A stretch of 64,000 bases of DNA from Gammaproteobacteria bacterium. Lineage in GTDB: Bacteria; Pseudomonadota; Gammaproteobacteria; Steroidobacterales; Steroidobacteraceae. The notes beneath the pieces were generated by a model. It made no database searches and had not been told where the DNA came from. It saw nothing but the letters and a program-made list of their open reading frames with translations. Positions within the stretch are counted from its first letter, which is position 1; each line of letters opens with the position of its first letter. Both the position numbers and the translations under genes were made by a program. The stretch lies in NCBI GenBank assembly GCA_027459765.1, contig DAIDHD010000029.1:1-64000 (forward strand). Reading direction: 5' to 3'. Shown here one piece after another: positions 1 through 64,000 of this stretch.

Positions 1-120
1 CGACACTACGGGCACGCAGGCCTCGAAATCGACCTGGAAATTTCGGAGCAGAAGTTTTTGCCAGTTTTGCCCTACTTTCCGGGGTTCCAGAGCTGCAGCG
101 GGTCGTTGAAAACCCTGTAA
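1..120 (+). CDS. possible 3' end of an unidentified gene (partial)
   Basis: Frame 1 is open from the window edge to a TAA at 118-120, giving about 39 residues with a readable composition (KFLPVLPYFPGFQSC near the end). It stops ten bases before the guaA-like attachment sequence at 130. I recognise no family. An open frame this short could be chance in GC-rich DNA. A 12-base stretch inside it (61-72) recurs at the matching distance beside the intact guaA end, so the segment may be element-end sequence and not a chromosomal gene. Confidence 0.25.
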   Translation, partial: RHYGHAGLEIDLEISEQKFLPVLPYFPGFQSCSGSLKTL

Positions 121-129
121 GTAGGTCCG

Positions 130-156
130 TCACTCCCACTCAATTGTCTCCGGCAC
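130..156 (-). repeat. guaA 3'-end remnant, probable island attachment site
   Basis: Read on the minus strand the segment encodes V-P-E-T-I-E-W-E-stop, matching the last codons of the intact guaA at 14586 (P-P-A-T-I-E-W-E-stop). The last twelve bases, GAGTGGGAGTGA, are identical. Of the last eight codons 20 of 24 bases agree, and three of the four differences are third-position. A stop codon lies just upstream in this frame, so this is only a gene end. The same orientation as guaA and the cargo genes between the copies fit site-specific integration at the guaA 3' end, a known integration hotspot. Confidence 0.7.
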
Positions 157-167
157 TTATAAGTGCC
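152..167. repeat. 16-bp perfect palindrome next to the left attachment copy
   Basis: GGCACTTATAAGTGCC is a perfect inverted repeat with no spacer. It overlaps the inner edge of the guaA-like remnant and lies on the island side of it. It could be a recombinase or excisionase binding site, or an operator for a lost gene. No copy was seen beside the right-hand attachment sequence. Confidence 0.5.
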
Positions 168-496
168 TGAAACTGTTAGTTTTTTCCTAAGCGTACAACG
201 AACTTACCGTCAGATCTACCGCCAAATAAATCCGCTTGAGGATGATAGATGGCGATAGATGCGGAAAGGTGCAAGGCGATTTGGCGCCCAAGTGATGCCG
301 AGAGCCTCTCTGACCATTAGACCGCCAGGAAATCTAGAAGCTTGGCGGCGTTGGTCGACACCTGGCCCGCACAAAAAAGACCACCTACTTCCTGCTGGGA
401 ACTTGCCTCAAACGTGTAATGTTGACCTAGGCTCGAGCGACAACAGTTCATGGACTTCAACATGCAACCTAAGCCCACGTTCCGGCGCCCTTTCCC
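168..496. other. intergenic stretch without a recognisable gene
   Basis: About 330 bases of mixed composition, clearly more AT-rich than the guaA side. Short frames exist, for example an ATG at 249 with 23 codons, but none has a recognisable product, and I see no integrase fragment. The end runs into the damaged YiiX-like gene. It is probably the decayed left edge of the island. Confidence 0.4.
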
Positions 497-977
497 ATGA
501 GGGGCGTTCCTCAACACTGCAGGCGGCGGACTTGCACGCTTTCTTTCCAGGCCCCGCCATGTAGCGGCGACTGCGCCGTCGTCCGAGATCAATCGACTCG
601 CGACGGTATTGCAGCCTGCAGATGTCCTGCTGGTTGAGGGCAACTCGATGATCAGCGGCGCTATCAAGTACCTGACGCAATCGACGTGGTCGCATGCGGC
701 GGTCTTCATCGGGGCAATCTGTTCTACGCTGATTGCCCAGGCTTTCCAGTCAGTGAACTACCCGATCCTGCCGCACTTGACTCAGCGGGACGCAGCGCGC
801 CCGGGGTGTCCCGACTGTCAGGAAGAGGTGCTCCATATCCGTCACCACAGCCTTTTTGCGCCCCGGGATTTCGACCTGTCACCCTATTTCGAGATTGTGA
901 AACCGCTGCTCGAACACGAGTTCGATTACCGCGCACTCATTTGGGGTGACGCCGAATCCGCCGCCAAGACGGCCTGA
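497..977 (+). pseudogene. YiiX-like permuted papain-fold amidase, frameshifted and internally deleted
   Basis: The frame ending at 977 reads back to 501 (GLARFLSRPRH, then LQPADVLLVEGN, then YLTQSTWSHAAVFIG). These match the N-terminal half of YiiX/YaeF-type permuted NlpC/P60 proteins, including the catalytic His in WSHAA. The text then jumps straight to ICSTLIAQAFQS, which in this family carries the catalytic Cys and normally lies far downstream, so roughly 100 residues appear deleted in frame. The only upstream ATG (497) is in another frame and a TGA at 498-500 blocks this one, suggesting a lost or gained base near the start. A TTG at 609 could start a short product of 122 residues. Likely non-functional. 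Confidence 0.55.
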
Positions 978-984
978 CACACCG

Positions 985-2085
985 ATGAAGCACCTCGTGC
1001 TGGTAGGCGGCGGACATGCCCATCTCTTTGTGCTGCAACGACTGGCCAAAGAGCGGCGCAACGACATCGTGACCACGCTGATCAGCCCGAGCCGGTGGCA
1101 GTACTACTCCGGCATGTTGCCGGGCTGGATCGCCGGACTCTACGAGGCCCACGAATGCCGAATCGACCTGCGATCGCTTGCGCAGGCAGCGGACGCCCGT
1201 TTCATCGAGCAGGCGGCCATCGGATTGTATGCCGACGACAAACAGGTCGAGACGAGCGACCGGCAACGCCACCCTTACGACGCACTCTCGCTCGACATCG
1301 GCAGCGAGACAAATTGCCGTGACCTGACCCTCCTCGGCGATCGTTTGCTGCCCGTTCGCTCATCGCACTTCCACGAGCGCTGGCAGGACATTCTGGGTCA
1401 GGCGCGAGTGCAGCCCGGCTACAGGCTTGCCATCGTCGGCGGCGGCGCTGCCGGCGTGGAAGTCGCACTCGCCGCCCGCACCGCCTTGGCCAGGGTCCAG
1501 ACTTCCACTCACGTGGATCTCGTCTGTGGCGTGAACGGTCCTCTACGAGGCATGGGCGCGATCCCACGGCGGCTGGCCGGCCGTGCGTTGGCTCGGCTGG
1601 GCGTCACAGTGCATCGCCATCGCGCCACCGGAACGCACGCCGGCCTGCGACTCGATGATGCGGAGACGCTCGAGGTCAACGCAGTCATTGCCACCACAGG
1701 GGCCAGTGCTCCGCAATGGCTGCGGGCGACCGGTGCCAGTCATGATGTATCCGGATATGTCCGCGTGGACCACCACTATCGCAGCGTCTCGCACCCGTCA
1801 ATCTTCGCCGCCGGTGACATCTGCGCAAGTACCACAGGTCAGGTCCAACGATCCGGCGTCTACGCGGTACGTGCCGGCCCGGTGCTCGCACATAACCTGC
1901 TGGCCGCCTTGAAGGGCCATCCCCTGACTCCTCATCGGCCGCGCCGCCGCGCGCTCTACATTCTTGCAACCGGAGACCGGCAGGCCATGGCGACCTGGGG
2001 GCCGCTTTCGGGCTCTGGACGCTGGGCTTGGAGGCTGAAAGACTGGATCGACCGGCGTTTCATGCGCAGGTTCGGGCAGCCATGA
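985..2085 (+). CDS. FAD-dependent pyridine nucleotide-disulfide oxidoreductase, SelD-N-terminal type
   Basis: A 366-residue flavoprotein related to type II NADH dehydrogenases. It has an N-terminal FAD-binding GGGHAH motif at residues 8-13, a second dinucleotide fold (VGGGAAG, 151-157) and the late FAD motif FAAGD at 274-278. The GGGHAH opening is the pattern I associate with the family seen as the N-terminal half of bifunctional SelD (selenide, water dikinase) proteins; here no SelD domain follows. Its substrate is unknown. The ATG at 985 is chosen because it starts directly at MKHLVLVGGG. Its stop overlaps an ATG at 2082 in the frame of the following sigma factor, hinting at co-expression. 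Confidence 0.75.
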   Translation: MKHLVLVGGGHAHLFVLQRLAKERRNDIVTTLISPSRWQYYSGMLPGWIAGLYEAHECRIDLRSLAQAADARFIEQAAIGLYADDKQVETSDRQRHPYDALSLDIGSETNCRDLTLLGDRLLPVRSSHFHERWQDILGQARVQPGYRLAIVGGGAAGVEVALAARTALARVQTSTHVDLVCGVNGPLRGMGAIPRRLAGRALARLGVTVHRHRATGTHAGLRLDDAETLEVNAVIATTGASAPQWLRATGASHDVSGYVRVDHHYRSVSHPSIFAAGDICASTTGQVQRSGVYAVRAGPVLAHNLLAALKGHPLTPHRPRRRALYILATGDRQAMATWGPLSGSGRWAWRLKDWIDRRFMRRFGQP

Positions 2086-2213
2086 GCGGCGCTTTGACCG
2101 CAGTCCCCCCCGGGAGGCGTCCCCTCCGGGACAGCACGGCCCCGGCGGCGTCGCTGTATCATGCTCGGCAGCCTGCTCTGCACGTTCGGTGGCGCGGGCG
2201 CATTGGGGAACGC

Positions 2214-2840
2214 TTGAATCAAACGAATCACAATGCCATTGGCAACGCCACCGGGAAGGATCGCGCTCTTGGGGAGCCAGTCTCGCTTTCGGCGTTGCGT
2301 GTGAAGCTCCTGCGGTTCGCGACCCTGCAGCTGGGCGACCCTCATCTGGCGGAAGATGCCGTCCAAGAGGCGCTGCTCGGGGCACTGAATAACCTGCGCT
2401 CATTCCGCGGCGAAGCGGCGCTCCATACCTGGGTCTTCTCGATTCTCAAGAATAAGATCGCCGACCAGCTGCGCCAGCGTGCGCGGCGACCGGAAATTGG
2501 TGAAACGGTTATCGGTGATGATCTCGATGAAACGATTTCCATTTTTGATGACCGCGGCAGGTGGCATGAGCCCAACCGACCGGTCCGATGGGCGGAACCG
2601 GAGTCGGCGGTTATCGACCATCAGTTCTGGCGCGTATTCGAGGCCTGCCTCGAAAACCTTCCCCGGCAGCAGGCGCGCTTGTTCATGATGCGAGAATTCG
2701 TGCAGCTCGACACCGAAGAGATCTGCCAGGCGTTGGCCATAAAGCCCGGCAATCTCAATGTCGCTTTGCACCGTGCCCGTTTGAAGCTGCGCGCCTGCTT
2801 GGAACACCACTGGTTCGTTGCGGGGGAGGCGGCATGCTGA
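2214..2840 (+). CDS. ECF-type RNA polymerase sigma factor
   Basis: A 208-residue protein with sigma region 2 at about 25-90 (HLAEDAVQEALLGAL, then FRGEAALHTWVFSILKN) and region 4 at about 138-200 (LPRQQARLFMMREF, then a helix-turn-helix ending LHRARLKLRACLE). It would direct RNA polymerase to a small regulon. I chose the TTG at 2214, preceded by GGGGAA, because it leaves a normal short lead before region 2. An in-frame ATG at 2082 overlaps the upstream stop and would add 44 residues of low-complexity sequence over a GC-rich hairpin. The next gene encodes the probable anti-sigma factor, with overlapping ends. Confidence 0.8.
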   Translation: MNQTNHNAIGNATGKDRALGEPVSLSALRVKLLRFATLQLGDPHLAEDAVQEALLGALNNLRSFRGEAALHTWVFSILKNKIADQLRQRARRPEIGETVIGDDLDETISIFDDRGRWHEPNRPVRWAEPESAVIDHQFWRVFEACLENLPRQQARLFMMREFVQLDTEEICQALAIKPGNLNVALHRARLKLRACLEHHWFVAGEAAC

Positions 2841-3043
2841 CCTGCCGTCGCGTTACCGAGCTGCTCTCGGAGGCTCAAGAGCACCCCTTGTCGCTGCGGG
2901 ACCGCGCAGCACTGCGCATGCACATGATGATGTGTGATGGCTGCCGGAATTTCGAACGCCAAATGGACATGCTGCGAAAGATCTCTCGTAGTTATGTGCC
3001 CACTGCGAATTCCCCGTCCGAGGAAGATCCGCAGCCGAAATAG
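2834..3043 (+). CDS. small zinc-finger (zf-HC2-like) anti-sigma factor
   Basis: A 69-residue soluble protein with the anti-sigma zinc-binding core: His30, Cys34 and Cys37 in HMMMCDGC, and Cys4 near the N-terminus. It starts inside the sigma gene (ATG 2834, sigma stop 2838-2840), the usual arrangement for an ECF sigma/anti-sigma pair. There is no transmembrane segment, so it is probably a cytoplasmic sensor or inhibitor, perhaps metal- or redox-responsive. The release signal cannot be read from sequence. Confidence 0.75.
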   Translation: MLTCRRVTELLSEAQEHPLSLRDRAALRMHMMMCDGCRNFERQMDMLRKISRSYVPTANSPSEEDPQPK

Positions 3044-3118
3044 GCCGAACGACTCACGGTCCATCGGACTTGCCGACGCTCGTCCAAGAACGAGGCCGGC
3101 TATTCGTCCGTATTGCCA

Positions 3119-3155
3119 GCCGGAGACGGCATACAACCGGCCCGGCCTTTTTGCT
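3119..3155 (+). terminator. candidate rho-independent terminator after the sigma/anti-sigma genes
   Basis: A GCCGG/CCGGC stem (3119-3123 with 3137-3141) is followed by CCGGCCTTTTT. A larger alternative stem uses AGGCCGG at 3093-3099 with CCGGCCT at 3142-3148. Either would separate the sigma pair from the receptor operon. Confidence 0.4.
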
Positions 3156-3218
3156 GCTGGGTACGCAGGATCGCCGCAGAGGTGCCGTCGGTTGGATAGG
3201 CATCGGGTTCACCCAAAA

Positions 3219-3238
3219 TTACAGTCCGGGAGCTGTAA
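3219..3238. promoter_or_regulatory. inverted repeat upstream of the TonB receptor, candidate operator
   Basis: TTACAG and CTGTAA form a perfect 6-bp inverted repeat separated by TCCGGGAG. It lies about 160 bases before the receptor start in an otherwise empty 350-base leader (3044-3398). Dyads of this size are typical of dimeric repressors or activators. No regulator for it is visible apart from the sigma factor upstream and merR at the far end of the island. Confidence 0.4.
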
Positions 3239-3398
3239 TGTTGGCGCCCCTTCCAGCGACAGAGACACTACGCAACAAAATCAACCCCTTATATTTAAGA
3301 GCGCGGGTGGGGAGTACCTCGAATGGACCCAACGAACACGATCGGGAACGGGGCGAGTTCCTTCCATACGAACACTTTAGCCACGGAGCCCGAATGCG

Positions 3399-5741
3399 AT
3401 GCAACCCTTCTCCCCGAAGTACTTAAGGCCCCGCTTCATTCTCCTCATCATGGCGGCTGCGGTCAGTTGCGGATTTTGGGCTCCCGTGCTGCTAGCGTCG
3501 GAAAGTGATGGCGCTGGCGGCGACGCCATCCAGGAGATCGTCGTTTCCGCGCGCAAGGTCGAGGAGCCGATCGAGCGGGTGCCGGAGAGCTTGACCGTAT
3601 TCACGGCACAGTCTCTCGCCGACATGGACATCCGCTCTTTCAACGACTATGCCTCCAAGGCAGCGAACGTCGCCTTTGGATACGGTGCCGGCTCCACCGG
3701 CATCTCCAACGCGCGAACGGTATCCATCCGTGGAATTACAGGGCAGAACCTGTTCGGTACCGCCGGCGCGGTAGGCTTCTATATTGACGACACACCGGTG
3801 CCGGAGGCGATCGATCCTCGAGTCATTGACCTTGATCGCGTCGAAATCCTCAAAGGCCCCCAAGGCACACTCTACGGCGAGAGTTCTTTATCGGGAAACG
3901 TGAGACTGATCAGCCGTCGACCGGATTTACAGCACGATGAGCTTGCGGTCGCTGGGGATGCCGGCTTGACGTCCGGGGGGGGAAGCGTTGACGGGGGTGC
4001 CGGCGCCGTTGCCAACCTCGTGGCCATTCCGGACCATCTGGCGCTGCGCATCGTGTTGTTCGCGAATCACGATGCCGGCTATCTCACCCGCACGTTCCCC
4101 TCCCCCTCCAGTCCCGCCACCGGCGATCCGTCTGTCGCGGCTCCTCGCACCAGTGTCGGGGACCAAGGCGCAGAGTGGACTTACGGTGGCTCCATCAACG
4201 CACTGTGGCGGCTGACCAATTCCCTCGAAGCGCGCTTTCGAGTCATGTTCCAAGACGCCGAGCAGCATGGATTCGCCGCCACCTTCGCGCCGTTGCCCGC
4301 CTTCAGCGCCGACTACACGTTGAACCGCGCCTTCGACATCCAGCCGCATGCAATCGATCGCTGGGCATTACCCTCCATCGACATCGTCTATCACTCGGAA
4401 TTTGTCACGGTGCAGTCGTCTACGAGCTACTTCTACCGCCGCAACAGCGACATCGAGGACTCGACCTACGGAACGGAACAGATTTTTCACAGCTACTATG
4501 GTGTCAACAGCCTGCCAAATCAGCCCTTCCTGTGGGACCAGGAGCACCGGCAGAATCAGCTGACCGAGGAACTGCGCGGAAGCTTTACGACGAATCCGTA
4601 CCTGACCGGCACGATAGGTGCGTTCGCGTCCCGCACTCGATCGACGCTCTCGATCCCGCCGACTTACGCCCAAGGGCTCGTCGCAGCCACAGTCGGCAAT
4701 ACCGTGGTCGGCCCCTGGCCTAACAATCTGATCTGGACCGACTACAATCCTCTCACCCAAGATGACTTCTCGCTCTTCGGCGAGGCGCAATGGCATATTG
4801 TGCCCGCGCTCACGGCCACGCTAGGCGCTCGTCAATACTGGTTGCGCCAGCGTACGGACTTCACTGCGAACGGCTTCAACAACTTTGGGGCGACCTTGAG
4901 CGATCCGCAACACAGCCGACAGTCCGGATTCAACCCTCGACTGGGTCTGTCGTACCAGGTCACTGAGGCGACGATGGTCTACGCCTCCGCCTCCGAGGGC
5001 TTTCGCGCCGGCGCTGCCCAGCAATTCCTGCCGTTCTGCGCAGCCCCAGCGCTGCCAGCAGACGCGATTACCCATCTGCGCTCGGACTCGCTGTGGAGCT
5101 ATGAACTCGGCGCAAAGGCGCGACTGTCCACCGGACTCACAGTTTCAGCGGCGGCCTTTCACATTGACTGGAGCAATCCGCAACAGCAGGTGGCCCTGCC
5201 ATGCGGCGCCTACTTCGACATCAACGGCGGGCGCGCCCGCGTGGACGGCGGCGAAATCGACGCCGCCGGTAAACTGGGGTCCCATTTCGAGATTCACGCG
5301 AGCGGTGGCGTCGAGCATACGTCGGTGACCGATCCCGGTGCGCTCGCATTGGTTGGCGTCACACCGGGATCGCGCATCCTCGGGACTCCGCAATGGAATG
5401 CTTCGCTCGCGCTGATATCGCATGTTTCCTTGACAGCAACGATGGAGGGATTTGCCGAACTCGATGACAGCTATACCGGAAACAGCCGCACGCTGTTGAA
5501 CGGTGGCAACGGGACTTTCGCCACCCGCGCGGGGTATTCACTCGCCAACTTGCGCGTGGGGATCAGACATCAAGCTGGCGAATACTCGCTTGCCATTCGC
5601 AATTTGACAAACTCGAAGCCGAATCTGGGCGACATCGGCTACGTGGGTTACGCCCAATACACGAGCAACGGCGCCATTATCCCGCAGGTTGCGACGCTCC
5701 AGCCGCTGACCGTTCTGCTGGAGATGCGATGGAGCCATTGA
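3399..5741 (+). CDS. TonB-dependent outer-membrane receptor
   Basis: A 780-residue protein with a signal sequence (hydrophobic 13-34), a TonB box (EIVVSARK, 46-53), a plug domain to about residue 170 (VSIRGI, then DRVEILKGPQGTLYG) and a beta-barrel rich in alternating aromatic strands, ending MRWSH. It lacks an N-terminal STN signalling domain, so it probably does not signal to the nearby sigma factor in the FecA manner. Substrate unknown: barrel similarity of this general type is shared by siderophore and many other receptors. It appears to head an operon with the flavoprotein fusion, DUF547 and YnjBCD genes, suggesting it brings the importer's substrate into the periplasm. Confidence 0.88.
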   Translation: MQPFSPKYLRPRFILLIMAAAVSCGFWAPVLLASESDGAGGDAIQEIVVSARKVEEPIERVPESLTVFTAQSLADMDIRSFNDYASKAANVAFGYGAGSTGISNARTVSIRGITGQNLFGTAGAVGFYIDDTPVPEAIDPRVIDLDRVEILKGPQGTLYGESSLSGNVRLISRRPDLQHDELAVAGDAGLTSGGGSVDGGAGAVANLVAIPDHLALRIVLFANHDAGYLTRTFPSPSSPATGDPSVAAPRTSVGDQGAEWTYGGSINALWRLTNSLEARFRVMFQDAEQHGFAATFAPLPAFSADYTLNRAFDIQPHAIDRWALPSIDIVYHSEFVTVQSSTSYFYRRNSDIEDSTYGTEQIFHSYYGVNSLPNQPFLWDQEHRQNQLTEELRGSFTTNPYLTGTIGAFASRTRSTLSIPPTYAQGLVAATVGNTVVGPWPNNLIWTDYNPLTQDDFSLFGEAQWHIVPALTATLGARQYWLRQRTDFTANGFNNFGATLSDPQHSRQSGFNPRLGLSYQVTEATMVYASASEGFRAGAAQQFLPFCAAPALPADAITHLRSDSLWSYELGAKARLSTGLTVSAAAFHIDWSNPQQQVALPCGAYFDINGGRARVDGGEIDAAGKLGSHFEIHASGGVEHTSVTDPGALALVGVTPGSRILGTPQWNASLALISHVSLTATMEGFAELDDSYTGNSRTLLNGGNGTFATRAGYSLANLRVGIRHQAGEYSLAIRNLTNSKPNLGDIGYVGYAQYTSNGAIIPQVATLQPLTVLLEMRWSH

Positions 5742-5790
5742 AGCGCGTCACACCCATAGCAGAGTCGCCAACGTCGGGCGGGCCGGAGCG

Positions 5791-7944
5791 ATGAAGGGTC
5801 GACTGCTGCTTCTGGTGGTTATCGGCGTCGCCGTTGCCTTGTTTTTTGTGACGGGACTGCATCGCGAATTCAGCCTCGATCAACTACGTGCGCACTTTCA
5901 GGATCTGCATCAGCTTGACGCGCGCCACCCCTTGGCACTGGCAGGCGCCTACTTTGCCGTCTACGTTCTGATGGCGACGCTTTCGCTGCCGGGCGCGGCC
6001 ATTTTGACGCTGCTGGGAGGTGCCATTTTCGGCGTGGTCTGGGGTAGCGTCCTGGTTTCGTTTGCCTCCAGCGGCGGCGCCCTGCTGTCCTTTCTCACCT
6101 CACGCTACCTCTTCAAGGACTTCGTACAGGCAAGGTACGGTGCGCGGTTCGGCGAGATCAATGCGGGATTGCGCCGCGATGGCATTCTATTCCTGCTGAC
6201 GTTGCGGTTGGTTCCGGTGATCCCCTACTTCGTCGTCAATCTCCTGATGGGATTGACGAATATGCGGCTCGCTGCCTATTACCTCGTCAGTCAGATCGGC
6301 ATGCTTCCAGCCACCGTGATTCTGGTACAAATCGGTACACAGCTGGGCGCCGAGGGGCAGGCCGTGGGCGCCTTGAGCTGGCACATAGTGACGCTCCTGG
6401 CGGCGCTTGCAGCCCTACCGTGGATCGCGCGCCGGCTAATTCGGGCCTGGCAGTTACGGCGGCGATATGCCCGGTGGACTCGACCGCGTCGGTACGACCG
6501 CAATCTCGTCGTGATCGGCGCCGGCGCCGGCGGACTCGTCACCTCCTATGTGGCGGCGGCGGTGAAAGCCAAGGTTACCCTCATCGAGTCTCACCGCATG
6601 GGCGGCGATTGCCTCAACTACGGCTGCGTTCCGAGCAAGGCGCTTATCAAGACAGCCAGAGTCGCATCCATTCTCCGGCACGCGGAACGCTACGGTCTGT
6701 CGTCTACGACGCCGCCACTCTCGTTCGACGCCGTCATGACGCGAGTTCGCCAGGTCATCGATGCGGTCGCACCCCACGACAGCGTTGAGCGCTACACGGC
6801 GCTTGGAGTGGAGGTCCTCGAAGGTCATGCACTGATTGTGGATCCCTGGACCATCGACGTTACCCTCCACTCCGGGAAGGTTCGCCGGCTCACGACGCGC
6901 GGCCTGGTGGTCGCGACCGGCGCAGCGCCTGTGGTCCCCAGAATCACCGGTATCGAAGAGTCAGGGTATGTCACGAGCGAGACCCTGTGGTCGAAGCTTG
7001 CCACGCTGCCTTCGCCGCCGGAACGAGTGGTGATTCTCGGGGGCGGTCCGATCGGTACTGAGCTCGCTCAGGCGTTGGCGCGGTTGGGGTCCCAAGTCAC
7101 CCAGATCGAGAAAGGCGGTCGACTCCTCGGTCGGGAAGACCCGGAGGTATCGGCGTCGGTGCACGCCGCCCTGAACGCTGACGGAGTGAACGTCCTGCTT
7201 GGTTACGAAGCACTGCAATGTCGCCGCGACAATGGGATCGGGATCCTCATCGCGCGAGGCGCTCTGGGGACTCGCGAGATTCCCTACGATCTGCTGGTGT
7301 GCGCGGTGGGGCGTCGTCCACGACTTGCTGGATTTGGTCTCGAGGCCCTTGGTGTGCTTGAGGACGGCAAGTTGCCGATCAACGAGTACCTCGAAGCAGC
7401 CCTGCCGAACATCCTTGCCGCCGGGGACGTCACAGGCTCCTACCAGTTCACCCACTTTGCCGGCCACCAGGGCTGGTATGCCGCCGTGAACGCGCTGTTT
7501 GGGCAGTGGCGTCGATTCAAAGTCGATACTCGCGTGATTCCGCGGGTGACGTTCACGGATCCGGAGATTGCGCGCGTCGGGCTCAACGAGTCCGATGCGG
7601 TCGCGGGAGGCGTGGCCTTTGAAACTACGACATACCGCCTTGAGGAACTGGACAGGGCTATTGCCGAGAGCCGCACCGGCGGCTTCGTCAAGGTACTGAC
7701 CGCAGCGAAAAGTGACCGGATACTGGGAGCCTGCATCGTGGGTGATCATGCCGGCGAGATGCTGGCGGAGTTTACCCTGGCGATGAAGCATGGGTTGGGA
7801 CTGAAGAAAATCCTGGGAACGATTCACCCTTATCCTACTTTCTCGGAAGCGAACAAGTACGCCGCGGGCGAATGGCAGCGTGCACACCTGCCTACTCATT
7901 TGCTGCGATGGGTTCAACGCTACCACGACTGGCGTCGGGATTGA
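5791..7944 (+). CDS. TVP38/TMEM64 membrane domain fused to a flavoprotein disulfide reductase
   Basis: A 717-residue two-part protein. Residues 1-220 are hydrophobic and carry TVP38/DedA-type features (SLPGAAILTLLGGAIFG near 65-81, LRLVPVIPYFVVN at 138-150). From 236 on it is a class I pyridine nucleotide-disulfide oxidoreductase: FAD motif GAGAGG (243-248), redox pair Cys274/Cys279 in GGDCLNYGCVPSK, NAD(P) motif GGGPIG, and a C-terminal HPYPTFSE providing the His-Glu base. It resembles mercuric reductase and dihydrolipoyl dehydrogenase, but has no N-terminal HMA domain and no C-terminal Cys-Cys pair, so Hg(II) reduction is unlikely. The soluble half is probably cytoplasmic. Substrate unknown. 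Confidence 0.85.
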   Translation: MKGRLLLLVVIGVAVALFFVTGLHREFSLDQLRAHFQDLHQLDARHPLALAGAYFAVYVLMATLSLPGAAILTLLGGAIFGVVWGSVLVSFASSGGALLSFLTSRYLFKDFVQARYGARFGEINAGLRRDGILFLLTLRLVPVIPYFVVNLLMGLTNMRLAAYYLVSQIGMLPATVILVQIGTQLGAEGQAVGALSWHIVTLLAALAALPWIARRLIRAWQLRRRYARWTRPRRYDRNLVVIGAGAGGLVTSYVAAAVKAKVTLIESHRMGGDCLNYGCVPSKALIKTARVASILRHAERYGLSSTTPPLSFDAVMTRVRQVIDAVAPHDSVERYTALGVEVLEGHALIVDPWTIDVTLHSGKVRRLTTRGLVVATGAAPVVPRITGIEESGYVTSETLWSKLATLPSPPERVVILGGGPIGTELAQALARLGSQVTQIEKGGRLLGREDPEVSASVHAALNADGVNVLLGYEALQCRRDNGIGILIARGALGTREIPYDLLVCAVGRRPRLAGFGLEALGVLEDGKLPINEYLEAALPNILAAGDVTGSYQFTHFAGHQGWYAAVNALFGQWRRFKVDTRVIPRVTFTDPEIARVGLNESDAVAGGVAFETTTYRLEELDRAIAESRTGGFVKVLTAAKSDRILGACIVGDHAGEMLAEFTLAMKHGLGLKKILGTIHPYPTFSEANKYAAGEWQRAHLPTHLLRWVQRYHDWRRD

Positions 7945-7948
7945 TCGC

Positions 7949-8749
7949 ATGATTCGCAAAATTTTCATCGCACTGGTATCGCTAATCGCGGTCGGGACGG
8001 CCGACGCCTCTGCGATTTTCGACCATTCCGACTGGAGCTCGCTTCTTCAGAAGTACACAAACCCGGTGAGATCGGGTCATGGTAGCGAAGTGAATTATGC
8101 GGGGATGCGGCGTGGAAACTCAGAACTCGACCGCTACCTTGCGCGAGCCGCGACCGTGACCCGAGCCGATTTCGATCGCTGGGATCGCTCTGACCAGTTG
8201 GCATTTCTCATCAACGTCTACAATGCCGCGACGGTTCGGCTCGTTCTGTCCGGCAACCCCGGGATCCAATCAATAAAGGACCTCGGCTCGCTATGGCGTT
8301 CGCCTTGGAAGATTCCGACCGTGGATGTGCTCGGTGTGACCCGAAGCCTCGACAGCGTCGAACACGAGTTGATCCTTGATTCGGATCGGTATGAAGATCC
8401 ACGGGTGCATTTCGCGCTCAATTGCGCGAGCCAAAGCTGCCCCGCGCTTCGCTCCGAGGCCTATGTAGGAGATCGGCTCGATCAACAACTGGAGGACCAA
8501 GCACAGCGATTTCTCGGCGACCGAACCAGAAACTATATTCAGGGTTGCGAGCTGCGGATTTCGCCCATCTTCAAATGGTACCGGCGCGATTTCGAGAATG
8601 GATGGCGTGGAGTGCGCAGCCTCAAAGATTTTTTGCTGCGATACGCCGCCGCGCTTGGATTGACTGGATCGGAAATGCACGCGCTCGACTCGGGCGCCAT
8701 CGAGGTCACGTGGCTGAACTACGACTGGTCGTTAAACGCCTCGCACTGA
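7949..8749 (+). CDS. DUF547 domain protein, exported
   Basis: A 266-residue protein with an N-terminal signal peptide (MIRKIFIALVSLIAVGTADA) and the DUF547 signature (DQLAFLINVYNAATV near residue 80, NCASQSCPALR near 160). The biochemical function of DUF547 is not known. It starts four bases after the flavoprotein stop, so the two are surely co-transcribed. Its periplasmic location between a reductase and a binding-protein gene suggests a role in handling the substrate outside the inner membrane. Confidence 0.8.
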   Translation: MIRKIFIALVSLIAVGTADASAIFDHSDWSSLLQKYTNPVRSGHGSEVNYAGMRRGNSELDRYLARAATVTRADFDRWDRSDQLAFLINVYNAATVRLVLSGNPGIQSIKDLGSLWRSPWKIPTVDVLGVTRSLDSVEHELILDSDRYEDPRVHFALNCASQSCPALRSEAYVGDRLDQQLEDQAQRFLGDRTRNYIQGCELRISPIFKWYRRDFENGWRGVRSLKDFLLRYAAALGLTGSEMHALDSGAIEVTWLNYDWSLNASH

Positions 8750-8766
8750 GTAGCACAGCCGGCGCA

Positions 8767-10002
8767 GTGTTTCCCACCTGTCGCCGAGGTGGTTCCCGCA
8801 ACAGATGGGCGCTTGCCGCATGTCTCTGGCTGGGACTCATCCCGGTCGTGTCACGAGCGGCAGGACCCACGAAAACCGACCGGGATTGGGCGCAGGTTCA
8901 GGCTCGCGCGGCGGGAAACACAGTTTATTTCGATGCGTGGGGCGGCGATCAAGCGGTCAATCGGTACCTCGTCTGGGTCAGCGATCAGGTCCGACTGCAG
9001 TTCGCGATACGGCTGGTGCAAGTGAAGGTGACGGACATCGCCGAGGCGGTTACCCGGATCACTGCCGAGGCCGCCGCAGGCCGGCGGCATGGCGGAAGCT
9101 CGGACCTGCTCTGGATCAACGGTGCCAACTTTGCTTCCCTCCAGAAGGCTGGCTTGCTTTACGGCCCTTGGGCCGACCGGCTGCCGAACTCGGGTCTCAT
9201 TGATACCCGCGGCAATCCGACTACGGTGACGGATTTCCAGATCCCGACCAGGGGCTATGAACTGGCCTGGGGCACGTCCCGCTTTTCATTGTTCTACGAC
9301 GCGAAGGCCGTAGCGCACGTGCCGCGTAATATCGCTGAGCTCCTCGCGTGGATCCGGGCTCATCCCGGACGATTCACCTATCCTCGTCCGCCGAATTTCC
9401 TCGGCACCAGCTTCCTGAAGCAACTTCTCATCCTGACCGTTCCGGAGCACGCTGCACTGGCACGCCCGGTCGCTGCCGACTTCAAGCGCGTTACCGCGCC
9501 CGTGTGGGTGTGGCTGGATGCCGCCCGGCCGTTCCTATGGCGGCACGGCCGCCTCTATCCGCCCAGCGGGCCGGCGCAGACGGAACTGCTGGCTACCGGA
9601 GAAGTGGACTGGACGATGTCGTTCAATCCCCTCGATATGGCACGCGCCATCCAGACCGGCGAGATGCCGGATTCAATAAGACGAATGGCCTTCGCGCAAG
9701 GGACGCTCGCCAACAGTCACTTCCTTGCGATTCCCTTCAACTCCAGCCACGTGGACGCAGCGCTGGTAGTCGCCAATTTCCTGATCTCCCCCGCAGCCCA
9801 GGCGCGCAAAGCCGACGTCTCGGTATGGGGCGACCCGACGGTCCTCGACCCGACGCGTCTGCCGAAAGTCGACGGGCGGCGGGCTGCGGAACCAGCTGAT
9901 CCGTCGGACACCGGGGCCAACGAGCCGCTAGTACCGGACCTCGATCCCTCCTGGATGACCGCGCTGGAGCAGGAATGGCTTCGGCGCTACGGTACGCAAT
10001 GA
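8767..10002 (+). CDS. ynjB: ABC transporter periplasmic binding protein, YnjB-like
   Basis: A protein of about 411 residues closely patterned on E. coli YnjB: NTVYFDAWGGDQAVNRYL near the mature N-terminus, GGSSDLLWINGANF, FTYPRPPNFLGTSFLKQLL, KADVSVWGDPTVLDP, and a C-terminus ending LEQEWLRRYGTQ. Starting at GTG 8767 gives a good signal peptide (RWALAACLWLGLIPVVSRA); GTG 8710 is the alternative. It belongs to the iron/spermidine/thiosulfate-type binding-protein superfamily, but the YnjB substrate is unknown. The ynjC permease start overlaps its stop. Confidence 0.83.
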   Translation: MFPTCRRGGSRNRWALAACLWLGLIPVVSRAAGPTKTDRDWAQVQARAAGNTVYFDAWGGDQAVNRYLVWVSDQVRLQFAIRLVQVKVTDIAEAVTRITAEAAAGRRHGGSSDLLWINGANFASLQKAGLLYGPWADRLPNSGLIDTRGNPTTVTDFQIPTRGYELAWGTSRFSLFYDAKAVAHVPRNIAELLAWIRAHPGRFTYPRPPNFLGTSFLKQLLILTVPEHAALARPVAADFKRVTAPVWVWLDAARPFLWRHGRLYPPSGPAQTELLATGEVDWTMSFNPLDMARAIQTGEMPDSIRRMAFAQGTLANSHFLAIPFNSSHVDAALVVANFLISPAAQARKADVSVWGDPTVLDPTRLPKVDGRRAAEPADPSDTGANEPLVPDLDPSWMTALEQEWLRRYGTQ

Positions 10003-11639
10003 GCCGCGTATTGTCCGTCCTGTTGGTTCTCGGGAGCGTCCTGCCCGCGATGGCGGGGCTGGCCGCCTCGCTCGTGCAGGCCGCATCCCCTGCCGCCTGG
10101 GCGACCCTGTTGGCGACACCTGGGCTGTGGCGATCACTGACGCTGTCACTCTGGACCGGCACGGCGTCGACCCTGCTATCACTGATTCTGGCCCATCTGG
10201 CGGTCTCAGCCGCCGGGATCGCTCGGCGCACTGGCCGCTTGCGATCGTTCGTCCTGCCCATGATAGCCTTGCCGCACCTGGCCGTGGGCATCGGACTGGT
10301 CCTGCTCCTATCGCCATCCGGCCTGTTGCTGCGGATGTTCTCGCCGTGGCTCACGGGCTACTCGCGCCCGCCCGACTGGATCGTCGTGCAGGATCCGCAA
10401 GGGCTGGCGCTGATCCTCGGGCTGGTCGTCAAGGAAACTCCGTTCCTCGCGCTGACCCTCCTGGGTGCGCTCACGCAGGTGCCTACGGAACGCTTTCTCG
10501 ACGTCGGCCGTACGCTGGGCTATGGGCCTTTGAAGTCCTGGCTGGTCGCGGTCGCTCCGCCACTTCAGCGACAGATCCGGCTTCCGACGGTGGCGACCCT
10601 CGTCTACGGCTGCACCAACGTGGATCTCGCACTGCCGCTTGGCCCGCAGACCCCGCCGCCGATGGCGATCCTATTGTGGCAATGGTTCACATCCTCCCGG
10701 ATCGAGGACGCGGGATTCGCTCACGCGGGTACGGTCCTGCTGGTCGGCGCCGTGGTGGTGTGCCTGGCTGCCGTGCTGGCCATCGCCTGCGCACTGCGTC
10801 CGCTCATGACGCGCTGGGCGACGGACGGTCATCGCTTCACGCATGACGGTCCTCCGCGCGCACTCGGGATGGCTGGTTCGTCCATCGTCGGCGTCCTCGC
10901 CATGGGAGCCGTGGTCGCCTTGCTGCTGCGGGCATCGACACCGATGTGGCGATTTCCGGCGGTGTGGCCGGTCTCCGCCACGGGGCACCCGAATGGGTTC
11001 GCATCGCTGGCAGACCCGCTCACCGCGCTCCGAACCGCCGCCATCGGAATCGTGGTTGCGTCGGCCACGCTGGCGATCGTCTGGTCGCTCTCCGAGTGGG
11101 CGCCATGCAAGGCGGGGCGCAGTCGCACCCTGACGGCCGTATTCTTCCTGCCGCTATTGATGCCACAGATCTCGTTCCTGTTTGGGCTTTCGTGGCTTGC
11201 ATCGGCGCTGCGCCTGGATGGTTCCTACGCACTGGTCGCGTGGACCCACCTCGGATTTGCGCTCCCGTATGGCTGGGGAGTCTTGTCGACTGCGCGGGCA
11301 GCCCTCGACGAGCGCTACCTGCAAGTGGCCGCGAGCCTCGGGGCAGGGCCGTTTCGTCGCTGGTGCAGCGTCACGCTGCCGCTGCTGGCCAGGCCCAGCC
11401 TGCTCGCCGCCTCGCTCGCCTTCGCGGTCAGCACCGCCTTGTACCTGCCGACACTCGCTGCCGGCGCGGGCCACGTACGGACGCTGGCAGTGGAAGCTGC
11501 GGCATTGACGAGTGCCGGAACACTGCACGTGGCCGCGCAGTCCGGCATCGCCATGGCCCTGCTTCCGCTGCTGGCATTTGCGATCGCGGCGATCTCGTCT
11601 CGCGTGCTGTTCCGACGCTTCGGCGGAATGCCCCGATGA
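9999..11639 (+). CDS. ynjC: ABC transporter permease, YnjC-like, two fused membrane domains
   Basis: A 546-residue integral membrane protein with two successive binding-protein-dependent permease units, each with an EAA-type loop (first half VPTERFLDVGRTLGYGPLKS; second half LDERYLQVAASLGAGPFRRW). The double permease is typical of the ThiP/AfuB/YnjC group, so one polypeptide forms the channel. ATG 9999 forms an ATGA overlap with ynjB and is preferred over ATG 9975. It works with the YnjB and YnjD products. Confidence 0.85.
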   Translation: MSRVLSVLLVLGSVLPAMAGLAASLVQAASPAAWATLLATPGLWRSLTLSLWTGTASTLLSLILAHLAVSAAGIARRTGRLRSFVLPMIALPHLAVGIGLVLLLSPSGLLLRMFSPWLTGYSRPPDWIVVQDPQGLALILGLVVKETPFLALTLLGALTQVPTERFLDVGRTLGYGPLKSWLVAVAPPLQRQIRLPTVATLVYGCTNVDLALPLGPQTPPPMAILLWQWFTSSRIEDAGFAHAGTVLLVGAVVVCLAAVLAIACALRPLMTRWATDGHRFTHDGPPRALGMAGSSIVGVLAMGAVVALLLRASTPMWRFPAVWPVSATGHPNGFASLADPLTALRTAAIGIVVASATLAIVWSLSEWAPCKAGRSRTLTAVFFLPLLMPQISFLFGLSWLASALRLDGSYALVAWTHLGFALPYGWGVLSTARAALDERYLQVAASLGAGPFRRWCSVTLPLLARPSLLAASLAFAVSTALYLPTLAAGAGHVRTLAVEAAALTSAGTLHVAAQSGIAMALLPLLAFAIAAISSRVLFRRFGGMPR

Positions 11640-12280
11640 CCACACTAACGCTCACGGCGGTCAGCCTCCGACTCCGCGAGCAACGCCTGTTCGCACCGCT
11701 GAGTCTGGTCCTGGAACCCGGTTCGATCTCCTCTATAGTGGGTCGAAGTGGTGCAGGAAAATCCTCACTCCTGTCATTCCTCTGCGGCTTGCTGAAGCCG
11801 CCATTTGTCGGCGAGGGTGAGGTCCTTCTCGACGGTGAGCGCATTGACGCGCTGCCGCCCCACTGCCGCCGCCTCGGTCTGATGTTCCAGGACGCGCTGT
11901 TGTTTCCTCACTTGACCGTCGCCGACAACCTCGCGTTTGGCCTCAGGCTTCGGATCTCTTCAACCCAGAGGCGCTCCGTCATCCGACGCGCCCTCGAATC
12001 CGTTGATCTTGGAGGCTTCGAGGAACGAGACCCTGCAACACTCTCGGGTGGCGAACGCACCCGCGTCGCGTTGATGCGAATGATGTTGGCTGAACCCCGG
12101 TGCGTCCTGCTCGATGAACCATTTTCGAGTCTTGATCCGGACTCGCGGGCGGCAACGAGGGCGATGGTGTTCGGCGAACTTCGTCGCCAACAGGTGCCGA
12201 CATTGCTGGTCACTCATGACAAACACGACGTCGAGGCCGCGGGTGGCACCGTCATCGCGCTGCAGAAGCTCAAGGAGTAG
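11636..12280 (+). CDS. ynjD: ABC transporter ATP-binding protein, YnjD-like
   Basis: A 214-residue ATPase with Walker A GRSGAGKSS (36-44), Q-loop in LGLMFQDALLFPHLTV, signature LSGGERTRV, Walker B CVLLDEPFSSLDP and switch VTHDKHD. It energises the YnjBC importer. Its ATG forms an ATGA overlap with ynjC. At this length there is no C-terminal regulatory domain. Confidence 0.87.
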   Translation: MTTLTLTAVSLRLREQRLFAPLSLVLEPGSISSIVGRSGAGKSSLLSFLCGLLKPPFVGEGEVLLDGERIDALPPHCRRLGLMFQDALLFPHLTVADNLAFGLRLRISSTQRRSVIRRALESVDLGGFEERDPATLSGGERTRVALMRMMLAEPRCVLLDEPFSSLDPDSRAATRAMVFGELRRQQVPTLLVTHDKHDVEAAGGTVIALQKLKE

Positions 12281-12285
12281 CGCAA

Positions 12286-12885
12286 GTGCTGGATGTCGCT
12301 ATGCGAGGATGCATTGATCCTGCGCTGAACGCCGCCGGCCGGCGCCTCGCAGCCTGGGGAGTGCGAGCCAACACCGTCACGATCCTCGGCCTTGTGGCGG
12401 GACTCGCGTCCGCCGGCGCCATTTCACAGCGACACTTTGCGCTCGCTTTGGTGCTGATTGCCGTCTCGCGGCTTCTCGACGGCCTGGATGGCCCGATCGC
12501 ACGCGCCGCGGGACCCACTGATCGCGGCGGCTATCTTGACATCGTCTGTGACTATGCTTTTTACGCCGCCGTCCCCTTCGGGTTCGCCTTGGCGAATCCT
12601 GTCCTCAACGCCCTTCCAGCCGCGGCCTTGCTCGGCAGCTTCACGCTCACGGGCGCCACGTTTCTCGCATACGCCGCCATCGCCGGAAAGCGGGGCAGCC
12701 AAACTGCCGGTCCCAAGGCTTTCCACTACTCATTTGGGCTGATGGAAGGCACAGAGACGATCGCCTTTCTTGCTGGCATGGTCCTGTTCCCAGCGTACTT
12801 CCCCATGCTCGCTTGGGTATTTTCGAGTCTCTGTCTCGTGACCGCTCTGCAACGCTCGATCTCCGCGGTCGCGACCTTTAGGTGA
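12286..12885 (+). CDS. ynjF: CDP-alcohol phosphatidyltransferase family membrane protein, YnjF-like
   Basis: A 199-residue polytopic protein with the CDP-alcohol phosphotransferase motif: Asp65, Asp68-Gly69, Ala72-Arg73, Asp85 and Asp89 (DGLDGPIAR, then GGYLDIVCD). Enzymes of this family join a CDP-linked lipid to an alcohol at the inner membrane. It follows ynjD by five bases from a GTG start. E. coli also has ynjF downstream of ynjBCD, though with the rhodanese gene ynjE between, which is missing here. The conserved linkage suggests a shared process, still undefined. Confidence 0.75.
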   Translation: MLDVAMRGCIDPALNAAGRRLAAWGVRANTVTILGLVAGLASAGAISQRHFALALVLIAVSRLLDGLDGPIARAAGPTDRGGYLDIVCDYAFYAAVPFGFALANPVLNALPAAALLGSFTLTGATFLAYAAIAGKRGSQTAGPKAFHYSFGLMEGTETIAFLAGMVLFPAYFPMLAWVFSSLCLVTALQRSISAVATFR

Positions 12886-12995
12886 ATGCGATTTACCACA
12901 GGTCGGTCGGCCGGTGAATCCGTGGAGGTAGTCTCGGAGTTTCGTATGGACGGGGATCGAACCATGGCCTCGGCCCGGCGCAAGGCGCTTCGCTC

Positions 12996-13205
12996 GTGAA
13001 GGCGTGGCTTCGGCTGGCGTGCAACCGGGGCGTGGTCGTCACCGCGACGCGCATCGCGCTTATCGCCGGCACGGTGCTGAACGCCATCAACCAGGGGCCG
13101 CAGGTCCTGCGTGGCGATACCGTCGACTGGCCCCGGCTGGTTCTGACCTTTGTCGTGCCCTACGTCGTCTCGACCGTTAGCGCCGTGCAGACCAGGCAAA
13201 GGTAA
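12996..13205 (+). CDS. small membrane protein, NrtS-type nitrate/nitrite transporter family
   Basis: A 69-residue protein with two hydrophobic helices (about 15-33 and 45-62), starting LRLACNRGVVVTATRIALI and ending VVPYVVSTVSAVQ, a pattern I recognise from the NrtS family. NrtS proteins are small membrane proteins linked to nitrate/nitrite transport. It lies between the Ynj-type operon and the mer-type module and need not belong to either. The GTG start at 12996 is inferred. Confidence 0.6.
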   Translation: MKAWLRLACNRGVVVTATRIALIAGTVLNAINQGPQVLRGDTVDWPRLVLTFVVPYVVSTVSAVQTRQR

Positions 13206-13272
13206 TTGACAGAACGCGATTGCCGCAACGACGGGGGAACGACTCGGCTCGACCCTCGGTCTGATTCGCGCA

Positions 13273-13491
13273 TCAGCTACAACGACAGCTGCCAGCATCC
13301 ACCTGCTTCGGCGGACACGGAACCGTCCCATACGAGCAAAACACGCAGCAGTCACCCGGTTTCGGGCGAAGCACCGTCTTACAGGCCGGACACTCATAGA
13401 AGAAGTGACACGCGTCGGTGGGCATGGTTTCCGTCGACTCGCTTCCGCAGTTCGGACAGCGAAGCGTCGATTTAAGAATCAACTCAACCAT
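13273..13491 (-). CDS. GDCCVxC-domain zinc-ribbon-like protein
   Basis: A 72-residue protein with a CPNCGS knuckle, a second CPACK pair and the motif GDCCVFCSYG followed by VPCPP. This family is often found beside mercury-resistance genes, and some members carry selenocysteine in the last position of GDCCVxC; here that codon is TGC, cysteine. A thiol metal carrier role is plausible but unproven. Its ATG (13491) overlaps the end of merT by 8 bases, so the two are translationally linked and share the MerR-controlled promoter. A longer in-frame start at 13512 is less likely. Confidence 0.7.
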   Translation of the reverse strand: MVELILKSTLRCPNCGSESTETMPTDACHFFYECPACKTVLRPKPGDCCVFCSYGTVPCPPKQVDAGSCRCS

Positions 13492-13858
13492 AACGGTATC
13501 CGAGCACTGCAAGTACTGCGCCCAGCACCAGTCCGACGGCTGTCAGCGTCCGCACGCTCCCTCGAGCGCACCACGCTCCGGGCTCGCAGACTCGGCGAGC
13601 CTGTCGCCACAAGGCCCAGGCGCCCGATGCAAGCAAGGTCCCTGCCACGATGAGTAGTGCCCCTCGGTGCGGAGCGGCGCGCACTGCGATGCCGAATAGC
13701 CACCCCGAGCCAACGCCCAAACTGCCCAATACAAAGGGCAGTCCGCAGCATGCCGCGGCAGCGAACGCTGCACCAAATCCCCCGACCATGTACGCGACTG
13801 GGCTCCAGCCACGCAAACGTCGAAAGATCTCGCCCGTCTGTGTATTGATGCCTGCCAC
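13484..13858 (-). CDS. merT: MerT-like mercuric ion transport protein
   Basis: A 124-residue inner-membrane protein with three hydrophobic segments. It has the vicinal Cys37-Cys38 pair in TM1 (AACCGLPFVLGSLGVG) and a second cysteine set (Cys91, Cys97) in the loop before TM3, as MerT uses to pass Hg(II) inward. It begins with GTG at 13858, just downstream of a MerR-type operator, and is followed by the GDCCVxC gene. No merP or merA follows, so a complete detoxification pathway is not encoded here. Confidence 0.75.
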   Translation of the reverse strand: MAGINTQTGEIFRRLRGWSPVAYMVGGFGAAFAAAACCGLPFVLGSLGVGSGWLFGIAVRAAPHRGALLIVAGTLLASGAWALWRQARRVCEPGAWCARGSVRTLTAVGLVLGAVLAVLGYRYG

Positions 13859-13887
13859 TGAATCTCCAGGAAGTCGAACTGGCGAGT

Positions 13888-13918
13888 ATCCTATCGTCTG
13901 TAGTTGCTACAGACTCAA
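13888..13918 (-). promoter_or_regulatory. MerR-type operator/promoter for merT
   Basis: On the minus strand a -35 TTGAGT (13918-13913) and a -10 TAGGAT (13893-13888) are separated by 19 bp, the over-long spacer that MerR-family activators correct by twisting DNA. Within it lies the dyad GTCTGTAG-CAA-CTACAGAC (13914-13896). It sits between divergent merT and merR, so MerR probably controls both. Confidence 0.8.
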
Positions 13919-13933
13919 GAGGAGGGCGTTCAA

Positions 13934-14338
13934 ATGGTGGAAAAGCTCATTTTGATCGGCGAGTTGTCCCGACAGACTGGCTGCCATATCGAGACAATCC
14001 GCTACTACGAACGGATCGGCGTCATTCCCAAAGCCCAACGGCGTGGTCGGTACCGTTCGTATCGTCCCGACGATGTCTGCCGGCTAAGGTTCATTCATCG
14101 CGCCCGGGAACTCGGATTCTCACTCGCCGAGGTGCGCGCGCTCCTTGAGCTCGGTTCGCAAAATCGCGCCGGCTCATGCAGCCGCGCCAAAGCCGTGGCC
14201 TCAGAACACGTGCGCAGCGTCCGTGCCAAGATCGCCGACCTCGAACGTCTGGTAAACGTCTTGGAAGATGCTATCGAATGCTGCAAAGACGGGCGATCTC
14301 CGCACTGCCCAATTCTCGACGCATTGGAGGCCGCTTAG
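13934..14338 (+). CDS. merR: MerR-family metal-responsive regulator, mercury type
   Basis: A 134-residue activator with an N-terminal winged helix (IGELSRQTGCHIETIRYYERIG, residues 8-29), a dimerisation helix from about 80, and cysteines at 82, 116/117 and 125 (GSCSRAK; ECCKDG then HCPIL), close to the three Hg(II) ligands of Tn501 MerR (82, 117, 126). ATG 13934 has GAGGAGGG upstream. It is divergent from merT with the 19-bp-spacer operator between. Hg(II) is the likeliest inducer, though related cysteine patterns bind Cd, Pb or Zn. Confidence 0.82.
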   Translation: MVEKLILIGELSRQTGCHIETIRYYERIGVIPKAQRRGRYRSYRPDDVCRLRFIHRARELGFSLAEVRALLELGSQNRAGSCSRAKAVASEHVRSVRAKIADLERLVNVLEDAIECCKDGRSPHCPILDALEAA

Positions 14339-14585
14339 GCGCCAGCTGGGAAGTATTTGTAAGTGTGCCGTCCCGCGGAAGGCGAATCTATTGCGCGGCC
14401 TGGCACGCAAACCGGAATTCGCATTGGATGTGGACCAGCGCCGCAGGGTGAACGTTTGGTTCCGACGACACACGGTAGTCTTGGTCGATCTTCCGCGCCG
14501 CTATCAACGGGTTTTCTCCAGTTTTGCCCACAAACTCAGGGTTCACCAAAGCGTCGGGCCGTAGGACAATAGGGTAGCGCGCGGG
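14339..14585. other. right end of the island, no recognisable gene
   Basis: A 247-base gap between merR and the guaA stop. CCAGTTTTGCCC at 14518-14529 also occurs at 61-72, and in both places it lies 68-69 bases from the guaA-like terminal codons. Both copies read in the same frame as F-x-P-V-L-P. The stretch may be recombinase arm sequence or the stub of a lost gene. Confidence 0.45.
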
Positions 14586-16160
14586 TCACTCCCACTCGAT
14601 CGTCGCGGGCGGCTTGCCGGAAATGTCGTATACGACGCGCGAGATCCCGGACACCTCGTTGATGATTCGGTGCGTGACCTTGTCGAGGAACTCGTACGGC
14701 AGCCGCGCCCAACGCGCCGTCATGAAGTCCACCGTCTCCACCGCGCGCAGCGCGACGACGTGATCGTAACGGCGCCCGTCGCCCATCACGCCCACGGAGC
14801 GCACCGGCAGGAACACGGCGAAGGCCTGGCTGACCTTGTCGTAGAGTTCGTGACGACGCAGCTCCTCGATGAAGATCGCGTCCGCGCGCCGCAGGAGATC
14901 CGCGTGCTTCTTCTCCACCGCGCCCAGGATGCGTACGCCGAGTCCGGGGCCCGGGAAGGGGTGCCGGTAGACCATCTCGCGCGGCAGGTCGAGCGCCATG
15001 CCCAGCGCGCGCACCTCGTCCTTGAACAGCTCCCGCAAGGGCTCGAGGAGCTTCAACTTCATGTCCTTCGGCAGGCCGCCCACGTTGTGGTGCGACTTGA
15101 TGACGTGCGCCTTGCCCGTCTTGGCGCCCGCGGATTCGATGACGTCGGGATAGATCGTGCCCTGCGCGAGCCAGGAGACGCCCGGCAGCTTGGCCGCCTC
15201 CTCGTCGAACACTTCGACGAACACGCGACCGATGATCTTGCGCTTCTTCTCCGGATCGCTCTCGCCGTCGAGCGCGGCGAGGAAGCGCTGCTCGGCGTCC
15301 ACGCGCACCACGCGCACGCCCATGTGCTCGGCGAAGGTCGCCATGACCTGGTCGCCCTCGCCGAGACGCAACAGGCCGTGATCGACGAATACGCAGACGA
15401 GCTGATCGCCGATCGCCCGGTGCAGCAGCGCCGCGAGCACCGAGGAGTCGACGCCCCCCGAGAGCCCGAGCAGCACCTTCTCGCTGCCGACCTGCGCGCG
15501 CACCCGCGCGATCGCGTCCTCGATGATGTTGCCGGTCACCCACGAGCCCGCGCAGCCGGCGATCTCGCGCACGAAGCGGCGCAGGAGTTCCCCGCCCTGC
15601 AGCGTGTGGGTCACCTCCGGGTGGAACTGCACCGCATAGAAGCGGCGCGACTCGTCCGCCATGGCTGCGAGCGGGGCGTTGTCGCTCGCGGCGATCGCCT
15701 TGAAGCCCGGCGGCACCGCGACCACCCGGTCGCCGTGGCTCATCCACACGTCGAGCACGCGCCGGCCCTGCGCGTCGCGGTTGTCCTCGAGCCCGTCGAA
15801 CAGCCGCGACGGCGCGGTGGGCCGCACCTGCGCGGCGCCGAACTCGCGGTGGGTGGCGCTCTCCACCTGGCCGCCGAGCTGGGCCGCCATGGTCTGCATT
15901 CCGTAACAGATCCCGAGCACCGGGAGCCCCATCTCGAACAGCTGCCGCGGCGCCTCGGGGCTCTTCGACTCGTACACCGATTCCGGGCCGCCGGAGAGGA
16001 TCACGGCCTTGGGTGCGAAGCGTTCGACGTCGGCGAAGGAAACGTCCCAGGGCACGATCTCGCAGTAGACCCCGAGTTCGCGAACCCGCCGGGCGATGAG
16101 TTGCGTGTACTGGGCGCCGAAATCGAGGATCAGAACGCGGTCGGCGTGAATGTCCGTCAT
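14586..16160 (-). CDS. guaA: GMP synthase (glutamine-hydrolysing)
   Basis: Converts XMP to GMP with glutamine and ATP. The N-terminal class I amidotransferase domain has the nucleophile in LGICYGMQ and the His/Glu pair in VQFHPEVTH. The ATP pyrophosphatase P-loop is [14 protein letters not shown], and the C-terminal dimerisation domain ends PPATIEWE. Full length (524 residues). The ATG at 16160 overlaps the guaB stop by one base, so guaBA form an operon. Its last codons are the presumed integration target of the adjoining island; the coding sequence remains complete. Confidence 0.97.
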
Positions 16161-17626
16161 CAACCGATCCGGTAGTTGGGCGCTTCTTTGGTGATGGTCA
16201 CGTCGTGCACGTGGCTCTCCCGCACGCCGGCGTTGGTGATGCGCACGAACTGCGGGCGCGTGCGCATCTCCTCGACGTTGTGGCTGCCGGTGTAGCCCAT
16301 CGCGGCGCGCAGTCCGCCCGCCAGCTGGTGCAGGATGGCGACAAGGCTTCCCTTGTACGGCACGCGACCCTCGATGCCTTCGGGTACCAGCTTCTCGAGC
16401 TCGCTGGTGGTGTCCTGGAAGTAGCGGTCGCTGGACCCGTGCGCCTGCGCCATGGCGCCGATGGAACCCATGCCGCGGTACGCCTTGTACGACCCGCCCT
16501 GGTAGAGCTCGACGTCGCCGGGCGACTCCTCGGTGCCCGCGAACAGGCCGCCGATCATCACGCAGTGCGCGCCGGCGGCGAGCGCCTTGGCGACGTCGCC
16601 CGAGTAGCGGATACCGCCGTCACCGATGACCGGCACGCCGGAGCCCGCGAGCGCCTCGGCGACGCGTGCGATGGCGCTCACCTGCGGCACGCCCACCCCG
16701 GCGACGATGCGCGTGGTGCAGATCGAACCCGGGCCGATACCCACCTTCACCCCGTCCGCGCCGTGCTTCACCAAGTCGAGCGCCGCCTCGGCGGTGACGA
16801 TGTTGCCGCCGATCACCTGCAGGTCGGGGTAGGCCTTCTTGATCCGCGCCACCATCTCCAGAACGCCACGCGAGTGTCCGTGCGAGGTGTCCACCACCAC
16901 CACGTCGACGCCCGCTTCGCGCAGGGCGGCGACGCGCTCCAGGGTGTCGGGCGCGGTGCCGACGGCTGCGCCGACCCGCAAACTCCCGTCGGCGTCCTTG
17001 CTCGCGTTGGGGAACTCGTTCGCCTTCTGGAAATCCTTGACCGTGATCATGCCCTTCAATTCGTGGTCATCGCCGACCACGAGCACCTTCTCGATGCGGT
17101 ACTTGTGCAGCAGGGCGAGCACTTCGTCCTTCGGGGCGTTCTCGCGCACCGTCACCAGGCGCTCCTTCGGCGTCATCACCGAGGACACGGGCGCGTCCAG
17201 CTTGGTCTCGAAGCGCAGGTCGCGGTGGGTGACGATGCCCATCACCTTGTTGCCCTTGACCACGGGCACGCCGGAGATGTTCTTGGCGCGGGTGAGATTG
17301 ATCACCTCGCGGATGGTCGTGTCGGGACCGACGCTGATCGGATCGGTGATCACACCGCTCTCGAATTTCTTGACCCGGTCGACCTCGCGGGCCTGCTTCT
17401 CGATCGACATGTTCTTGTGGATGATGCCGATGCCGCCCTCCTGCGCCATGGTGATGGCGAGGCGTGCCTCGGTGACCGTATCCATGGCCGCGGAGACCAC
17501 CGGCAGGTTGAGCCGGATATCGCGGGTGATTTGGGTGCTCAACGAGACTTCGCGCGGCAGTACCTCGGAGTACGCCGGCACGAGCAGGACGTCGTCGAAC
17601 GTGAGTGCCTCTTCCAGGATTCGCAT
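16160..17626 (-). CDS. guaB: inosine-5'-monophosphate dehydrogenase
   Basis: Oxidises IMP to XMP with NAD, the first committed step to GMP. The 488-residue TIM barrel has the catalytic loop Cys in [15 protein letters not shown], the phosphate site near [11 protein letters not shown] and the flap near SSDRYFQ. Two CBS domains interrupt the barrel at about 90-205 ([20 protein letters not shown]). It is transcribed with guaA and is divergent from xseA. Confidence 0.97.
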
Positions 17627-17662
17627 GATGGGCGGGAACTTGCAGGTTAAAAGAGGCGCTAT

Positions 17663-17691
17663 AGTCTACCGTTCGCCGCCCATCGGGTAAA
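17663..17691 (-). promoter_or_regulatory. candidate sigma-70 promoter of guaBA
   Basis: On the minus strand TTTACC (17691-17686) and TAGACT (17668-17663) are separated by 17 bp, upstream of the guaB start at 17626. Each hexamer matches consensus at four of six positions. Confidence 0.5.
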
Positions 17692-17718
17692 CCGCCGCGC
17701 CCCGGACACCGACCCAAG

Positions 17719-19089
17719 ATGCCCATTGACCCCGAAATGCCCTCGTCCCGGCCTGACCGGGACGTTTACACGGTCTCACGCCTGAATCGCGAGGTGCGCC
17801 TGCTCCTCGAACGCGGCTTCGGCACGCTCTGGCTGGAGGCGGAGATATCCAATTTCGCGCGCCCCAGCTCCGGCCACTGGTACTTCTCGCTGAAGGACGC
17901 CGCGGCACAGGTGCGCTGCGCGATGTTCCGCCAACGCAATATGCACTGTGCCCTGACGCCCCGCGACGGACAGAAGGTGCTGGTGCGGGCGCGGATCGGC
18001 CTGTACGAGCCGCGCGGCGAGTACCAGCTCATCGTCGACCACCTGGAGGACGCCGGTCTCGGCGCGCTGAAGCGCCAGTACGAGGAGCTCAAGAACCGGC
18101 TGGCCGCCGAGGGCCTGTTCGCCGCCGAGCGCAAGCGTGCGCTGCCCACCTTGCCGCGGCGTATCGGCGTGATCACCTCGCCCACCGGCGCCGCGATCCG
18201 CGACATCCTGCACGTGCTCGAGCGGCGCTTTGCCGCGGTCCCGGTGCGGATTTATCCCGTACCCGTGCAGGGAGCGCAGGCGGCGGCGCAGATCGTGGCG
18301 GCCCTCGAGCTCGCGGCCGCGCGTGCCGATTGCGACGTGCTCATCCTCGCCCGCGGTGGCGGATCGCTCGAGGACCTGTGGGCCTTCAACGACGAGGCGC
18401 TGGCCCGAGCCATCGTCGCCTCGCCGATCCCCGTGATCTGCGGCGTGGGCCATGAAGTGGACTTCACCATCGCCGATTTCGCCGCCGACGTCCGTGCGCC
18501 GACCCCGTCGGCGGCTGCCGAACTTGCGGTGCCCGACGCGGCGGAGTGGCTGCGCGGCCTCGCCGGGCTGACGTCGCGCCTGCGCCGGCGAATGGAGCAG
18601 CGCCTCGACGACGCGCGCCAGCGCCTGCGCTGGCTGGAAGGGCGCGCGGCCCTCGCCAATCCGGCGGCGCGGCTCGCCCAGCAGGCACAGCGTTTGGACG
18701 AATTCGAGCACCGCCTCGGCCGCGCCTGGCGACACGCGGCGACCGCGCGCCTCGGTGCCGTGACGGCGTTGCGCGGCCGGTTGCTGCTGGCGAGCCCCGC
18801 GGTGCGGATGCGCCAAGCCGGCGTGCGCCACACCGCGCTCGGCGCACGCCTGCAGGCCGCGATCAGCGCCCGATTGCGGCGCGCGAGCGACCGGCTGGTG
18901 CCGCTGGCGAGCACGCTGAACGCGGTGAGTCCGCTGGCGACGCTCGCCCGCGGCTACGCCATCGTCAGCGACGAGCACGGCCACATCCTGCGCCGCGCCG
19001 AGGAGGCGACCGCCGGCAGCGTGATCGTCGCCCGGCTCGACACGGGACGGATTCGCGCGCGCGTAGAGTCCGCCACGGAGGAGCCGTGA
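17719..19089 (+). CDS. xseA: exodeoxyribonuclease VII large subunit
   Basis: A 456-residue subunit of the single-strand exonuclease. It has an N-terminal OB fold (VSRLNREVRLLLERGF, then LWLEAEISNF; 15-110), the catalytic core with ALPTLPRRIGVITSPTGAAI and LARGGGSLEDLWAFNDE, a long arginine-rich coiled coil (about 270-400) and a C-terminal segment LARGYAIVSDEHG. The small subunit gene xseB is not in the window. Its stop overlaps the GTG of the peptidase gene. Confidence 0.95.
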   Translation: MPIDPEMPSSRPDRDVYTVSRLNREVRLLLERGFGTLWLEAEISNFARPSSGHWYFSLKDAAAQVRCAMFRQRNMHCALTPRDGQKVLVRARIGLYEPRGEYQLIVDHLEDAGLGALKRQYEELKNRLAAEGLFAAERKRALPTLPRRIGVITSPTGAAIRDILHVLERRFAAVPVRIYPVPVQGAQAAAQIVAALELAAARADCDVLILARGGGSLEDLWAFNDEALARAIVASPIPVICGVGHEVDFTIADFAADVRAPTPSAAAELAVPDAAEWLRGLAGLTSRLRRRMEQRLDDARQRLRWLEGRAALANPAARLAQQAQRLDEFEHRLGRAWRHAATARLGAVTALRGRLLLASPAVRMRQAGVRHTALGARLQAAISARLRRASDRLVPLASTLNAVSPLATLARGYAIVSDEHGHILRRAEEATAGSVIVARLDTGRIRARVESATEEP

Positions 19090-19943
19090 GCACGCTCGCC
19101 CGCGGCGCGCTCGCCGCGCTGCTCGCCGCGCCGCTCGCGGCGGGTGCCTCTGGGGCGCTGCCCGCGGCGGCCGCGACTGCGCTGCCGACACGCAGTGCGG
19201 TGCCCGGCGGTGTCGAACTGCTCGACCTCGGCGCTGCCACGGCGGATCGTCCCGAGGCGCGCGCCGACGGACACCGGGTGCTGGTGGTCCAGGCCGCCGG
19301 TCGTTGGGTCGCCGTGGTGGGCATTCCCCTGGCGGCGCTCCCGGGAAATCGCAGCGTCGACGTACGCACGGGAGCCGGGCACGACGCGCTCACCTTCGCG
19401 GTCGCCGACAAGGCCTACCCGCGCCAGTCGCTGAAGGTCGCGCCGGCGCAGGTCGATCTGTCGGCGCGTGACCTCGCGCGCGTGCGCGCCGAGCACGAGC
19501 GCATCGATGGGGCGCTCGCGCATTACAGTCCCTCGCCGCCCGAGACGCTGCGCTTCGCGCCGCCCGTCGGTGGCCGGCGCTCGAGTTCGTTCGGCATGCG
19601 GCGCGTGTTCAACGGCGAGGCGCGCAATCCCCACTCCGGGATGGACATCGCCGCCGCCCGGGGCACCCCGGTTAGTCTGCCGCTCGCCGGCACGGTGCTG
19701 GATACGGGCCGCTTCTTCTTCAACGGCAACACGGTGCTGGTCGACCACGGCGAGGGGTTGATCACCATGTACTGCCACCTGAGCGCCATCGACGTACGGC
19801 CCGGCCAGCGGCTCGCGGCCGGCGCGCGCCTCGGCGCCGTCGGCAACACGGGCCGGGCCACCGGGCCCCACCTGCACTGGGGTATCGCGCTCAATGGCGT
19901 GTGGGTGGACCCGGCGCTGTTCCTGCCGCCAGACGCCTCCTGA
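19086..19943 (+). CDS. M23-family metallopeptidase, exported (LytM-like)
   Basis: A 285-residue protein with an alanine-rich signal peptide (1-25), a beta-rich N-terminal domain and a C-terminal Peptidase_M23 domain with zinc ligands in HSGMDIA and HLHWG. These enzymes cleave peptidoglycan cross-bridges or, if degenerate, activate amidases; here the metal-binding motifs look intact. The GTG start at 19086 is coupled to xseA by a GTGA overlap. Probably periplasmic. Confidence 0.85.
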   Translation: MSTLARGALAALLAAPLAAGASGALPAAAATALPTRSAVPGGVELLDLGAATADRPEARADGHRVLVVQAAGRWVAVVGIPLAALPGNRSVDVRTGAGHDALTFAVADKAYPRQSLKVAPAQVDLSARDLARVRAEHERIDGALAHYSPSPPETLRFAPPVGGRRSSSFGMRRVFNGEARNPHSGMDIAAARGTPVSLPLAGTVLDTGRFFFNGNTVLVDHGEGLITMYCHLSAIDVRPGQRLAAGARLGAVGNTGRATGPHLHWGIALNGVWVDPALFLPPDAS

Positions 19944-19962
19944 AGTCCGCGCGCGCGGCGCC

Positions 19963-21354
19963 CTACTCGATGCGCTCGCCGTGCAACGAAATGTCGAGAC
20001 CTTCGCGCTCCTGCTCTTCGCTGACGCGCAGGCCCATGGTCGCGTCGATGACCTTGAGCAGCACGTAGCTCACCACGAAGCCGTACACCAGCGTGACCCC
20101 CACGCCCTTCGCCTGCGCGAGGAGCGAGCCGTCGACTCCGCCGATCTCCTTGCTCGCGAACACGCCGGTGAGCAAGGCGCCGACGATGCCGCCCACGCCG
20201 TGCACGCCGAAGGCGTCCAGCGAGTCGTCGTAGCCGAAGGCGTGCTTGACCGACGTGGCGGCGATGAAGCACACCACGCCCGCGACCACGCCGATGATCA
20301 CGGCGGGCGTCGGCGCCACGAAGCCCGACGCGGGCGTGATCGCCACCAGACCCGCCACGGCGCCGGAGGCGATGCCGAGCACGCTCGGCTTGCCCTTGCT
20401 GATCCACTCCGCGAACATCCAGGCGAGCGCCGCCGCGCCGGTGGCCATCTGGGTCGCCAGCATGGCCATGGCGGCGCGTCCGTCCGCGGCTCCCGCGGAA
20501 CCCGCGTTGAACCCGAACCAGCCAACCCACAGCAGCGACGCACCGATCAGGGTGAAGGTGAGATTGTGGGGCGGCATGGCCTCGCGGCCGTAGCCGAGGC
20601 GCTTGCCGAGCACGAGGGCGCTGGCGAGGCCGGCGATGCCCGCATTGATGTGCACCTCCGTGCCGCCGGCGTAGTCGAGCACGCCCGCGACGTTCATCCA
20701 GCCGGTCGGCTCCCACACCATGTGCGCCACGGGCGCGTACACGAGCAGCGACCAGGCGCTCATGAACACCAGCATGGCCGAGAACTTCATGCGGTCCGCG
20801 AACGCGCCGGCGATCAGCGCCGGCGTGATGATCGCGAAGGTCATCTGGAACATCGCGTACACGGCTTCGGGAATCGTGGGCGCAAGGTGCGACACCGTGA
20901 GCTGGTTCGAGGTCTCGCCGTGCACGAAACGCATGCCCCCGAGCAGCAGGCGCGAGCCGCCGCCGATGAGGCCGTTGCCCGGGGTGAACGCGAGCGAATA
21001 GCCGGCCACCCACCACAGGACCGTGGCGAGACAGCAGCAGGCGAAACTCTGCATCAGCGTCGCCAGCACGTTCTTCTTGCGCACCATGCCGCCGTAGAAG
21101 AGCGCGAGACCCGGGATGGTCATCATGAGCACGAGAGCGGTGGACGTGAGCATCCACGCCGTGTCGCCGGCGCTGATCTTGTCGGCGGCCACCAGCAGCG
21201 GCGCAGTGGGTGCGGCCGCCGCGGGCGCGGCGGCTGGCGTGAGCATCGCGGCGGTGGACGCCGGCGCAGACGCGGCGACGTCGTCGGCGTGCGCCGGCGC
21301 GATCGACAGCGCGAGCCAGCCGGCCAGAACCCAACGGAACATCGTGTGCTTCAA
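19963..21354 (-). CDS. amtB: ammonium transporter Amt
   Basis: A 463-residue polytopic protein with a signal-like N-terminus (FRWVLAGWLALSIAPAHA) and Amt signatures: ALFYGGMVRKKNVL early, DYAGGTEVHINAGIAGL mid-protein, and HGVGGIVGALLTG with the pore His near the end. It conducts ammonium across the inner membrane. A TTG at 21354 with GAGGA seven bases upstream is preferred; the ATG at 21342 is the alternative. It follows glnK, whose product normally plugs the Amt trimer when nitrogen is plentiful. Confidence 0.93.
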   Translation of the reverse strand: MKHTMFRWVLAGWLALSIAPAHADDVAASAPASTAAMLTPAAAPAAAAPTAPLLVAADKISAGDTAWMLTSTALVLMMTIPGLALFYGGMVRKKNVLATLMQSFACCCLATVLWWVAGYSLAFTPGNGLIGGGSRLLLGGMRFVHGETSNQLTVSHLAPTIPEAVYAMFQMTFAIITPALIAGAFADRMKFSAMLVFMSAWSLLVYAPVAHMVWEPTGWMNVAGVLDYAGGTEVHINAGIAGLASALVLGKRLGYGREAMPPHNLTFTLIGASLLWVGWFGFNAGSAGAADGRAAMAMLATQMATGAAALAWMFAEWISKGKPSVLGIASGAVAGLVAITPASGFVAPTPAVIIGVVAGVVCFIAATSVKHAFGYDDSLDAFGVHGVGGIVGALLTGVFASKEIGGVDGSLLAQAKGVGVTLVYGFVVSYVLLKVIDATMGLRVSEEQEREGLDISLHGERIE

Positions 21355-21399
21355 GGCGTCTTCCTCTGTGTCGCGACCATCACGGAGCACTGCCGATGG

Positions 21400-21792
<393 letters not shown>

Positions 21793-21927
21793 TCACGCGT
21801 GCCAAATCGATGGACTCCTGACCGAACAGAAGCTTACGTGCGTCGCCGTGTGCGCGTTCGCGGTGCACGCGCACCGGAATGGTGCGAAAACCAATCCGCG
21901 GCGCACCCTTCCGGGGCATCAGCCCGG

Positions 21928-24900
21928 TCATTTGAGGGTCAATTCCAGGCGAACCATGCCGTCCTGGGCCGTCGCCTTGCCGTTGGCGACCAGGAAGATC
22001 CTGCTCGGGTCCAGGCCGCCCTCCGCGATCAGCGCACCCTGCACGGCCGCGGCGCGTCGTTCGCCGAGCGCCCGCAGAGCCGGCTCGTCGATCGCGAGGT
22101 GTGCGCGAATCGCCTGAGTGAGGAAATCGAGCTTCGCGGCCAACACCTCCGCCGGCGCGTGCGCACCCGTCACCGCTTCCGGATAGGTGGGCACCGCCCC
22201 CAGTTCCTGCGTGTACAGCCGAGTGAGTACGGCGAGACGCGCCGCCGGATCGAGCGTCCCGAACGCCGTGGCTGCGCTCGCCGGCACGCCCTTGGCGCCG
22301 GCGGATACGTCGCTGCGCGCCGCCTCGATGTGCGCTGCGAGCGCGGCGTCGAGCAGCGCGTCACGATCCAGGTCGGTGACGTAACCGATGGGTACGTCCA
22401 ACTTCAACTGCGGCCGCGCATCGAGCGCCTTGGCCAAGGTCTTGATCTTCGCCGCCGCGGCATCGTCGAGCGCCGCCGAACCCGGCGCGAACGCGACGAA
22501 CTGCAGGTCCGGCCCGCCGCCGAACAGCGAACCGAGCAGCGCGAACGGCGCGGTGACGGCCTTGGTGAGCAGATTGAGCACCACGTGCCAGATGACGGGA
22601 CCGAGCCGGAACGAGGGGTCGTCGAGCGTTCCGGCCACCGGCAGTTCCAGATCGATGACCCCGTGCCGATCCTTCAGCAACGCGACCGCGAGCTTGACCG
22701 GCAACGACACCGCGTCCTTGCTCGCGGTCTTCGCGCCGAATTCGAGCTGATCGATGACGACGTGGTGTCTGGCGTCGAGCTTGCGTCCCTCGACGTGATA
22801 GTGGAGCTCCGTGGTGAGCTTGCCCTTGCTGATGTCGTAGCCGGCGAACTTGCCGGAATACGGATTGAAGATGGAGAGTTCAATGTTGCGAAAGCTCAGG
22901 GCCAGATCGGTGTAGAGCGCCGCGCTCAGCAGGTTCACCTCGCCGGCGATGGCCACCGGCGAGAATTCGCCCACTTGGCCGTGCAGGTCGACCTTGGCGC
23001 GCGCCTTGGGGTCCGACGACAATCCGGCCACGCCGCCTTCCAGCGCCTCGATGCTCGCCGAGAAATTCGGTTCCACCGACAGATCGGAGAAATTGGCGAC
23101 TCCCTGGTGCACCGTGATCTTGCGGATCGACACCGGCATGCCCGCACCGCTGGCGCGAGACGCACCGCCGGCTGCAGCTGGACCGCCGGCACCGGCCTTG
23201 CCGCCGGCGCTTCCCGCCGCCTTCGCCGGCTCGCCAACCGGCGCCGCTGCCGCGATTGGTGTCGGCGCAACGGTCGATGCCGGCGCGGCGCCCGGCGCGG
23301 TGAGCACGCGCTTCACGTTCAAGCTGCCGTCGGCTTCGACGATGACGCGTGCATACGGCTTGCGCAGGATGACCTCTGCCACGTCCAGCCGGTCCGGGTT
23401 GTGGCTGAAGGCGATGCCGCGCACGTCCAGCCGTTGCCAGTTGACGAAGTCCTCGTGCAATTCGTCGTCCACCGTGTGCAGCCGATCCACGCTGACGTTG
23501 CCACCCACCTCGACACGTGGCGCACCGCCGGCCGATCCGACGCGCACCGTGGCGTTGGCGCCGAGGCTGCCCTCGCGCAGGGTCATCCCGGTGTAGCGCC
23601 CGAGATACGGCTGAAGGGCCGAAAGATCGAGGCGCTTCGCCTCGATCTTCACGGCGGCCGCCAACGGCTGCGGCGTGAGCGTACCCGATGCACCAACCGA
23701 GCCCTCGCCGTTCACGCGCGCGGTGAACGCGACGTCGAGCGGCTTGGAAAGATCCAGACTCACGCCCTTCACCGTCAGATCGAGCGGCGCGATCGACAGC
23801 TCCGCCGCCGGGTGCAGGCTGCGGTCGGTGAACTCGAGCTTTCCACCACGCAGGGCGAACGTCGCCAGTTCCACGCTCCACGGTGCCGCCGGCGCCGCGG
23901 CGCCGGACGCCGGCGCAGCCGGCACGGACACCCGCGGCGTGGCGGGAGGCGTGGCCGCCGCTGCGCTCGACGGCCGCGGGGACTCGGCGGCCGCCGCACC
24001 ACGTCCGGCGGCCAGGCTGGCGAGGTTCAGCTTCCCGTCGGGATCCAGCCAGGCCAGAACGCCGGGTCGGTCGAGGGTGAGCGAGTCCACCCGCACGCGA
24101 TGCTGCGACAGATCGAGCGTGGTTCCGCTCGCCGTGAGCGCGGCGAACTTCACCCAATCCTGATCGGCGCCGCGAGGCCGGAGCGTGAGGTCACTGAGCG
24201 CGACACGCGGCGCCTCGACGTGAAGATCGAGCGTCCCGGCGAGCGTCGCCCGATAGCGCGCGGACAGGTCGAGCCGGCCGGAGGCGACCACGAAGTTCAG
24301 CCGATCCTCGAAGTACTCCCAGGCGGTGCGCGCGCGCAAACCCTCGATGCTGATCTCGCCGTCCGAGGCGAACGGCTGCAGGGCGACGTGGCCGCGCCAG
24401 CTGAAGCGCTCGCCGAGCGCGGTCGCCGCCGAGAGGGTGAAGGCACCGCCTTCGGCGCCGGTGCTGAAATCGCGCAGGCTCAAGTCGATCGGCTGCAGAC
24501 GCAGCTCGAACTCGGTCGGGTGGCTGTGGTCCGCGTATCCGACCGTACCGCCGCGGATATCGAGAGCCTCGATGCGCAACGCGGGCACGCCTGCCGGTGC
24601 TTTGCTCTCCGGCTGCGTCGGCTTCGGCACGAGCCGGGCGAGATTGATCGCGCCGTCCTTGGCGACGACCGCGTCGACCCGCGGTGCGTCCAGCGCGATC
24701 TGCTTGAAGGTGAAGGCGCGGTTCCACAGCGAGGCGAGCTCGAAATCGATGAACAGACGATCGAAGGCGATCAGGGACTCCCCGTGCTCGCCCGGCAGGT
24801 TGAAGTGGTCGATGGTGGCCTGCAGCGTGAACGGGTTGATGCGAACCTCGCCCACCGCGGCGTCGAGCCCGAGTCGCTCGTGCACGGCCTCGATGATCTG

Positions 24901-25011
24901 CGTGCGCAGCACCCGCGGCGCCACCGCGAAGCCGAGCAGCGCATAGACGCCGAGCGCCAGCGCCCCGGCGAGCAGCACGCGCGCCAGGCGCGATTCGAGT
25001 AGTCGTCGCAC
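21928..25011 (-). CDS. large DUF748 / AsmA-like envelope protein
   Basis: A 1,027-residue protein with one N-terminal membrane helix (VLLAGALALGVYALLGFAVA, about 12-31), then a long, repetitive beta-rich body of AsmA/DUF748 type (repeated 'LDLSxxxP' and 'DGSLNVKRV' strands) interrupted by an Ala/Pro linker. The C-terminal quarter (GVIDLELPVAGTLDDPSF) is the typical DUF748 end. AsmA-like proteins are thought to help move lipids between the membranes; this is family inference only. It is monocistronic. Confidence 0.8.
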   Translation of the reverse strand: MRRLLESRLARVLLAGALALGVYALLGFAVAPRVLRTQIIEAVHERLGLDAAVGEVRINPFTLQATIDHFNLPGEHGESLIAFDRLFIDFELASLWNRAFTFKQIALDAPRVDAVVAKDGAINLARLVPKPTQPESKAPAGVPALRIEALDIRGGTVGYADHSHPTEFELRLQPIDLSLRDFSTGAEGGAFTLSAATALGERFSWRGHVALQPFASDGEISIEGLRARTAWEYFEDRLNFVVASGRLDLSARYRATLAGTLDLHVEAPRVALSDLTLRPRGADQDWVKFAALTASGTTLDLSQHRVRVDSLTLDRPGVLAWLDPDGKLNLASLAAGRGAAAAESPRPSSAAAATPPATPRVSVPAAPASGAAAPAAPWSVELATFALRGGKLEFTDRSLHPAAELSIAPLDLTVKGVSLDLSKPLDVAFTARVNGEGSVGASGTLTPQPLAAAVKIEAKRLDLSALQPYLGRYTGMTLREGSLGANATVRVGSAGGAPRVEVGGNVSVDRLHTVDDELHEDFVNWQRLDVRGIAFSHNPDRLDVAEVILRKPYARVIVEADGSLNVKRVLTAPGAAPASTVAPTPIAAAAPVGEPAKAAGSAGGKAGAGGPAAAGGASRASGAGMPVSIRKITVHQGVANFSDLSVEPNFSASIEALEGGVAGLSSDPKARAKVDLHGQVGEFSPVAIAGEVNLLSAALYTDLALSFRNIELSIFNPYSGKFAGYDISKGKLTTELHYHVEGRKLDARHHVVIDQLEFGAKTASKDAVSLPVKLAVALLKDRHGVIDLELPVAGTLDDPSFRLGPVIWHVVLNLLTKAVTAPFALLGSLFGGGPDLQFVAFAPGSAALDDAAAAKIKTLAKALDARPQLKLDVPIGYVTDLDRDALLDAALAAHIEAARSDVSAGAKGVPASAATAFGTLDPAARLAVLTRLYTQELGAVPTYPEAVTGAHAPAEVLAAKLDFLTQAIRAHLAIDEPALRALGERRAAAVQGALIAEGGLDPSRIFLVANGKATAQDGMVRLELTLK

Positions 25012-25095
25012 GAGTATCCCCGCCTCATCGACGCCGGCCTCTCCCGTCGCGGCCGGCTGCGCCGGAGTCTAGCAAACCGCCGTGTCGGCGCGGGA

Positions 25096-26478
25096 TCAGC
25101 GCTTGTTGCGCTGGATGAGTCGCTTGCGCTTACGCCGCTGGCGCGGCGTGAGTTCGTTGCGCCGTCCGGCGAAGGGATTCTCCTCGCCGCGGAACAGCAC
25201 CCGCACCGGCGTGCCGGCGAGATCGAACGCCTGCCGGTAGACGTTCACCAGGTAGCGGCGATAGGCATCCGGCACGTGCTCGGTCTGATTGCCGTGCACC
25301 ACGATCACCGGCGGGTTGCGCCCACCCTGGTGCGCGTAGCGCAGCTTGATCCGCCGCCCGCTCACCAGCGGCGGCGGGTGGCTCGCGATCGCCGCCTCGA
25401 GCACGCGGGTGAGCTCCGGCGTGCTCATCTCGCGCGTCGCCGCGCCGTAGACGCGCCGCACGGTCGCGAGCAACTCCCCCACCCCCGTGCCGTGCCGCGC
25501 GGAGATGAAGTGCAGCGGCGCAAAATCGGCGAAGGTCAGTCGCTGCTGGATCTGCGCGCGGATGTGATCGCGCTGCTCCATGGGAATGTTGTCCCACTTG
25601 TTGACGGCGAGCACCACCGCGCGCCCCTCCTCGATCACCGTGCCGAGCAGGCTCGCGTCCTGCTCCGCCACCGTGTCGTGCGCATCCATCACGAGCACCA
25701 CGACGTGTGCGCTCTCGATGGCCTGCAGCGTCTTGATGACGCTGAACTTCTCCACCGCGTCCTCGACGCGCGCGCGGCGCCGCACGCCGGCGGTGTCGAT
25801 CAACGTGTAGCGCTCGCCGTCGCGCTCGAAGGGCACGAACACCGCATCGCGCGTGGTGCCCGGGCGATCGAAGGCCACCAGGCGATTCTCGCCGAGAAGA
25901 CGATTGATGAGCGTGCTCTTGCCGACGTTCGGCCGGCCGACCACGGCCACCTTGATGCCGGTGGCTTCGATCGGCTGCTCCGCGGGCTCCTCGAGCCCGG
26001 ACAGGGCGTGCAACAGCAGGTCGGTCACGCCGCGATCGTGCGCGGCCGCGATCGGCTGCGGTTCGCCGAGCCCGAGCGCGTGGAATTCCGCAACCGCCAC
26101 GTCCTCGTCGAAGCCCTCGGTCTTGTTGACCGCGAGCACCAGCGGCTTGCCGCTGCGACGCGCGAGCCGCGCGGCGAATTCGTCCTGCGGCGTGACGCCG
26201 GCGCGGCCGTCGACCACGACGATGAGCCGATCGGCTTCCTCGATCGCGCGCTCGGTCTGTTCGACCATCAGGCGCTCCACGTCCTCGGCACGCTCCACCA
26301 GGCCGCCGGTGTCGATGACGATGCAGGCGAGGCCCGCGCGACGCGCGTAGCCGTACTGGCGATCGCGCGTCAGGCCGGGCAAATCCGCCACCAAGGCATC
26401 ACGCGTGCCGGTGAGCGCGTTGAAGAGCGTCGACTTGCCGACGTTCGGCCGACCGATCAGTGCGACTACCGGCAGCAC
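25096..26478 (-). CDS. der: ribosome biogenesis GTPase Der
   Basis: A 460-residue protein with two consecutive GTPase domains ([16 protein letters not shown] at 8-23; [16 protein letters not shown] near 185), each with DxPG and NKxD motifs, and a C-terminal KH-like domain. Der acts in assembly of the 50S subunit. The very basic tail ([15 protein letters not shown]) is normal for the family. It follows bamB by nine bases in a conserved gammaproteobacterial order. Confidence 0.96.
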
Positions 26479-26487
26479 GGGGTCAGG

Positions 26488-27717
26488 TCATGGCTTGGCC
26501 GGCGTCGCGCCGGCCGGCTTGCCGGAGCCGGTCGCGGCAGCGGGCGGCGTGGGCGTGGCCGCGGTGGGCGTGGCACGGTATGCGCCGATTTCGCCGGCGT
26601 CGGTCAGCACCACCACGGTGTCGCCGGCCACCGCGAGCGGGTTGCTGATACGCTGTTTCTTCGCCACCAGCTCGCGCGCCACCAGCTCCCCGGTGCGCTT
26701 GTCCAGCCAATGCAGATAGCCCTGCAGATCGGCGACCGCGATCGCGCTGCTGGTCACCGCGGGGACGGTGAGCGCGCGCATGCGCAGCTTCTTGTTGCGC
26801 CAGATCTCGGATCCGTCCCGCTGCCGCAGGGCGACGATCTCGCCGTCCGACTGCGTGACGTAAAGATCATCGCCGTCCGCGGCGAGACCACGATAGCTCG
26901 ACATGTCGTGCGCCCACCAGACCTGGCCCGAGTCGAGCGCCAGCATCGCCGTACGGCCCTGGAAACCCGCCACGAACACGTCGTCGCCGACCACGGCCAC
27001 GGCCGAATCGATGTCGATCAGTCGCTCGAGCTCGGTGCGTCCGTGCGGCGCCGCCACCGCCGTGTCCCAGATCGTGTCGCCCGTGGACACCGAGACCGCC
27101 ATCACCTTGCCATTGTCGAAGCCGCTCAGCACCGCGTCCTTCGCGATCACCGGAATGGCCGTGCCGCGCAGACTGAGCTTCGGCACCTGCTGCTCGGCCG
27201 ACCACGACTCCTTGCCGGTCGCCGGATCGAGCCCGTGAAGTCGGCCGTCGACCGAGCGCACCGCTACGATCTTGTCGGAGATCGCCGGGGTCGAGAGCAA
27301 TTCCGAACGGATCTGCGTCCGCCAGCGCTGGTCGCCCGTCTTGGCGTCGAGCGCGACCAAGGTGCCCTTGCTGCTGCCGACCACCACCATGCCCTGCCCC
27401 GCCGCCGGACCCGCCGACAACGGCAGCTTGGTCTTCTTGCGCCACAACTCGCGGCCGGTTTCGAGCGCCAGGGCGACCACCTCGCCCTTGTGGGAGGCAG
27501 CGAACACCACGCCGTCGTCGACCGCCGGGCCGAGGCCCAGGCGCAGCACGGCGAACTTCTTGTTGCCGCCGGGGACCTTCTCGCTCCACAGCTTCTTGAC
27601 GGGCAACGTCGCCGGGAAAGGGACCAGCTGAGCCGGCGGCTCGACGTCCTTGTCCTTGGTGCACGCCGCCAGCACGAGCAGCAGCGTCGCCAGCCCCGCC
27701 GCGAGCCCGCGGCGCAT
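26488..27717 (-). CDS. bamB: outer-membrane assembly lipoprotein BamB
   Basis: A 409-residue lipoprotein with lipobox LVLAAC (Cys19) and an eight-bladed PQQ-like propeller (repeats such as GTLVALDAKTGDQRW, HGLDPATGKESW). It is a partner of BamA in inserting beta-barrel proteins. It ends in a low-complexity Thr/Pro/Ala tail absent from E. coli BamB. Its ATG overlaps the yfgM stop. Confidence 0.93.
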   Translation of the reverse strand: MRRGLAAGLATLLLVLAACTKDKDVEPPAQLVPFPATLPVKKLWSEKVPGGNKKFAVLRLGLGPAVDDGVVFAASHKGEVVALALETGRELWRKKTKLPLSAGPAAGQGMVVVGSSKGTLVALDAKTGDQRWRTQIRSELLSTPAISDKIVAVRSVDGRLHGLDPATGKESWSAEQQVPKLSLRGTAIPVIAKDAVLSGFDNGKVMAVSVSTGDTIWDTAVAAPHGRTELERLIDIDSAVAVVGDDVFVAGFQGRTAMLALDSGQVWWAHDMSSYRGLAADGDDLYVTQSDGEIVALRQRDGSEIWRNKKLRMRALTVPAVTSSAIAVADLQGYLHWLDKRTGELVARELVAKKQRISNPLAVAGDTVVVLTDAGEIGAYRATPTAATPTPPAAATGSGKPAGATPAKP

Positions 27718-28379
27718 CAGGTCTTGTCCTTGGGCTTGCTCGCCGGGGCGGCACCCAGGTCCGCGAGCTTGAGCTCGAGCAGCGCGGTGTCGACGCCACT
27801 CTTGTCGGCCGCGGCCATCGCCGCCTCATATTCGCCGCGCGCGCCCGCCAGGTCCTTCTTCGCGTACAGGGCGTCGCCGCGCACTTCGTGCTCCAGCGCG
27901 GCGAACGCGCCCGCCGGCGCGGCCGGCAGGGTGGCGAGCGCCGCGTCGGGCTTGCCGAGGTCGATCTGCAGCCGCGCCAGGCGCAGCGCCGCGACCCGGC
28001 GCAGTTCCGAGTCGCGCGAGTCGTTCTTGACCGCTTCCAGCGGCGCGACCGCATCGGCGAGCTTGCCGTCCTCGATCGCGATACGGGCGATGGTGAGCCG
28101 CGCCTGGTCCGCATACGGGGAGTCGGGGTACTGCTTGATGATGCCGTTGGCGACCTCGCGCGCCTTGGCGCCGTCGTTGCCCTGCAGGGCCGAGGTGACC
28201 ACCCCGAACTCCGTCGCGGCGCGCATCGCCTGCGTATTGCGGTGACCCTCGTAGTAACGGTAGCCCACGAGCAGCGCCACCCCGAGCACGGCTCCGCCGA
28301 TCAGCCACGGTCCGTTGACGGCAAACCACCGCTTGAGGGCTTCGACCTGTTCCTCGTCTGTCAGATATTCATCGCTCAT
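27717..28379 (-). CDS. yfgM: YfgM family TPR membrane protein
   Basis: A 220-residue protein with a cytoplasmic start (MSDEYLTDEEQVEALKRWF), one transmembrane helix (LIGGAVLGVALLVGYRYY, about 31-48) and a periplasmic TPR-like domain. YfgM in E. coli associates with SecYEG and the chaperone PpiD. It lies between hisS and bamB, as in many Gammaproteobacteria. Confidence 0.9.
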   Translation of the reverse strand: MSDEYLTDEEQVEALKRWFAVNGPWLIGGAVLGVALLVGYRYYEGHRNTQAMRAATEFGVVTSALQGNDGAKAREVANGIIKQYPDSPYADQARLTIARIAIEDGKLADAVAPLEAVKNDSRDSELRRVAALRLARLQIDLGKPDAALATLPAAPAGAFAALEHEVRGDALYAKKDLAGARGEYEAAMAAADKSGVDTALLELKLADLGAAPASKPKDKT

Positions 28380-28412
28380 GCTTGACTCCGCTGTTCCCGC
28401 TGCCCTCGATGT

Positions 28413-29687
28413 CTACAGACCGAAGAGCACTCCAAGACGTTCACCGATGCGCTCGACCGGGCACTCCTCCTGCGGTGCTTCGCCGCGCAGGTCCTTCAGC
28501 GCCACCACGCCGCGCGCCGCCTCCTCGTCACCGAGTATGGCCGCATAGGCCGCCCCGCTGCGATCGGCGCGCTTGAACTGCGTCTTGAAGCTACCGCCGC
28601 CGAGATTGACCTGCAGTTTGAGACCCGGCAGCGCATCGCGCAGGGTCTCGGCCAGGCGCAGACCCTCTCGTTCCGCCCGCTCGCCCGCCAGCACCAGGTA
28701 CAGGTGAGGGCGCTCGCGCGGCGCCGCCACGCCCTGCGCCTCGAGAAGCAGCACGATGCGCTCCTGGCCCATCGCCCAGCCGATCCCCGGCGTGGGCGTC
28801 CCGCCCAGCTGCGCGATCAGGCCGTCGTAGCGGCCTCCCGCACACACCGTGCTCTGCGCGCCCAGCAAATCGGTGGTCCACTCGAACACCGTGCGCGTGT
28901 AGTAGTCGAGTCCGCGCACCAGGTGAGGCTCCACATGATACGCGATCCCCGCGGCGTCGAGGTGCCCGCAGAGCGCCGCGAAGTGCGCCCGCGACTCCGC
29001 GTCCAGCGACTCGAGCAGCTGCGGGGCGCCCGCGACCAGCCGCTGGGTCTGCGGGTGCTTGCTGTCGAGGATGCGCAGCGGATTGCCCTGCAGGCGACGC
29101 CGGCTGTCCTCGTCGAGCGCCGCCTCGTGCGCCGTGAAGTACTCGATCAGCCGCTCCCGGTAGGCGGCGCGCGCCGCCGGGGTGCCGAGCGAGTTGATCA
29201 GGAGCTTCACCCGCGTGAGTCCCAGGCTGCGCAGCAGCCGCGCCGACAGCAGGATCATCTCCGCATCGACGTCCGGACCCTCGAACCCGAAGGCCTCGCA
29301 GTCGATCTGGTGGAACTGGCGATACCGGCCGGCCTGCGGCCGCTCGCGCCGGAACATCGGACCCATGCACCAGACCTTGAGCCGGCTCTCGCGCAACAGT
29401 CCATTGGAGATCACCGCCCGCGCGATGCCCGCGGTGGCCTCCGGGCGCAGCGTGATGTGGTCCTCGCCGCGGTCCACGAAGCTGAACATCTCCTTCTCGA
29501 CGATGTCGGTGAAGTCCCCGATGGAGCGCTTGAACAGCGGCGTCTGCTCGATGATGGGAACGCGGAATTCCTCGTAGCCGTAGGCCGCGAACACGTCGCG
29601 CGCGGTGCGCTCCAGGAATTGCCAGGCCGGGATCTGCGCGGGCAGCACGTCGTGTACGCCACGCAGGGGCTCGATGATCTTGCTCAA
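28413..29687 (-). CDS. hisS: histidyl-tRNA synthetase
   Basis: A class II synthetase of 424 residues. Motifs: LRGVHDVLP at the start, motif 2 region MFRRERPQAGRYRQFHQID, the histidine-specific LVRGLDYYTRTVFEW, motif 3 GIGWAMGQERIVLLL, and a C-terminal anticodon-binding domain. The start is inferred as TTG 29687 (SKIIEPLRG), as no ATG fits; a much longer open frame upstream belongs to the antisense of rodZ. Confidence 0.95.
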   Translation of the reverse strand: MSKIIEPLRGVHDVLPAQIPAWQFLERTARDVFAAYGYEEFRVPIIEQTPLFKRSIGDFTDIVEKEMFSFVDRGEDHITLRPEATAGIARAVISNGLLRESRLKVWCMGPMFRRERPQAGRYRQFHQIDCEAFGFEGPDVDAEMILLSARLLRSLGLTRVKLLINSLGTPAARAAYRERLIEYFTAHEAALDEDSRRRLQGNPLRILDSKHPQTQRLVAGAPQLLESLDAESRAHFAALCGHLDAAGIAYHVEPHLVRGLDYYTRTVFEWTTDLLGAQSTVCAGGRYDGLIAQLGGTPTPGIGWAMGQERIVLLLEAQGVAAPRERPHLYLVLAGERAEREGLRLAETLRDALPGLKLQVNLGGGSFKTQFKRADRSGAAYAAILGDEEAARGVVALKDLRGEAPQEECPVERIGERLGVLFGL

Positions 29688-29698
29688 GATTGCTCCGG

Positions 29699-30805
29699 TC
29701 AGCCGTGCGACGAAGGGCGGCGGCGCGCCGCGCCGCGTACCGTGGGCGGGAGCGGCGCGGATGCGCCGGCGGGCGCGGGTGCGTCGGCGGACGGACGGTC
29801 TCGGCGCAGCACGCCGTCGGCGCCCGCGTCGAAACGCGCCACGTCGCCGGTCAGGAATTCGGAGCCGATGGCCACCGCGTGCTGATTGACCTCGAGCTGC
29901 ACGCCGCTCGCGTAGCCCAGGTGAACCTTGAGAGGCGCCGCGCCCGCCAGCGTCTTGACCGTGTTGGCGCGGCCCAGACCGGCGAACAGGCGCCTGCCGG
30001 CGGCATCGCGCACGTCCACCCAGGAATCCGCCGAGAAGCTCAGGCGCAACACCACCCGTCCGGGCCCGTCCGTCGCCTGCACGGTCGGTGCGGGCGCGGC
30101 TGGCGTCGGTGCGGCGGTCGCCTGCACGCTCGGTGCGGGCGCGGCTGGCGTCGGTGCGGCGGTCGCCTGCACGGTCGGTGCGGGCGTCACGGGCGTCGGC
30201 ACGGCGGTATCGGACGGCGCCGTGGCGACGGCAGCGTCGATCGCTACCGGCCCGGCTGCGGGCCGCGCATCGTGGGCAGCGGCGAGCGGCGGCGCAGCGG
30301 CCGGTCGCTGCCAGGGCTTCCACCACCACCCGCCGACCAGCACCGCCAGTATCGCGGCGCCGGCGGCGACCTGACGAACGGGTGACGTCTTGCCGAGGCG
30401 CAGCCCGGGACGCACCGTCACGCCGAGCCCCGGCGACGGCGCCGCGGTTGGCGCAAGCGGTGCGCTCGGCGGGGCGGCAAGATCGGCGAGCAGCGAATCG
30501 CACGACAGACCAAGCAGCGTCGCGTAATGACGCAGGTGTCCCTTCACGTACACGGCCGGTCCTAGGCGCGAGTGATCGTCGGCCTCCAACGCCTCGATCA
30601 CCCACGGATCGAGGTGCAGGTCGTCGGCGGCACGCTGCACGCTCAAGCCACGGCGCTCGCGCTCGGCTCGCAGCCGCGCGCCGGGGCTCTGGCCGGACTG
30701 CGGCGCTGCCGGAGCGGGTGCCTCGGTCGCGCTTGCGTCCGGCGCGTAGACGGCGGGCGTCGCCTCCGGTGCGACCGCGTCTGGCTCGACGGCCTCCGCG
30801 CTCAT
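29699..30805 (-). CDS. rodZ: RodZ-like cytoskeletal membrane protein
   Basis: A 368-residue protein with an N-terminal HTH_25 domain (GARLRAERERRGLSVQRAADDLHL, about 41-64), one transmembrane helix (VAAGAAILAVLVGGWWW, about 146-162), a Pro/Thr/Ala linker with 15-residue repeats and a C-terminal DUF4115 domain (WVDVRDAAGRRLFAG). RodZ links MreB to the envelope and helps set rod shape. Its ATG overlaps the pilW stop and hisS follows, a standard gene order. Confidence 0.87.
   Translation of the reverse strand: MSAEAVEPDAVAPEATPAVYAPDASATEAPAPAAPQSGQSPGARLRAERERRGLSVQRAADDLHLDPWVIEALEADDHSRLGPAVYVKGHLRHYATLLGLSCDSLLADLAAPPSAPLAPTAAPSPGLGVTVRPGLRLGKTSPVRQVAAGAAILAVLVGGWWWKPWQRPAAAPPLAAAHDARPAAGPVAIDAAVATAPSDTAVPTPVTPAPTVQATAAPTPAAPAPSVQATAAPTPAAPAPTVQATDGPGRVVLRLSFSADSWVDVRDAAGRRLFAGLGRANTVKTLAGAAPLKVHLGYASGVQLEVNQHAVAIGSEFLTGDVARFDAGADGVLRRDRPSADAPAPAGASAPLPPTVRGAARRRPSSHG
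30072..30206. repeat. three 45-bp tandem repeats in the rodZ linker
   Basis: Units beginning GTCGCCTGCAC start at 30072, 30117 and 30162, exactly 45 bases apart; the third is diverged at its end. They encode 15-residue repeats (APTVQAT then AAPTPA) in the periplasmic linker. In-frame copy-number change could alter linker length. Confidence 0.85.
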
Positions 30806-31562
30806 CGGGCGACGCCGGCGCGCAGCATGCGCGCCTGTTCGGAGTCCGGGAACTCGACCTCGATGCGCCGCGCGTAATTGGCCGCCGAGACGTCGTCGCC
30901 GAGCTTGCGCTCGACCTTGATGGCGATCCAGAGGAGCTCCGCGGACGCCGGGTTCACCGCCAGGTCACGCTGGATGGTCGCGCGCGCCGCGGCGGCGTCA
31001 CCGCGCTCGAGCGCCATGTTCGCCAGCTGGAGCATCGCCTCGGGCTGATTCGGCCGGATGGCGAGCGCCTGGTTGAAGTAGCGCTCCGCGTCCACCAGGT
31101 CACCCGCGCCGTGCGCGCACACGCCCGCGTTGACCAGCGCCACCTCCGGGGTCTGGTAGAGCGGGTCGCGCGCGACCTGCACGAACAGCTTCTCGCCGGC
31201 CGCCGTCTTGCCGGTGCGGCACAGGAAGCCGGCGTAGCTGTTCTGCACGTTCGGGTCGCCGCGGCCGAGGCGCGCTGCGCTTGAGTAAGCCCGCTCGGCC
31301 TTGCCCATCTCGTTGAGCCGCTCGTAGACGAGGCCCGCGGTCTGCTGCACGTTGGCGTTGTCCGGGTCCTGCTTCAGGGCGCGCTCGACGAAGTCGCGGG
31401 CGTCGGCGAGCTTGCCGAGCTTCAGGTACTCGATCGAGAGGCGTGCGTTCAGCGCGGCGGCCTGTTTGATGTCGGCGCTCGAGGGAGACGGCGAGTGCGC
31501 GCAGGCGGCGAGCACGACCACGGACACGAAACCGGCGAGGCGCGCGGCGCGCCGGACGAGGC

Positions 31563-31566
<4 letters not shown>
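30802..31566 (-). CDS. pilW: type IV pilus biogenesis lipoprotein PilW/PilF
   Basis: A 254-residue lipoprotein with lipobox VLAAC (Cys22) and about six TPR repeats ([27 protein letters not shown] onward; PVALVNAG-like unit near 150). It assists secretin (PilQ) multimer formation in the outer membrane. The GTG start overlaps the rlmN stop. Position between rlmN and rodZ matches Pseudomonas and related genomes. Confidence 0.88.
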
Positions 31567-32693
<1,127 letters not shown>

Positions 32694-32736
32694 CGGAACT
32701 TCAGCCCTCGGTAGGCGGGATGGCGAAGCGCATACG

Positions 32737-33168
32737 CTAGCGCGTACGCGGACAGAGCTCAATTTCCCGGAAGAAGTACGCGATCTCGCGCTGCGCGGTC
32801 TCCGGCGCGTCCGAGCCGTGCACCATGTTCTCGTCGATGCTGGTGGCGAGGTCGGCACGGATGGTGCCCTTGTCCGCCTTCTTCGGATCGGTGGCGCCCA
32901 TGATCTCGCGATTCCGCGCGATGGCATTCTCGCCTTCCAGCACCTGGATCATCACCGGGCCGGAGGTCATGAAGCGCACCAGGTCCTTGAAGAAAGGCCG
33001 CTCGCGGTGCACGGCGTAGAAGCCCTCGGCCTCGGCCTGGGACAGGTGAGCCATGCGCGCCGCCACGATCTTGAGACCCGCGGTCTCGAAGCGGCGGTAT
33101 ACCTCGCCGATCAGGTTGCGGGCGACGCCGTCGGGTTTGACGATGGACAAGGTGCGCTCGATGGCCAT
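32737..33168 (-). CDS. ndk: nucleoside diphosphate kinase
   Basis: A 143-residue enzyme that balances NTP pools. It has the N-terminal [18 protein letters not shown] and the catalytic histidine in [19 protein letters not shown] 33168 is the family start. A good promoter lies upstream. Confidence 0.96.
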
Positions 33169-33227
33169 GAGATCCTCGACTTTTGGAAATGAAGGCGCCG
33201 GCGCAGCCGCGCCGGACAAAGCGGGGC

Positions 33228-33257
33228 AGTGTACTTTAATCGGGGTACGGCAGGCAA
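33228..33257 (-). promoter_or_regulatory. candidate sigma-70 promoter of ndk
   Basis: Minus-strand TTGCCT (33257-33252) and TACACT (33233-33228) are separated by 18 bp, about 60 bases before the ndk start. Confidence 0.5.
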
Positions 33258-33351
33258 ACCGCCGGGTGGACGGAAGTTCTTGTATTGATTGAGGAACTTC
33301 CGCACCCGCCACGGCCCGCGGGCGATCCGCCGCGACTTGCGGGCGGTGACT

Positions 33352-33675
33352 TCAGACGTTGAAGCTCTCGCCGCAGCCGCACTCCCCCTTGGCCTTGGGA
33401 TTCTTGAACTTGAAGGCCTCGTTGAGGCCCTGCTTGACGAAATCGACCTCGGTGCCGTCGATCAGCGGCAAACTCGCCGGATCGACCACCACCTTCACGC
33501 CCCGCGCCTCGAACACCGCGTCTTCCGGACGGATCTCGTCCGCGTAGTTGACGACGTACGCGAACCCCGAACACCCGGTCTTCTTCACGCCGAGACGCAA
33601 TCCGACGCCGGCGCCGCGCTTGGCCAGATGGTTGCGCACCCGCTCCGCCGCAGCCTCGCTTAGTTGGATCGCCAT
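33352..33675 (-). CDS. A-type iron-sulfur carrier protein (IscA/ErpA family)
   Basis: A 107-residue protein with the three conserved cysteines, one in GCSGFAYVV and two in GECGCGESF. It carries iron or Fe-S clusters to target proteins. It lies downstream of iscS and the IscU-like gene on the same strand, with a 119-base AT-richer gap before it that could hold its own promoter. Whether it is IscA or ErpA cannot be settled here. Confidence 0.88.
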
Positions 33676-33794
33676 GGTTTGCCGAAGGAACCTCGTGTGA
33701 AAGAACTGTTACAGATATACATAACACGGCTGCCCGCCAGGCGCACGGCCTGCCGAGGCGTCGCCGCGACGATGCGCCGATTTCTCGACGCGCA

Positions 33795-34160
33795 TCACGC
33801 CGGCACGGCCGCCGCCGCGGCCAGCCACGCATCTTCGACCGTGAGAAGCCGGCCGAGTTTCTCGATCGGCGCCTCGAATCGCTCCCGCAACCGGTGCACG
33901 TCCTCCGGGAAACCCTGACGGAGCAGACGGCCGGGTGCCTGTTGCGCGACCCAGGCGGCGGCGGCGATGGTGTGCGGACAACCGTAGGCGAGGAAGCGCG
34001 CGCACTCGATGCGGTCGGTCGACCCCGGTACGAGGCGCAGGTCGAACTGCACCCAGGTGCCGGCCTCGCGGCTGCCGGCCGCACCGCGGCACACGCCGGG
34101 TCCGGCGAGCTCGCCGACGCAGGGCGGGTCTTCGAAATACCGGCGGGTCGCGTCGTTCAA
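33795..34160 (-). CDS. divergent IscU-like iron-sulfur scaffold
   Basis: A 121-residue protein starting at a TTG that overlaps the iscS stop. Alignment by eye to IscU: PPCVGELAG (Cys14) matches the first ligand region PACGDVM, and LAYGCPHTIAAAAW (Cys61) matches YGCGSAIASS. The third IscU cysteine (HCSVLAEDA) is replaced in GRLLTVEDAW by Arg, and the conserved Asp after the first Cys is lost. Extra cysteines at 24 and 53 might substitute. Its place after iscS implies a scaffold or sulfur-acceptor role, but cluster ligation must differ. Confidence 0.65.
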   Translation of the reverse strand: MNDATRRYFEDPPCVGELAGPGVCRGAAGSREAGTWVQFDLRLVPGSTDRIECARFLAYGCPHTIAAAAWVAQQAPGRLLRQGFPEDVHRLRERFEAPIEKLGRLLTVEDAWLAAAAAVPA

Positions 34161-35365
34161 GCGCACGCGCCGGCGCACCCCGACGTGCCGGCGATACGCC
34201 GCAGCCTGATCACCGCGGCGCTCACCACGGCGATGCCCCGCTCGACCTCCTCGCGGGTGGTGAAGCGCCCCAGACTGAAACGCAGGCTGCTCTCCGCCAG
34301 GCGTTCGCTCCGGCCGAGCGCGCGCAGCACGTACGACGGCTCGCCGATCGCCGAGGCGCACGCCGAGCCGGTGGACACCGCGAGGTGCGGCCGCACCGCC
34401 GCGAGCAGGCTCTCGCCCTCCACGCCCTCGAACGACAGATTCACGATGTGCGGCACCGAGCGCGCCGGATCACCGTTGCGCCACACGCCGCCGAGCGCCT
34501 CGAGTCCGCGCCACAGCCGCTCCGCCAGGCCCGCGATGCGGGCCGTGTCGGCCGCGCCCTCGGCGGTCGCCAGCGCGCACGCCTCGCCCATGCCGACGAT
34601 CTGGTGCGTCGCCAGCGTACCGGAGCGCAGCCCGAGCTCCTGGCCGCCGCCGAGCTCCCGCGGCTCGACCAGCACGCCGCGCGCTCGCGCCAGGATGAGC
34701 GCGCCGACACCCTTCGGTCCGTGCGCCTTGTGGGCGGAGAGCGACATGAGGTGAATGCCGTCGCGCTCGAACGACAGGCCGCACTTGCCCACGCTCTGCG
34801 CCGCGTCGACGTGCAACCAGGCGCGGCCGTGCAGGGCGCACGCCCGTGCGATCCCGGCCACGTCCTGCACCGTGCCGATTTCGTTGTTCACGTGCATGAC
34901 CGACACCAGCACCGTGTCCGGGCGCAGCGCCTCGGCCACCCGCCGCGGGTCGAGAATGCCGTCTCCGTCGGGCACCAGATAGGTGACGCGCCAGCCGCGG
35001 CGCTCGAGCGCGCGGCAGGGGTCGAGCACCGCCTTGTGCTCGGTGCGCACCGTGACGAGGTGCCGCCCCTCCTCGCGGCGCAGTTCGGCGACGCCGAAGA
35101 TGGCGAGGTTGTCGGCCTCGGTCGCGCCCGAGGTGAACACGACGTCGGCGGCGCGCGCACCGGCGGCATCGGCCACCTGTCGGCGAGCCGCCTCGACCAG
35201 CTGCGCCGCACGCTCCCCGAACACGTGTCCGGCCGAAGCCGGATTGCCGAAGTCGCCCTCGGCCGTGAGGCACTCCGCCATCCGCCGCACGACCCGCGGA
35301 TCGACGGCGGTGGTGGCGGCGTTGTCGAGGTACGCCGGCCGGGCGTCGCCCGCGGCGGCGCTCAT
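34157..35365 (-). CDS. iscS: cysteine desulfurase, IscS type
   Basis: A 402-residue PLP enzyme that moves sulfur from cysteine. It has NAATTAVDPRV at the start, the PLP lysine in SLSAHKAHGPKG and the active cysteine loop STGSACASAIGEPSYVLRALG. The long loop marks group I (IscS/NifS). Genes for IscR, HscA, HscB and Fdx are not next to it. It overlaps trmJ upstream by four bases. Confidence 0.92.
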   Translation of the reverse strand: MSAAAGDARPAYLDNAATTAVDPRVVRRMAECLTAEGDFGNPASAGHVFGERAAQLVEAARRQVADAAGARAADVVFTSGATEADNLAIFGVAELRREEGRHLVTVRTEHKAVLDPCRALERRGWRVTYLVPDGDGILDPRRVAEALRPDTVLVSVMHVNNEIGTVQDVAGIARACALHGRAWLHVDAAQSVGKCGLSFERDGIHLMSLSAHKAHGPKGVGALILARARGVLVEPRELGGGQELGLRSGTLATHQIVGMGEACALATAEGAADTARIAGLAERLWRGLEALGGVWRNGDPARSVPHIVNLSFEGVEGESLLAAVRPHLAVSTGSACASAIGEPSYVLRALGRSERLAESSLRFSLGRFTTREEVERGIAVVSAAVIRLRRIAGTSGCAGACA

Positions 35366-36108
35366 GCGCCGCCCTGCGCCCGCTCGCGGCGCTTCGCCTC
35401 GCGCTCACGCCGTCCTTCCACGGCGTTGAGGATGCCGCGCAGCAGGTTGACCTCGTTCTTGTCGAGTCGCGCCCGATTGAACAGACGCCGCAGGCGCTCC
35501 ATCAGGTAGCCGGTGCGGTCCTCGAACTCCACCGCCGCGAGCACCCGCTCGAGATGGCGGTAGAGATGTTCGATTTCACCCGCTTCGGCCGGCGGCGCCT
35601 CGGCCTCGGTGCGAGAGCGAGGCTGCTCGCGCGCGAGCAACAACTCGTAGCTGAGCAGCTGCACCGACATGGCGAGGTTGAGCGAACAGTAGGCGGGGTT
35701 CGCCGGAATCCGCACCAGCACCTGGCAGGACTCGAGCTCCTGGTTCTGCAGCCCGTAGCGCTCCGAGCCGAACAGCAGGGCGGCGCGCGACTCCCCCGGC
35801 AGCGCCGCGATGCGGGCGGCGACGTCCCGCGGCGTCTCGATGTCCCAGGTGAGCGAACGCGCGCGCGAGGTCGTTCCGGCGACGAAGCCGCAATCGGCGA
35901 GCGCATCGGCCAGGCTGTCGGTCACGCGTGCCGCGGCGAGCACGTCATCCGCGCCGGCAGCGAGCGCCACCGCGTCGGGGTGCGGGAAGCTCTTCGGGCG
36001 CACGAGCACGAGGTCATTCAGCCCCATGTTCTTCATGGCGCGGGCGACGGAGCCGATGTTGCCGGGGTGGCTGGGGTCCACGAGGACGACGCGAACGAGG
36101 GCGGTCAT
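35362..36108 (-). CDS. trmJ: tRNA (cytidine/uridine-2'-O-)-methyltransferase TrmJ
   Basis: A 248-residue SPOUT methyltransferase. It has VRVVLVDPSHPGNIGSVARAM at the start, the knot motif LLFGSERYGLQNQEL and NPAYCSLNLAMSVQLLSYEL. It modifies position 32 of certain tRNAs. It is divergent from suhB with 24 bases between starts; the trmJ-isc linkage is common in Gammaproteobacteria. Confidence 0.93.
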   Translation of the reverse strand: MTALVRVVLVDPSHPGNIGSVARAMKNMGLNDLVLVRPKSFPHPDAVALAAGADDVLAAARVTDSLADALADCGFVAGTTSRARSLTWDIETPRDVAARIAALPGESRAALLFGSERYGLQNQELESCQVLVRIPANPAYCSLNLAMSVQLLSYELLLAREQPRSRTEAEAPPAEAGEIEHLYRHLERVLAAVEFEDRTGYLMERLRRLFNRARLDKNEVNLLRGILNAVEGRREREAKRRERAQGGA

Positions 36109-36132
36109 GCTCTGCTATTCTACCGCGACCTT

Positions 36133-36930
36133 ATGCAACCACTGCTCACCATCGGCGTGCGCGCCGCCCGCCGCGCCGGCGACCTGATCGCGCGCAGCCT
36201 GACCCACCTCGATTCGCTGAAAATCGACACCAAGGGGCGCAACGACTTCGTCACCGACGTCGACCGCAAGGCCGAGGCCGAGATCATCGCCATCATCCGC
36301 AAGAGCTATCCCGCGCACGCGGTTCTCGGCGAGGAGAGCGGCCGCAGCGGCACCTCCGAGACCCTCTGGATCGTCGACCCGCTGGACGGCACCACCAACT
36401 TCCTGCACGGATTCCCGCAGTTTGCGGTGTCGATCGCGGTCGAGCACAAGGGGCGGCTCGAGTGCGCGGTGGTCTACGATCCGATGCGTCAGGAGCTCTA
36501 CACCGCGGTGCGCGGCGGCGGCGCGCAGCTCGACGGCAAGCGCATCCGCGTGAGCTCGCAGCGCGGGCTGGAGGGAGCCCTGATCGGCACGGGCTTCCCC
36601 TACCGCATGGCCCCGGAACACGTGGACCCCTATCTCGCGATGCTCAAGGCGGTGATGGCGGTGACCGCCGGCGTGCGCCGTCCGGGATCCGCGTCACTCG
36701 ACCTCGCCTACGTCGCCGCCGGGCGCACCGACGGGTTCTTCGAGTTCAACCTGAAGCCCTGGGACACCGCTGCCGGGGCGCTGCTGATCCGCGAAGCCGG
36801 CGGCCGCATCGGCACGCCGTCCGGCGCGGACTACGCCCTCGGGCCGAACGTGGTGGCCGGGAACCCCAAGGTGTACGCCGCGCTCCTCGAGACCCTCGGG
36901 CCGCACGTGCCGGCCGACCTGCGCGACTAA
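36133..36930 (+). CDS. suhB: inositol-1-monophosphatase family protein SuhB
   Basis: A 265-residue Mg-dependent phosphatase with motif 1 WIVDPLDGTTNFLHG, motif 2 near WDTAAGALLIREAGG, and metal-binding Glu in GEESG. In E. coli SuhB also joins rRNA antitermination complexes. It starts at ATG 36133, right after the trmJ start region. Confidence 0.94.
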   Translation: MQPLLTIGVRAARRAGDLIARSLTHLDSLKIDTKGRNDFVTDVDRKAEAEIIAIIRKSYPAHAVLGEESGRSGTSETLWIVDPLDGTTNFLHGFPQFAVSIAVEHKGRLECAVVYDPMRQELYTAVRGGGAQLDGKRIRVSSQRGLEGALIGTGFPYRMAPEHVDPYLAMLKAVMAVTAGVRRPGSASLDLAYVAAGRTDGFFEFNLKPWDTAAGALLIREAGGRIGTPSGADYALGPNVVAGNPKVYAALLETLGPHVPADLRD

Positions 36931-37002
36931 CGCGGGCAAGACCGGCCGCGTCGGTCATCCCCGCCGCGCCGCCCCCCGCCGGCGTTTCCGGCCGCCGCCG
37001 TA

Positions 37003-38466
37003 TCAACCGGCCTTGGATCGTGAAGCGCGCAGCCGGCTGTGCTCGTGGCCGTACAGGAAGTACAGCGCGATGCCGAGGGCGCTCCAGATCACCAGCCGGA
37101 TCCAGGTGCCACGCGGCAGCGAGTAGGCCATCGCCGAACAGAAAAGCACGCCCATGATGGAGACGAACCAGACTCCGCGCACCTTGAACGGGCGGTGCAG
37201 GTCGGGCCGGGTGTAGCGCAGCACCAGCACGCCGATGCACACCACGATGAAGGCGATCAGCGTGCCGATGGACACGAGTTCGCCGAGGATGTCGATCGGC
37301 AGTAGTCCGGCCAGCGTCGCGGCGAACACCCCGGTGATCACCGTGGCGATGTGCGGCGTGCGATACGTCGGGTGCACCTTGCCGAGGAACTTCCAGAGGA
37401 GCCCGTCGTTGGACATGGTCAGCCAGATGCGCGCCTGCGGAATGATCATGGTGATGATCACCGAGGTGAGTCCGAACAGCGCGCCCCAGATCACCCAGCT
37501 CGACAGCCAGGCGAGCTGGGGGTGCGCTTCGAGTGCGACGGCCACCGGTGCGGCGTCGTTCAGTTGTTTGAACGGCACCAGGCCGGTGAGCACCGTCGAC
37601 ATGAGAATGTAGAGCAAGGTGCAGATGGCGAGGCTACCGAGCATGCCGATCGGCATGCCCCGCTGCGGATCCTTGGCCTCCTGCGCCACCGTGGACACGC
37701 CGTCGAAGCCGATGTAGGCGAAGAAAATGATGGCCGAGGCCTGGAAGATGCCGCTCCAGCCGAATTCGCCGAAGTTGCCGGTATTGGGCGGAATGAAGGG
37801 GTGCCAGTAGGACGGGGTCACGTAGGCGATGCCGAAACCGATCACGGCCACCACGATGCTCACCTTGATGGCGACGATGATGGTGTTCACCACCGCGGAC
37901 TCTTTGATGCCCTTGTAGCAGAGTGCCGTGGTGATGGCGATGATGGCGATCGCCGGCAGGTTGAGGAAGGCGCCGGTCTGGTGGATGGCGCCGGCGGCGT
38001 TGCCCTCGAAGGGCGCGTTCGCGAGCCAGTCGGGGATGAAGTTGATGCCGTAGTGCTCGAGTAGCTTGATGAAGTAGCGGCTCCAGCCCACGGCCACCGT
38101 GGAGCAGGCCACCATGTACTCGAGGATGAGGTTCCAGCCCACGAACCAGGCCACGAACTCACCCAAGGTCGCGTAGCTGTAGGCATAGGCGCTGCCCGCC
38201 ACCGGCACCATGGCCGCGAACTCCGAGTAGCACAAACCGGCGAACATGCAGCCCAAGCCGGCGATCACGAACGACAGGCCGATGGCCGGTCCGGCGTGCT
38301 GCGCGGCCGCGAGGCCGGTGAGCACGAAGATGCCGGTGCCGATGATCCCGCCGATACCGAAGGCAATCAGCGCCGGGATGCCGAGCGCGCGCACCAGATT
38401 CTTGCTGGCCGCTTCCGCCTGATAGTCGGCGATCGGCTTGGTGGCGAGCATTGCTTTGAGGTTCAT
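37003..38466 (-). CDS. APC-superfamily amino-acid permease, cationic (CAT) type
   Basis: A 487-residue protein with about 12 or more membrane segments and the APC signature GIGGIIGTGIFVLTG near the N-terminus and FFAYIGFDGVSTVAQEAKDP mid-protein. The closest pattern is the CAT/YfnA family of cationic or branched amino-acid transporters. Substrate cannot be fixed from sequence. Monocistronic; the gene ends 72 bases after suhB on the other strand. Confidence 0.88.
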   Translation of the reverse strand: MNLKAMLATKPIADYQAEAASKNLVRALGIPALIAFGIGGIIGTGIFVLTGLAAAQHAGPAIGLSFVIAGLGCMFAGLCYSEFAAMVPVAGSAYAYSYATLGEFVAWFVGWNLILEYMVACSTVAVGWSRYFIKLLEHYGINFIPDWLANAPFEGNAAGAIHQTGAFLNLPAIAIIAITTALCYKGIKESAVVNTIIVAIKVSIVVAVIGFGIAYVTPSYWHPFIPPNTGNFGEFGWSGIFQASAIIFFAYIGFDGVSTVAQEAKDPQRGMPIGMLGSLAICTLLYILMSTVLTGLVPFKQLNDAAPVAVALEAHPQLAWLSSWVIWGALFGLTSVIITMIIPQARIWLTMSNDGLLWKFLGKVHPTYRTPHIATVITGVFAATLAGLLPIDILGELVSIGTLIAFIVVCIGVLVLRYTRPDLHRPFKVRGVWFVSIMGVLFCSAMAYSLPRGTWIRLVIWSALGIALYFLYGHEHSRLRASRSKAG

Positions 38467-38575
38467 CAGGGTGCACCCGATTGCTGTTATGGTGCCCGCA
38501 CTCTACTGGCGCGCCTCACCCGGAACAAGCGCCCGCTCGGCTCCCCGTGCACCGGGGAAACTCCGCAAGGGGCCT

Positions 38576-39295
38576 CTACGGGCCGCGGCGCCGGCCCCTG
38601 CCGAGGTTCAGCCACTCCACCGCCGCCGAGAACGCCATGGCGAAATACAGGTAGCCGCGCGGCACCTCGTATTCGAAGGCCTCGGTGATCAGAGCGCCTC
38701 CCACCAGCACCATGAAGGCGAGCGCGAGGGTCTTCAACGACGGGTAGCGGTCGATGAAAGCGCTCACCGTGCCGGAAACCACCATCATCGCCGCCACCGA
38801 GGCCACGATGGCGGCCACCATCACGCCGATGTGGTTCGAGAGGCCCACCGCGGTGAACACGGTGTCCAGGGAGAAGACGATGTCGACGACGGCGATCTGC
38901 ACGATCACCAGCCAGAAGCGGTCGTAGCGCCCGGAAGTGCGACGGGCGCGCGGCCCCGCGCGCATCGCCCGGAGCTCCTTGACGCTCTTGAAGACCAGGA
39001 ACGCTCCGCCGGCGCCGAGTATCAACTCCCGTCCCGAGATCCCTTGGCCGAGCAGGCTGAACAGGGGCGTGCTCAGCCCGGCGAGCCAGGTGATGGTGAA
39101 CAGCAGCGCGATGCGCGTCAGCATGGCGAAGCCGAGTCCGAGCAGGCGCGCGCTGCGGCGCCGCGCGGGCGGGAGCCGCTCGACCAGCAATGACAGGAAG
39201 ATGATGTTGTCGATGCCGAGGACGATCTCGAGCACCGACAACGTGATGAAGGACAGCCAGACTTGCGGGTCTTCGAGCACCGCCATTCCGGCCAC
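38576..39295 (-). CDS. TerC-family integral membrane protein
   Basis: A 239-residue protein with seven or so helices and the paired TerC motifs EIVLGIDNIIFLSLL (near 23) and DIVFSLDTVFTAVGL (near 140), each with a conserved acidic residue in the membrane. The family is linked to tellurite resistance and to manganese export. It lies ten bases downstream of secF on the same strand. Confidence 0.87.
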   Translation of the reverse strand: MAGMAVLEDPQVWLSFITLSVLEIVLGIDNIIFLSLLVERLPPARRRSARLLGLGFAMLTRIALLFTITWLAGLSTPLFSLLGQGISGRELILGAGGAFLVFKSVKELRAMRAGPRARRTSGRYDRFWLVIVQIAVVDIVFSLDTVFTAVGLSNHIGVMVAAIVASVAAMMVVSGTVSAFIDRYPSLKTLALAFMVLVGGALITEAFEYEVPRGYLYFAMAFSAAVEWLNLGRGRRRGP

Positions 39296-39304
39296 GGCCC
39301 CCGC

Positions 39305-40243
39305 CTAGGGGAGTCCGTCGATCTCCTCGGGCTTGGCCAGCTTGCGCTCCAGGAGGTCGTCGGTACGCAGGCCGAAATCCAGCGCGATCGCCGCCGAGAT
39401 GTAGATCGAGGAGTAGGTGCCGGCCACGATGCCGATCACCAGCGCGGCCGAGAAGCCGCGCAGGGTTTCGCCGCCGAACACCAGCAGCGCGACCACGACC
39501 AGCAAGGTGACCAGCTTGGTCATCAGGGTTCGCGACAGGGTCTGGTTTATCGACTCGTCGATGACCTGGGCGATGCTGAGCTTGCGGGCCGAGCGGGCGC
39601 GCTCGCGAACGCGGTCGAAGACGATCACGGTGTCGTTGAGCGAGTAGCCGATGACCGCGAGGATCGCGGATATCGCCGTCAGGTCGAACGTCATCTGCGA
39701 GACCGCGAAGAAGCCGAGCACGAAGATGGGGTCGTGCAGCACGGCCAGGATCGCGCCGGCGGCGAGCTTCGGTGTGAAGCGCATCAGCACGTAGATGGCG
39801 ATCAGCACCAGGGTGGCGATCAGCGCCCACGCGCCCTTCACGAACAATTCCTGCCCGACCTGCGGACCCACCACCTCGGTGCTCTGCAGCTTGGCGCTCG
39901 GATCCACGCCCGCGAAGATCCCGAGAATGCGCGCGCCGATCTGATCGCCCTTGGCGTTGGGGTCCGGGGGCAGGCGCACGCGGATGTCGCGCGAACTTCC
40001 GAATGCCTGGACCTGGGCGTCGGCGACGCCTGCCTTGGCGAGCGCACCGCGCAGCTGTTCGATGTTCGGCGCCTGCGCGAAGCTCGTCTCCACCACGATG
40101 CCGCCGGTGAAATCGACGCCGAGGTTCAGGCCCCGGAACGCGACCAGCGCGAGCGAGCCCACGATGATGGCCGCGGACAGCCCGTACCACACCCGACGGG
40201 TGTTCATGAACGGGAAGCGGGTCACCTTGTGAAAGAATTCCAT
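39305..40243 (-). CDS. secF: protein translocase subunit SecF
   Basis: A 312-residue RND-like subunit with six membrane helices. It has the N-terminal FVDF-like segment RGLNLGVDFTGG and the TM4 region FDLTAISAILAVIGYSLNDTVIVFDR. With SecD it uses the proton-motive force to aid export. It follows secD by 30 bases. Confidence 0.95.
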   Translation of the reverse strand: MEFFHKVTRFPFMNTRRVWYGLSAAIIVGSLALVAFRGLNLGVDFTGGIVVETSFAQAPNIEQLRGALAKAGVADAQVQAFGSSRDIRVRLPPDPNAKGDQIGARILGIFAGVDPSAKLQSTEVVGPQVGQELFVKGAWALIATLVLIAIYVLMRFTPKLAAGAILAVLHDPIFVLGFFAVSQMTFDLTAISAILAVIGYSLNDTVIVFDRVRERARSARKLSIAQVIDESINQTLSRTLMTKLVTLLVVVALLVFGGETLRGFSAALVIGIVAGTYSSIYISAAIALDFGLRTDDLLERKLAKPEEIDGLP

Positions 40244-40273
40244 GTTCTGCTCGCCCTTTTGAGGATCTAGGCG

Positions 40274-42130
40274 CTAGATCGACAGCCGCTCGACCTTGCG
40301 CTTGCCGCCGTAGATGACCTGTACCAGCGCGCGACTTCCCATCAGCGAGGTGAACATGGAAGTCGCGATGCCGAGCACCAGCACCACGGCGAAGCCGCGC
40401 ACCGCACCGCTGCCGAACAGCCACAGCACCACGCCGGCGATCAGCGCGGTCACGTTGGAGTCGGCGATGGCGGAGAAGGCGCGCTCGAAGCCCGCGCTGA
40501 TGGCCGCGCGCGGCGATACGCCGTTGCGCAATTCCTCGCGGATGCGTTCGTAGATGAGGATGTTGGCGTCCACGGCCATGCCGACCGTGAGCACCACGGC
40601 CGCTATGCCGGGCAGCGTCAGCGCGGCGCCGACGAGGGACAGCAGCGCGGTGAGCAAGATCACGTTCGCGAACAGCACCGCGTCGGCGATCAGACCGAAC
40701 ACCTTGTAGTAGATGGCCATGAACAGGAACGCCGCCAGCGTGCCGAACACCATGGCGTCGACGCCCTTGTTGATGTTGTCCTGGCCGAGGCTCGGACCGA
40801 TGGCCCGTTCCTCGACCTCGGCGAGCGGCGCCGCCAGGCCGCCGGCGCGCAGCAGCAGGGCGAGTTCGCGGCCTTCGATCGGATTGATGCCGGTGATCTG
40901 GAAGCTATTGCTGAAGACACCGCGGATGGTGGCGCGGTTGATGACCTCTTCGGTGGTACGGTCCACCTCGACGCCGGCGGCGTTCTTCTCGCGCGCCCGG
41001 TCGATGAACACCACCGCCATGGCGTGGCCGAGGTTCTCCTGCGTGTTGCGCAGCATCTTCGCCGCACCGCGGCTGTCGAGGCTCACCGACACCGCCGGCC
41101 CTTCCTGGGTGTTCGGCTGGAACGAGGCGTCGGTGAGTTGATCGCCGGTCACGACCACCTCGCGCTTGAGCAGCACCGGCTGCTTGTCGCGGGTGTAGTA
41201 GAGCTTCGAGCCGAGCGGCACGCGGCCGGTGGCCGCGGCCTCGAGGGGGTTGTTGACCTCGTCCACCATGCGAAATTCCAGGGTGGCCGTCTTGCCGAGG
41301 ATCTTCTTGACCTCGGCCGAGTTCTGCAGGCCCGGCAGCTGGATGGCGATCCGGTCGACGCCCTGACGCGCCACCTGCGGCTCCGAGACCGCGAGCTCGG
41401 GACTGTTGAGGCGGTTGCGCAGCGTGGTGATGTTCTGCTGTACCGCGTAGTCCTCGCGCTCCTTGATCTCCTGGGGAGAGAGGACGAGTTGCAGCGCCGG
41501 CGCCCCGTCGACCGTGACGTCGGTGAGGGAGAGACTGCGGTTGTCGGCGAGAATCGCGGCCTTGCCCTTGGCAAAGCTGTCCGCGTCCCGGAACAGCACC
41601 CGTACGCGGTTCAGCGGATAGTCGACCTGCACGTCCTGGTACGGCACGCGGGCGTTGCGCAAGGAGGCGCGGAAGTCCTGTTCGCGCCGGTCCAGCTGCT
41701 GCTTCACCGCGCCCTGCACGTCCACCTGATACACGAGGTAGACGCCACCGCGCAGGTCGAGGCCGAGCTTGAGCGGCTCGAGGCCCAGCTTGCGCATCCA
41801 CTCCGGCACGCGCGACGCCTGCGTGAGCGCGATGGTGAACTGGTTCGGCCGCGCCTCGGCGATCAGATCGCGGGCCTTGAGCTGGTCCTGCTTGCTCGCA
41901 AACCGCAGCGTCAGCCGCCCCGCCTGGTCGAGGAACGATCCGGTCGGCGGCACGCCCTTCTCGCCGAGCAACTGCAGCACGGCGGTACGGTCTGCCTCCA
42001 CCACTGCAGCCCGGTCACGCGCGAGCTGCAGGGCGCTCTCCTCGCCGAACAGGTTGGGCAGCGCCAGCAGCACGCCGAGCAGCAGCACGACGAACACCAG
42101 CGCGATCTTCCAGCGCGGATAGGCGATCAT
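40274..42130 (-). CDS. secD: protein translocase subunit SecD
   Basis: A 618-residue partner of SecF with LGLDLRGGVYLVYQV (D1 motif), a large periplasmic head domain and TM4 motif TVGMAVDANILIYERIREEL. ATG 42130 overlaps the yajC stop (ATGA). The longer upstream open frame is the antisense of yajC. Confidence 0.95.
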   Translation of the reverse strand: MIAYPRWKIALVFVVLLLGVLLALPNLFGEESALQLARDRAAVVEADRTAVLQLLGEKGVPPTGSFLDQAGRLTLRFASKQDQLKARDLIAEARPNQFTIALTQASRVPEWMRKLGLEPLKLGLDLRGGVYLVYQVDVQGAVKQQLDRREQDFRASLRNARVPYQDVQVDYPLNRVRVLFRDADSFAKGKAAILADNRSLSLTDVTVDGAPALQLVLSPQEIKEREDYAVQQNITTLRNRLNSPELAVSEPQVARQGVDRIAIQLPGLQNSAEVKKILGKTATLEFRMVDEVNNPLEAAATGRVPLGSKLYYTRDKQPVLLKREVVVTGDQLTDASFQPNTQEGPAVSVSLDSRGAAKMLRNTQENLGHAMAVVFIDRAREKNAAGVEVDRTTEEVINRATIRGVFSNSFQITGINPIEGRELALLLRAGGLAAPLAEVEERAIGPSLGQDNINKGVDAMVFGTLAAFLFMAIYYKVFGLIADAVLFANVILLTALLSLVGAALTLPGIAAVVLTVGMAVDANILIYERIREELRNGVSPRAAISAGFERAFSAIADSNVTALIAGVVLWLFGSGAVRGFAVVLVLGIATSMFTSLMGSRALVQVIYGGKRKVERLSI

Positions 42131-42462
42131 GCGTTCTTGACCGTGCCCTTCGGCAGCACGGTGGTGACCTGCCAGCGTTGCAGCTTGACGTTCACGCCGC
42201 TCGCGATCTCCACGGTGAGGAACTGGTCGCCGATCTCGACGACCTTGCCGAGGATGCCGCCGGCGGTGGCGATCTCGTCGCCGACCGCGAGCTTCGCGAT
42301 CATCTCGCGCTGTTCCTTGGCGCGCTTGTTCTGCGGGCGGATCAGCAGGAAGTAGAACACCGCCAGCAGGACCACCGGCACGAGCAGCGCACCCAATGGG
42401 TTCTGTCCGCCGGCGGGCGCTCCCGCGGCCTGGGCGTAAGCCGAATCGATGAAGAAGTTCAT
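42127..42462 (-). CDS. yajC: preprotein translocase accessory subunit YajC
   Basis: A 111-residue protein with one membrane helix (LLVPVVLLAVFYFLLIRPQ) followed by the family's RPQNKRAKEQREM and the beta-rich DEIATAGGILGKV. It belongs to the SecDF-YajC complex. The ATG at 42462 opens with MNFFIDSAYAQA, normal for the family. Confidence 0.95.
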   Translation of the reverse strand: MNFFIDSAYAQAAGAPAGGQNPLGALLVPVVLLAVFYFLLIRPQNKRAKEQREMIAKLAVGDEIATAGGILGKVVEIGDQFLTVEIASGVNVKLQRWQVTTVLPKGTVKNA

Positions 42463-42585
42463 GGAGTCTATCCCGGGATAACGGTTGTCTTGCGGCGCGC
42501 CGGGCCCGTGGTCGGTCCCCGCGCAAAGCCGCGAATTATACACGACGCGCGCCTCCTTCGCGTCAGCCGCGGCAGGGTCCGCGCC

Positions 42586-44970
<2,385 letters not shown>

Positions 44971-44974
44971 TTAC

Positions 44975-45517
44975 GTGAATTACTGCAGCAACTGCGGCGC
45001 TCCCGTCGTATCCAAGATCCCGGATGGCGATCACCGGCCGCGCTTCGTGTGCGAGACCTGCGGCACCATCCACTACAAGAATCCGCTTCTGGTGCTCGGC
45101 TGCGTGCCGGAGTGGGAGGGCAGGATCCTGCTCTGCCGGCGCGCGATCGAGCCGCGCAAGGGCTTCTGGACCATGCCCGCCGGCTTCATGGAGACCGGCG
45201 AGACCCTGCAGGAGGCCGCGGCGCGGGAGTGCTACGAGGAGGCGCTCGCGCGCGTCGAGATCCGCTCGCTGCTCGCGGTGATCAACGTGACCCACGCCCA
45301 CCAGGTGCACGTCATGTTCCGCGCGCGCATGGTGAGCGCCGACTTCGGTGCCGGTCCCGAGAGCCTGGAAGTGGTGCTCTGCGACGAAAGCCAGGTGCCG
45401 TGGTCGGAACTCGCCTTCCCGAGCGTGGAGTTCACCCTGCGGCGCTACTTCGCCGACCTGGCCGCCGGCCGTGAGGACCACCACTTCACGGAACTGAAGC
45501 GGCCGCTGCACGCCTGA
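44975..45517 (+). CDS. NUDIX hydrolase with N-terminal zinc ribbon
   Basis: A 180-residue protein: a four-cysteine ribbon (NYCSNCG and FVCETCG, 2-36) followed by a NUDIX box [20 protein letters not shown] (about 77-96) in which the last glycine of the consensus is alanine. It resembles the smaller NudC-like family acting on nucleotide sugars or dinucleotides. The GTG start at 44975 lies 51 bases after the tRNA. Substrate unknown. Confidence 0.82.
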
Positions 45518-45662
45518 CGGCGCCTCCGGGCGCCGCACTCGGCGGCGGCCTGTGGCAGAATACGCGCCCTCAAGCGGAAGCGGGCTGGGCGCTCGGCGCG
45601 CGATGCGTGCCGCGAGGAACCCGGTCGCGACCCGACACCGAGGTCTCACAGAAGGGCACGTC

Positions 45663-45986
45663 ATGGCGTTCGTCGTCACCGAAAACTGCATCAAGTGCAA
45701 GTACATGGATTGCGTGGAAGTCTGCCCGGTGGACTGTTTCCACGAAGGTCCGAATTTCCTGGTGATCGACCCCGACGAGTGCATCGACTGCACGCTCTGC
45801 GAGCCGGAGTGTCCCGCGGAGGCGATCTACTCCGAGGAGGAGATCCCGGCGGGCCAGGAACAGTTCCGGCAGCTGAACGCCGAGCTCGCCAAGAAGTGGC
45901 CGGTGATCAGCGAGCGCGGAGCACCCCCGGAAGACGCCAAGCAGTGGGACGGCGTCAAGGACAAGCTGAAGCTCCTGGAACGCTGA
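45663..45986 (+). CDS. fdxA: seven-iron ferredoxin FdxA
   Basis: A 107-residue [3Fe-4S][4Fe-4S] ferredoxin of Azotobacter FdI type. The cysteine pattern is [18 protein letters not shown] (9-26) and [12 protein letters not shown] (near 40-51), with the typical C-terminal helix. A low-potential electron carrier. It converges on dsbC with a 22-base gap. Confidence 0.95.
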
Positions 45987-46008
45987 GGCTGGAACGCCGC
46001 GGCGCGTC

Positions 46009-46758
46009 TCAGCGCGCCGGCTTCTCCGCGTCCTCGATGGCCTTCAGCAGATCCTGCGGCGGCATGTAGCCGCTGATGTAGGCGCCGTTGCTCGCGATGA
46101 TGGCGGGGGTGCCGCGCACGCCCACGGTCTGTCCGAGCTCGTAATCACGCGCCACCGGATTCGGCGAGCACAGCTTGCCGGTGTCCACCTTCGCCCCGGT
46201 CTTGGCGCGGGTCAGCGCCGCATTGCGGTCCGGCGAACACCATACCGCCTCGGCCTTGCGCCAGCTCTCCGTGTTCGGGCCGGTGCGCGGATAGAACAGG
46301 TACCGTACCCGCACGCCCAGCTTGTTGAGGGCGTCGATGTCGCCGTGCAGCTTGCGGCAGTACGGACAGTCGACGTCGGTGAACACCGTGATGGTATGGG
46401 CGGCGTTCTTCGGACCGAAGATCAGCATCTCCGATTCCGGCACCGCGTCGATGAGCGCGGCACGCATGCGGTCGCGGCGCGCCTCGGTGAGGTTCTCGCG
46501 CGTGTGCATGTCGTAGATGTTGCCGTCGATGAAGTACTTGCCGTCGGCGGTGAGATAGCTCACGTCCGCGCCCTGGCTGAACTCGTAGATTCCCGGGATC
46601 GGCGAGGGGTGCAGATCCTCGAGCTTGGAGCCGGCCGGCAGCACCTTCAGCAGTGCGGCGCGCGGATCCTTGGCCGCATCGCGCGGCTCCTCGGCGCGAG
46701 CGCCGATGCAACACAGCGCCGCCGCCAGCGCGACCACTCCGAGGACGTTCTTCACCAT
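46009..46758 (-). CDS. dsbC: thiol:disulfide interchange protein DsbC
   Basis: A 249-residue periplasmic isomerase with a signal peptide (VLGVVALAAALCCIGARA), an N-terminal dimerisation domain (VSYLTADGKYFIDGNIYD) and a thioredoxin fold with active site DCPYC and cis-Pro loop VRGTPAI. It rearranges wrong disulfides. The start is ATG 46758 (MVKNVLG). It lies downstream of xerD on the same strand, as in E. coli. Confidence 0.92.
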   Translation of the reverse strand: MVKNVLGVVALAAALCCIGARAEEPRDAAKDPRAALLKVLPAGSKLEDLHPSPIPGIYEFSQGADVSYLTADGKYFIDGNIYDMHTRENLTEARRDRMRAALIDAVPESEMLIFGPKNAAHTITVFTDVDCPYCRKLHGDIDALNKLGVRVRYLFYPRTGPNTESWRKAEAVWCSPDRNAALTRAKTGAKVDTGKLCSPNPVARDYELGQTVGVRGTPAIIASNGAYISGYMPPQDLLKAIEDAEKPAR

Positions 46759-46907
46759 CGATTCACTCCGTTTGCGCCGCACGCATTCGCCATGCGCGCC
46801 AGGTTCGTCGCTAATGACCGCCCGCCGCCCCGTTTGGTTCAACGCGGCGCGGGTGACGGCGACGGATGGTAGCAAACACCGCGCGCGCGCGATCGGGCGC
46901 GGCGCGC

Positions 46908-47864
46908 TCAGCCGCGCGGGTGGTGGCGCGCGTGCAGGTCCTTCAAGCGCTCGCGCGCCACGTGGGTGTAGATCTGCGTGGTGGACAGGTCGCTGTGCCC
47001 GAGCAGCATCTGCACCACGCGCAGGTCCGCACCGTGGTTCAGCAGGTGGGTGGCGAAGGCGTGCCGCAACGTGTGCGGCGAGAGTTCCTTCTCGACGCCG
47101 GCCTTCTTCGAGTAACGCTTGATGATGTGCCAGAAAGCCTGCCGCGTCATGCGATCGCCGCGGCGCGTCGGGAACAGGTAGTCGGTCTGGCGGTCGAGGA
47201 GGATCTCCACGCGCGGACCCTGGACGAACTGCTGCACCCAGCGCACCGCCTCCTCGCCCAGCGGTATGAGACGTTCGCGGTTGCCCTTGCCGAGCACCCG
47301 CATGACGCCCTGGTTCAGGTTGACCTGGTTGTGCTTCAGGCTCACGAGCTCCGAAACCCGCAACCCCGTGGCGTACAGCACCTCGAGCATGGTGCGATCC
47401 CGGTGGCCGAGCGGATCACCGACCGTGGGCGCCTCGAGCAGCGCGTCGACCTCGGCTTCGGTGAGCGACTTCGGCAGCGAGCGGCCGATTTTCGGCATCG
47501 CGATCTGCGCGGTCGGATCGGCCTCTATCAGCCCTTCGCGCACCATGAAGCGGTAGAAACGCCGGAAGCTCGACAGCTGGCGCGCGGTGGAGCGCGGACG
47601 GGCGCCGCCCTCGACGCGCGCCGCGATGAATGCGAGCAGGTCGGTACGCGACGCCGACAACAGATTGACGCGCCGCTCCTCGAGCCAGCGCGCGAGCGCG
47701 GTCAGGTCGGCGCGATAGGCGGCCAGCGTGTTGGCGGACAGGCCGCGCTCCATCCACACCGACTCGAGAAAACGACGCAGCGCCGGGTCGGCGACGTCGC
47801 CGTGCGACGCTACCGAGGTGTTCGAGGTACGTGTATAAACCGAGCGCTTGAGAGCCGTCACCAT
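46908..47864 (-). CDS. xerD: site-specific tyrosine recombinase XerD
   Basis: A 318-residue recombinase resolving chromosome dimers at dif with XerC. It has the N-terminal SAM-like domain and the catalytic set: Arg in TGLRVSELV, HxxR in SPHTLRHAFATHLL, His in LLGHSDLSTTQ and Tyr in IYTHV. A 20-residue extension precedes the usual start. The next gene on the strand is dsbC, the conserved order. Confidence 0.94.
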   Translation of the reverse strand: MVTALKRSVYTRTSNTSVASHGDVADPALRRFLESVWMERGLSANTLAAYRADLTALARWLEERRVNLLSASRTDLLAFIAARVEGGARPRSTARQLSSFRRFYRFMVREGLIEADPTAQIAMPKIGRSLPKSLTEAEVDALLEAPTVGDPLGHRDRTMLEVLYATGLRVSELVSLKHNQVNLNQGVMRVLGKGNRERLIPLGEEAVRWVQQFVQGPRVEILLDRQTDYLFPTRRGDRMTRQAFWHIIKRYSKKAGVEKELSPHTLRHAFATHLLNHGADLRVVQMLLGHSDLSTTQIYTHVARERLKDLHARHHPRG

Positions 47865-48005
47865 GATCGTCCGAGTGGTTTGCGCACCAAATCGTGCCGA
47901 GCGCCAATGCCGGGTGAGTATGCGAGCGCGCCGCGGGGGTGGGCGTGACCAGTCTCACAACTTGCGGCCAAGTATTAACATAAGGAGAACCAGATCACAC
48001 AAGCG

Positions 48006-48710
48006 GTGACGGCGACGGTGCGGTTCCCAGTTCGCGCGCTCTACGGCGCGTATTGCCTCGCGCTCTTCGGAGCCCTCGCGACGATCGCGCTGATCGTGAA
48101 CCTGTTCCTGCCGCGGCTGCGCAGCAGGCGCCACGTCGCGGGCGTTTGCTCGCGGCTGTTCCTGCGCGCCGCCGGCATCGATTTCCAGGTCTGCGGCCTG
48201 GAGTTGCTGCCGCGCCGGCCCTGCGTGGTGGTCGCCAATCACGCCAGCTACATCGACGGACTGGTGGCCGCCGCCGCCCTGCCGCCGGACTTCGCGTTCG
48301 TGATCAAGAAGGAAATGGTGCGGGTCCCGCTCGCGCACCTGCTGTTGCGCCGACTGGGCAGCGAGTTCGTCGAGCGCCACGACCGCCACCGCGGCGCGAG
48401 CGACGCGCGGCGCGTGCTCAAGGTCGCCGCCAACGGCCAATCCCTGGTGTTCTTTCCCGAGGGCACCTTCGACGAGGTCGCCCAGGTGCGCGCCTTCCAC
48501 GCCGGCGCCTTCGCGGTGGCCGAGCGCAACGGCATGCCGATCGTCGCCGCCGCCATCCACGGCACGCGCACCGTGCTGCCCTCCGGTTCGGCGCGCATGC
48601 GCCGCGCCCCCATCCGGGTCGAGATCCTGTCGGTGATGGACGCGGACGGCGCGCGCGAGCGCAGCCGCGCACTGATCGCTGCGGCGATTCGCGAGCCACT
48701 GGCGCCCTGA
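48006..48710 (+). CDS. 1-acyl-glycerol-3-phosphate acyltransferase family protein
   Basis: A 234-residue PlsC-type acyltransferase with an N-terminal membrane helix (LFGALATIALIVNLFL), the HX4D motif in NHASYIDG, and FFPEGTFDE. It would acylate a lysophospholipid at the inner membrane. A GTG start with AAGGAG about 20 bases before it, so the exact start is uncertain. Divergent from xerD. Confidence 0.82.
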   Translation: MTATVRFPVRALYGAYCLALFGALATIALIVNLFLPRLRSRRHVAGVCSRLFLRAAGIDFQVCGLELLPRRPCVVVANHASYIDGLVAAAALPPDFAFVIKKEMVRVPLAHLLLRRLGSEFVERHDRHRGASDARRVLKVAANGQSLVFFPEGTFDEVAQVRAFHAGAFAVAERNGMPIVAAAIHGTRTVLPSGSARMRRAPIRVEILSVMDADGARERSRALIAAAIREPLAP

Positions 48711-48727
48711 GGCGCACCGCGGGCGCA

Positions 48728-48756
48728 CTGAAAGGCGCCGGCGGCGCGGGTATACT
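48728..48756 (+). promoter_or_regulatory. candidate promoter of the thiolase gene
   Basis: CTGAAA (48728-48733) and TATACT (48751-48756) are separated by 17 bp, 40 bases before the ATG. The -10 is followed by the same TGC-plus-GC-rich context as the tRNA-Leu promoter. Confidence 0.45.
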
Positions 48757-48796
48757 GCGGCCCCTGATCGCAGGCACCTTCCCGAAGGGATTTCCC

Positions 48797-49978
48797 ATGA
48801 ACCACGACCCGGTCGTCATCCTCTCCGCCCGCCGCACGCCGGTGGGCGCCTTCCAGGGCGTGTTCGCCACGGTCGAAGCGCCGCAACTCGGCGCGGCCGC
48901 CGTGCGCGCCGCGCTCGAGGACTCCGGCGTGAGCGCCGCCGCCGTCGACGAAGTGCTGCTCGGCTGCGTGCTGTCGGCGGGCCTGGGCCAGGCGCCCGCG
49001 CGCCAGGCGGCACTCGCGGCCGGCATCCCCGCGGCGACGCCCTGCACCACGGTGAACAAGATGTGCGGCTCCGCGATGCGCACCGTGATGCTCGGCGCGG
49101 ATCAACTGCTGGCCGGCTCCGCCGACGTGGTCGTGGCCGGGGGCCTCGAGTCGATGAGTAATGCGCCCTACCTGCTGCCGAAGGCGCGTGCCGGATACCG
49201 CATGGGCCACCAGCAGGTCCTCGACCACATGTTCTACGACGGACTTCAAAGTCCGTGGGACGGCGCGCTGATGGGCTGTTTCGCGGACGCCACCGCCGCG
49301 AAGTACGGCTTCAGCCGCGCCGCCCAGGACGATTACGCACGCGAGTCGGTGCGCCGCGCCCAGTCCGCGGTCGCCGGCGGCACCTTCCGCGCCGAGATTG
49401 CGCCGGTGCAGGTCAAGACCCGCAAGGGCGAATCGACCATCGCCCAGGACGAGACGCCGGGCACGCTCGATCCGGCCAAGATCCCGAGCCTGAAGCCCGC
49501 GTTCAAGCCCGACGGCACGGTCACCGCGGCGAGTTCGGCGAGCATCTCCGACGGCGCCGCGGCGCTGGTGCTGGCACGCGCCTCGTACGCCGAGCGGCAC
49601 GGTTTGAAGCCCCTGGCGCGCATCGCGGGCTACGCGAGCTTCGCGCGCGAACCCGAGTGGTTCACCGTGGCGCCCGTGGGCGCGGTCGACAAGCTGCTGA
49701 CGCGCCTCGGCTGGAAGGCCGCGGACGTCGACCTCTACGAGATCAACGAGGCTTTCGCGGTCGTGGCGATGGCTGCCATCCGCGACCTGCAGCTCGACCC
49801 CGCGCGCGTCAACGTCAACGGCGGCGCCTGCGCGCTCGGCCACCCGATCGGCGCCACCGGCGCGCGCATCCTCACGACGCTGCTGCACGCGCTGGCGGCG
49901 CGCGGCGCGCGGCGCGGCGTGGCGAGCCTGTGCATCGGCGGCGGCGAGGCCACCGCGATCGGCGTAGAGATGCTGTGA
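48797..49978 (+). CDS. acetyl-CoA C-acetyltransferase (thiolase)
   Basis: A 393-residue thiolase II with the nucleophile Cys in [13 protein letters not shown], the His in [17 protein letters not shown] and the second Cys in CIGGGEA. It interconverts two acetyl-CoA and acetoacetyl-CoA, or acts in beta-oxidation. The ETF-ubiquinone oxidoreductase gene follows at 37 bases, consistent with fatty-acid or amino-acid breakdown. Confidence 0.92.
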
Positions 49979-50015
49979 CGCGGCGGGCCCGCGGCAATTC
50001 CCGGAGGACGAGACG

Positions 50016-51623
50016 ATGAGCGGAGCCGAACGTGACGTCATGGAGTACGAGGTGGCGATCGTCGGTGGCGGGCCTTCGGGCCTCGCCTGCGCGATCCGTC
50101 TCAAACAGCTGAATCCCGACCTGTCCGTGTGCGTGCTCGAGAAGGCGGCCGCGCTCGGTGCGCACTCCCTGTCCGGCGCCGTGCTCGAACCCGGACCGCT
50201 CGACGCGCTCTGGCCGCAGTGGCGCGATCACGCACCGGCGATCTGCGTGCCGGCCACACGCGACGAATTCCTGTACATGACGCCGCGGCGGCGCTACCGG
50301 CTGCCCACGCCGCCGCAGATGAACAACCACGGCAACGTGATCGTCTCGCTGGGCCAGCTCGTGCCGCTGCTCGGCGCCGAGGCCGAGCGGCTCGGCGTCG
50401 ACGTGTTCGCCGGATTCGCCGCCGCCGAAGCGCTGTTCGACGAAGCCGGCGCGGTGAAGGGCGTGCGCATCGGCGACATGGGCGTCGACAAGAACGGCGC
50501 GCCCGGCCCGAATCACGCGCTGGGCCCCGAGATCCACGCCAAGCTCACCGTGATCTGCGAGGGCTGCCGTGGCAGCACCGCCAAGCAGCTCATCCGCCGC
50601 TTCGGGCTCGATCAGGGTAAGTCGCCGCAGACCTACGGACTCGGATTCAAGGAGTTGTGGCAATTGCCCGCGGGCCGGGTCGAAGCGGGACTCATCCAGC
50701 ACACGCTCGGCTGGCCGCTCGATCCGCGCACCTACGGCGGCAGCTTCCTCTATCACCTGAACGACGATCGGGTGTACGTGGGATTCGTGGTGGGACTCGA
50801 CTACGAGGATCCGCGCTTCGAACCGTTCGAGGCGTTCCAGCAGTACAAGAACCATCCGGACGTCAAGCGACTGCTCGAGGGCGGGGAAATCCTCGCCGCC
50901 GGCGCGCGCACCGTGATCGAGGGCGGCTATCAGTCCATGCCCACGCTCGAGATGCCGGGCGCGATCCTCGCCGGCGACGCCGGCGGCACGCTCAACACAC
51001 CGAAGATCAAGGGCATCCACCAGGCGATCCGCTCCGGCGTCACGGCCGCGGAGCACTACGTCGAGACGGGCGGCAGCGCGGGGTTCGACGCCCGCTGGCG
51101 CGCCTCGGCAGGCGGCCGCGAACTGCACAAGGTGCGCAACATCCGCCCTGGCTTTCGCAAGGGTCTGTGGCTCGGCCTGGCGAACGCCGGTTTCGAGACC
51201 CTGACGGGCGGACGCTCGCCCTGGACGCTCGCCAACCACGCCGACCACACGGCGCTCAAGCGGCTGGACCAGTACGCCTCGCCGCAGCGCGCCTGGGGGG
51301 AGCGCGAGCTGCCGCCGCGCGACCGGCTGGCGGCGGTGTTCTTCGCGGCGACCACGCACGAGGAAGACCAACCGGTTCACCTGCGCGTCGCGGACACGAC
51401 GCTGTGCGCCACGCGCTGCGCCTCCGAGTACGGCAATCCTTGCACGCGCTTCTGCCCGGCCAACGTCTACGAGATGATCGAGGACGGCGCCGGCGGCCGG
51501 AAGTTGCAGATCAATTCCTCGAACTGCGTCCACTGCAAGGCCTGCGACATCAAGGACCCGTACGCCCAGATCACCTGGGTGCCGCCGGAGGGCGGCTCGG
51601 GACCGAATTACCAGAGCCTCTAG
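50016..51623 (+). CDS. electron-transfer flavoprotein-ubiquinone oxidoreductase
   Basis: A 535-residue membrane-associated enzyme passing electrons from ETF to ubiquinone. It has an FAD motif [14 protein letters not shown] near residue 16, the mid-chain [19 protein letters not shown] and a C-terminal [4Fe-4S] site ([13 protein letters not shown], then [13 protein letters not shown]). ETF subunit genes are not in the window. Likely co-transcribed with the thiolase. Confidence 0.95.
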
Positions 51624-51657
51624 GGCTCGACGACACCCGCGAATCGGCACCCGCAGC

Positions 51658-52770
51658 GTGGACCAGGGACAGCGGTGGGTCGCGGCGCGCCTGCGGGCGG
51701 AAGTGCAGGCCGGAAGACTCGATCCCGATCCCTCGCAGGCTGCCGCGGCCGATCGGCTGGAGAGCCTGCAGCGGGAACTGCTCGGCGCCGTTCGCGGTGG
51801 GCCGCGCTTCGGCAAGCGGCTGCGCCACTGGCTCGGCCTGCCGCCGTCCGGGCAGCCGCGCGGACTGTATCTCTGGGGCGGCGTCGGCCGCGGCAAGACG
51901 CTCCTGGTCAACTGGTTCCACGAGGGCCTCGACGGCGGCCGCGCGCTGCGCCTGCACTTCTATCAATTCATGCGCCGGGTGCACGCCGAACTGGCGACCG
52001 CGCGCCAGCGGCCGGACCCGCTGCGCCTGGTCGCGGCCACGCTCGCGCAGGAAGTCGACGTGCTCTGCCTGGACGAATTCTTCGTGGCCGACATCGCCGA
52101 CGCCATGATCCTCGGCGGGCTGCTGGAGGCGCTGTTCGCCCGCGGGGTGATCCTGGTGACCACGTCGAACGCGCCGCCGGAGGGGCTCTACCCGGGTGGG
52201 CTGCAGCGGGCGCGCTTCCTGCCGGCGATCGACCTGTTGCGCGCACGCCTCGATGTCGTGCACCTGGACGGCGGCGCGGACTACCGGTTGCGCCGGCTGG
52301 AACTCGCACCCACTTACTTCGACGCCACGCAGCCGTCGGCGGCGGCCGAACTCGCGCGCCGGTTTGCCGACCTGGCCGACGACGCCGCTTCCGGTCCGCA
52401 GGTCCTGCAAGTCGAAGGGCGCGAACTGCGCGCGCGCGCGCGCGGTCCGGGCATGGTCTGGTTCGACTTCGCGGAACTGTGCGAGGGTCCGCGCAGTCAA
52501 AACGACTACATCGAGCTAGCCCGCCTTTACCACACGATATTCCTGAGCGACGTGCCGCGCTTCGACGAGTACAACGAGAACGCCGCGAAGCGCTTCATCA
52601 TGCTGGTCGACGAATTCTACGATCGCGGCGTGAAGCTGCTGCTGTCCGCCGCCGCACCCCCGGCCGACCTCTATCACGGTGCTCGCTCGGGTTTCGAATT
52701 CCGGCGTACCGAGAGCCGCCTCACCGAGATGCAGACGCGCGCCTACCTCGCGCGCGGCCATCGTGTCTGA
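51658..52770 (+). CDS. zapE: cell-division AFG1-like ATPase ZapE
   Basis: A 370-residue P-loop ATPase with Walker A GGVGRGKTLLVN near residue 76, Walker B DVLCLDEFFV and sensor VTTSNAPPEGLYPGGLQRARF. ZapE binds FtsZ and modulates the Z ring. GTG start at 51658, 34 bases after the ETF-QO stop. Confidence 0.93.
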   Translation: MDQGQRWVAARLRAEVQAGRLDPDPSQAAAADRLESLQRELLGAVRGGPRFGKRLRHWLGLPPSGQPRGLYLWGGVGRGKTLLVNWFHEGLDGGRALRLHFYQFMRRVHAELATARQRPDPLRLVAATLAQEVDVLCLDEFFVADIADAMILGGLLEALFARGVILVTTSNAPPEGLYPGGLQRARFLPAIDLLRARLDVVHLDGGADYRLRRLELAPTYFDATQPSAAAELARRFADLADDAASGPQVLQVEGRELRARARGPGMVWFDFAELCEGPRSQNDYIELARLYHTIFLSDVPRFDEYNENAAKRFIMLVDEFYDRGVKLLLSAAAPPADLYHGARSGFEFRRTESRLTEMQTRAYLARGHRV

Positions 52771-52794
52771 GCGGCGCCCCGTGTCACGCCCTGG

Positions 52795-52800
52795 CATAAT
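52795..52800 (+). promoter_or_regulatory. possible -10 element for the NAD-GDH operon
   Basis: CATAAT lies about 83 bases before the ATG in the 112-base gap after zapE. The preceding TGG resembles an extended -10; no good -35 is visible. Confidence 0.3.
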
Positions 52801-52882
52801 CGCGCCCACGAAATTGACGCCCACGGCGGCGAGCGTTCGGCGCGAACGATCGCACTGACTTCCGCGAGAGGGAGACTCGTTC

Positions 52883-55800
52883 ATGCGCGACGCATCCACT
52901 GCAAGACACCAGCAACTGCTCGGCGCGATCGCCGCCGCGGCCCGGCGCGCAGCGCCGCGCGCGCCACGGCGGCGCCTGCCGCGGGGCCTCGATGCGTCGC
53001 GGTTCCTCGCGGCCTACTTCGCCGGCGTCGACACCGCCGACCTCGCCGGACGCGATCCCGCGGAACTCGCCGCCGCCGCCCTCGCGCACCTGGAGTTCGC
53101 CCGGGTGCGGCGCGGGCGGCCCGCGGTGCGGGTGTTCAACCCCACGCTGCGCGAGCACGGCTACGCGTCGGCGCACACCGTGGTGGAAATGGTGGGCGAC
53201 GACATGCCGTTCCTGGTGGATTCCATCGGCGTCGCCCTCGCCCGCCACTCGCTCGCGGTGCACTTCCTCGCGCACCCGATCTTCGCGGTCCGGCGCGCCG
53301 CGGACGGCACCCTGGCCGCCGTCGAACCGCGCGGCGAGGCGGCTGCGGCGCAGGCGCGCCGGCTCGAATCCTTCCAGCACTTCGAAGTGGAACGCATCGT
53401 CGATCCCCAGGCGCGCGCGGCGCTTGCCGCGCAGATCGAAGGCGCGCTGCGCGACGTGCGCGCCGCCTGCGGCGATTGGGAGCGGATGCGCGCCGCGGCG
53501 CGGAGCTGCGCCGACGAACTCGCTGCGCTCGACGGGCGCTTCGACGCGCGCGACGTGAGCGAGACGCGCGCGCTGCTCGAATGGATGGAGAACAAGCACT
53601 TCACCTTTCTCGGCTACAAGGAGTACCGGCTGCGCGGACGCGCCGGACGCGAGACGCTGGAGGGCGTCGAGGAGACCGCGCTCGGCATCCTGCGCCGCGG
53701 GCGCTCCCGGGCCGATACGGGCACGCGGGTGCTGGCCGCGGACATTCGCCGCCAGGTCCGCACTCCGGAACTCGCGCTGGTCACAAAGTCGAACCGACAG
53801 TCGACCGTGCACCGCGCCGGGCACCTGGATTACGTGGGCATCAAGCACTTCGATGCCACCGGGCGGCTGCTCGGCGAGCGCCGCTTCCTCGGCCTGTGGA
53901 CCTCGAGCGCCTACAACACCAATCCGCGCGACATCCCGCTGGTGCGCCACAAGGTGACTCGGGTCGTGGACCACTTCGCGCTCGCGCCGGACAGCCACGA
54001 CGGCAAGGCGCTGCAACACGCCGTCGAGTCGCTGCCGCGTGACGAGCTCTTTCAGGCGAGCGTACCCGAGCTGATCCGCATCGCGACCGGGGTGTTCGGC
54101 CTGCAGGAGCGCGCGCGGGTTCGCGTGCTCGTGCGCCGCGACCCGTTCCGCCGCTTCCAGTCCTGCCTCATCTACGTGCCGCGCGAGAAGTACAACTCCC
54201 AGGTGCGCCAGCGCATCGAGCGCGTGATCCGCGACGCCTTCGGCGCCGTGGACATGGAGTCGCAGGTGCAGATCGCGGAGTCGAATCTCGCGCGCGTGTA
54301 CGCGGTGGCGCGTACCGCGCCCGCCGGCGCGGGGCGCATCGACGAGGCGGCGCTCGAGCGCGAGGTGGCGGCGGCGGTGCGCTCCTGGTCGGACGGCTTC
54401 AAGGCCGCGCTGCTGACGCGCTTCGACGAGGCCTACGCCTCGCGCCTGTTCGACACCTACGCGCAAGCCTTCCCGGCGGCCTACACCGAGGACTTCGGCG
54501 GCGACGCCGCCGCCCACGACGTGACGCTGCTGGAGGCGCTCGAGCGCGAGCCGCAACGCCTGCACCTCGACCTGTATCGCCCCGAGCCGCGGCGCGTGAA
54601 TGCGTTCTTCCTGAAGATATTCCGCCGCCAGGACGCGATCCCGATCTCCGACCTGTTGCCGATGCTCGAGAACCTCGGCCTGAAGGTGATCGCCGAGCGG
54701 CCCTACGAAATCGAGTTCGGCGGCGGGAACCGCGCCTGGATACAGGACCTGGAGCTCGAGATGCGCGTGCCGGCAGCGCTCAAGTTCGACGCCCTGGAGC
54801 GCGAACTCAAGCAGGCATTCGCCGCCGTGTGGGAGGGCGCGGTCGAGAACGACCCCTTCAACCAGCTGGTGCTGGCGGCCGGCGTCCCCTGGCGGCTCGT
54901 CAACGTGCTGCGCGCCTACTGCCGCTACCTGCTGCAGACCGGGCTGCCATTCAGTCCCGGCTACCTCGCCCAGGTGCTGGTCAACCACCCCGGGCTGGCG
55001 CGGCTGCTCGCGGAGGCGTTCGAGGCGCGCTTCGACCCGGCGCTCGCGCCCGCCGCGCGTCGCGCGGCCGGCAAGCGGCTCGGCACGCGCATCGCGGCCG
55101 GTCTCGAGGAGGTGACGGGCTCGGACGAGGATCGCATCCTGCGCGCGCTGTGGAACGCCATCGAGGCGACGCTGCGGGTGAACGCCTACCAGCGCACGGC
55201 GTCCGGCGAGCACAAGGACTACTTTTCGTTCAAGCTCGAGAGCCGGCTGCTGCGCGAACTCCCGCTGCCGAAGCCGCTTTACGAGATCTTCGTGTTCTCC
55301 ACCCGCATGGAGGGGGTGCACCTGCGCATGGGCGCCGTCGCCCGCGGCGGCATCCGCTTCTCCGACCGGCGCGAGGACTTCCGCACCGAGATTCTCGGCC
55401 TCATGAAGGCGCAACAGGTCAAGAACACGCTCATCGTGCCGGTCGGCGCCAAGGGCGGCTTCGTGGTCAAGCGCATGCCGGCGGCCGGTCGCGAAGCCCA
55501 GCAGGCCGAGGTCGTGGAGTGCTACCGCACGCTGATCCGGGGCCTGCTCGACCTCACCGACAACATCGTCGAGGAGCGCATCGTGGCGCCGCGCGACGTG
55601 GTGCGCCATGACGGCGACGACCCCTACCTCGTGGTCGCGGCCGACAAGGGTACGGCGACGTTCTCCGACATCGCCAACGCGATATCCGCCGAATACGGCT
55701 TCTGGCTCGGCGACGCGTTCGCCTCGGGCGGTTCCGCGGGCTACGACCACAAGAAGATGGCGATCACCGCCCGCGGCGGTTGGGAGTGCGTCAAGCGGCA

Positions 55801-57727
55801 CTTCCGCGAACTCGGCGTGGACGTGCAGCGCCAGGACTTCTCCGTGGTCGGCGTCGGCGACATGGCCGGCGACGTGTTCGGCAACGGCATGCTGCAGTCC
55901 AGGCACATCCGGCTGCTGGCCGCCTTCAATCACCAGCACATCTTCATCGATCCGAATCCGGACGCCGCGCGCTCCTACCGCGAGCGCGAGCGGCTGTTCA
56001 AGCTGCCCCGCTCCAGCTGGGAGGACTACTCGGCGCAGGCCATCTCGGCCGGCGGCGGGGTATATTCACGCGCCGCCAAGAGCCTCGCCCTGTCGCGCGA
56101 AGCGCAGGCGCTGCTCGGCCTGCCGGCGCAATCGACACCGAACGAAGTCATTCGCGCCATCCTGCGCGCGCCCGCGGACCTTCTCTGGAACGGCGGCATA
56201 GGCACCTACGTCAAGGCCTCGCACGAATCGCACGCCGACGTCGGCGACCGCAGCAACGACGCACTGCGCGTCGACGCGCGCGAACTCAAGGTGAAGGTGG
56301 TCGGCGAAGGCGGCAACCTCGGCTTCTCCCAGCTCGGGCGCATCGAGTACGCGCGCCACGGCGGCCGCATCAACACCGACTTCATCGACAACTCGGCCGG
56401 GGTGAACTGTTCCGACGTGGAAGTGAACCTCAAGATCCTGCTGAACGGCGCGGTGCGGGCACGGGAGCTGACCCGCCCCGCACGCGACCGGCTGCTGGCA
56501 CGTATGACGGACGAGGTGGCGGAGCTCGTGCTGCGCAACAACTACCTGCAGAGCCAGGCGATCAGCGCTCTCGAAACGCACTCGCGCGAGCGGATCGGCG
56601 AATTCGCGTATGCGATCCGCACCCTGGAACGCTCCGGCGATCTCGACCGCGCCCTCGAGTACCTGCCGTCCGAGGAGGAGATTGCGGAGCGGCGCAAGGC
56701 CGGCGAGGGCCTCACCCGGCCCGAGCTCGCGGTCACGTTGAGCTACGGCAAGATCTGGCTCTACAAGGCCCTCATCCAGTCGGACGTGCCCGAGGATCCC
56801 TATCTGTCGGGCGAGCTGTCGCGCTACTTCCCCGCACCCGTCCAGGCGCGCTTCGAGGCGGGCATCAAGCGTCACCGGCTGCGGCGCGAGATCATCGCCA
56901 CCGCCATCACCAACAGCCTGATAAACCGCATGGGACCGGTGTTTCCGATCCGTGCGCAGGACGACACCGGCGCCGATCCGGCCGCCATCGCGCGCGCCTA
57001 CACCGTGGCGCGCGAGGTGCTGCGGATCCGCGAGGTATGGGCCGGCATCGAGGCGCTGGACACGGCGGTCGACGCCCGGGTGCAGTACGACGCCATGTTC
57101 CGCGCCGGCGCGCTGCTGCGCCACGCGAGCTACTGGCTGCTCGAGAACCGCCGCGGCGGCCTCGACATCGAACGCGCCGTGGCGCGCTACGCGGCGCCGG
57201 TGGGCACGCTCATCGAAGGGCTGCACGCCATGGTCGCGGGCGCGGAACGCGCGCGCCTCGAGGAGCGCCACGCGCGGCTGGTCGAGCTGCGGGTCCCGGA
57301 GCGCCTCGCGAGCCGCGTCGCCGCGCTGGACACGCTCACCTGCGCCTTCGACCTCGCGGAGATCGCCGCCGCCGCCCGCGTGGACGTCGCGTTCGCCGCG
57401 CGCGCCTACTTCGACGTCGGCGAGCGCATCGATCTCGCCTGGATCCGCGAGCGCATCGAGTCGCTCGTCGCGGACGGCCATTGGCAGGCGGTCGCCCGCC
57501 ACGCGCTGCTCGACAACCTCTATTCGCTGCAGCGGCGCATCGCCGGGAGCGTGCTCGCGCAGCGGGGCCGCTCCGCGGAGGTGCGCGTCGCCGCCTGGAT
57601 GCAGGAACGCACCGCCGCCGTCGATGCGCTGAAGCGCATCATCGTCGACCTGCGGGTCGGCTCCCCGCCGGACTTCGCGACGCTTTCGGTCGCGCTCGCG
57701 GCCGTGCGCCGCCTGGCACAGCCGTGA
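52883..57727 (+). CDS. NAD-specific glutamate dehydrogenase, large (Bac_GDH) type
   Basis: A 1,614-residue enzyme converting glutamate to 2-oxoglutarate. About 700 N-terminal residues carry ACT-like regulatory regions (DDMPFLVDSIG at about 106; MENKHFTFLGYKEYRL near 235). The catalytic core has the substrate-binding GAKGGFVVKRMP near 855 and the dinucleotide fold VGVGDMAGDVFGNGML near 990. A long helical C-terminal domain ends the protein. Length and architecture match the L_180 class of Pseudomonas and Streptomyces. The start of a small thioesterase gene overlaps its stop. Confidence 0.96.
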   Translation: MRDASTARHQQLLGAIAAAARRAAPRAPRRRLPRGLDASRFLAAYFAGVDTADLAGRDPAELAAAALAHLEFARVRRGRPAVRVFNPTLREHGYASAHTVVEMVGDDMPFLVDSIGVALARHSLAVHFLAHPIFAVRRAADGTLAAVEPRGEAAAAQARRLESFQHFEVERIVDPQARAALAAQIEGALRDVRAACGDWERMRAAARSCADELAALDGRFDARDVSETRALLEWMENKHFTFLGYKEYRLRGRAGRETLEGVEETALGILRRGRSRADTGTRVLAADIRRQVRTPELALVTKSNRQSTVHRAGHLDYVGIKHFDATGRLLGERRFLGLWTSSAYNTNPRDIPLVRHKVTRVVDHFALAPDSHDGKALQHAVESLPRDELFQASVPELIRIATGVFGLQERARVRVLVRRDPFRRFQSCLIYVPREKYNSQVRQRIERVIRDAFGAVDMESQVQIAESNLARVYAVARTAPAGAGRIDEAALEREVAAAVRSWSDGFKAALLTRFDEAYASRLFDTYAQAFPAAYTEDFGGDAAAHDVTLLEALEREPQRLHLDLYRPEPRRVNAFFLKIFRRQDAIPISDLLPMLENLGLKVIAERPYEIEFGGGNRAWIQDLELEMRVPAALKFDALERELKQAFAAVWEGAVENDPFNQLVLAAGVPWRLVNVLRAYCRYLLQTGLPFSPGYLAQVLVNHPGLARLLAEAFEARFDPALAPAARRAAGKRLGTRIAAGLEEVTGSDEDRILRALWNAIEATLRVNAYQRTASGEHKDYFSFKLESRLLRELPLPKPLYEIFVFSTRMEGVHLRMGAVARGGIRFSDRREDFRTEILGLMKAQQVKNTLIVPVGAKGGFVVKRMPAAGREAQQAEVVECYRTLIRGLLDLTDNIVEERIVAPRDVVRHDGDDPYLVVAADKGTATFSDIANAISAEYGFWLGDAFASGGSAGYDHKKMAITARGGWECVKRHFRELGVDVQRQDFSVVGVGDMAGDVFGNGMLQSRHIRLLAAFNHQHIFIDPNPDAARSYRERERLFKLPRSSWEDYSAQAISAGGGVYSRAAKSLALSREAQALLGLPAQSTPNEVIRAILRAPADLLWNGGIGTYVKASHESHADVGDRSNDALRVDARELKVKVVGEGGNLGFSQLGRIEYARHGGRINTDFIDNSAGVNCSDVEVNLKILLNGAVRARELTRPARDRLLARMTDEVAELVLRNNYLQSQAISALETHSRERIGEFAYAIRTLERSGDLDRALEYLPSEEEIAERRKAGEGLTRPELAVTLSYGKIWLYKALIQSDVPEDPYLSGELSRYFPAPVQARFEAGIKRHRLRREIIATAITNSLINRMGPVFPIRAQDDTGADPAAIARAYTVAREVLRIREVWAGIEALDTAVDARVQYDAMFRAGALLRHASYWLLENRRGGLDIERAVARYAAPVGTLIEGLHAMVAGAERARLEERHARLVELRVPERLASRVAALDTLTCAFDLAEIAAAARVDVAFAARAYFDVGERIDLAWIRERIESLVADGHWQAVARHALLDNLYSLQRRIAGSVLAQRGRSAEVRVAAWMQERTAAVDALKRIIVDLRVGSPPDFATLSVALAAVRRLAQP

Positions 57728-58206
57728 GCGCGGCCGTGGACGTCGCCGTCGACATGAACGCCGCGGCACTGCAGCGCCTGTTCGACGACCTGTTCCCGAT
57801 CGCACGCCACATGGGCGTGCGGGTGGAGACGGCCGAGGCCGCACGCGTCGTGCTGCTCGCCCCGCTCGCGCCGAACGCCAATCACGCCGGCACCGCCTTC
57901 GGCGGCTCGCTGTTCTCGGTGGCGGCGCTCGCCAGCTGGGGCTGGCTCACGGGCCTGCTGACCCGTGACGGCATCGACGCCGAGGCGGTGGTGCAGGAGT
58001 CGCGCATGCGCTACCTCGCCCCGGTGCGCGGCGAGCTGCGCGCGACGCTGGACGCGCCGGCAGCGCCGGAGATAGCGCGCTTCCGGCGCATGCTCGAACG
58101 GGCCGGCCGCGGCCGCATCGATCTTGCGGTGAGGCTCGACGGCGGGGTCACGCCGGCGGCTCAGTTCGAGGGAACCTTCGTGGCCACGATTCGCCGAAAT
58201 TCATGA
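57724..58206 (+). CDS. YiiD-C-type hotdog-fold thioesterase-like protein
   Basis: A 160-residue protein with a single hotdog domain (APNANHAGTAFGGSLFSVAALASWGWL, about 43-69), matching the C-terminal domain of YiiD. No partner acetyltransferase domain is present. It starts with GTG in a GTGA overlap with the GDH gene and ends in an ATGA overlap with gpmA. Substrate unknown. Confidence 0.78.
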   Translation: MSAAVDVAVDMNAAALQRLFDDLFPIARHMGVRVETAEAARVVLLAPLAPNANHAGTAFGGSLFSVAALASWGWLTGLLTRDGIDAEAVVQESRMRYLAPVRGELRATLDAPAAPEIARFRRMLERAGRGRIDLAVRLDGGVTPAAQFEGTFVATIRRNS

Positions 58207-58967
58207 GGAACGCACGCGTGTCCGGAAAACTGATTCTCGTTCGCCACGGCCAGAGCCAGTGGAATCGCGACAACCTGTTCACCGGCTGGTACGACGTCGA
58301 TCTGACCGACCAGGGCCGTGCCGAGGCCACCCAGGCCGGGCGGCTGCTGCTCGCCGAAGGCCTCGTTCCGGACGTCGCCTACGCCTCGGTGCTCAAGCGC
58401 GCGATACGCACCCTGTGGCTGATGCTCGACGCGCTCGACCGCATGTGGACGCCGGTCGAGATGACGTGGCGCCTGAACGAGCGCCACTACGGCGCGTTGC
58501 AGGGGCTCGACAAGACCCAGACCGTGGAGCGGCACGGCGCGGATCAGGTGAAGGTCTGGCGCCGCAGCTACGACGTGGCGCCGCCGGCGCTCGCCGCCGA
58601 CGATCCCCGCCACCCGCGCTTCGATCCCCGCTACGCCGGCGTCGATCCCGCGCTGCTCCCGGCAACCGAGTCGCTCAAGGACACGCTCGCGCGCGTGACC
58701 ATCGTGTGGGAAACCCAGGTCGCGCCGCAACTCGCCGCCGGCCGCAACGTGCTGATCGCCGCGCACGGCAATTCGCTGCGCGCGCTGGTGAAGATGCTCG
58801 ACGGGATGTCGGAGCGCGAGGTGGTGGACTTCAACATCCCCACCGCGACGCCGATCGTCTACGAACTGGACGCCGACCAGCGAGCCCTCGGACGACGCTT
58901 CCTCGGCGATGCGGCCGCGGTGGCGGCCGCGCAGGAGGCGGTGCGGCGCCAGGCCGAGCGCCGCTGA
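58203..58967 (+). CDS. gpmA: 2,3-bisphosphoglycerate-dependent phosphoglycerate mutase
   Basis: A 254-residue glycolytic enzyme with the phospho-histidine motif LVRHGQSQWNRDN, the acid pair in NERHYGALQGLDK and the second His in IAAHGNSLRALVKML. Full length. It is translationally linked to the thioesterase gene, an unusual neighbour. A GTG at 58218 is an alternative start. Confidence 0.95.
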   Translation: MRNARVSGKLILVRHGQSQWNRDNLFTGWYDVDLTDQGRAEATQAGRLLLAEGLVPDVAYASVLKRAIRTLWLMLDALDRMWTPVEMTWRLNERHYGALQGLDKTQTVERHGADQVKVWRRSYDVAPPALAADDPRHPRFDPRYAGVDPALLPATESLKDTLARVTIVWETQVAPQLAAGRNVLIAAHGNSLRALVKMLDGMSEREVVDFNIPTATPIVYELDADQRALGRRFLGDAAAVAAAQEAVRRQAERR

Positions 58968-58998
58968 CGCGGCCGCCCGGCTCGCCGCGCGGCGGTCC

Positions 58999-59316
58999 TC
59001 AGGAATCCGGCGCGATTTCGACGCGAATGCCGTCGAGCGCGGGGGTGAAGTCGATCTGACAGGACAGGCGCGAGGTTCCGGGGCGATAGTCCGCCAGTTC
59101 CTTGAGCAGTTCCGCCTCGTCGCTCTGCGGCTTCGGCAGTCGCGCACTCCATTCCGGATCCACGTAGACGTGGCAGGTGGCGCAGGAGCAGAGCCCGCCG
59201 CAGATCGCCGCGACGCCGTAGTCGAGCTCGCGCAGGACCTCCATCAACTTGAGGCCCGTCTTGCCCTCTACCTCATGCTGCTTGCCGTCACGGTCGACCA
59301 CGATCATCCGCGCCAT
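58999..59316 (-). CDS. [2Fe-2S] adrenodoxin-type ferredoxin
   Basis: A 105-residue ferredoxin with cluster ligands in CGGLCSCATCHVYV (39-52) and Cys85 in RLSCQIDF. This vertebrate-type pattern serves P450s, dioxygenases or Fe-S assembly. It lies apart from the isc-type genes at 33-35 kb, which lack an adjacent fdx, so it could serve them. Monocistronic. Confidence 0.9.
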   Translation of the reverse strand: MARMIVVDRDGKQHEVEGKTGLKLMEVLRELDYGVAAICGGLCSCATCHVYVDPEWSARLPKPQSDEAELLKELADYRPGTSRLSCQIDFTPALDGIRVEIAPDS

Positions 59317-59384
59317 TCCTGCTCTCCGTCGATTGTTGGGGCGGGTCCGCCGCCCCGGGGCGCGCTAGTTTGCCCGAACTCCCC

Positions 59385-60296
59385 TCAAGCCACCACCGGC
59401 GCGCCGCTCGCGAGCCGCGCCGCCCGCAGCCGCGCTTGCGCGGCAAGGTCGGCCGCCGCGGGCCCCGCGCCGCCGGCGAGCACCAGCGCACTCCACAGCA
59501 GACTGACGTAGTCGAACAGCCAGGCCGCCGTGTCGAGCGCATCCCGCTCGTCCGCCCTCGGCTCGCGCCCGAGGTACGCCGCCAACAGCGTGCGCGCCTG
59601 CCAGGGATCGAGATCCACGTTGGTGATCCAGCCGGCGAGGTCCCAGAACGGGTGCGACACGTGCGCGTATTCCCAGTCGATGACCCAGAGTCGCCGCGCC
59701 TCGGTGAGCAGGTTGCCGACGTGCAGGTCGCCGTGGCACAGCGCGTCCCGCCGCGGCGTGAGGCGCGCCCAGGCCGCAAGCCGCGCTTGCACGTCGGCCT
59801 CCGCAATGTCCGGGCCGAGCGGCGCACGCGCCGCCGCGCGCGCCAACGCGCGCCGATAGCGCTGCACCCACTGTGCCGGCGTCACCACCCGGGCCGGCCG
59901 CGGCACCGGCAGATCGTGAATGCGCCGCGCCAGATCGGCCACCGCCGCGAGACCGTCCGCGCTGCGCGCCCGCTCGGCAGTCCAGGCAGCACCCTCGATC
60001 CACGCGAGCGCGAGCACGCCGCCCGCCTCGTCGGCGTACACCAGCGGCGGCGCCAGGCCTGCGCGGGCGGCCGCCTCGAGCGTGCGCCGCTCCCAGGCGC
60101 GCTGCACCCGCGAGCGCGGCGCGGCCGCGCGCGGAACGCGCAGCGCGAACTCGCGACCGTCACGCCAGCAGCGGTAGGTGTCGTGACAGGGACCGGTGGC
60201 GCACTGCGCACGGCGCACGCCACCCATCCCCGGCAGCACGCGACGCGCGAGTTCGTCGATCTCGACGCCACGCGCCGCCGTGGCCTCACGCCGCAC
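59385..60296 (-). CDS. phosphotransferase of the ThiK/choline-kinase family, probable thiamine kinase
   Basis: A 303-residue APH-fold kinase with the catalytic loop DALCHGDLHVGNLL and the Mg-binding VIDWEYAHVSHPFWDLA. E. coli ThiK, of this fold, phosphorylates salvaged thiamine. Its place as third gene behind a TPP riboswitch, a thiamine-binding protein and a PnuT-like transporter supports thiamine as substrate. GTG start at 60296 overlaps the transporter stop. Confidence 0.78.
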   Translation of the reverse strand: MRREATAARGVEIDELARRVLPGMGGVRRAQCATGPCHDTYRCWRDGREFALRVPRAAAPRSRVQRAWERRTLEAAARAGLAPPLVYADEAGGVLALAWIEGAAWTAERARSADGLAAVADLARRIHDLPVPRPARVVTPAQWVQRYRRALARAAARAPLGPDIAEADVQARLAAWARLTPRRDALCHGDLHVGNLLTEARRLWVIDWEYAHVSHPFWDLAGWITNVDLDPWQARTLLAAYLGREPRADERDALDTAAWLFDYVSLLWSALVLAGGAGPAAADLAAQARLRAARLASGAPVVA

Positions 60297-60900
60297 GGGC
60301 AGGCTCGGCCATGCTCGCGCGCCAGGCGCGCATGCCGGCGACGATCATCACCAGGTAGGCGGCGTACAGCAGCATGGTCACGTACAGGTGGCGCGTGAAA
60401 TAGAGCACCAGACTCACCGCATCGATCACGAACCACCAGTGCCAGTTTTCGTAGACCTTGCGCGCGACCAGGAAGGTGGCGTACGCGCTCGCCCAGGTCA
60501 CCATGGAATCCGCGAATGGCGACGCCGCCTGCGTGTAGCGCCGCAGCACGGCCGCGGTCGCGGCGGACAGCACGATCACCGCGGCCACGCCGAGTGCGTG
60601 CCGCGGCCAGCGCCAGCGGCACACCACGAGCGGACCGCCGTGCGCACCGCGCCGCCACTGCCAGTAGCCGTAGGCGGCCATGAAGGCGAAGAACGCGTTG
60701 AGCATCGACTCCATGTAGAGGTGGGCGCCGAACAGGACCCAAACGTACAGACAGGAGCTCGTGAACGCGGCCGCCCAGCAGGCACTGCGCTCGCGGATCG
60801 CGAGCGCGAGATAGGCGACCGCCAGCGCGGCGCCGGCGAGCTCCACGGCGCTGGTCGACGCCCAGGCTTCGACCAGCGCGGCCAGCGCCGCGCCGATCAC
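60286..60900 (-). CDS. pnuT: PnuC-family vitamin transporter, probable thiamine transporter PnuT
   Basis: A 204-residue protein with about seven helices and PnuC-family aromatic motifs (AAYGYWQWRRG near 86; NWHWWFVIDAVSLVLYF near 152). PnuC relatives move unphosphorylated vitamins, which are then trapped by a kinase. Riboswitch control and the neighbouring kinase point to thiamine, not nicotinamide riboside. GTG start overlaps the upstream stop. Confidence 0.82.
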   Translation of the reverse strand: MIGAALAALVEAWASTSAVELAGAALAVAYLALAIRERSACWAAAFTSSCLYVWVLFGAHLYMESMLNAFFAFMAAYGYWQWRRGAHGGPLVVCRWRWPRHALGVAAVIVLSAATAAVLRRYTQAASPFADSMVTWASAYATFLVARKVYENWHWWFVIDAVSLVLYFTRHLYVTMLLYAAYLVMIVAGMRAWRASMAEPARAA

Positions 60901-61145
60901 GGCGCCGCGAGGCCCGGCAGCACCTTGAGCACGAACACGAGCTGCGGCCCGTCCTCGGCGCTGCGGCGCATTTCCTCCGCGAGCACGTCCATGACCCGCT
61001 CGAGCGGACCCCAGACCTGGGTGCTGAGCTGATTGGTGCTGACCGTCAGGTCCGCGTACGTGTTCAGCCGATCGATGAAGGCCTGGATCCGCGGCCGGTA
61101 CCCTTCCGCCAGCGGGTACATGCTGATCTCGACGGCACTACGCAT
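60897..61145 (-). CDS. thiamine-binding-type small protein (MTH1187/YkoF-like)
   Basis: An 82-residue protein (SAVEISMYPLAEGYRPRIQAF at the start, LSTQVWGPLERVMDVL later) fitting the thiamine-binding protein family with a ferredoxin-like fold. It is the first gene after the TPP riboswitch, with its ATG ten bases from the riboswitch P1 helix. It may buffer or sense cytoplasmic thiamine or its pyrimidine moiety. Confidence 0.75.
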   Translation of the reverse strand: MRSAVEISMYPLAEGYRPRIQAFIDRLNTYADLTVSTNQLSTQVWGPLERVMDVLAEEMRRSAEDGPQLVFVLKVLPGLAAP

Positions 61146-61155
61146 GATTGAACAT

Positions 61156-61258
61156 CCACCTGCTCCCTTCGCCGGCATTATCCGGATCAGGTTCGACGGG
61201 TTCGTCAGCCGCTCGCGCCGCCGACGTCTCAGATCCCTTCAGGACCACCCCAAGGCGG
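61156..61258 (-). ncRNA. TPP (THI-box) riboswitch
   Basis: The minus strand shows the THI-box core in order: CTGAGA, then AACCCG, GAACCTGATC, CGGATAATGCCGGCG and AAGGGA. Helix P1 pairs CCGCCT (61258-61253) with AGGTGG (61161-61156). That 3' strand is itself purine-rich and ends ten bases before the ATG of the thiamine-binding protein gene, so it probably doubles as the ribosome binding site. Ligand binding would close P1 and block translation. Confidence 0.93.
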
Positions 61259-61328
61259 CGCAGAGTGTAGCCTGCGGCGCAAACGCGTGCAAAACTGCAG
61301 TGCAGGTCCCGACGAGGCCGTCTCCACC

Positions 61329-62225
61329 GTGCGCATCTTCCAAGTCGACGCGTTCACTTCCACCCGCTTCACCGGCAACCCGGCGAGCGTCGTACTCGAC
61401 GCCGACGGCTGCGACGAGTCGCGCATGCGCGCGATCGCGCGCGAGTTCTCGCAGGGCGAGGTGGCGTACGTGCTGTCGCCGTCCGCCGCCGACCACGACG
61501 TGCGCCTGCGCTTCTTCAACACCCGCAAGGAGGCGCCCTTCGTCGGCCACGCGACCATCGCCGCGCACGCCGTGCTGCTCGCGCTCGGCCGGCGCCGGAC
61601 CGGCGCCCTGCGCCAACTCTCCGGCACGGGCGTGCTCGAAGTCACGGCGGAGGAAGCGGCGGGCGATGCCGCCGGCGCGACCTTCGCATTCCGCCAGTCA
61701 CTGCCCGAACTGCTGGACCCGCTGCCCCTGAAGTCGACCTTGCGCGTGGCCGAGGCGCTGCGCCTGCCGGCGGTCAGCCTGCACGAGACGCTGCCGGCGC
61801 GGATCGCGCGCAAGGGCAGCACGCGGCTCCTGGTGCCGGTCGCCGATCCGCGCGCGCTCGCCGCGCTCGAACCCAATCACGACGGGCTGGTGGAACTGGG
61901 CGCGGAACTGGGTGCGGAGGGCTTTTTCGTGTTCGCGCTGCATCGTGACGAGACGGAATTCCGCACCGAGTCGCGCATGTTCTGCCCCGCCATCGGAATC
62001 CCCGAGGATCCGGTCAGCGGCAATGCCCACGCCATGCTCGCCACGTATCTGTGGGAACTCGGCCAGTTCGGCCGCCACCCGCTGCGCTTCCGCGGCGAGC
62101 AAGGCCGATTCGTCGGACGGCCCGGCGAAGTGGACGTGCGACTGGAAACCGCCGACGGCGTCCTGCGGGCGGTGCACATCGGCGGCCGGGCGGTGATCGT
62201 CAGCGAGGGGACGTTGGCGCCGTGA
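61329..62225 (+). CDS. PhzF-family isomerase/epimerase-like protein
   Basis: A 298-residue protein with the diaminopimelate-epimerase-like double fold: VRIFQVDAFTSTRFTGNPA at the start, a glutamate in FSQGEVAYV at the usual catalytic position, KEAPFVGHATIAA and EDPVSGNAHAML. No phenazine genes are nearby, so the substrate is unknown. Its 3' end overlaps the convergent lipoprotein gene by 26 bases. Confidence 0.87.
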   Translation: MRIFQVDAFTSTRFTGNPASVVLDADGCDESRMRAIAREFSQGEVAYVLSPSAADHDVRLRFFNTRKEAPFVGHATIAAHAVLLALGRRRTGALRQLSGTGVLEVTAEEAAGDAAGATFAFRQSLPELLDPLPLKSTLRVAEALRLPAVSLHETLPARIARKGSTRLLVPVADPRALAALEPNHDGLVELGAELGAEGFFVFALHRDETEFRTESRMFCPAIGIPEDPVSGNAHAMLATYLWELGQFGRHPLRFRGEQGRFVGRPGEVDVRLETADGVLRAVHIGGRAVIVSEGTLAP

Positions 62226-62742
62226 GTGACGCCGGCGCCGCGGGTGACGCCGGCGCCGCGGGTGATGCCGGCGCCGCGGGTGATTCCGGCGCCGCAAGCT
62301 CGGCCCGCGCATCCCGGGCCGCGGTGACGGCATCACGCAGATTGCCGGCCGCAAACGCGGCCTGAGCCTTCGACCAGGAACGCAGTGCGCGGTTGAGTCG
62401 CGCGCGATCGGCGCCGGCCGTCGTACCAGCGCCGGCCGTCGTACCAGTGCCGGCGGTCGTACCAGCGGCCGCGGTCGTACCAGCAGCCGCGCCGCCAAGG
62501 ACCGCGGGACCCGCCTCCAGCGCCTGCACCTGGCGGGGAAACTCGGCCGCAAGGGCGCGCCACTCGTCCTCGAGCGCGGCGTGCTGCGCCATGCGCTCGG
62601 CGGCAGGCTCCGCGCTGCCAGCGTGCGTCGCCTGCGTCACGGCATCGTCGTTGCGCGAGCAGCCGGCCAGGGCCGCGACGAGGCAGAGCGCGACCGCGGG
62701 CGCGGCGGCGCTGCCACTGGCCCGGCGCGGGATTTGGCTCAC
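62200..62742 (-). CDS. repeat-rich lipoprotein of unknown function
   Basis: A 180-residue lipoprotein with lipobox VAALAGC (Cys27). It has a short helical part (ALEDEWRALAAEFPRQVQ), a Gly/Thr repeat segment (AGTTAG units), another helical part, and a C-terminal Ala/Pro/Ser repeat tail. GTG start in a GTGA overlap with the TPR gene. I do not recognise a family. Confidence 0.65.
   Translation of the reverse strand: MSQIPRRASGSAAAPAVALCLVAALAGCSRNDDAVTQATHAGSAEPAAERMAQHAALEDEWRALAAEFPRQVQALEAGPAVLGGAAAGTTAAAGTTAGTGTTAGAGTTAGADRARLNRALRSWSKAQAAFAAGNLRDAVTAARDARAELAAPESPAAPASPAAPASPAAPASLTAPTSPR
62226..62297. repeat. four 18-bp tandem repeats, lipoprotein C-terminus
   Basis: Units with consensus GTGACGCCGGCGCCGCGG start at 62226, 62244, 62262 and 62280. 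On the minus strand they code for six-residue Ser-Pro-Ala-Ala-Pro-Ala repeats. The array begins directly after the phzF-like stop codon. Confidence 0.9.
62413..62484. repeat. four 18-bp tandem repeats, lipoprotein middle
   Basis: Units with consensus GCCGGCCGTCGTACCAGC start at 62413, 62431, 62449 and 62467, the last more diverged. They code for six-residue Ala-Gly-Thr-Thr-Ala-Gly repeats on the minus strand. The unit length equals that of the other array in the gene, but the sequence is unrelated. Confidence 0.9.
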
Positions 62743-63482
62743 TGAATCTCGCGGCGCGCGAGGTCGAGCCACTCCGCCTGCGCCCGGCGGTGGTGTGCGG
62801 CACCGAAGCGGGCCGCGTCGAGCACGTCGGTGAGGATCTGGCGCGCGGCCTCGAGGTTGCCGCGGCGCTTGAGCAACAGCGCCTGCCGAACCCGCGCCTC
62901 GGCGCCGGGGTAATCGCGCGCAGCCGCCGCGTATTCGCGCTCGGCCTCGTCGAGCGCACCGAGTCCCTCGAGGGTACGCGCGTACAGCAGCCGCGCCTCC
63001 GGGGCGGTCACCCCGGGATTGTGCTCGCGCAGGTCCTCGAATGCGCGCCGCGCCGCCGCCAGATCGCCGAGTTCGAAGCGTGCCCGCGCCAGCCGCTCGA
63101 GCAGCGCCGGGTCGTGCAGGAACACGCCGTTGAGCCCGGCCGCGCAGGTCTCGGCCGCCGCCGCGAATTCACCCCGGGCGAGCAGCGCGTCGGCGAGCCG
63201 CAGCCGCGCGTCGACGTTGCCGGACATTGCGACCTCCTCGCGCGCACGGCGCAGGTCGCGGTCAGGATCGATCAGGCGGCCGACGCCGACCCGCGTGCGC
63301 CGCGCCACCGGCCCGCGGACGAGTTCGGGCAGCAGTTCGACCAGCACGTAGGCGATCGAACCGGCAAGCGGCAGGAAGCCGATGGCCAGCACCCACAGCC
63401 AGCTGCGGCCGGTGCGGATCACGTGCACGATCAGGCCGACCTGGATCGCGAGCGACAGGATGGAGGCGAGGATCAGCGGCAC
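62739..63482 (-). CDS. membrane-anchored TPR protein with phospholipase-D-nuclease-type N-terminus
   Basis: A 247-residue protein with two N-terminal hydrophobic helices (PLILASILSLAIQVGLIVHV; WLWVLAIGFLPLAGSIAYVLVE) of the PLDc_N-like type, then TPR-like repeats (ARLRLADALLARGEFAAAAE; ARARFELGDLAAARRAFEDL; ARTLEGLGALDEAEREYAAA). No enzymatic motif is present. It probably serves as a protein-binding scaffold on the cytoplasmic face. Co-transcribed with the two neighbouring lipoprotein genes. Confidence 0.75.
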   Translation of the reverse strand: MPLILASILSLAIQVGLIVHVIRTGRSWLWVLAIGFLPLAGSIAYVLVELLPELVRGPVARRTRVGVGRLIDPDRDLRRAREEVAMSGNVDARLRLADALLARGEFAAAAETCAAGLNGVFLHDPALLERLARARFELGDLAAARRAFEDLREHNPGVTAPEARLLYARTLEGLGALDEAEREYAAAARDYPGAEARVRQALLLKRRGNLEAARQILTDVLDAARFGAAHHRRAQAEWLDLARREIQ

Positions 63483-63506
63483 GCGCCACCCTCCCGGCGA
63501 GGTGCT

Positions 63507-63866
63507 TCAGCGGCCGGCGATGCGGATCTTGCGGGCGACCTCGCCGCACTTCGACCAGCCAACGTTCGCAAGCGAGTAGCCGAGCACGCGCGTGGAGCGC
63601 TGATCCACGGTGACCTCGAGTTCGCAGCCGTGGAAGCCGGCCGGAGCGCCGTCGGGTTGCTGCGCCAGGAACCAGACGTACACGGCCCGGGTCGTGCCCG
63701 TGTCGATGCGGCGCGGCGCACCGAAGACATCCTGCAGACGCTCCACCGGCTGGCCGACGCTGTCGGCGACGATGCGCGGCACCGGCCGCACCGCGTAACC
63801 CGGCGAGCCACAGGCGGCGAGCAGAGCCGCGGCCGCGACCGTGAACGGGACTCTCCGACGCGACAT
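63507..63866 (-). CDS. small lipoprotein of unknown function
   Basis: A 119-residue lipoprotein with lipobox ALLAAC (Cys19) and a compact domain (IVADSVGQPVERLQDVFGAPRRID, then RAVYVWFLAQQ and a Cys pair at about 81 and 107). The layout recalls BamE/SmpA-like small lipoproteins, but I cannot confirm membership. It is first in the three-gene minus-strand group. Confidence 0.65.
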   Translation of the reverse strand: MSRRRVPFTVAAAALLAACGSPGYAVRPVPRIVADSVGQPVERLQDVFGAPRRIDTGTTRAVYVWFLAQQPDGAPAGFHGCELEVTVDQRSTRVLGYSLANVGWSKCGEVARKIRIAGR

Positions 63867-64000
63867 GAGGCGTACTCCCCGGGGGCGATATGTCGCGGAG
63901 TCTTGCCGGCGCCGGCACCCTGCTGCCAGGCCGTGGGTCGCAGATTCGAGAGTTTCATGGTGCTGATTGTAATTCGACCACCCGCGCGCGGCGGGCCTCG
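63867..64000. other. end of window upstream of the lipoprotein gene
   Basis: This 134-base stretch should contain the promoter of the three-gene group. A minus-strand open frame from ATG 63958 (KLSNLRPTAWQQ) runs into the lipoprotein gene in another frame; I do not regard it as a gene. No clear promoter or RNA motif was found. Confidence 0.3.

Follow-up and report, generated by a model that had tools for sequence, protein, structure and literature searches.

Near the start of the window (the whole 64,000-nucleotide stretch that was analysed), genes for an outer-membrane receptor, a TVP38-flavoprotein fusion, a DUF547 protein, YnjB, YnjC, YnjD and YnjF run in one direction behind a sigma/anti-sigma unit. 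Related bacteria tend to have one of two things, this import kit or ArsS, and only rarely the two together. We infer an ECF-controlled uptake-and-conversion island whose compound would be an organoarsenical or a close analogue, reduced at the membrane and attached to lipid by YnjF; we give this reading about one chance in three. The first-pass annotation had proposed one import-and-redox system, and the proposal gained support, since these families do co-occur elsewhere: the set is found again in other bacteria, in most cases together with a receptor. The layout it described, seven plus-strand genes with gaps of 49, 4, 17 and 5 bases and ATGA overlaps at 9999 and 11636, was confirmed in full by the coordinates (Table 1).

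Table 1. Features of the island and its flank in the window
Feature	Position	Strand	Support
Promoter-like motif TGTAATGTTG-N13-CGACA, copy 1, before the TIGR03169/sigma/anti-sigma unit	415..442	+	
Short ORF between motif copy 1 and the oxidoreductase	609..977	+	
Pyridine nucleotide-disulfide oxidoreductase, TIGR03169 (Nterm_to_SelD family)	985..2085	+	331.7 bits (cut-off 310)
ECF sigma factor, TIGR02943 family	2082..2840	+	217.2 bits (cut-off 162.2)
zf-HC2 anti-sigma factor, H-x3-C-x2-C	2834..3043	+	NF052368, 70.5 bits (cut-off 50)
Promoter-like motif, copy 2, 137 bases 5' of the receptor ATG	3234..3261	+	
TonB-dependent outer-membrane receptor	3399..5741	+	PF00593, 112.8 bits; PF07715, 47.2 bits
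Fusion of VTT (TVP38) membrane domain and MerA-like FAD/NAD(P) oxidoreductase	5791..7944	+	Profile searches, PDB relatives
DUF547 protein, hydrophobic N-terminus (putatively exported)	7949..8749	+	Profile search
YnjB periplasmic binding protein, GTG start	8767..10002	+	NF008633, 467.6 bits (cut-off 203)
YnjC, fused two-half ABC permease	9999..11639	+	28-47% identity (aligned pieces) to YnjC of other genomes
YnjD ABC ATPase	11636..12280	+	PF00005, 104.8 bits
YnjF CDP-alcohol phosphatidyltransferase, motif DGLDGPIARAAGPTDRGGYLDIVCD	12286..12885	+	PF01066, 37.9 bits (cut-off 22)
MerT-like protein	13487..13858	-	PF02411, 33.1 bits (cut-off 32.9); under NCBIfam cut-off
MerR-family regulator, divergent from the MerT-like gene	13904..14338	+	Pfam; under MerR equivalog cut-off

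The run extends further upstream than had been annotated, to a TIGR03169 oxidoreductase, an ECF sigma factor and an anti-sigma factor (985-3043). The sigma and zf-HC2 genes are adjacent and both score above their family cut-offs; the ATG of the sigma gene overlaps the stop of the preceding oxidoreductase gene, and its true start may lie further inside the reading frame. The short ORF at the head of the unit, which matches nothing in Pfam or NCBIfam at E 0.001, may be a remnant. A role for selenium through SelD, to which the family name of the oxidoreductase alludes, was rejected because the genome holds no SelD above the cut-off (best match 62.4 bits against 125). The GC content, taken in 2-kb steps, is 61-67% in the first 14 kb and 67-74% in the remainder of the window.

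The two units are each preceded by a copy of a promoter-like motif, which was initially noticed by eye and matches exactly twice in the window against none in 100 shuffles; a looser pattern finds only the same two sites in the whole 3.34-Mb genome, and a reversed control finds none, both controls having been made after the fact. In the 116 fusion loci a related motif, whose looser form was fixed after inspecting part of these same loci, gave 69 matches against 13 in the reversed control, while the 35 YnjB loci without a fusion gave 5 against 5. By the rule of our script, 42 of the 69 matches are followed by a partner gene within 450 bases and the other 27 are not followed by one; three that were credited to an anti-sigma gene seem to fall within the sigma gene itself. 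Judging by the motif pair, the ECF factor may control both units.

Of the 50 YnjB loci examined besides that of the window, 8 show the order fusion-DUF547-YnjB-C-D-F. Among 398 sampled genomes of the phylum, YnjB scored above its cut-off in 51 and the fusion was found in 59, and both occurred together in 21 (Fisher p 5.6e-7, a value that ignores kinship). A fusion genome is here one with a match of at least 47% identity, G018 among them matching the flavoprotein half only; seven of 66 genomes, with best fusion matches 35-39% identical, were excluded (five with YnjB, two with ArsS, none with both). In the open-licence papers that we searched, we found neither the combination of TVP38 with DUF547 nor the overall pattern of the system. 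The DUF547 protein carries two cysteines, C159 and C164, invariant in an alignment of 27 rows, and its profile gave nothing better than E 0.15 against solved structures.

In the PDB the flavoprotein half comes closest to mercuric reductases (MerA), with which the fusion shares the FAD disulfide fold, the redox CxxxxC and an active-site tyrosine. The motif GGDCLN.GCVPSK is present in 112 of 116 fusions and the tyrosine in 108, the other eight being unmatched by the search pattern; glutathione reductase has a functional histidine at this position. MerA takes up mercury via C-terminal vicinal cysteines, and none of the 116 fusions has such a pair among its final 40 aligned residues. The fusion also differs from MerA in sitting behind a TVP38 membrane domain, and that of the window falls below the cut-off of the MerA equivalog TIGR02053 (361.8 bits against 454.45). 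The idea in the first-pass annotation that the substrate may be a metal(loid) complex stands only by association: besides these MerA relatives, the neighbours of the fusion include ArsS (L087, 472.8 bits, cut-off 300), TIGR04282/TIGR04283 (above cut-off in L040), ArsM-like genes under their cut-offs, and copper-bufferin and ECF/anti-sigma genes, often with the related motif ahead. That the compound is scarce was not borne out, as the ECF and bufferin context is equally stress- or detoxification-like as nutrition-like.

Much of this evidence could also be read as metal detoxification, in which mercury, copper or gold would be imported as a complex or with a metallophore and then reduced at the membrane by the MerA-like fusion, bufferin and MerT/MerR belonging to the same defence. 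We consider this somewhat unlikely. In tblastn tallies over 117 fusion loci, the bufferin families DUF692 and DUF2282 occur near the fusion in 10 and 8, some of these genes behind the same type of motif, and one locus (L088, from a Hydrogenophaga MAG) combines bufferin genes with YnjBCD, YnjF, the fusion, DUF547 and TIGR03169, all in one direction; according to passages of PMC3511200, the DUF2282/DUF692/DUF2063/DoxX genes of Caulobacter respond to chromate and cadmium. The MerT/MerR pair adjoining the operon in the window may indicate mercury, and mer-like genes adjoin the fusion in L113. Nevertheless, MerT-like genes lie near only 2 of the 117 fusions, which is why we rejected mercury as the main substrate, and the MerT-like gene of the window is probably separate cargo of the same island. 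The missing MerA cysteines and the missed MerA cut-off also speak against detoxification, energy-driven import of a poison would be odd, and the phospholipid transferase is left unexplained.

The association with ArsS, which according to a passage in PMC12159101 adenosylates arsenic, is one of alternation. In the 398 genomes YnjB occurred in 51, ArsS in 114 and both in none, ArsS being counted above its family cut-off with the fragments in G125 and G129 omitted (neither genome has YnjB). Within the 59 fusion genomes there were 21 with YnjB, 26 with ArsS, 12 with neither and none with both; among 35 genomes of the window's class the counts were 19, 10 and none with both (9 against 9 by family, p 0.001). 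Both genes were likewise never found in one locus among the 117 fusion loci, of which 29 have an ArsS match, including one at 26% identity (L186) that is probably another radical SAM protein; 48 have none of YnjB/C, ArsS or NupC in the stretch examined around each. The one genome with both among 49 named genomes, which came from 50 hand-chosen loci out of the best-scoring 80, was Psychrobacter proteolyticus. Since the window's own genome (94.86% complete) holds no ArsS (best match E 1.5e-5, under the cut-off), no ArsM (52.2 bits against 263 for NF008823) and no TIGR04283 (48.4 bits against 182) at cut-off, its link to arsenic is only one of association. The ArsS arsenosugar clusters (TIGR04167, TIGR04282/TIGR04283, ArsM) have the fusion in common with the window, and some of their loci also contain DUF547, TIGR03169, the ECF/anti-sigma pair and the related motif; they differ in that the window's genome has the importer and YnjF instead of ArsS, ArsM and TIGR04283.

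Lineage and habitat alone might produce such exclusivity, the operon being then a loose stress cluster without a single substrate. The existence of P. proteolyticus would agree with this, as would the second class (that around G333), where ArsS is rare (2 of 157 genomes, against 26 with YnjB and none with both), and strict kinship control, under which the exclusivity was non-significant (seven independent pairs, sign test, median p 0.25). Two families, however, contain both states in different genomes and the states change eight times on the tree; the gene order is also fixed and the motif pair dedicated, and we hold this explanation to be distinctly unlikely.

YnjF was found near the fusion in 42 of the 117 loci, and its motif is intact in all 42 tested, the window included. 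Its partners there, also counted by tblastn, are YnjB/C in 23 loci, NupC in 12 and neither in 7, with one weak match to ArsS. The intact motif and the frequency of YnjF near the fusion would fit a system that remodels lipids: YnjBCD would import an ordinary alcohol head group, YnjF would build a new phospholipid from it, TVP38 would flip it, and the redox part would maintain activity during stress. The OlsE/fatty-acid-hydroxylase cluster supplies the gene right after YnjF in L075, L076, L081, L083, L084, L085 and L133 (one of them checked with Pfam) and a sterol-desaturase-family gene after YnjF in two plasmids; in Roseivivax, PqiA/MlaD lipid-transport genes precede YnjF-YnjBCD, and a passage of PMC10127716 describes COG0398 proteins as putative phospholipid flippases. 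We find lipid remodelling rather unlikely all the same, as the MerA-like active site, the exclusivity with ArsS and the metal-stress neighbours would go unexplained.

YnjB, YnjC and YnjD are adjacent in the window with their order kept. Beyond its own family the YnjB profile most resembles, though weakly (E 3e-4 and above), binding proteins for ferric iron, polyamines, agropine and aminoethylphosphonate. YnjC matches nothing in Pfam, and in NCBIfam it weakly matches permeases for molybdate, tungstate and aminoethylphosphonate. YnjBCD carries a thiamine label in KEGG, and the transporter could be a thiamine or polyamine-like importer that shares the operon for purely regulatory reasons. This we judge the least probable of the alternatives. 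There are weak family matches of YnjB members to PotD (19 of 55), the thiamine protein SfuA (7 of 55) and ThiB (3 of 55), and in Falsirhodobacter thiamine genes adjoin the system on the opposite strand; but at E 0.01 the YnjB of the window matches only NF008633 and no thiamine family, the sole TPP riboswitch found in the window with Rfam lies at 61 kb, and the fusion, YnjF and the motif would be unexplained.

For the organoarsenical reading, we propose the following sequence. Thiol- or metalloid-type stress would free the sigma factor from its zinc anti-sigma factor. The TonB receptor would carry a small organic compound across the outer membrane, YnjB would capture it and YnjCD import it. The TVP38-flavoprotein, acting as a membrane-anchored MerA-like reductase, would use NAD(P)H to reduce the compound and might at the same time carry it, or its lipid, across the membrane, and YnjF would join it to a phosphatidyl group. 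The compound would probably be one that organisms with ArsS produce themselves, an organoarsenical of the arsenosugar or arseno-nucleoside type or a close sulfur or selenium analogue. In that case import arms may stand in for ArsS before a shared downstream module, namely YnjBCD or, among sphingomonads, NupC, a protein of the nucleoside-carrier family. Sphingopyxis FD7 has the order receptor-NupC-YnjF-CMD in the same stretch as an FAD oxidoreductase, a sigma factor and the fusion. A narrower version, in which bacteria lacking ArsS salvage algal or microbial arsenosugars or arseno-nucleosides through the receptor and YnjBCD or NupC, reduce the arsenic and build a phospholipid via YnjF, seems to us unlikely but worth stating: if true, it would give the orphan YnjBCD and YnjF of E. 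coli a substrate class. The pattern would bear on the fate of arsenosugars and arsenolipids in algae-rich waters, and YnjBCD and YnjF are widespread.

Part of the gene association is old, because TVP38 proteins (ydjX, ydjZ), ynjBCD and ynjF already stand together in one region of E. coli. The ydjXYZ-ynjABCD-ynjE/ynjF region resembles the window in combining a TVP38 protein with YnjB, YnjC, YnjD and YnjF, but has separate TVP38 genes and no flavoprotein, adds YdjY, YnjA and the rhodanese YnjE, has ynjF on the other strand, and shows no receptor, DUF547 or ECF gene among its annotated neighbours. Conversely, a tblastn search of the window's first 20 kb at E 1e-4 returned none of YdjY, YnjA and YnjE. 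A passage of PMC3688515 assigns ydjXYZ-ynjABCD, described as predicted proteins and transporter, to the FNR regulon, and one in PMC9207381 still terms YnjBCD uncharacterised. Bufferin (DUF2282/MNIO) operons share a metal-stress context and the presumed ECF regulation with the window, and sometimes lie beside the fusion and even YnjBCD. According to passages of PMC12452194, they are defined by peptide precursors and modifying enzymes; the window's first 20 kb gave no match to DUF2282, DUF692 or DUF2063.

The alternation of YnjBCD with ArsS and with NupC, together with a promoter-like motif held in common and a receptor that keeps returning, narrows the question to a short list of candidate ligands. 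The receptor lies inside the run in 7 of the 8 ordered loci, immediately upstream in six and inserted in one; a 774-residue ORF upstream in L075 was rejected as a receptor, as it reads by eye as a ribonucleotide reductase. The nearest relative of the window's receptor among 369 genomes of the class is 35% identical, and the surroundings of four of its relatives from other genomes showed none of the operon's other genes. Against TBDR2 it is 28% identical over 115 residues, and it belongs to a different subfamily from the receptors of the other operons, so receptors were probably recruited into the operon more than once, as judged from these comparisons, and a single receptor family for all operons was ruled out. 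A receptor also stands with the system in Salinimonas profundi (L133), Catenovulum adriaticum and Pseudoalteromonas HL-AS1.

The first-pass annotation had described a run of seven genes and read it as a possible uptake-and-redox system. All seven genes and their spacings were verified in the window sequence, and the arrangement is larger than first stated. Directly 5′ of the TonB receptor, family scans placed three coupled genes: an oxidoreductase that exceeds the TIGR03169 cut-off, an ECF sigma factor that exceeds that of TIGR02943, and a zf-HC2 anti-sigma factor. The window opens with base 1 of contig C80 in its source genome (a 3.34-Mb draft, 94.86% complete and 3.16% contaminated). Because GC content in 2-kb steps is 61-67% over the first 14 kb and 67-74% over the rest of the window, this first part resembles an acquired island. 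Its end carries a divergent pair of MerT-like and MerR-like genes, with no merA or merB noticed beside them; in L113, a neighbourhood retrieved from another genome, mer-like genes likewise adjoin the fusion of a TVP38 domain to a flavoprotein.

Features of the window, with positions where available
Feature	Position	Strand	Basis or remark
Motif copy 1	415-442		pattern match
Short ORF	609-977		no family match
TIGR03169 oxidoreductase	985-2085	+	family scan
ECF sigma factor	2082-2840	+	family scan
zf-HC2 anti-sigma factor	2834-3043	+	family scan
Motif copy 2	3234-3261		pattern match
Seven-gene operon	3399-12885	+	
Gene 1, TonB receptor		+	family scan
Gene 2, VTT/TVP38 domain fused to FAD disulfide oxidoreductase	5791-7944	+	family scan
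Gene 3, DUF547 protein		+	family scan
Gene 4, SBP_bac_8 protein, family NF008633 (YnjB)		+	family scan
Gene 5, YnjC		+	no Pfam match; alignable with YnjC of other genomes
Gene 6, ABC ATPase (YnjD)		+	family scan
Gene 7, CDP-alcohol phosphatidyltransferase (YnjF)		+	family scan
MerT-like and MerR-like genes	13487-14338	divergent	end of low-GC island
TPP riboswitch	61145-61262	−	distant from operon

A pattern originally picked out by eye, TGTAATGTTG-N11-16-CGACA, matches the window twice and has no match in 100 shuffles. The looser TGTAATG-N15-17-CGACA finds only these two sites in the whole genome, and its reversed control finds none. One copy stands 5′ of the short ORF and the sigma unit, the other 137 bases ahead of the receptor. 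Read most simply, the two copies would mark a small regulon of the island's own, with both motif-preceded units under the ECF sigma factor. The short ORF, between the first copy and the oxidoreductase, may be what is left of a longer protein.

We then compared neighbourhoods across a phylum sample of 398 genomes, 51 of which, the window's included, hold YnjB over cut-off. The order fusion-DUF547-YnjB-YnjC-YnjD-YnjF is kept in eight of the other 50 YnjB neighbourhoods; a TonB receptor lies directly upstream in six of these, sits between DUF547 and YnjB in one (L086) and is absent from one (L075). Salinimonas profundi has the same gene set including the receptor, as do Catenovulum adriaticum and Pseudoalteromonas HL-AS1, on large replicons. 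The window receptor aligns with that of locus L080 at 28% identity over 115 residues (blastp) and belongs to a different subfamily. Among 369 genomes of the window's class, its closest relative is 35% identical, and the four non-own relatives examined have other genes around them. These differences in subfamily and in the location of relatives suggest that a receptor was probably recruited to the operon more than once. The reading as one uptake-and-redox system is supported; candidates for its substrate are weighed below.

For named genomes, the fusion's 80 best-scoring relatives were fetched with their flanks, a sample by score and not a census. Partner genes were tallied by tblastn over 117 fusion loci, the window and named relatives among them. 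Near the fusion we found YnjF (42 loci), DUF547 (32), TIGR03169 relatives (30), ArsS (29, one match weak), TIGR04283 (29), YnjB (27), TIGR04282 (27), ECF factors (23), ArsM-like proteins (16), NupC (13) and DUF692 of bufferin operons (10). One representative each of ArsS and the glycosyltransferases TIGR04282 and TIGR04283 was checked and is over its family cut-off; the ArsM-like representative falls under the ArsM cut-offs. A related motif, TGTAA[GT][AG]-N14-17-CG[AT]C[ACT], defined after part of the same loci had been inspected, gave 69 matches in 116 fusion loci, where the reversed control gave 13; for the 35 YnjB loci that lack the fusion, motif and control gave 5 each. The script's rule places 42 of the 69 before a partner gene, at a distance of up to 450 bases (15 ahead of the fusion, 9 ahead of ArsS), and leaves 27 with no partner gene behind them; three assigned to the anti-sigma gene appear inside the sigma gene. 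The fusion, ArsS, TIGR03169 and bufferin genes are therefore often preceded by one kind of ECF-type motif.

Several single loci deserve mention. In a Hydrogenophaga MAG (L088), an ECF/anti-sigma pair adjoins a co-directional array of bufferin genes, YnjBCD, YnjF, fusion, DUF547 and a TIGR03169 relative; no other single cluster was as complete. A conjugative IncC plasmid of Salmonella (L033) carries bufferin genes, fusion, oxidoreductase and YnjB together, with ynjC shortened and adjoining IS26. Near the fusion-YnjF-YnjBCD locus of L077, a protein at 15389-16132 is weakly similar to MerB and SaoL (46 bits, below cut-offs). A conserved protein of ~730 residues that matches no family lies after the fusion in L178, L181 and L183 (one family of genomes) and before it in L163.

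ArsS, an enzyme of the arsenosugar pathway, exceeded its cut-off in 114 of the 398 genomes, in none together with YnjB. Among the 59 genomes with the fusion, 26 had ArsS, 21 YnjB, 12 neither and none both; for the 35 of the window's class the figures are 10 with ArsS, 19 with YnjB and none with both. Counted by family, this class gives 9 vs 9 (p 0.001), with both states occurring, in separate genomes, within two of the families. A second class (157 genomes) has YnjB in 26 and ArsS in 2, without overlap, and lends the exclusivity no weight. Of 49 named genomes, 16 have YnjB and 20 have ArsS; Psychrobacter proteolyticus alone has both. None of the 117 fusion loci combines YnjB with ArsS (tblastn), and NupC occurs there with neither, barring one weak ArsS match. 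The fusion tree needs eight changes among the three states. A strict independent-pairs test found seven pairs, with a mean of 3.4 in the exclusive direction vs 0 in the opposite one, a result that cannot reach significance (median p 0.25). With the 398-genome pattern on one side and a kinship-strict test short of significance on the other, we rate the exclusivity as a strong pattern and as evidence of moderate weight.

Where an enzyme of synthesis and an importer stand before the same downstream genes but not together, a common reason is that both supply one shared compound. Since YnjBCD and ArsS are exclusive in this manner, they may supply the same compound. ArsS adenosylates arsenic (PMC12159101). 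In sphingomonads, NupC, of a nucleoside carrier family, occupies the place of the supply module; Sphingopyxis FD7 has the order TonB receptor, NupC, YnjF, CMD protein, with a sigma factor and the fusion on the same stretch. The YnjF genes of 42 fusion loci lie beside YnjB/C in 23 cases, beside NupC in 12 and beside an ArsS match solely in the one weak case; a further YnjF locus, L195, is in a genome that carries ArsS. In L040, L041 and L045, YnjBCD accompanies TIGR04283 and TIGR04282, and these genomes have no ArsS over cut-off. The closest solved structures to the flavoprotein half are mercuric reductases, with which it shares a Tyr but not the terminal cysteine pair; these features fit the reduction of a bound organic metalloid or disulfide better than that of free mercury. 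YnjB shows weak resemblance to binding proteins for ferric iron, polyamines, agropine and aminoethylphosphonate; several Trp, Asn, Asp and Glu are among its invariant residues, as would suit a small organic ligand.

From these associations (module exclusivity, NupC/YnjF context, and the flavoprotein and YnjB likenesses), we infer that the compound handled would be an organoarsenical, presumably imported through the receptor and YnjBCD, reduced and attached to lipid; a sulfur or selenium analogue may be handled instead. Against the organoarsenical reading we count that neither ArsS nor ArsM nor TIGR04283 reaches its cut-off in the window genome, that E. coli has the YnjBCD transporter without the flavoprotein, that thiamine genes flank the system in one example, and that 48 of the 117 fusion loci show no YnjB/C, ArsS or NupC within the stretch retrieved.

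In the literature, E. coli ydjXYZ-ynjABCD belongs to the FNR regulon (PMC3688515), YnjBCD has been termed uncharacterised (PMC9207381), and COG0398 proteins are putative phospholipid flippases whose fusions with PF07992/PF02852 had already been noted (PMC10127716). We also cite a selenoprotein review (PMC13188914), PMC8787705, PMC8801600, PMC12452194 and PMC3511200. The open-licence literature searched, which did not include Haft and Tolstoy (2025) or Xue and others (2019), gave no recognised description of the system. What the computation shows is the anatomy of the operon, its conserved gene order, the recurrence of a receptor, the motif pair, the hub partners and the exclusivity within the samples. 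The most useful new facts among them concern the motif pair dedicated to the island, receptors that recur but differ in subfamily, and the way YnjBCD, ArsS and NupC alternate around the TVP38-flavoprotein. Three replicons with the system (L225, L227, L229), too few to count, come from alga-isolated bacteria; algae are rich in arsenosugars.
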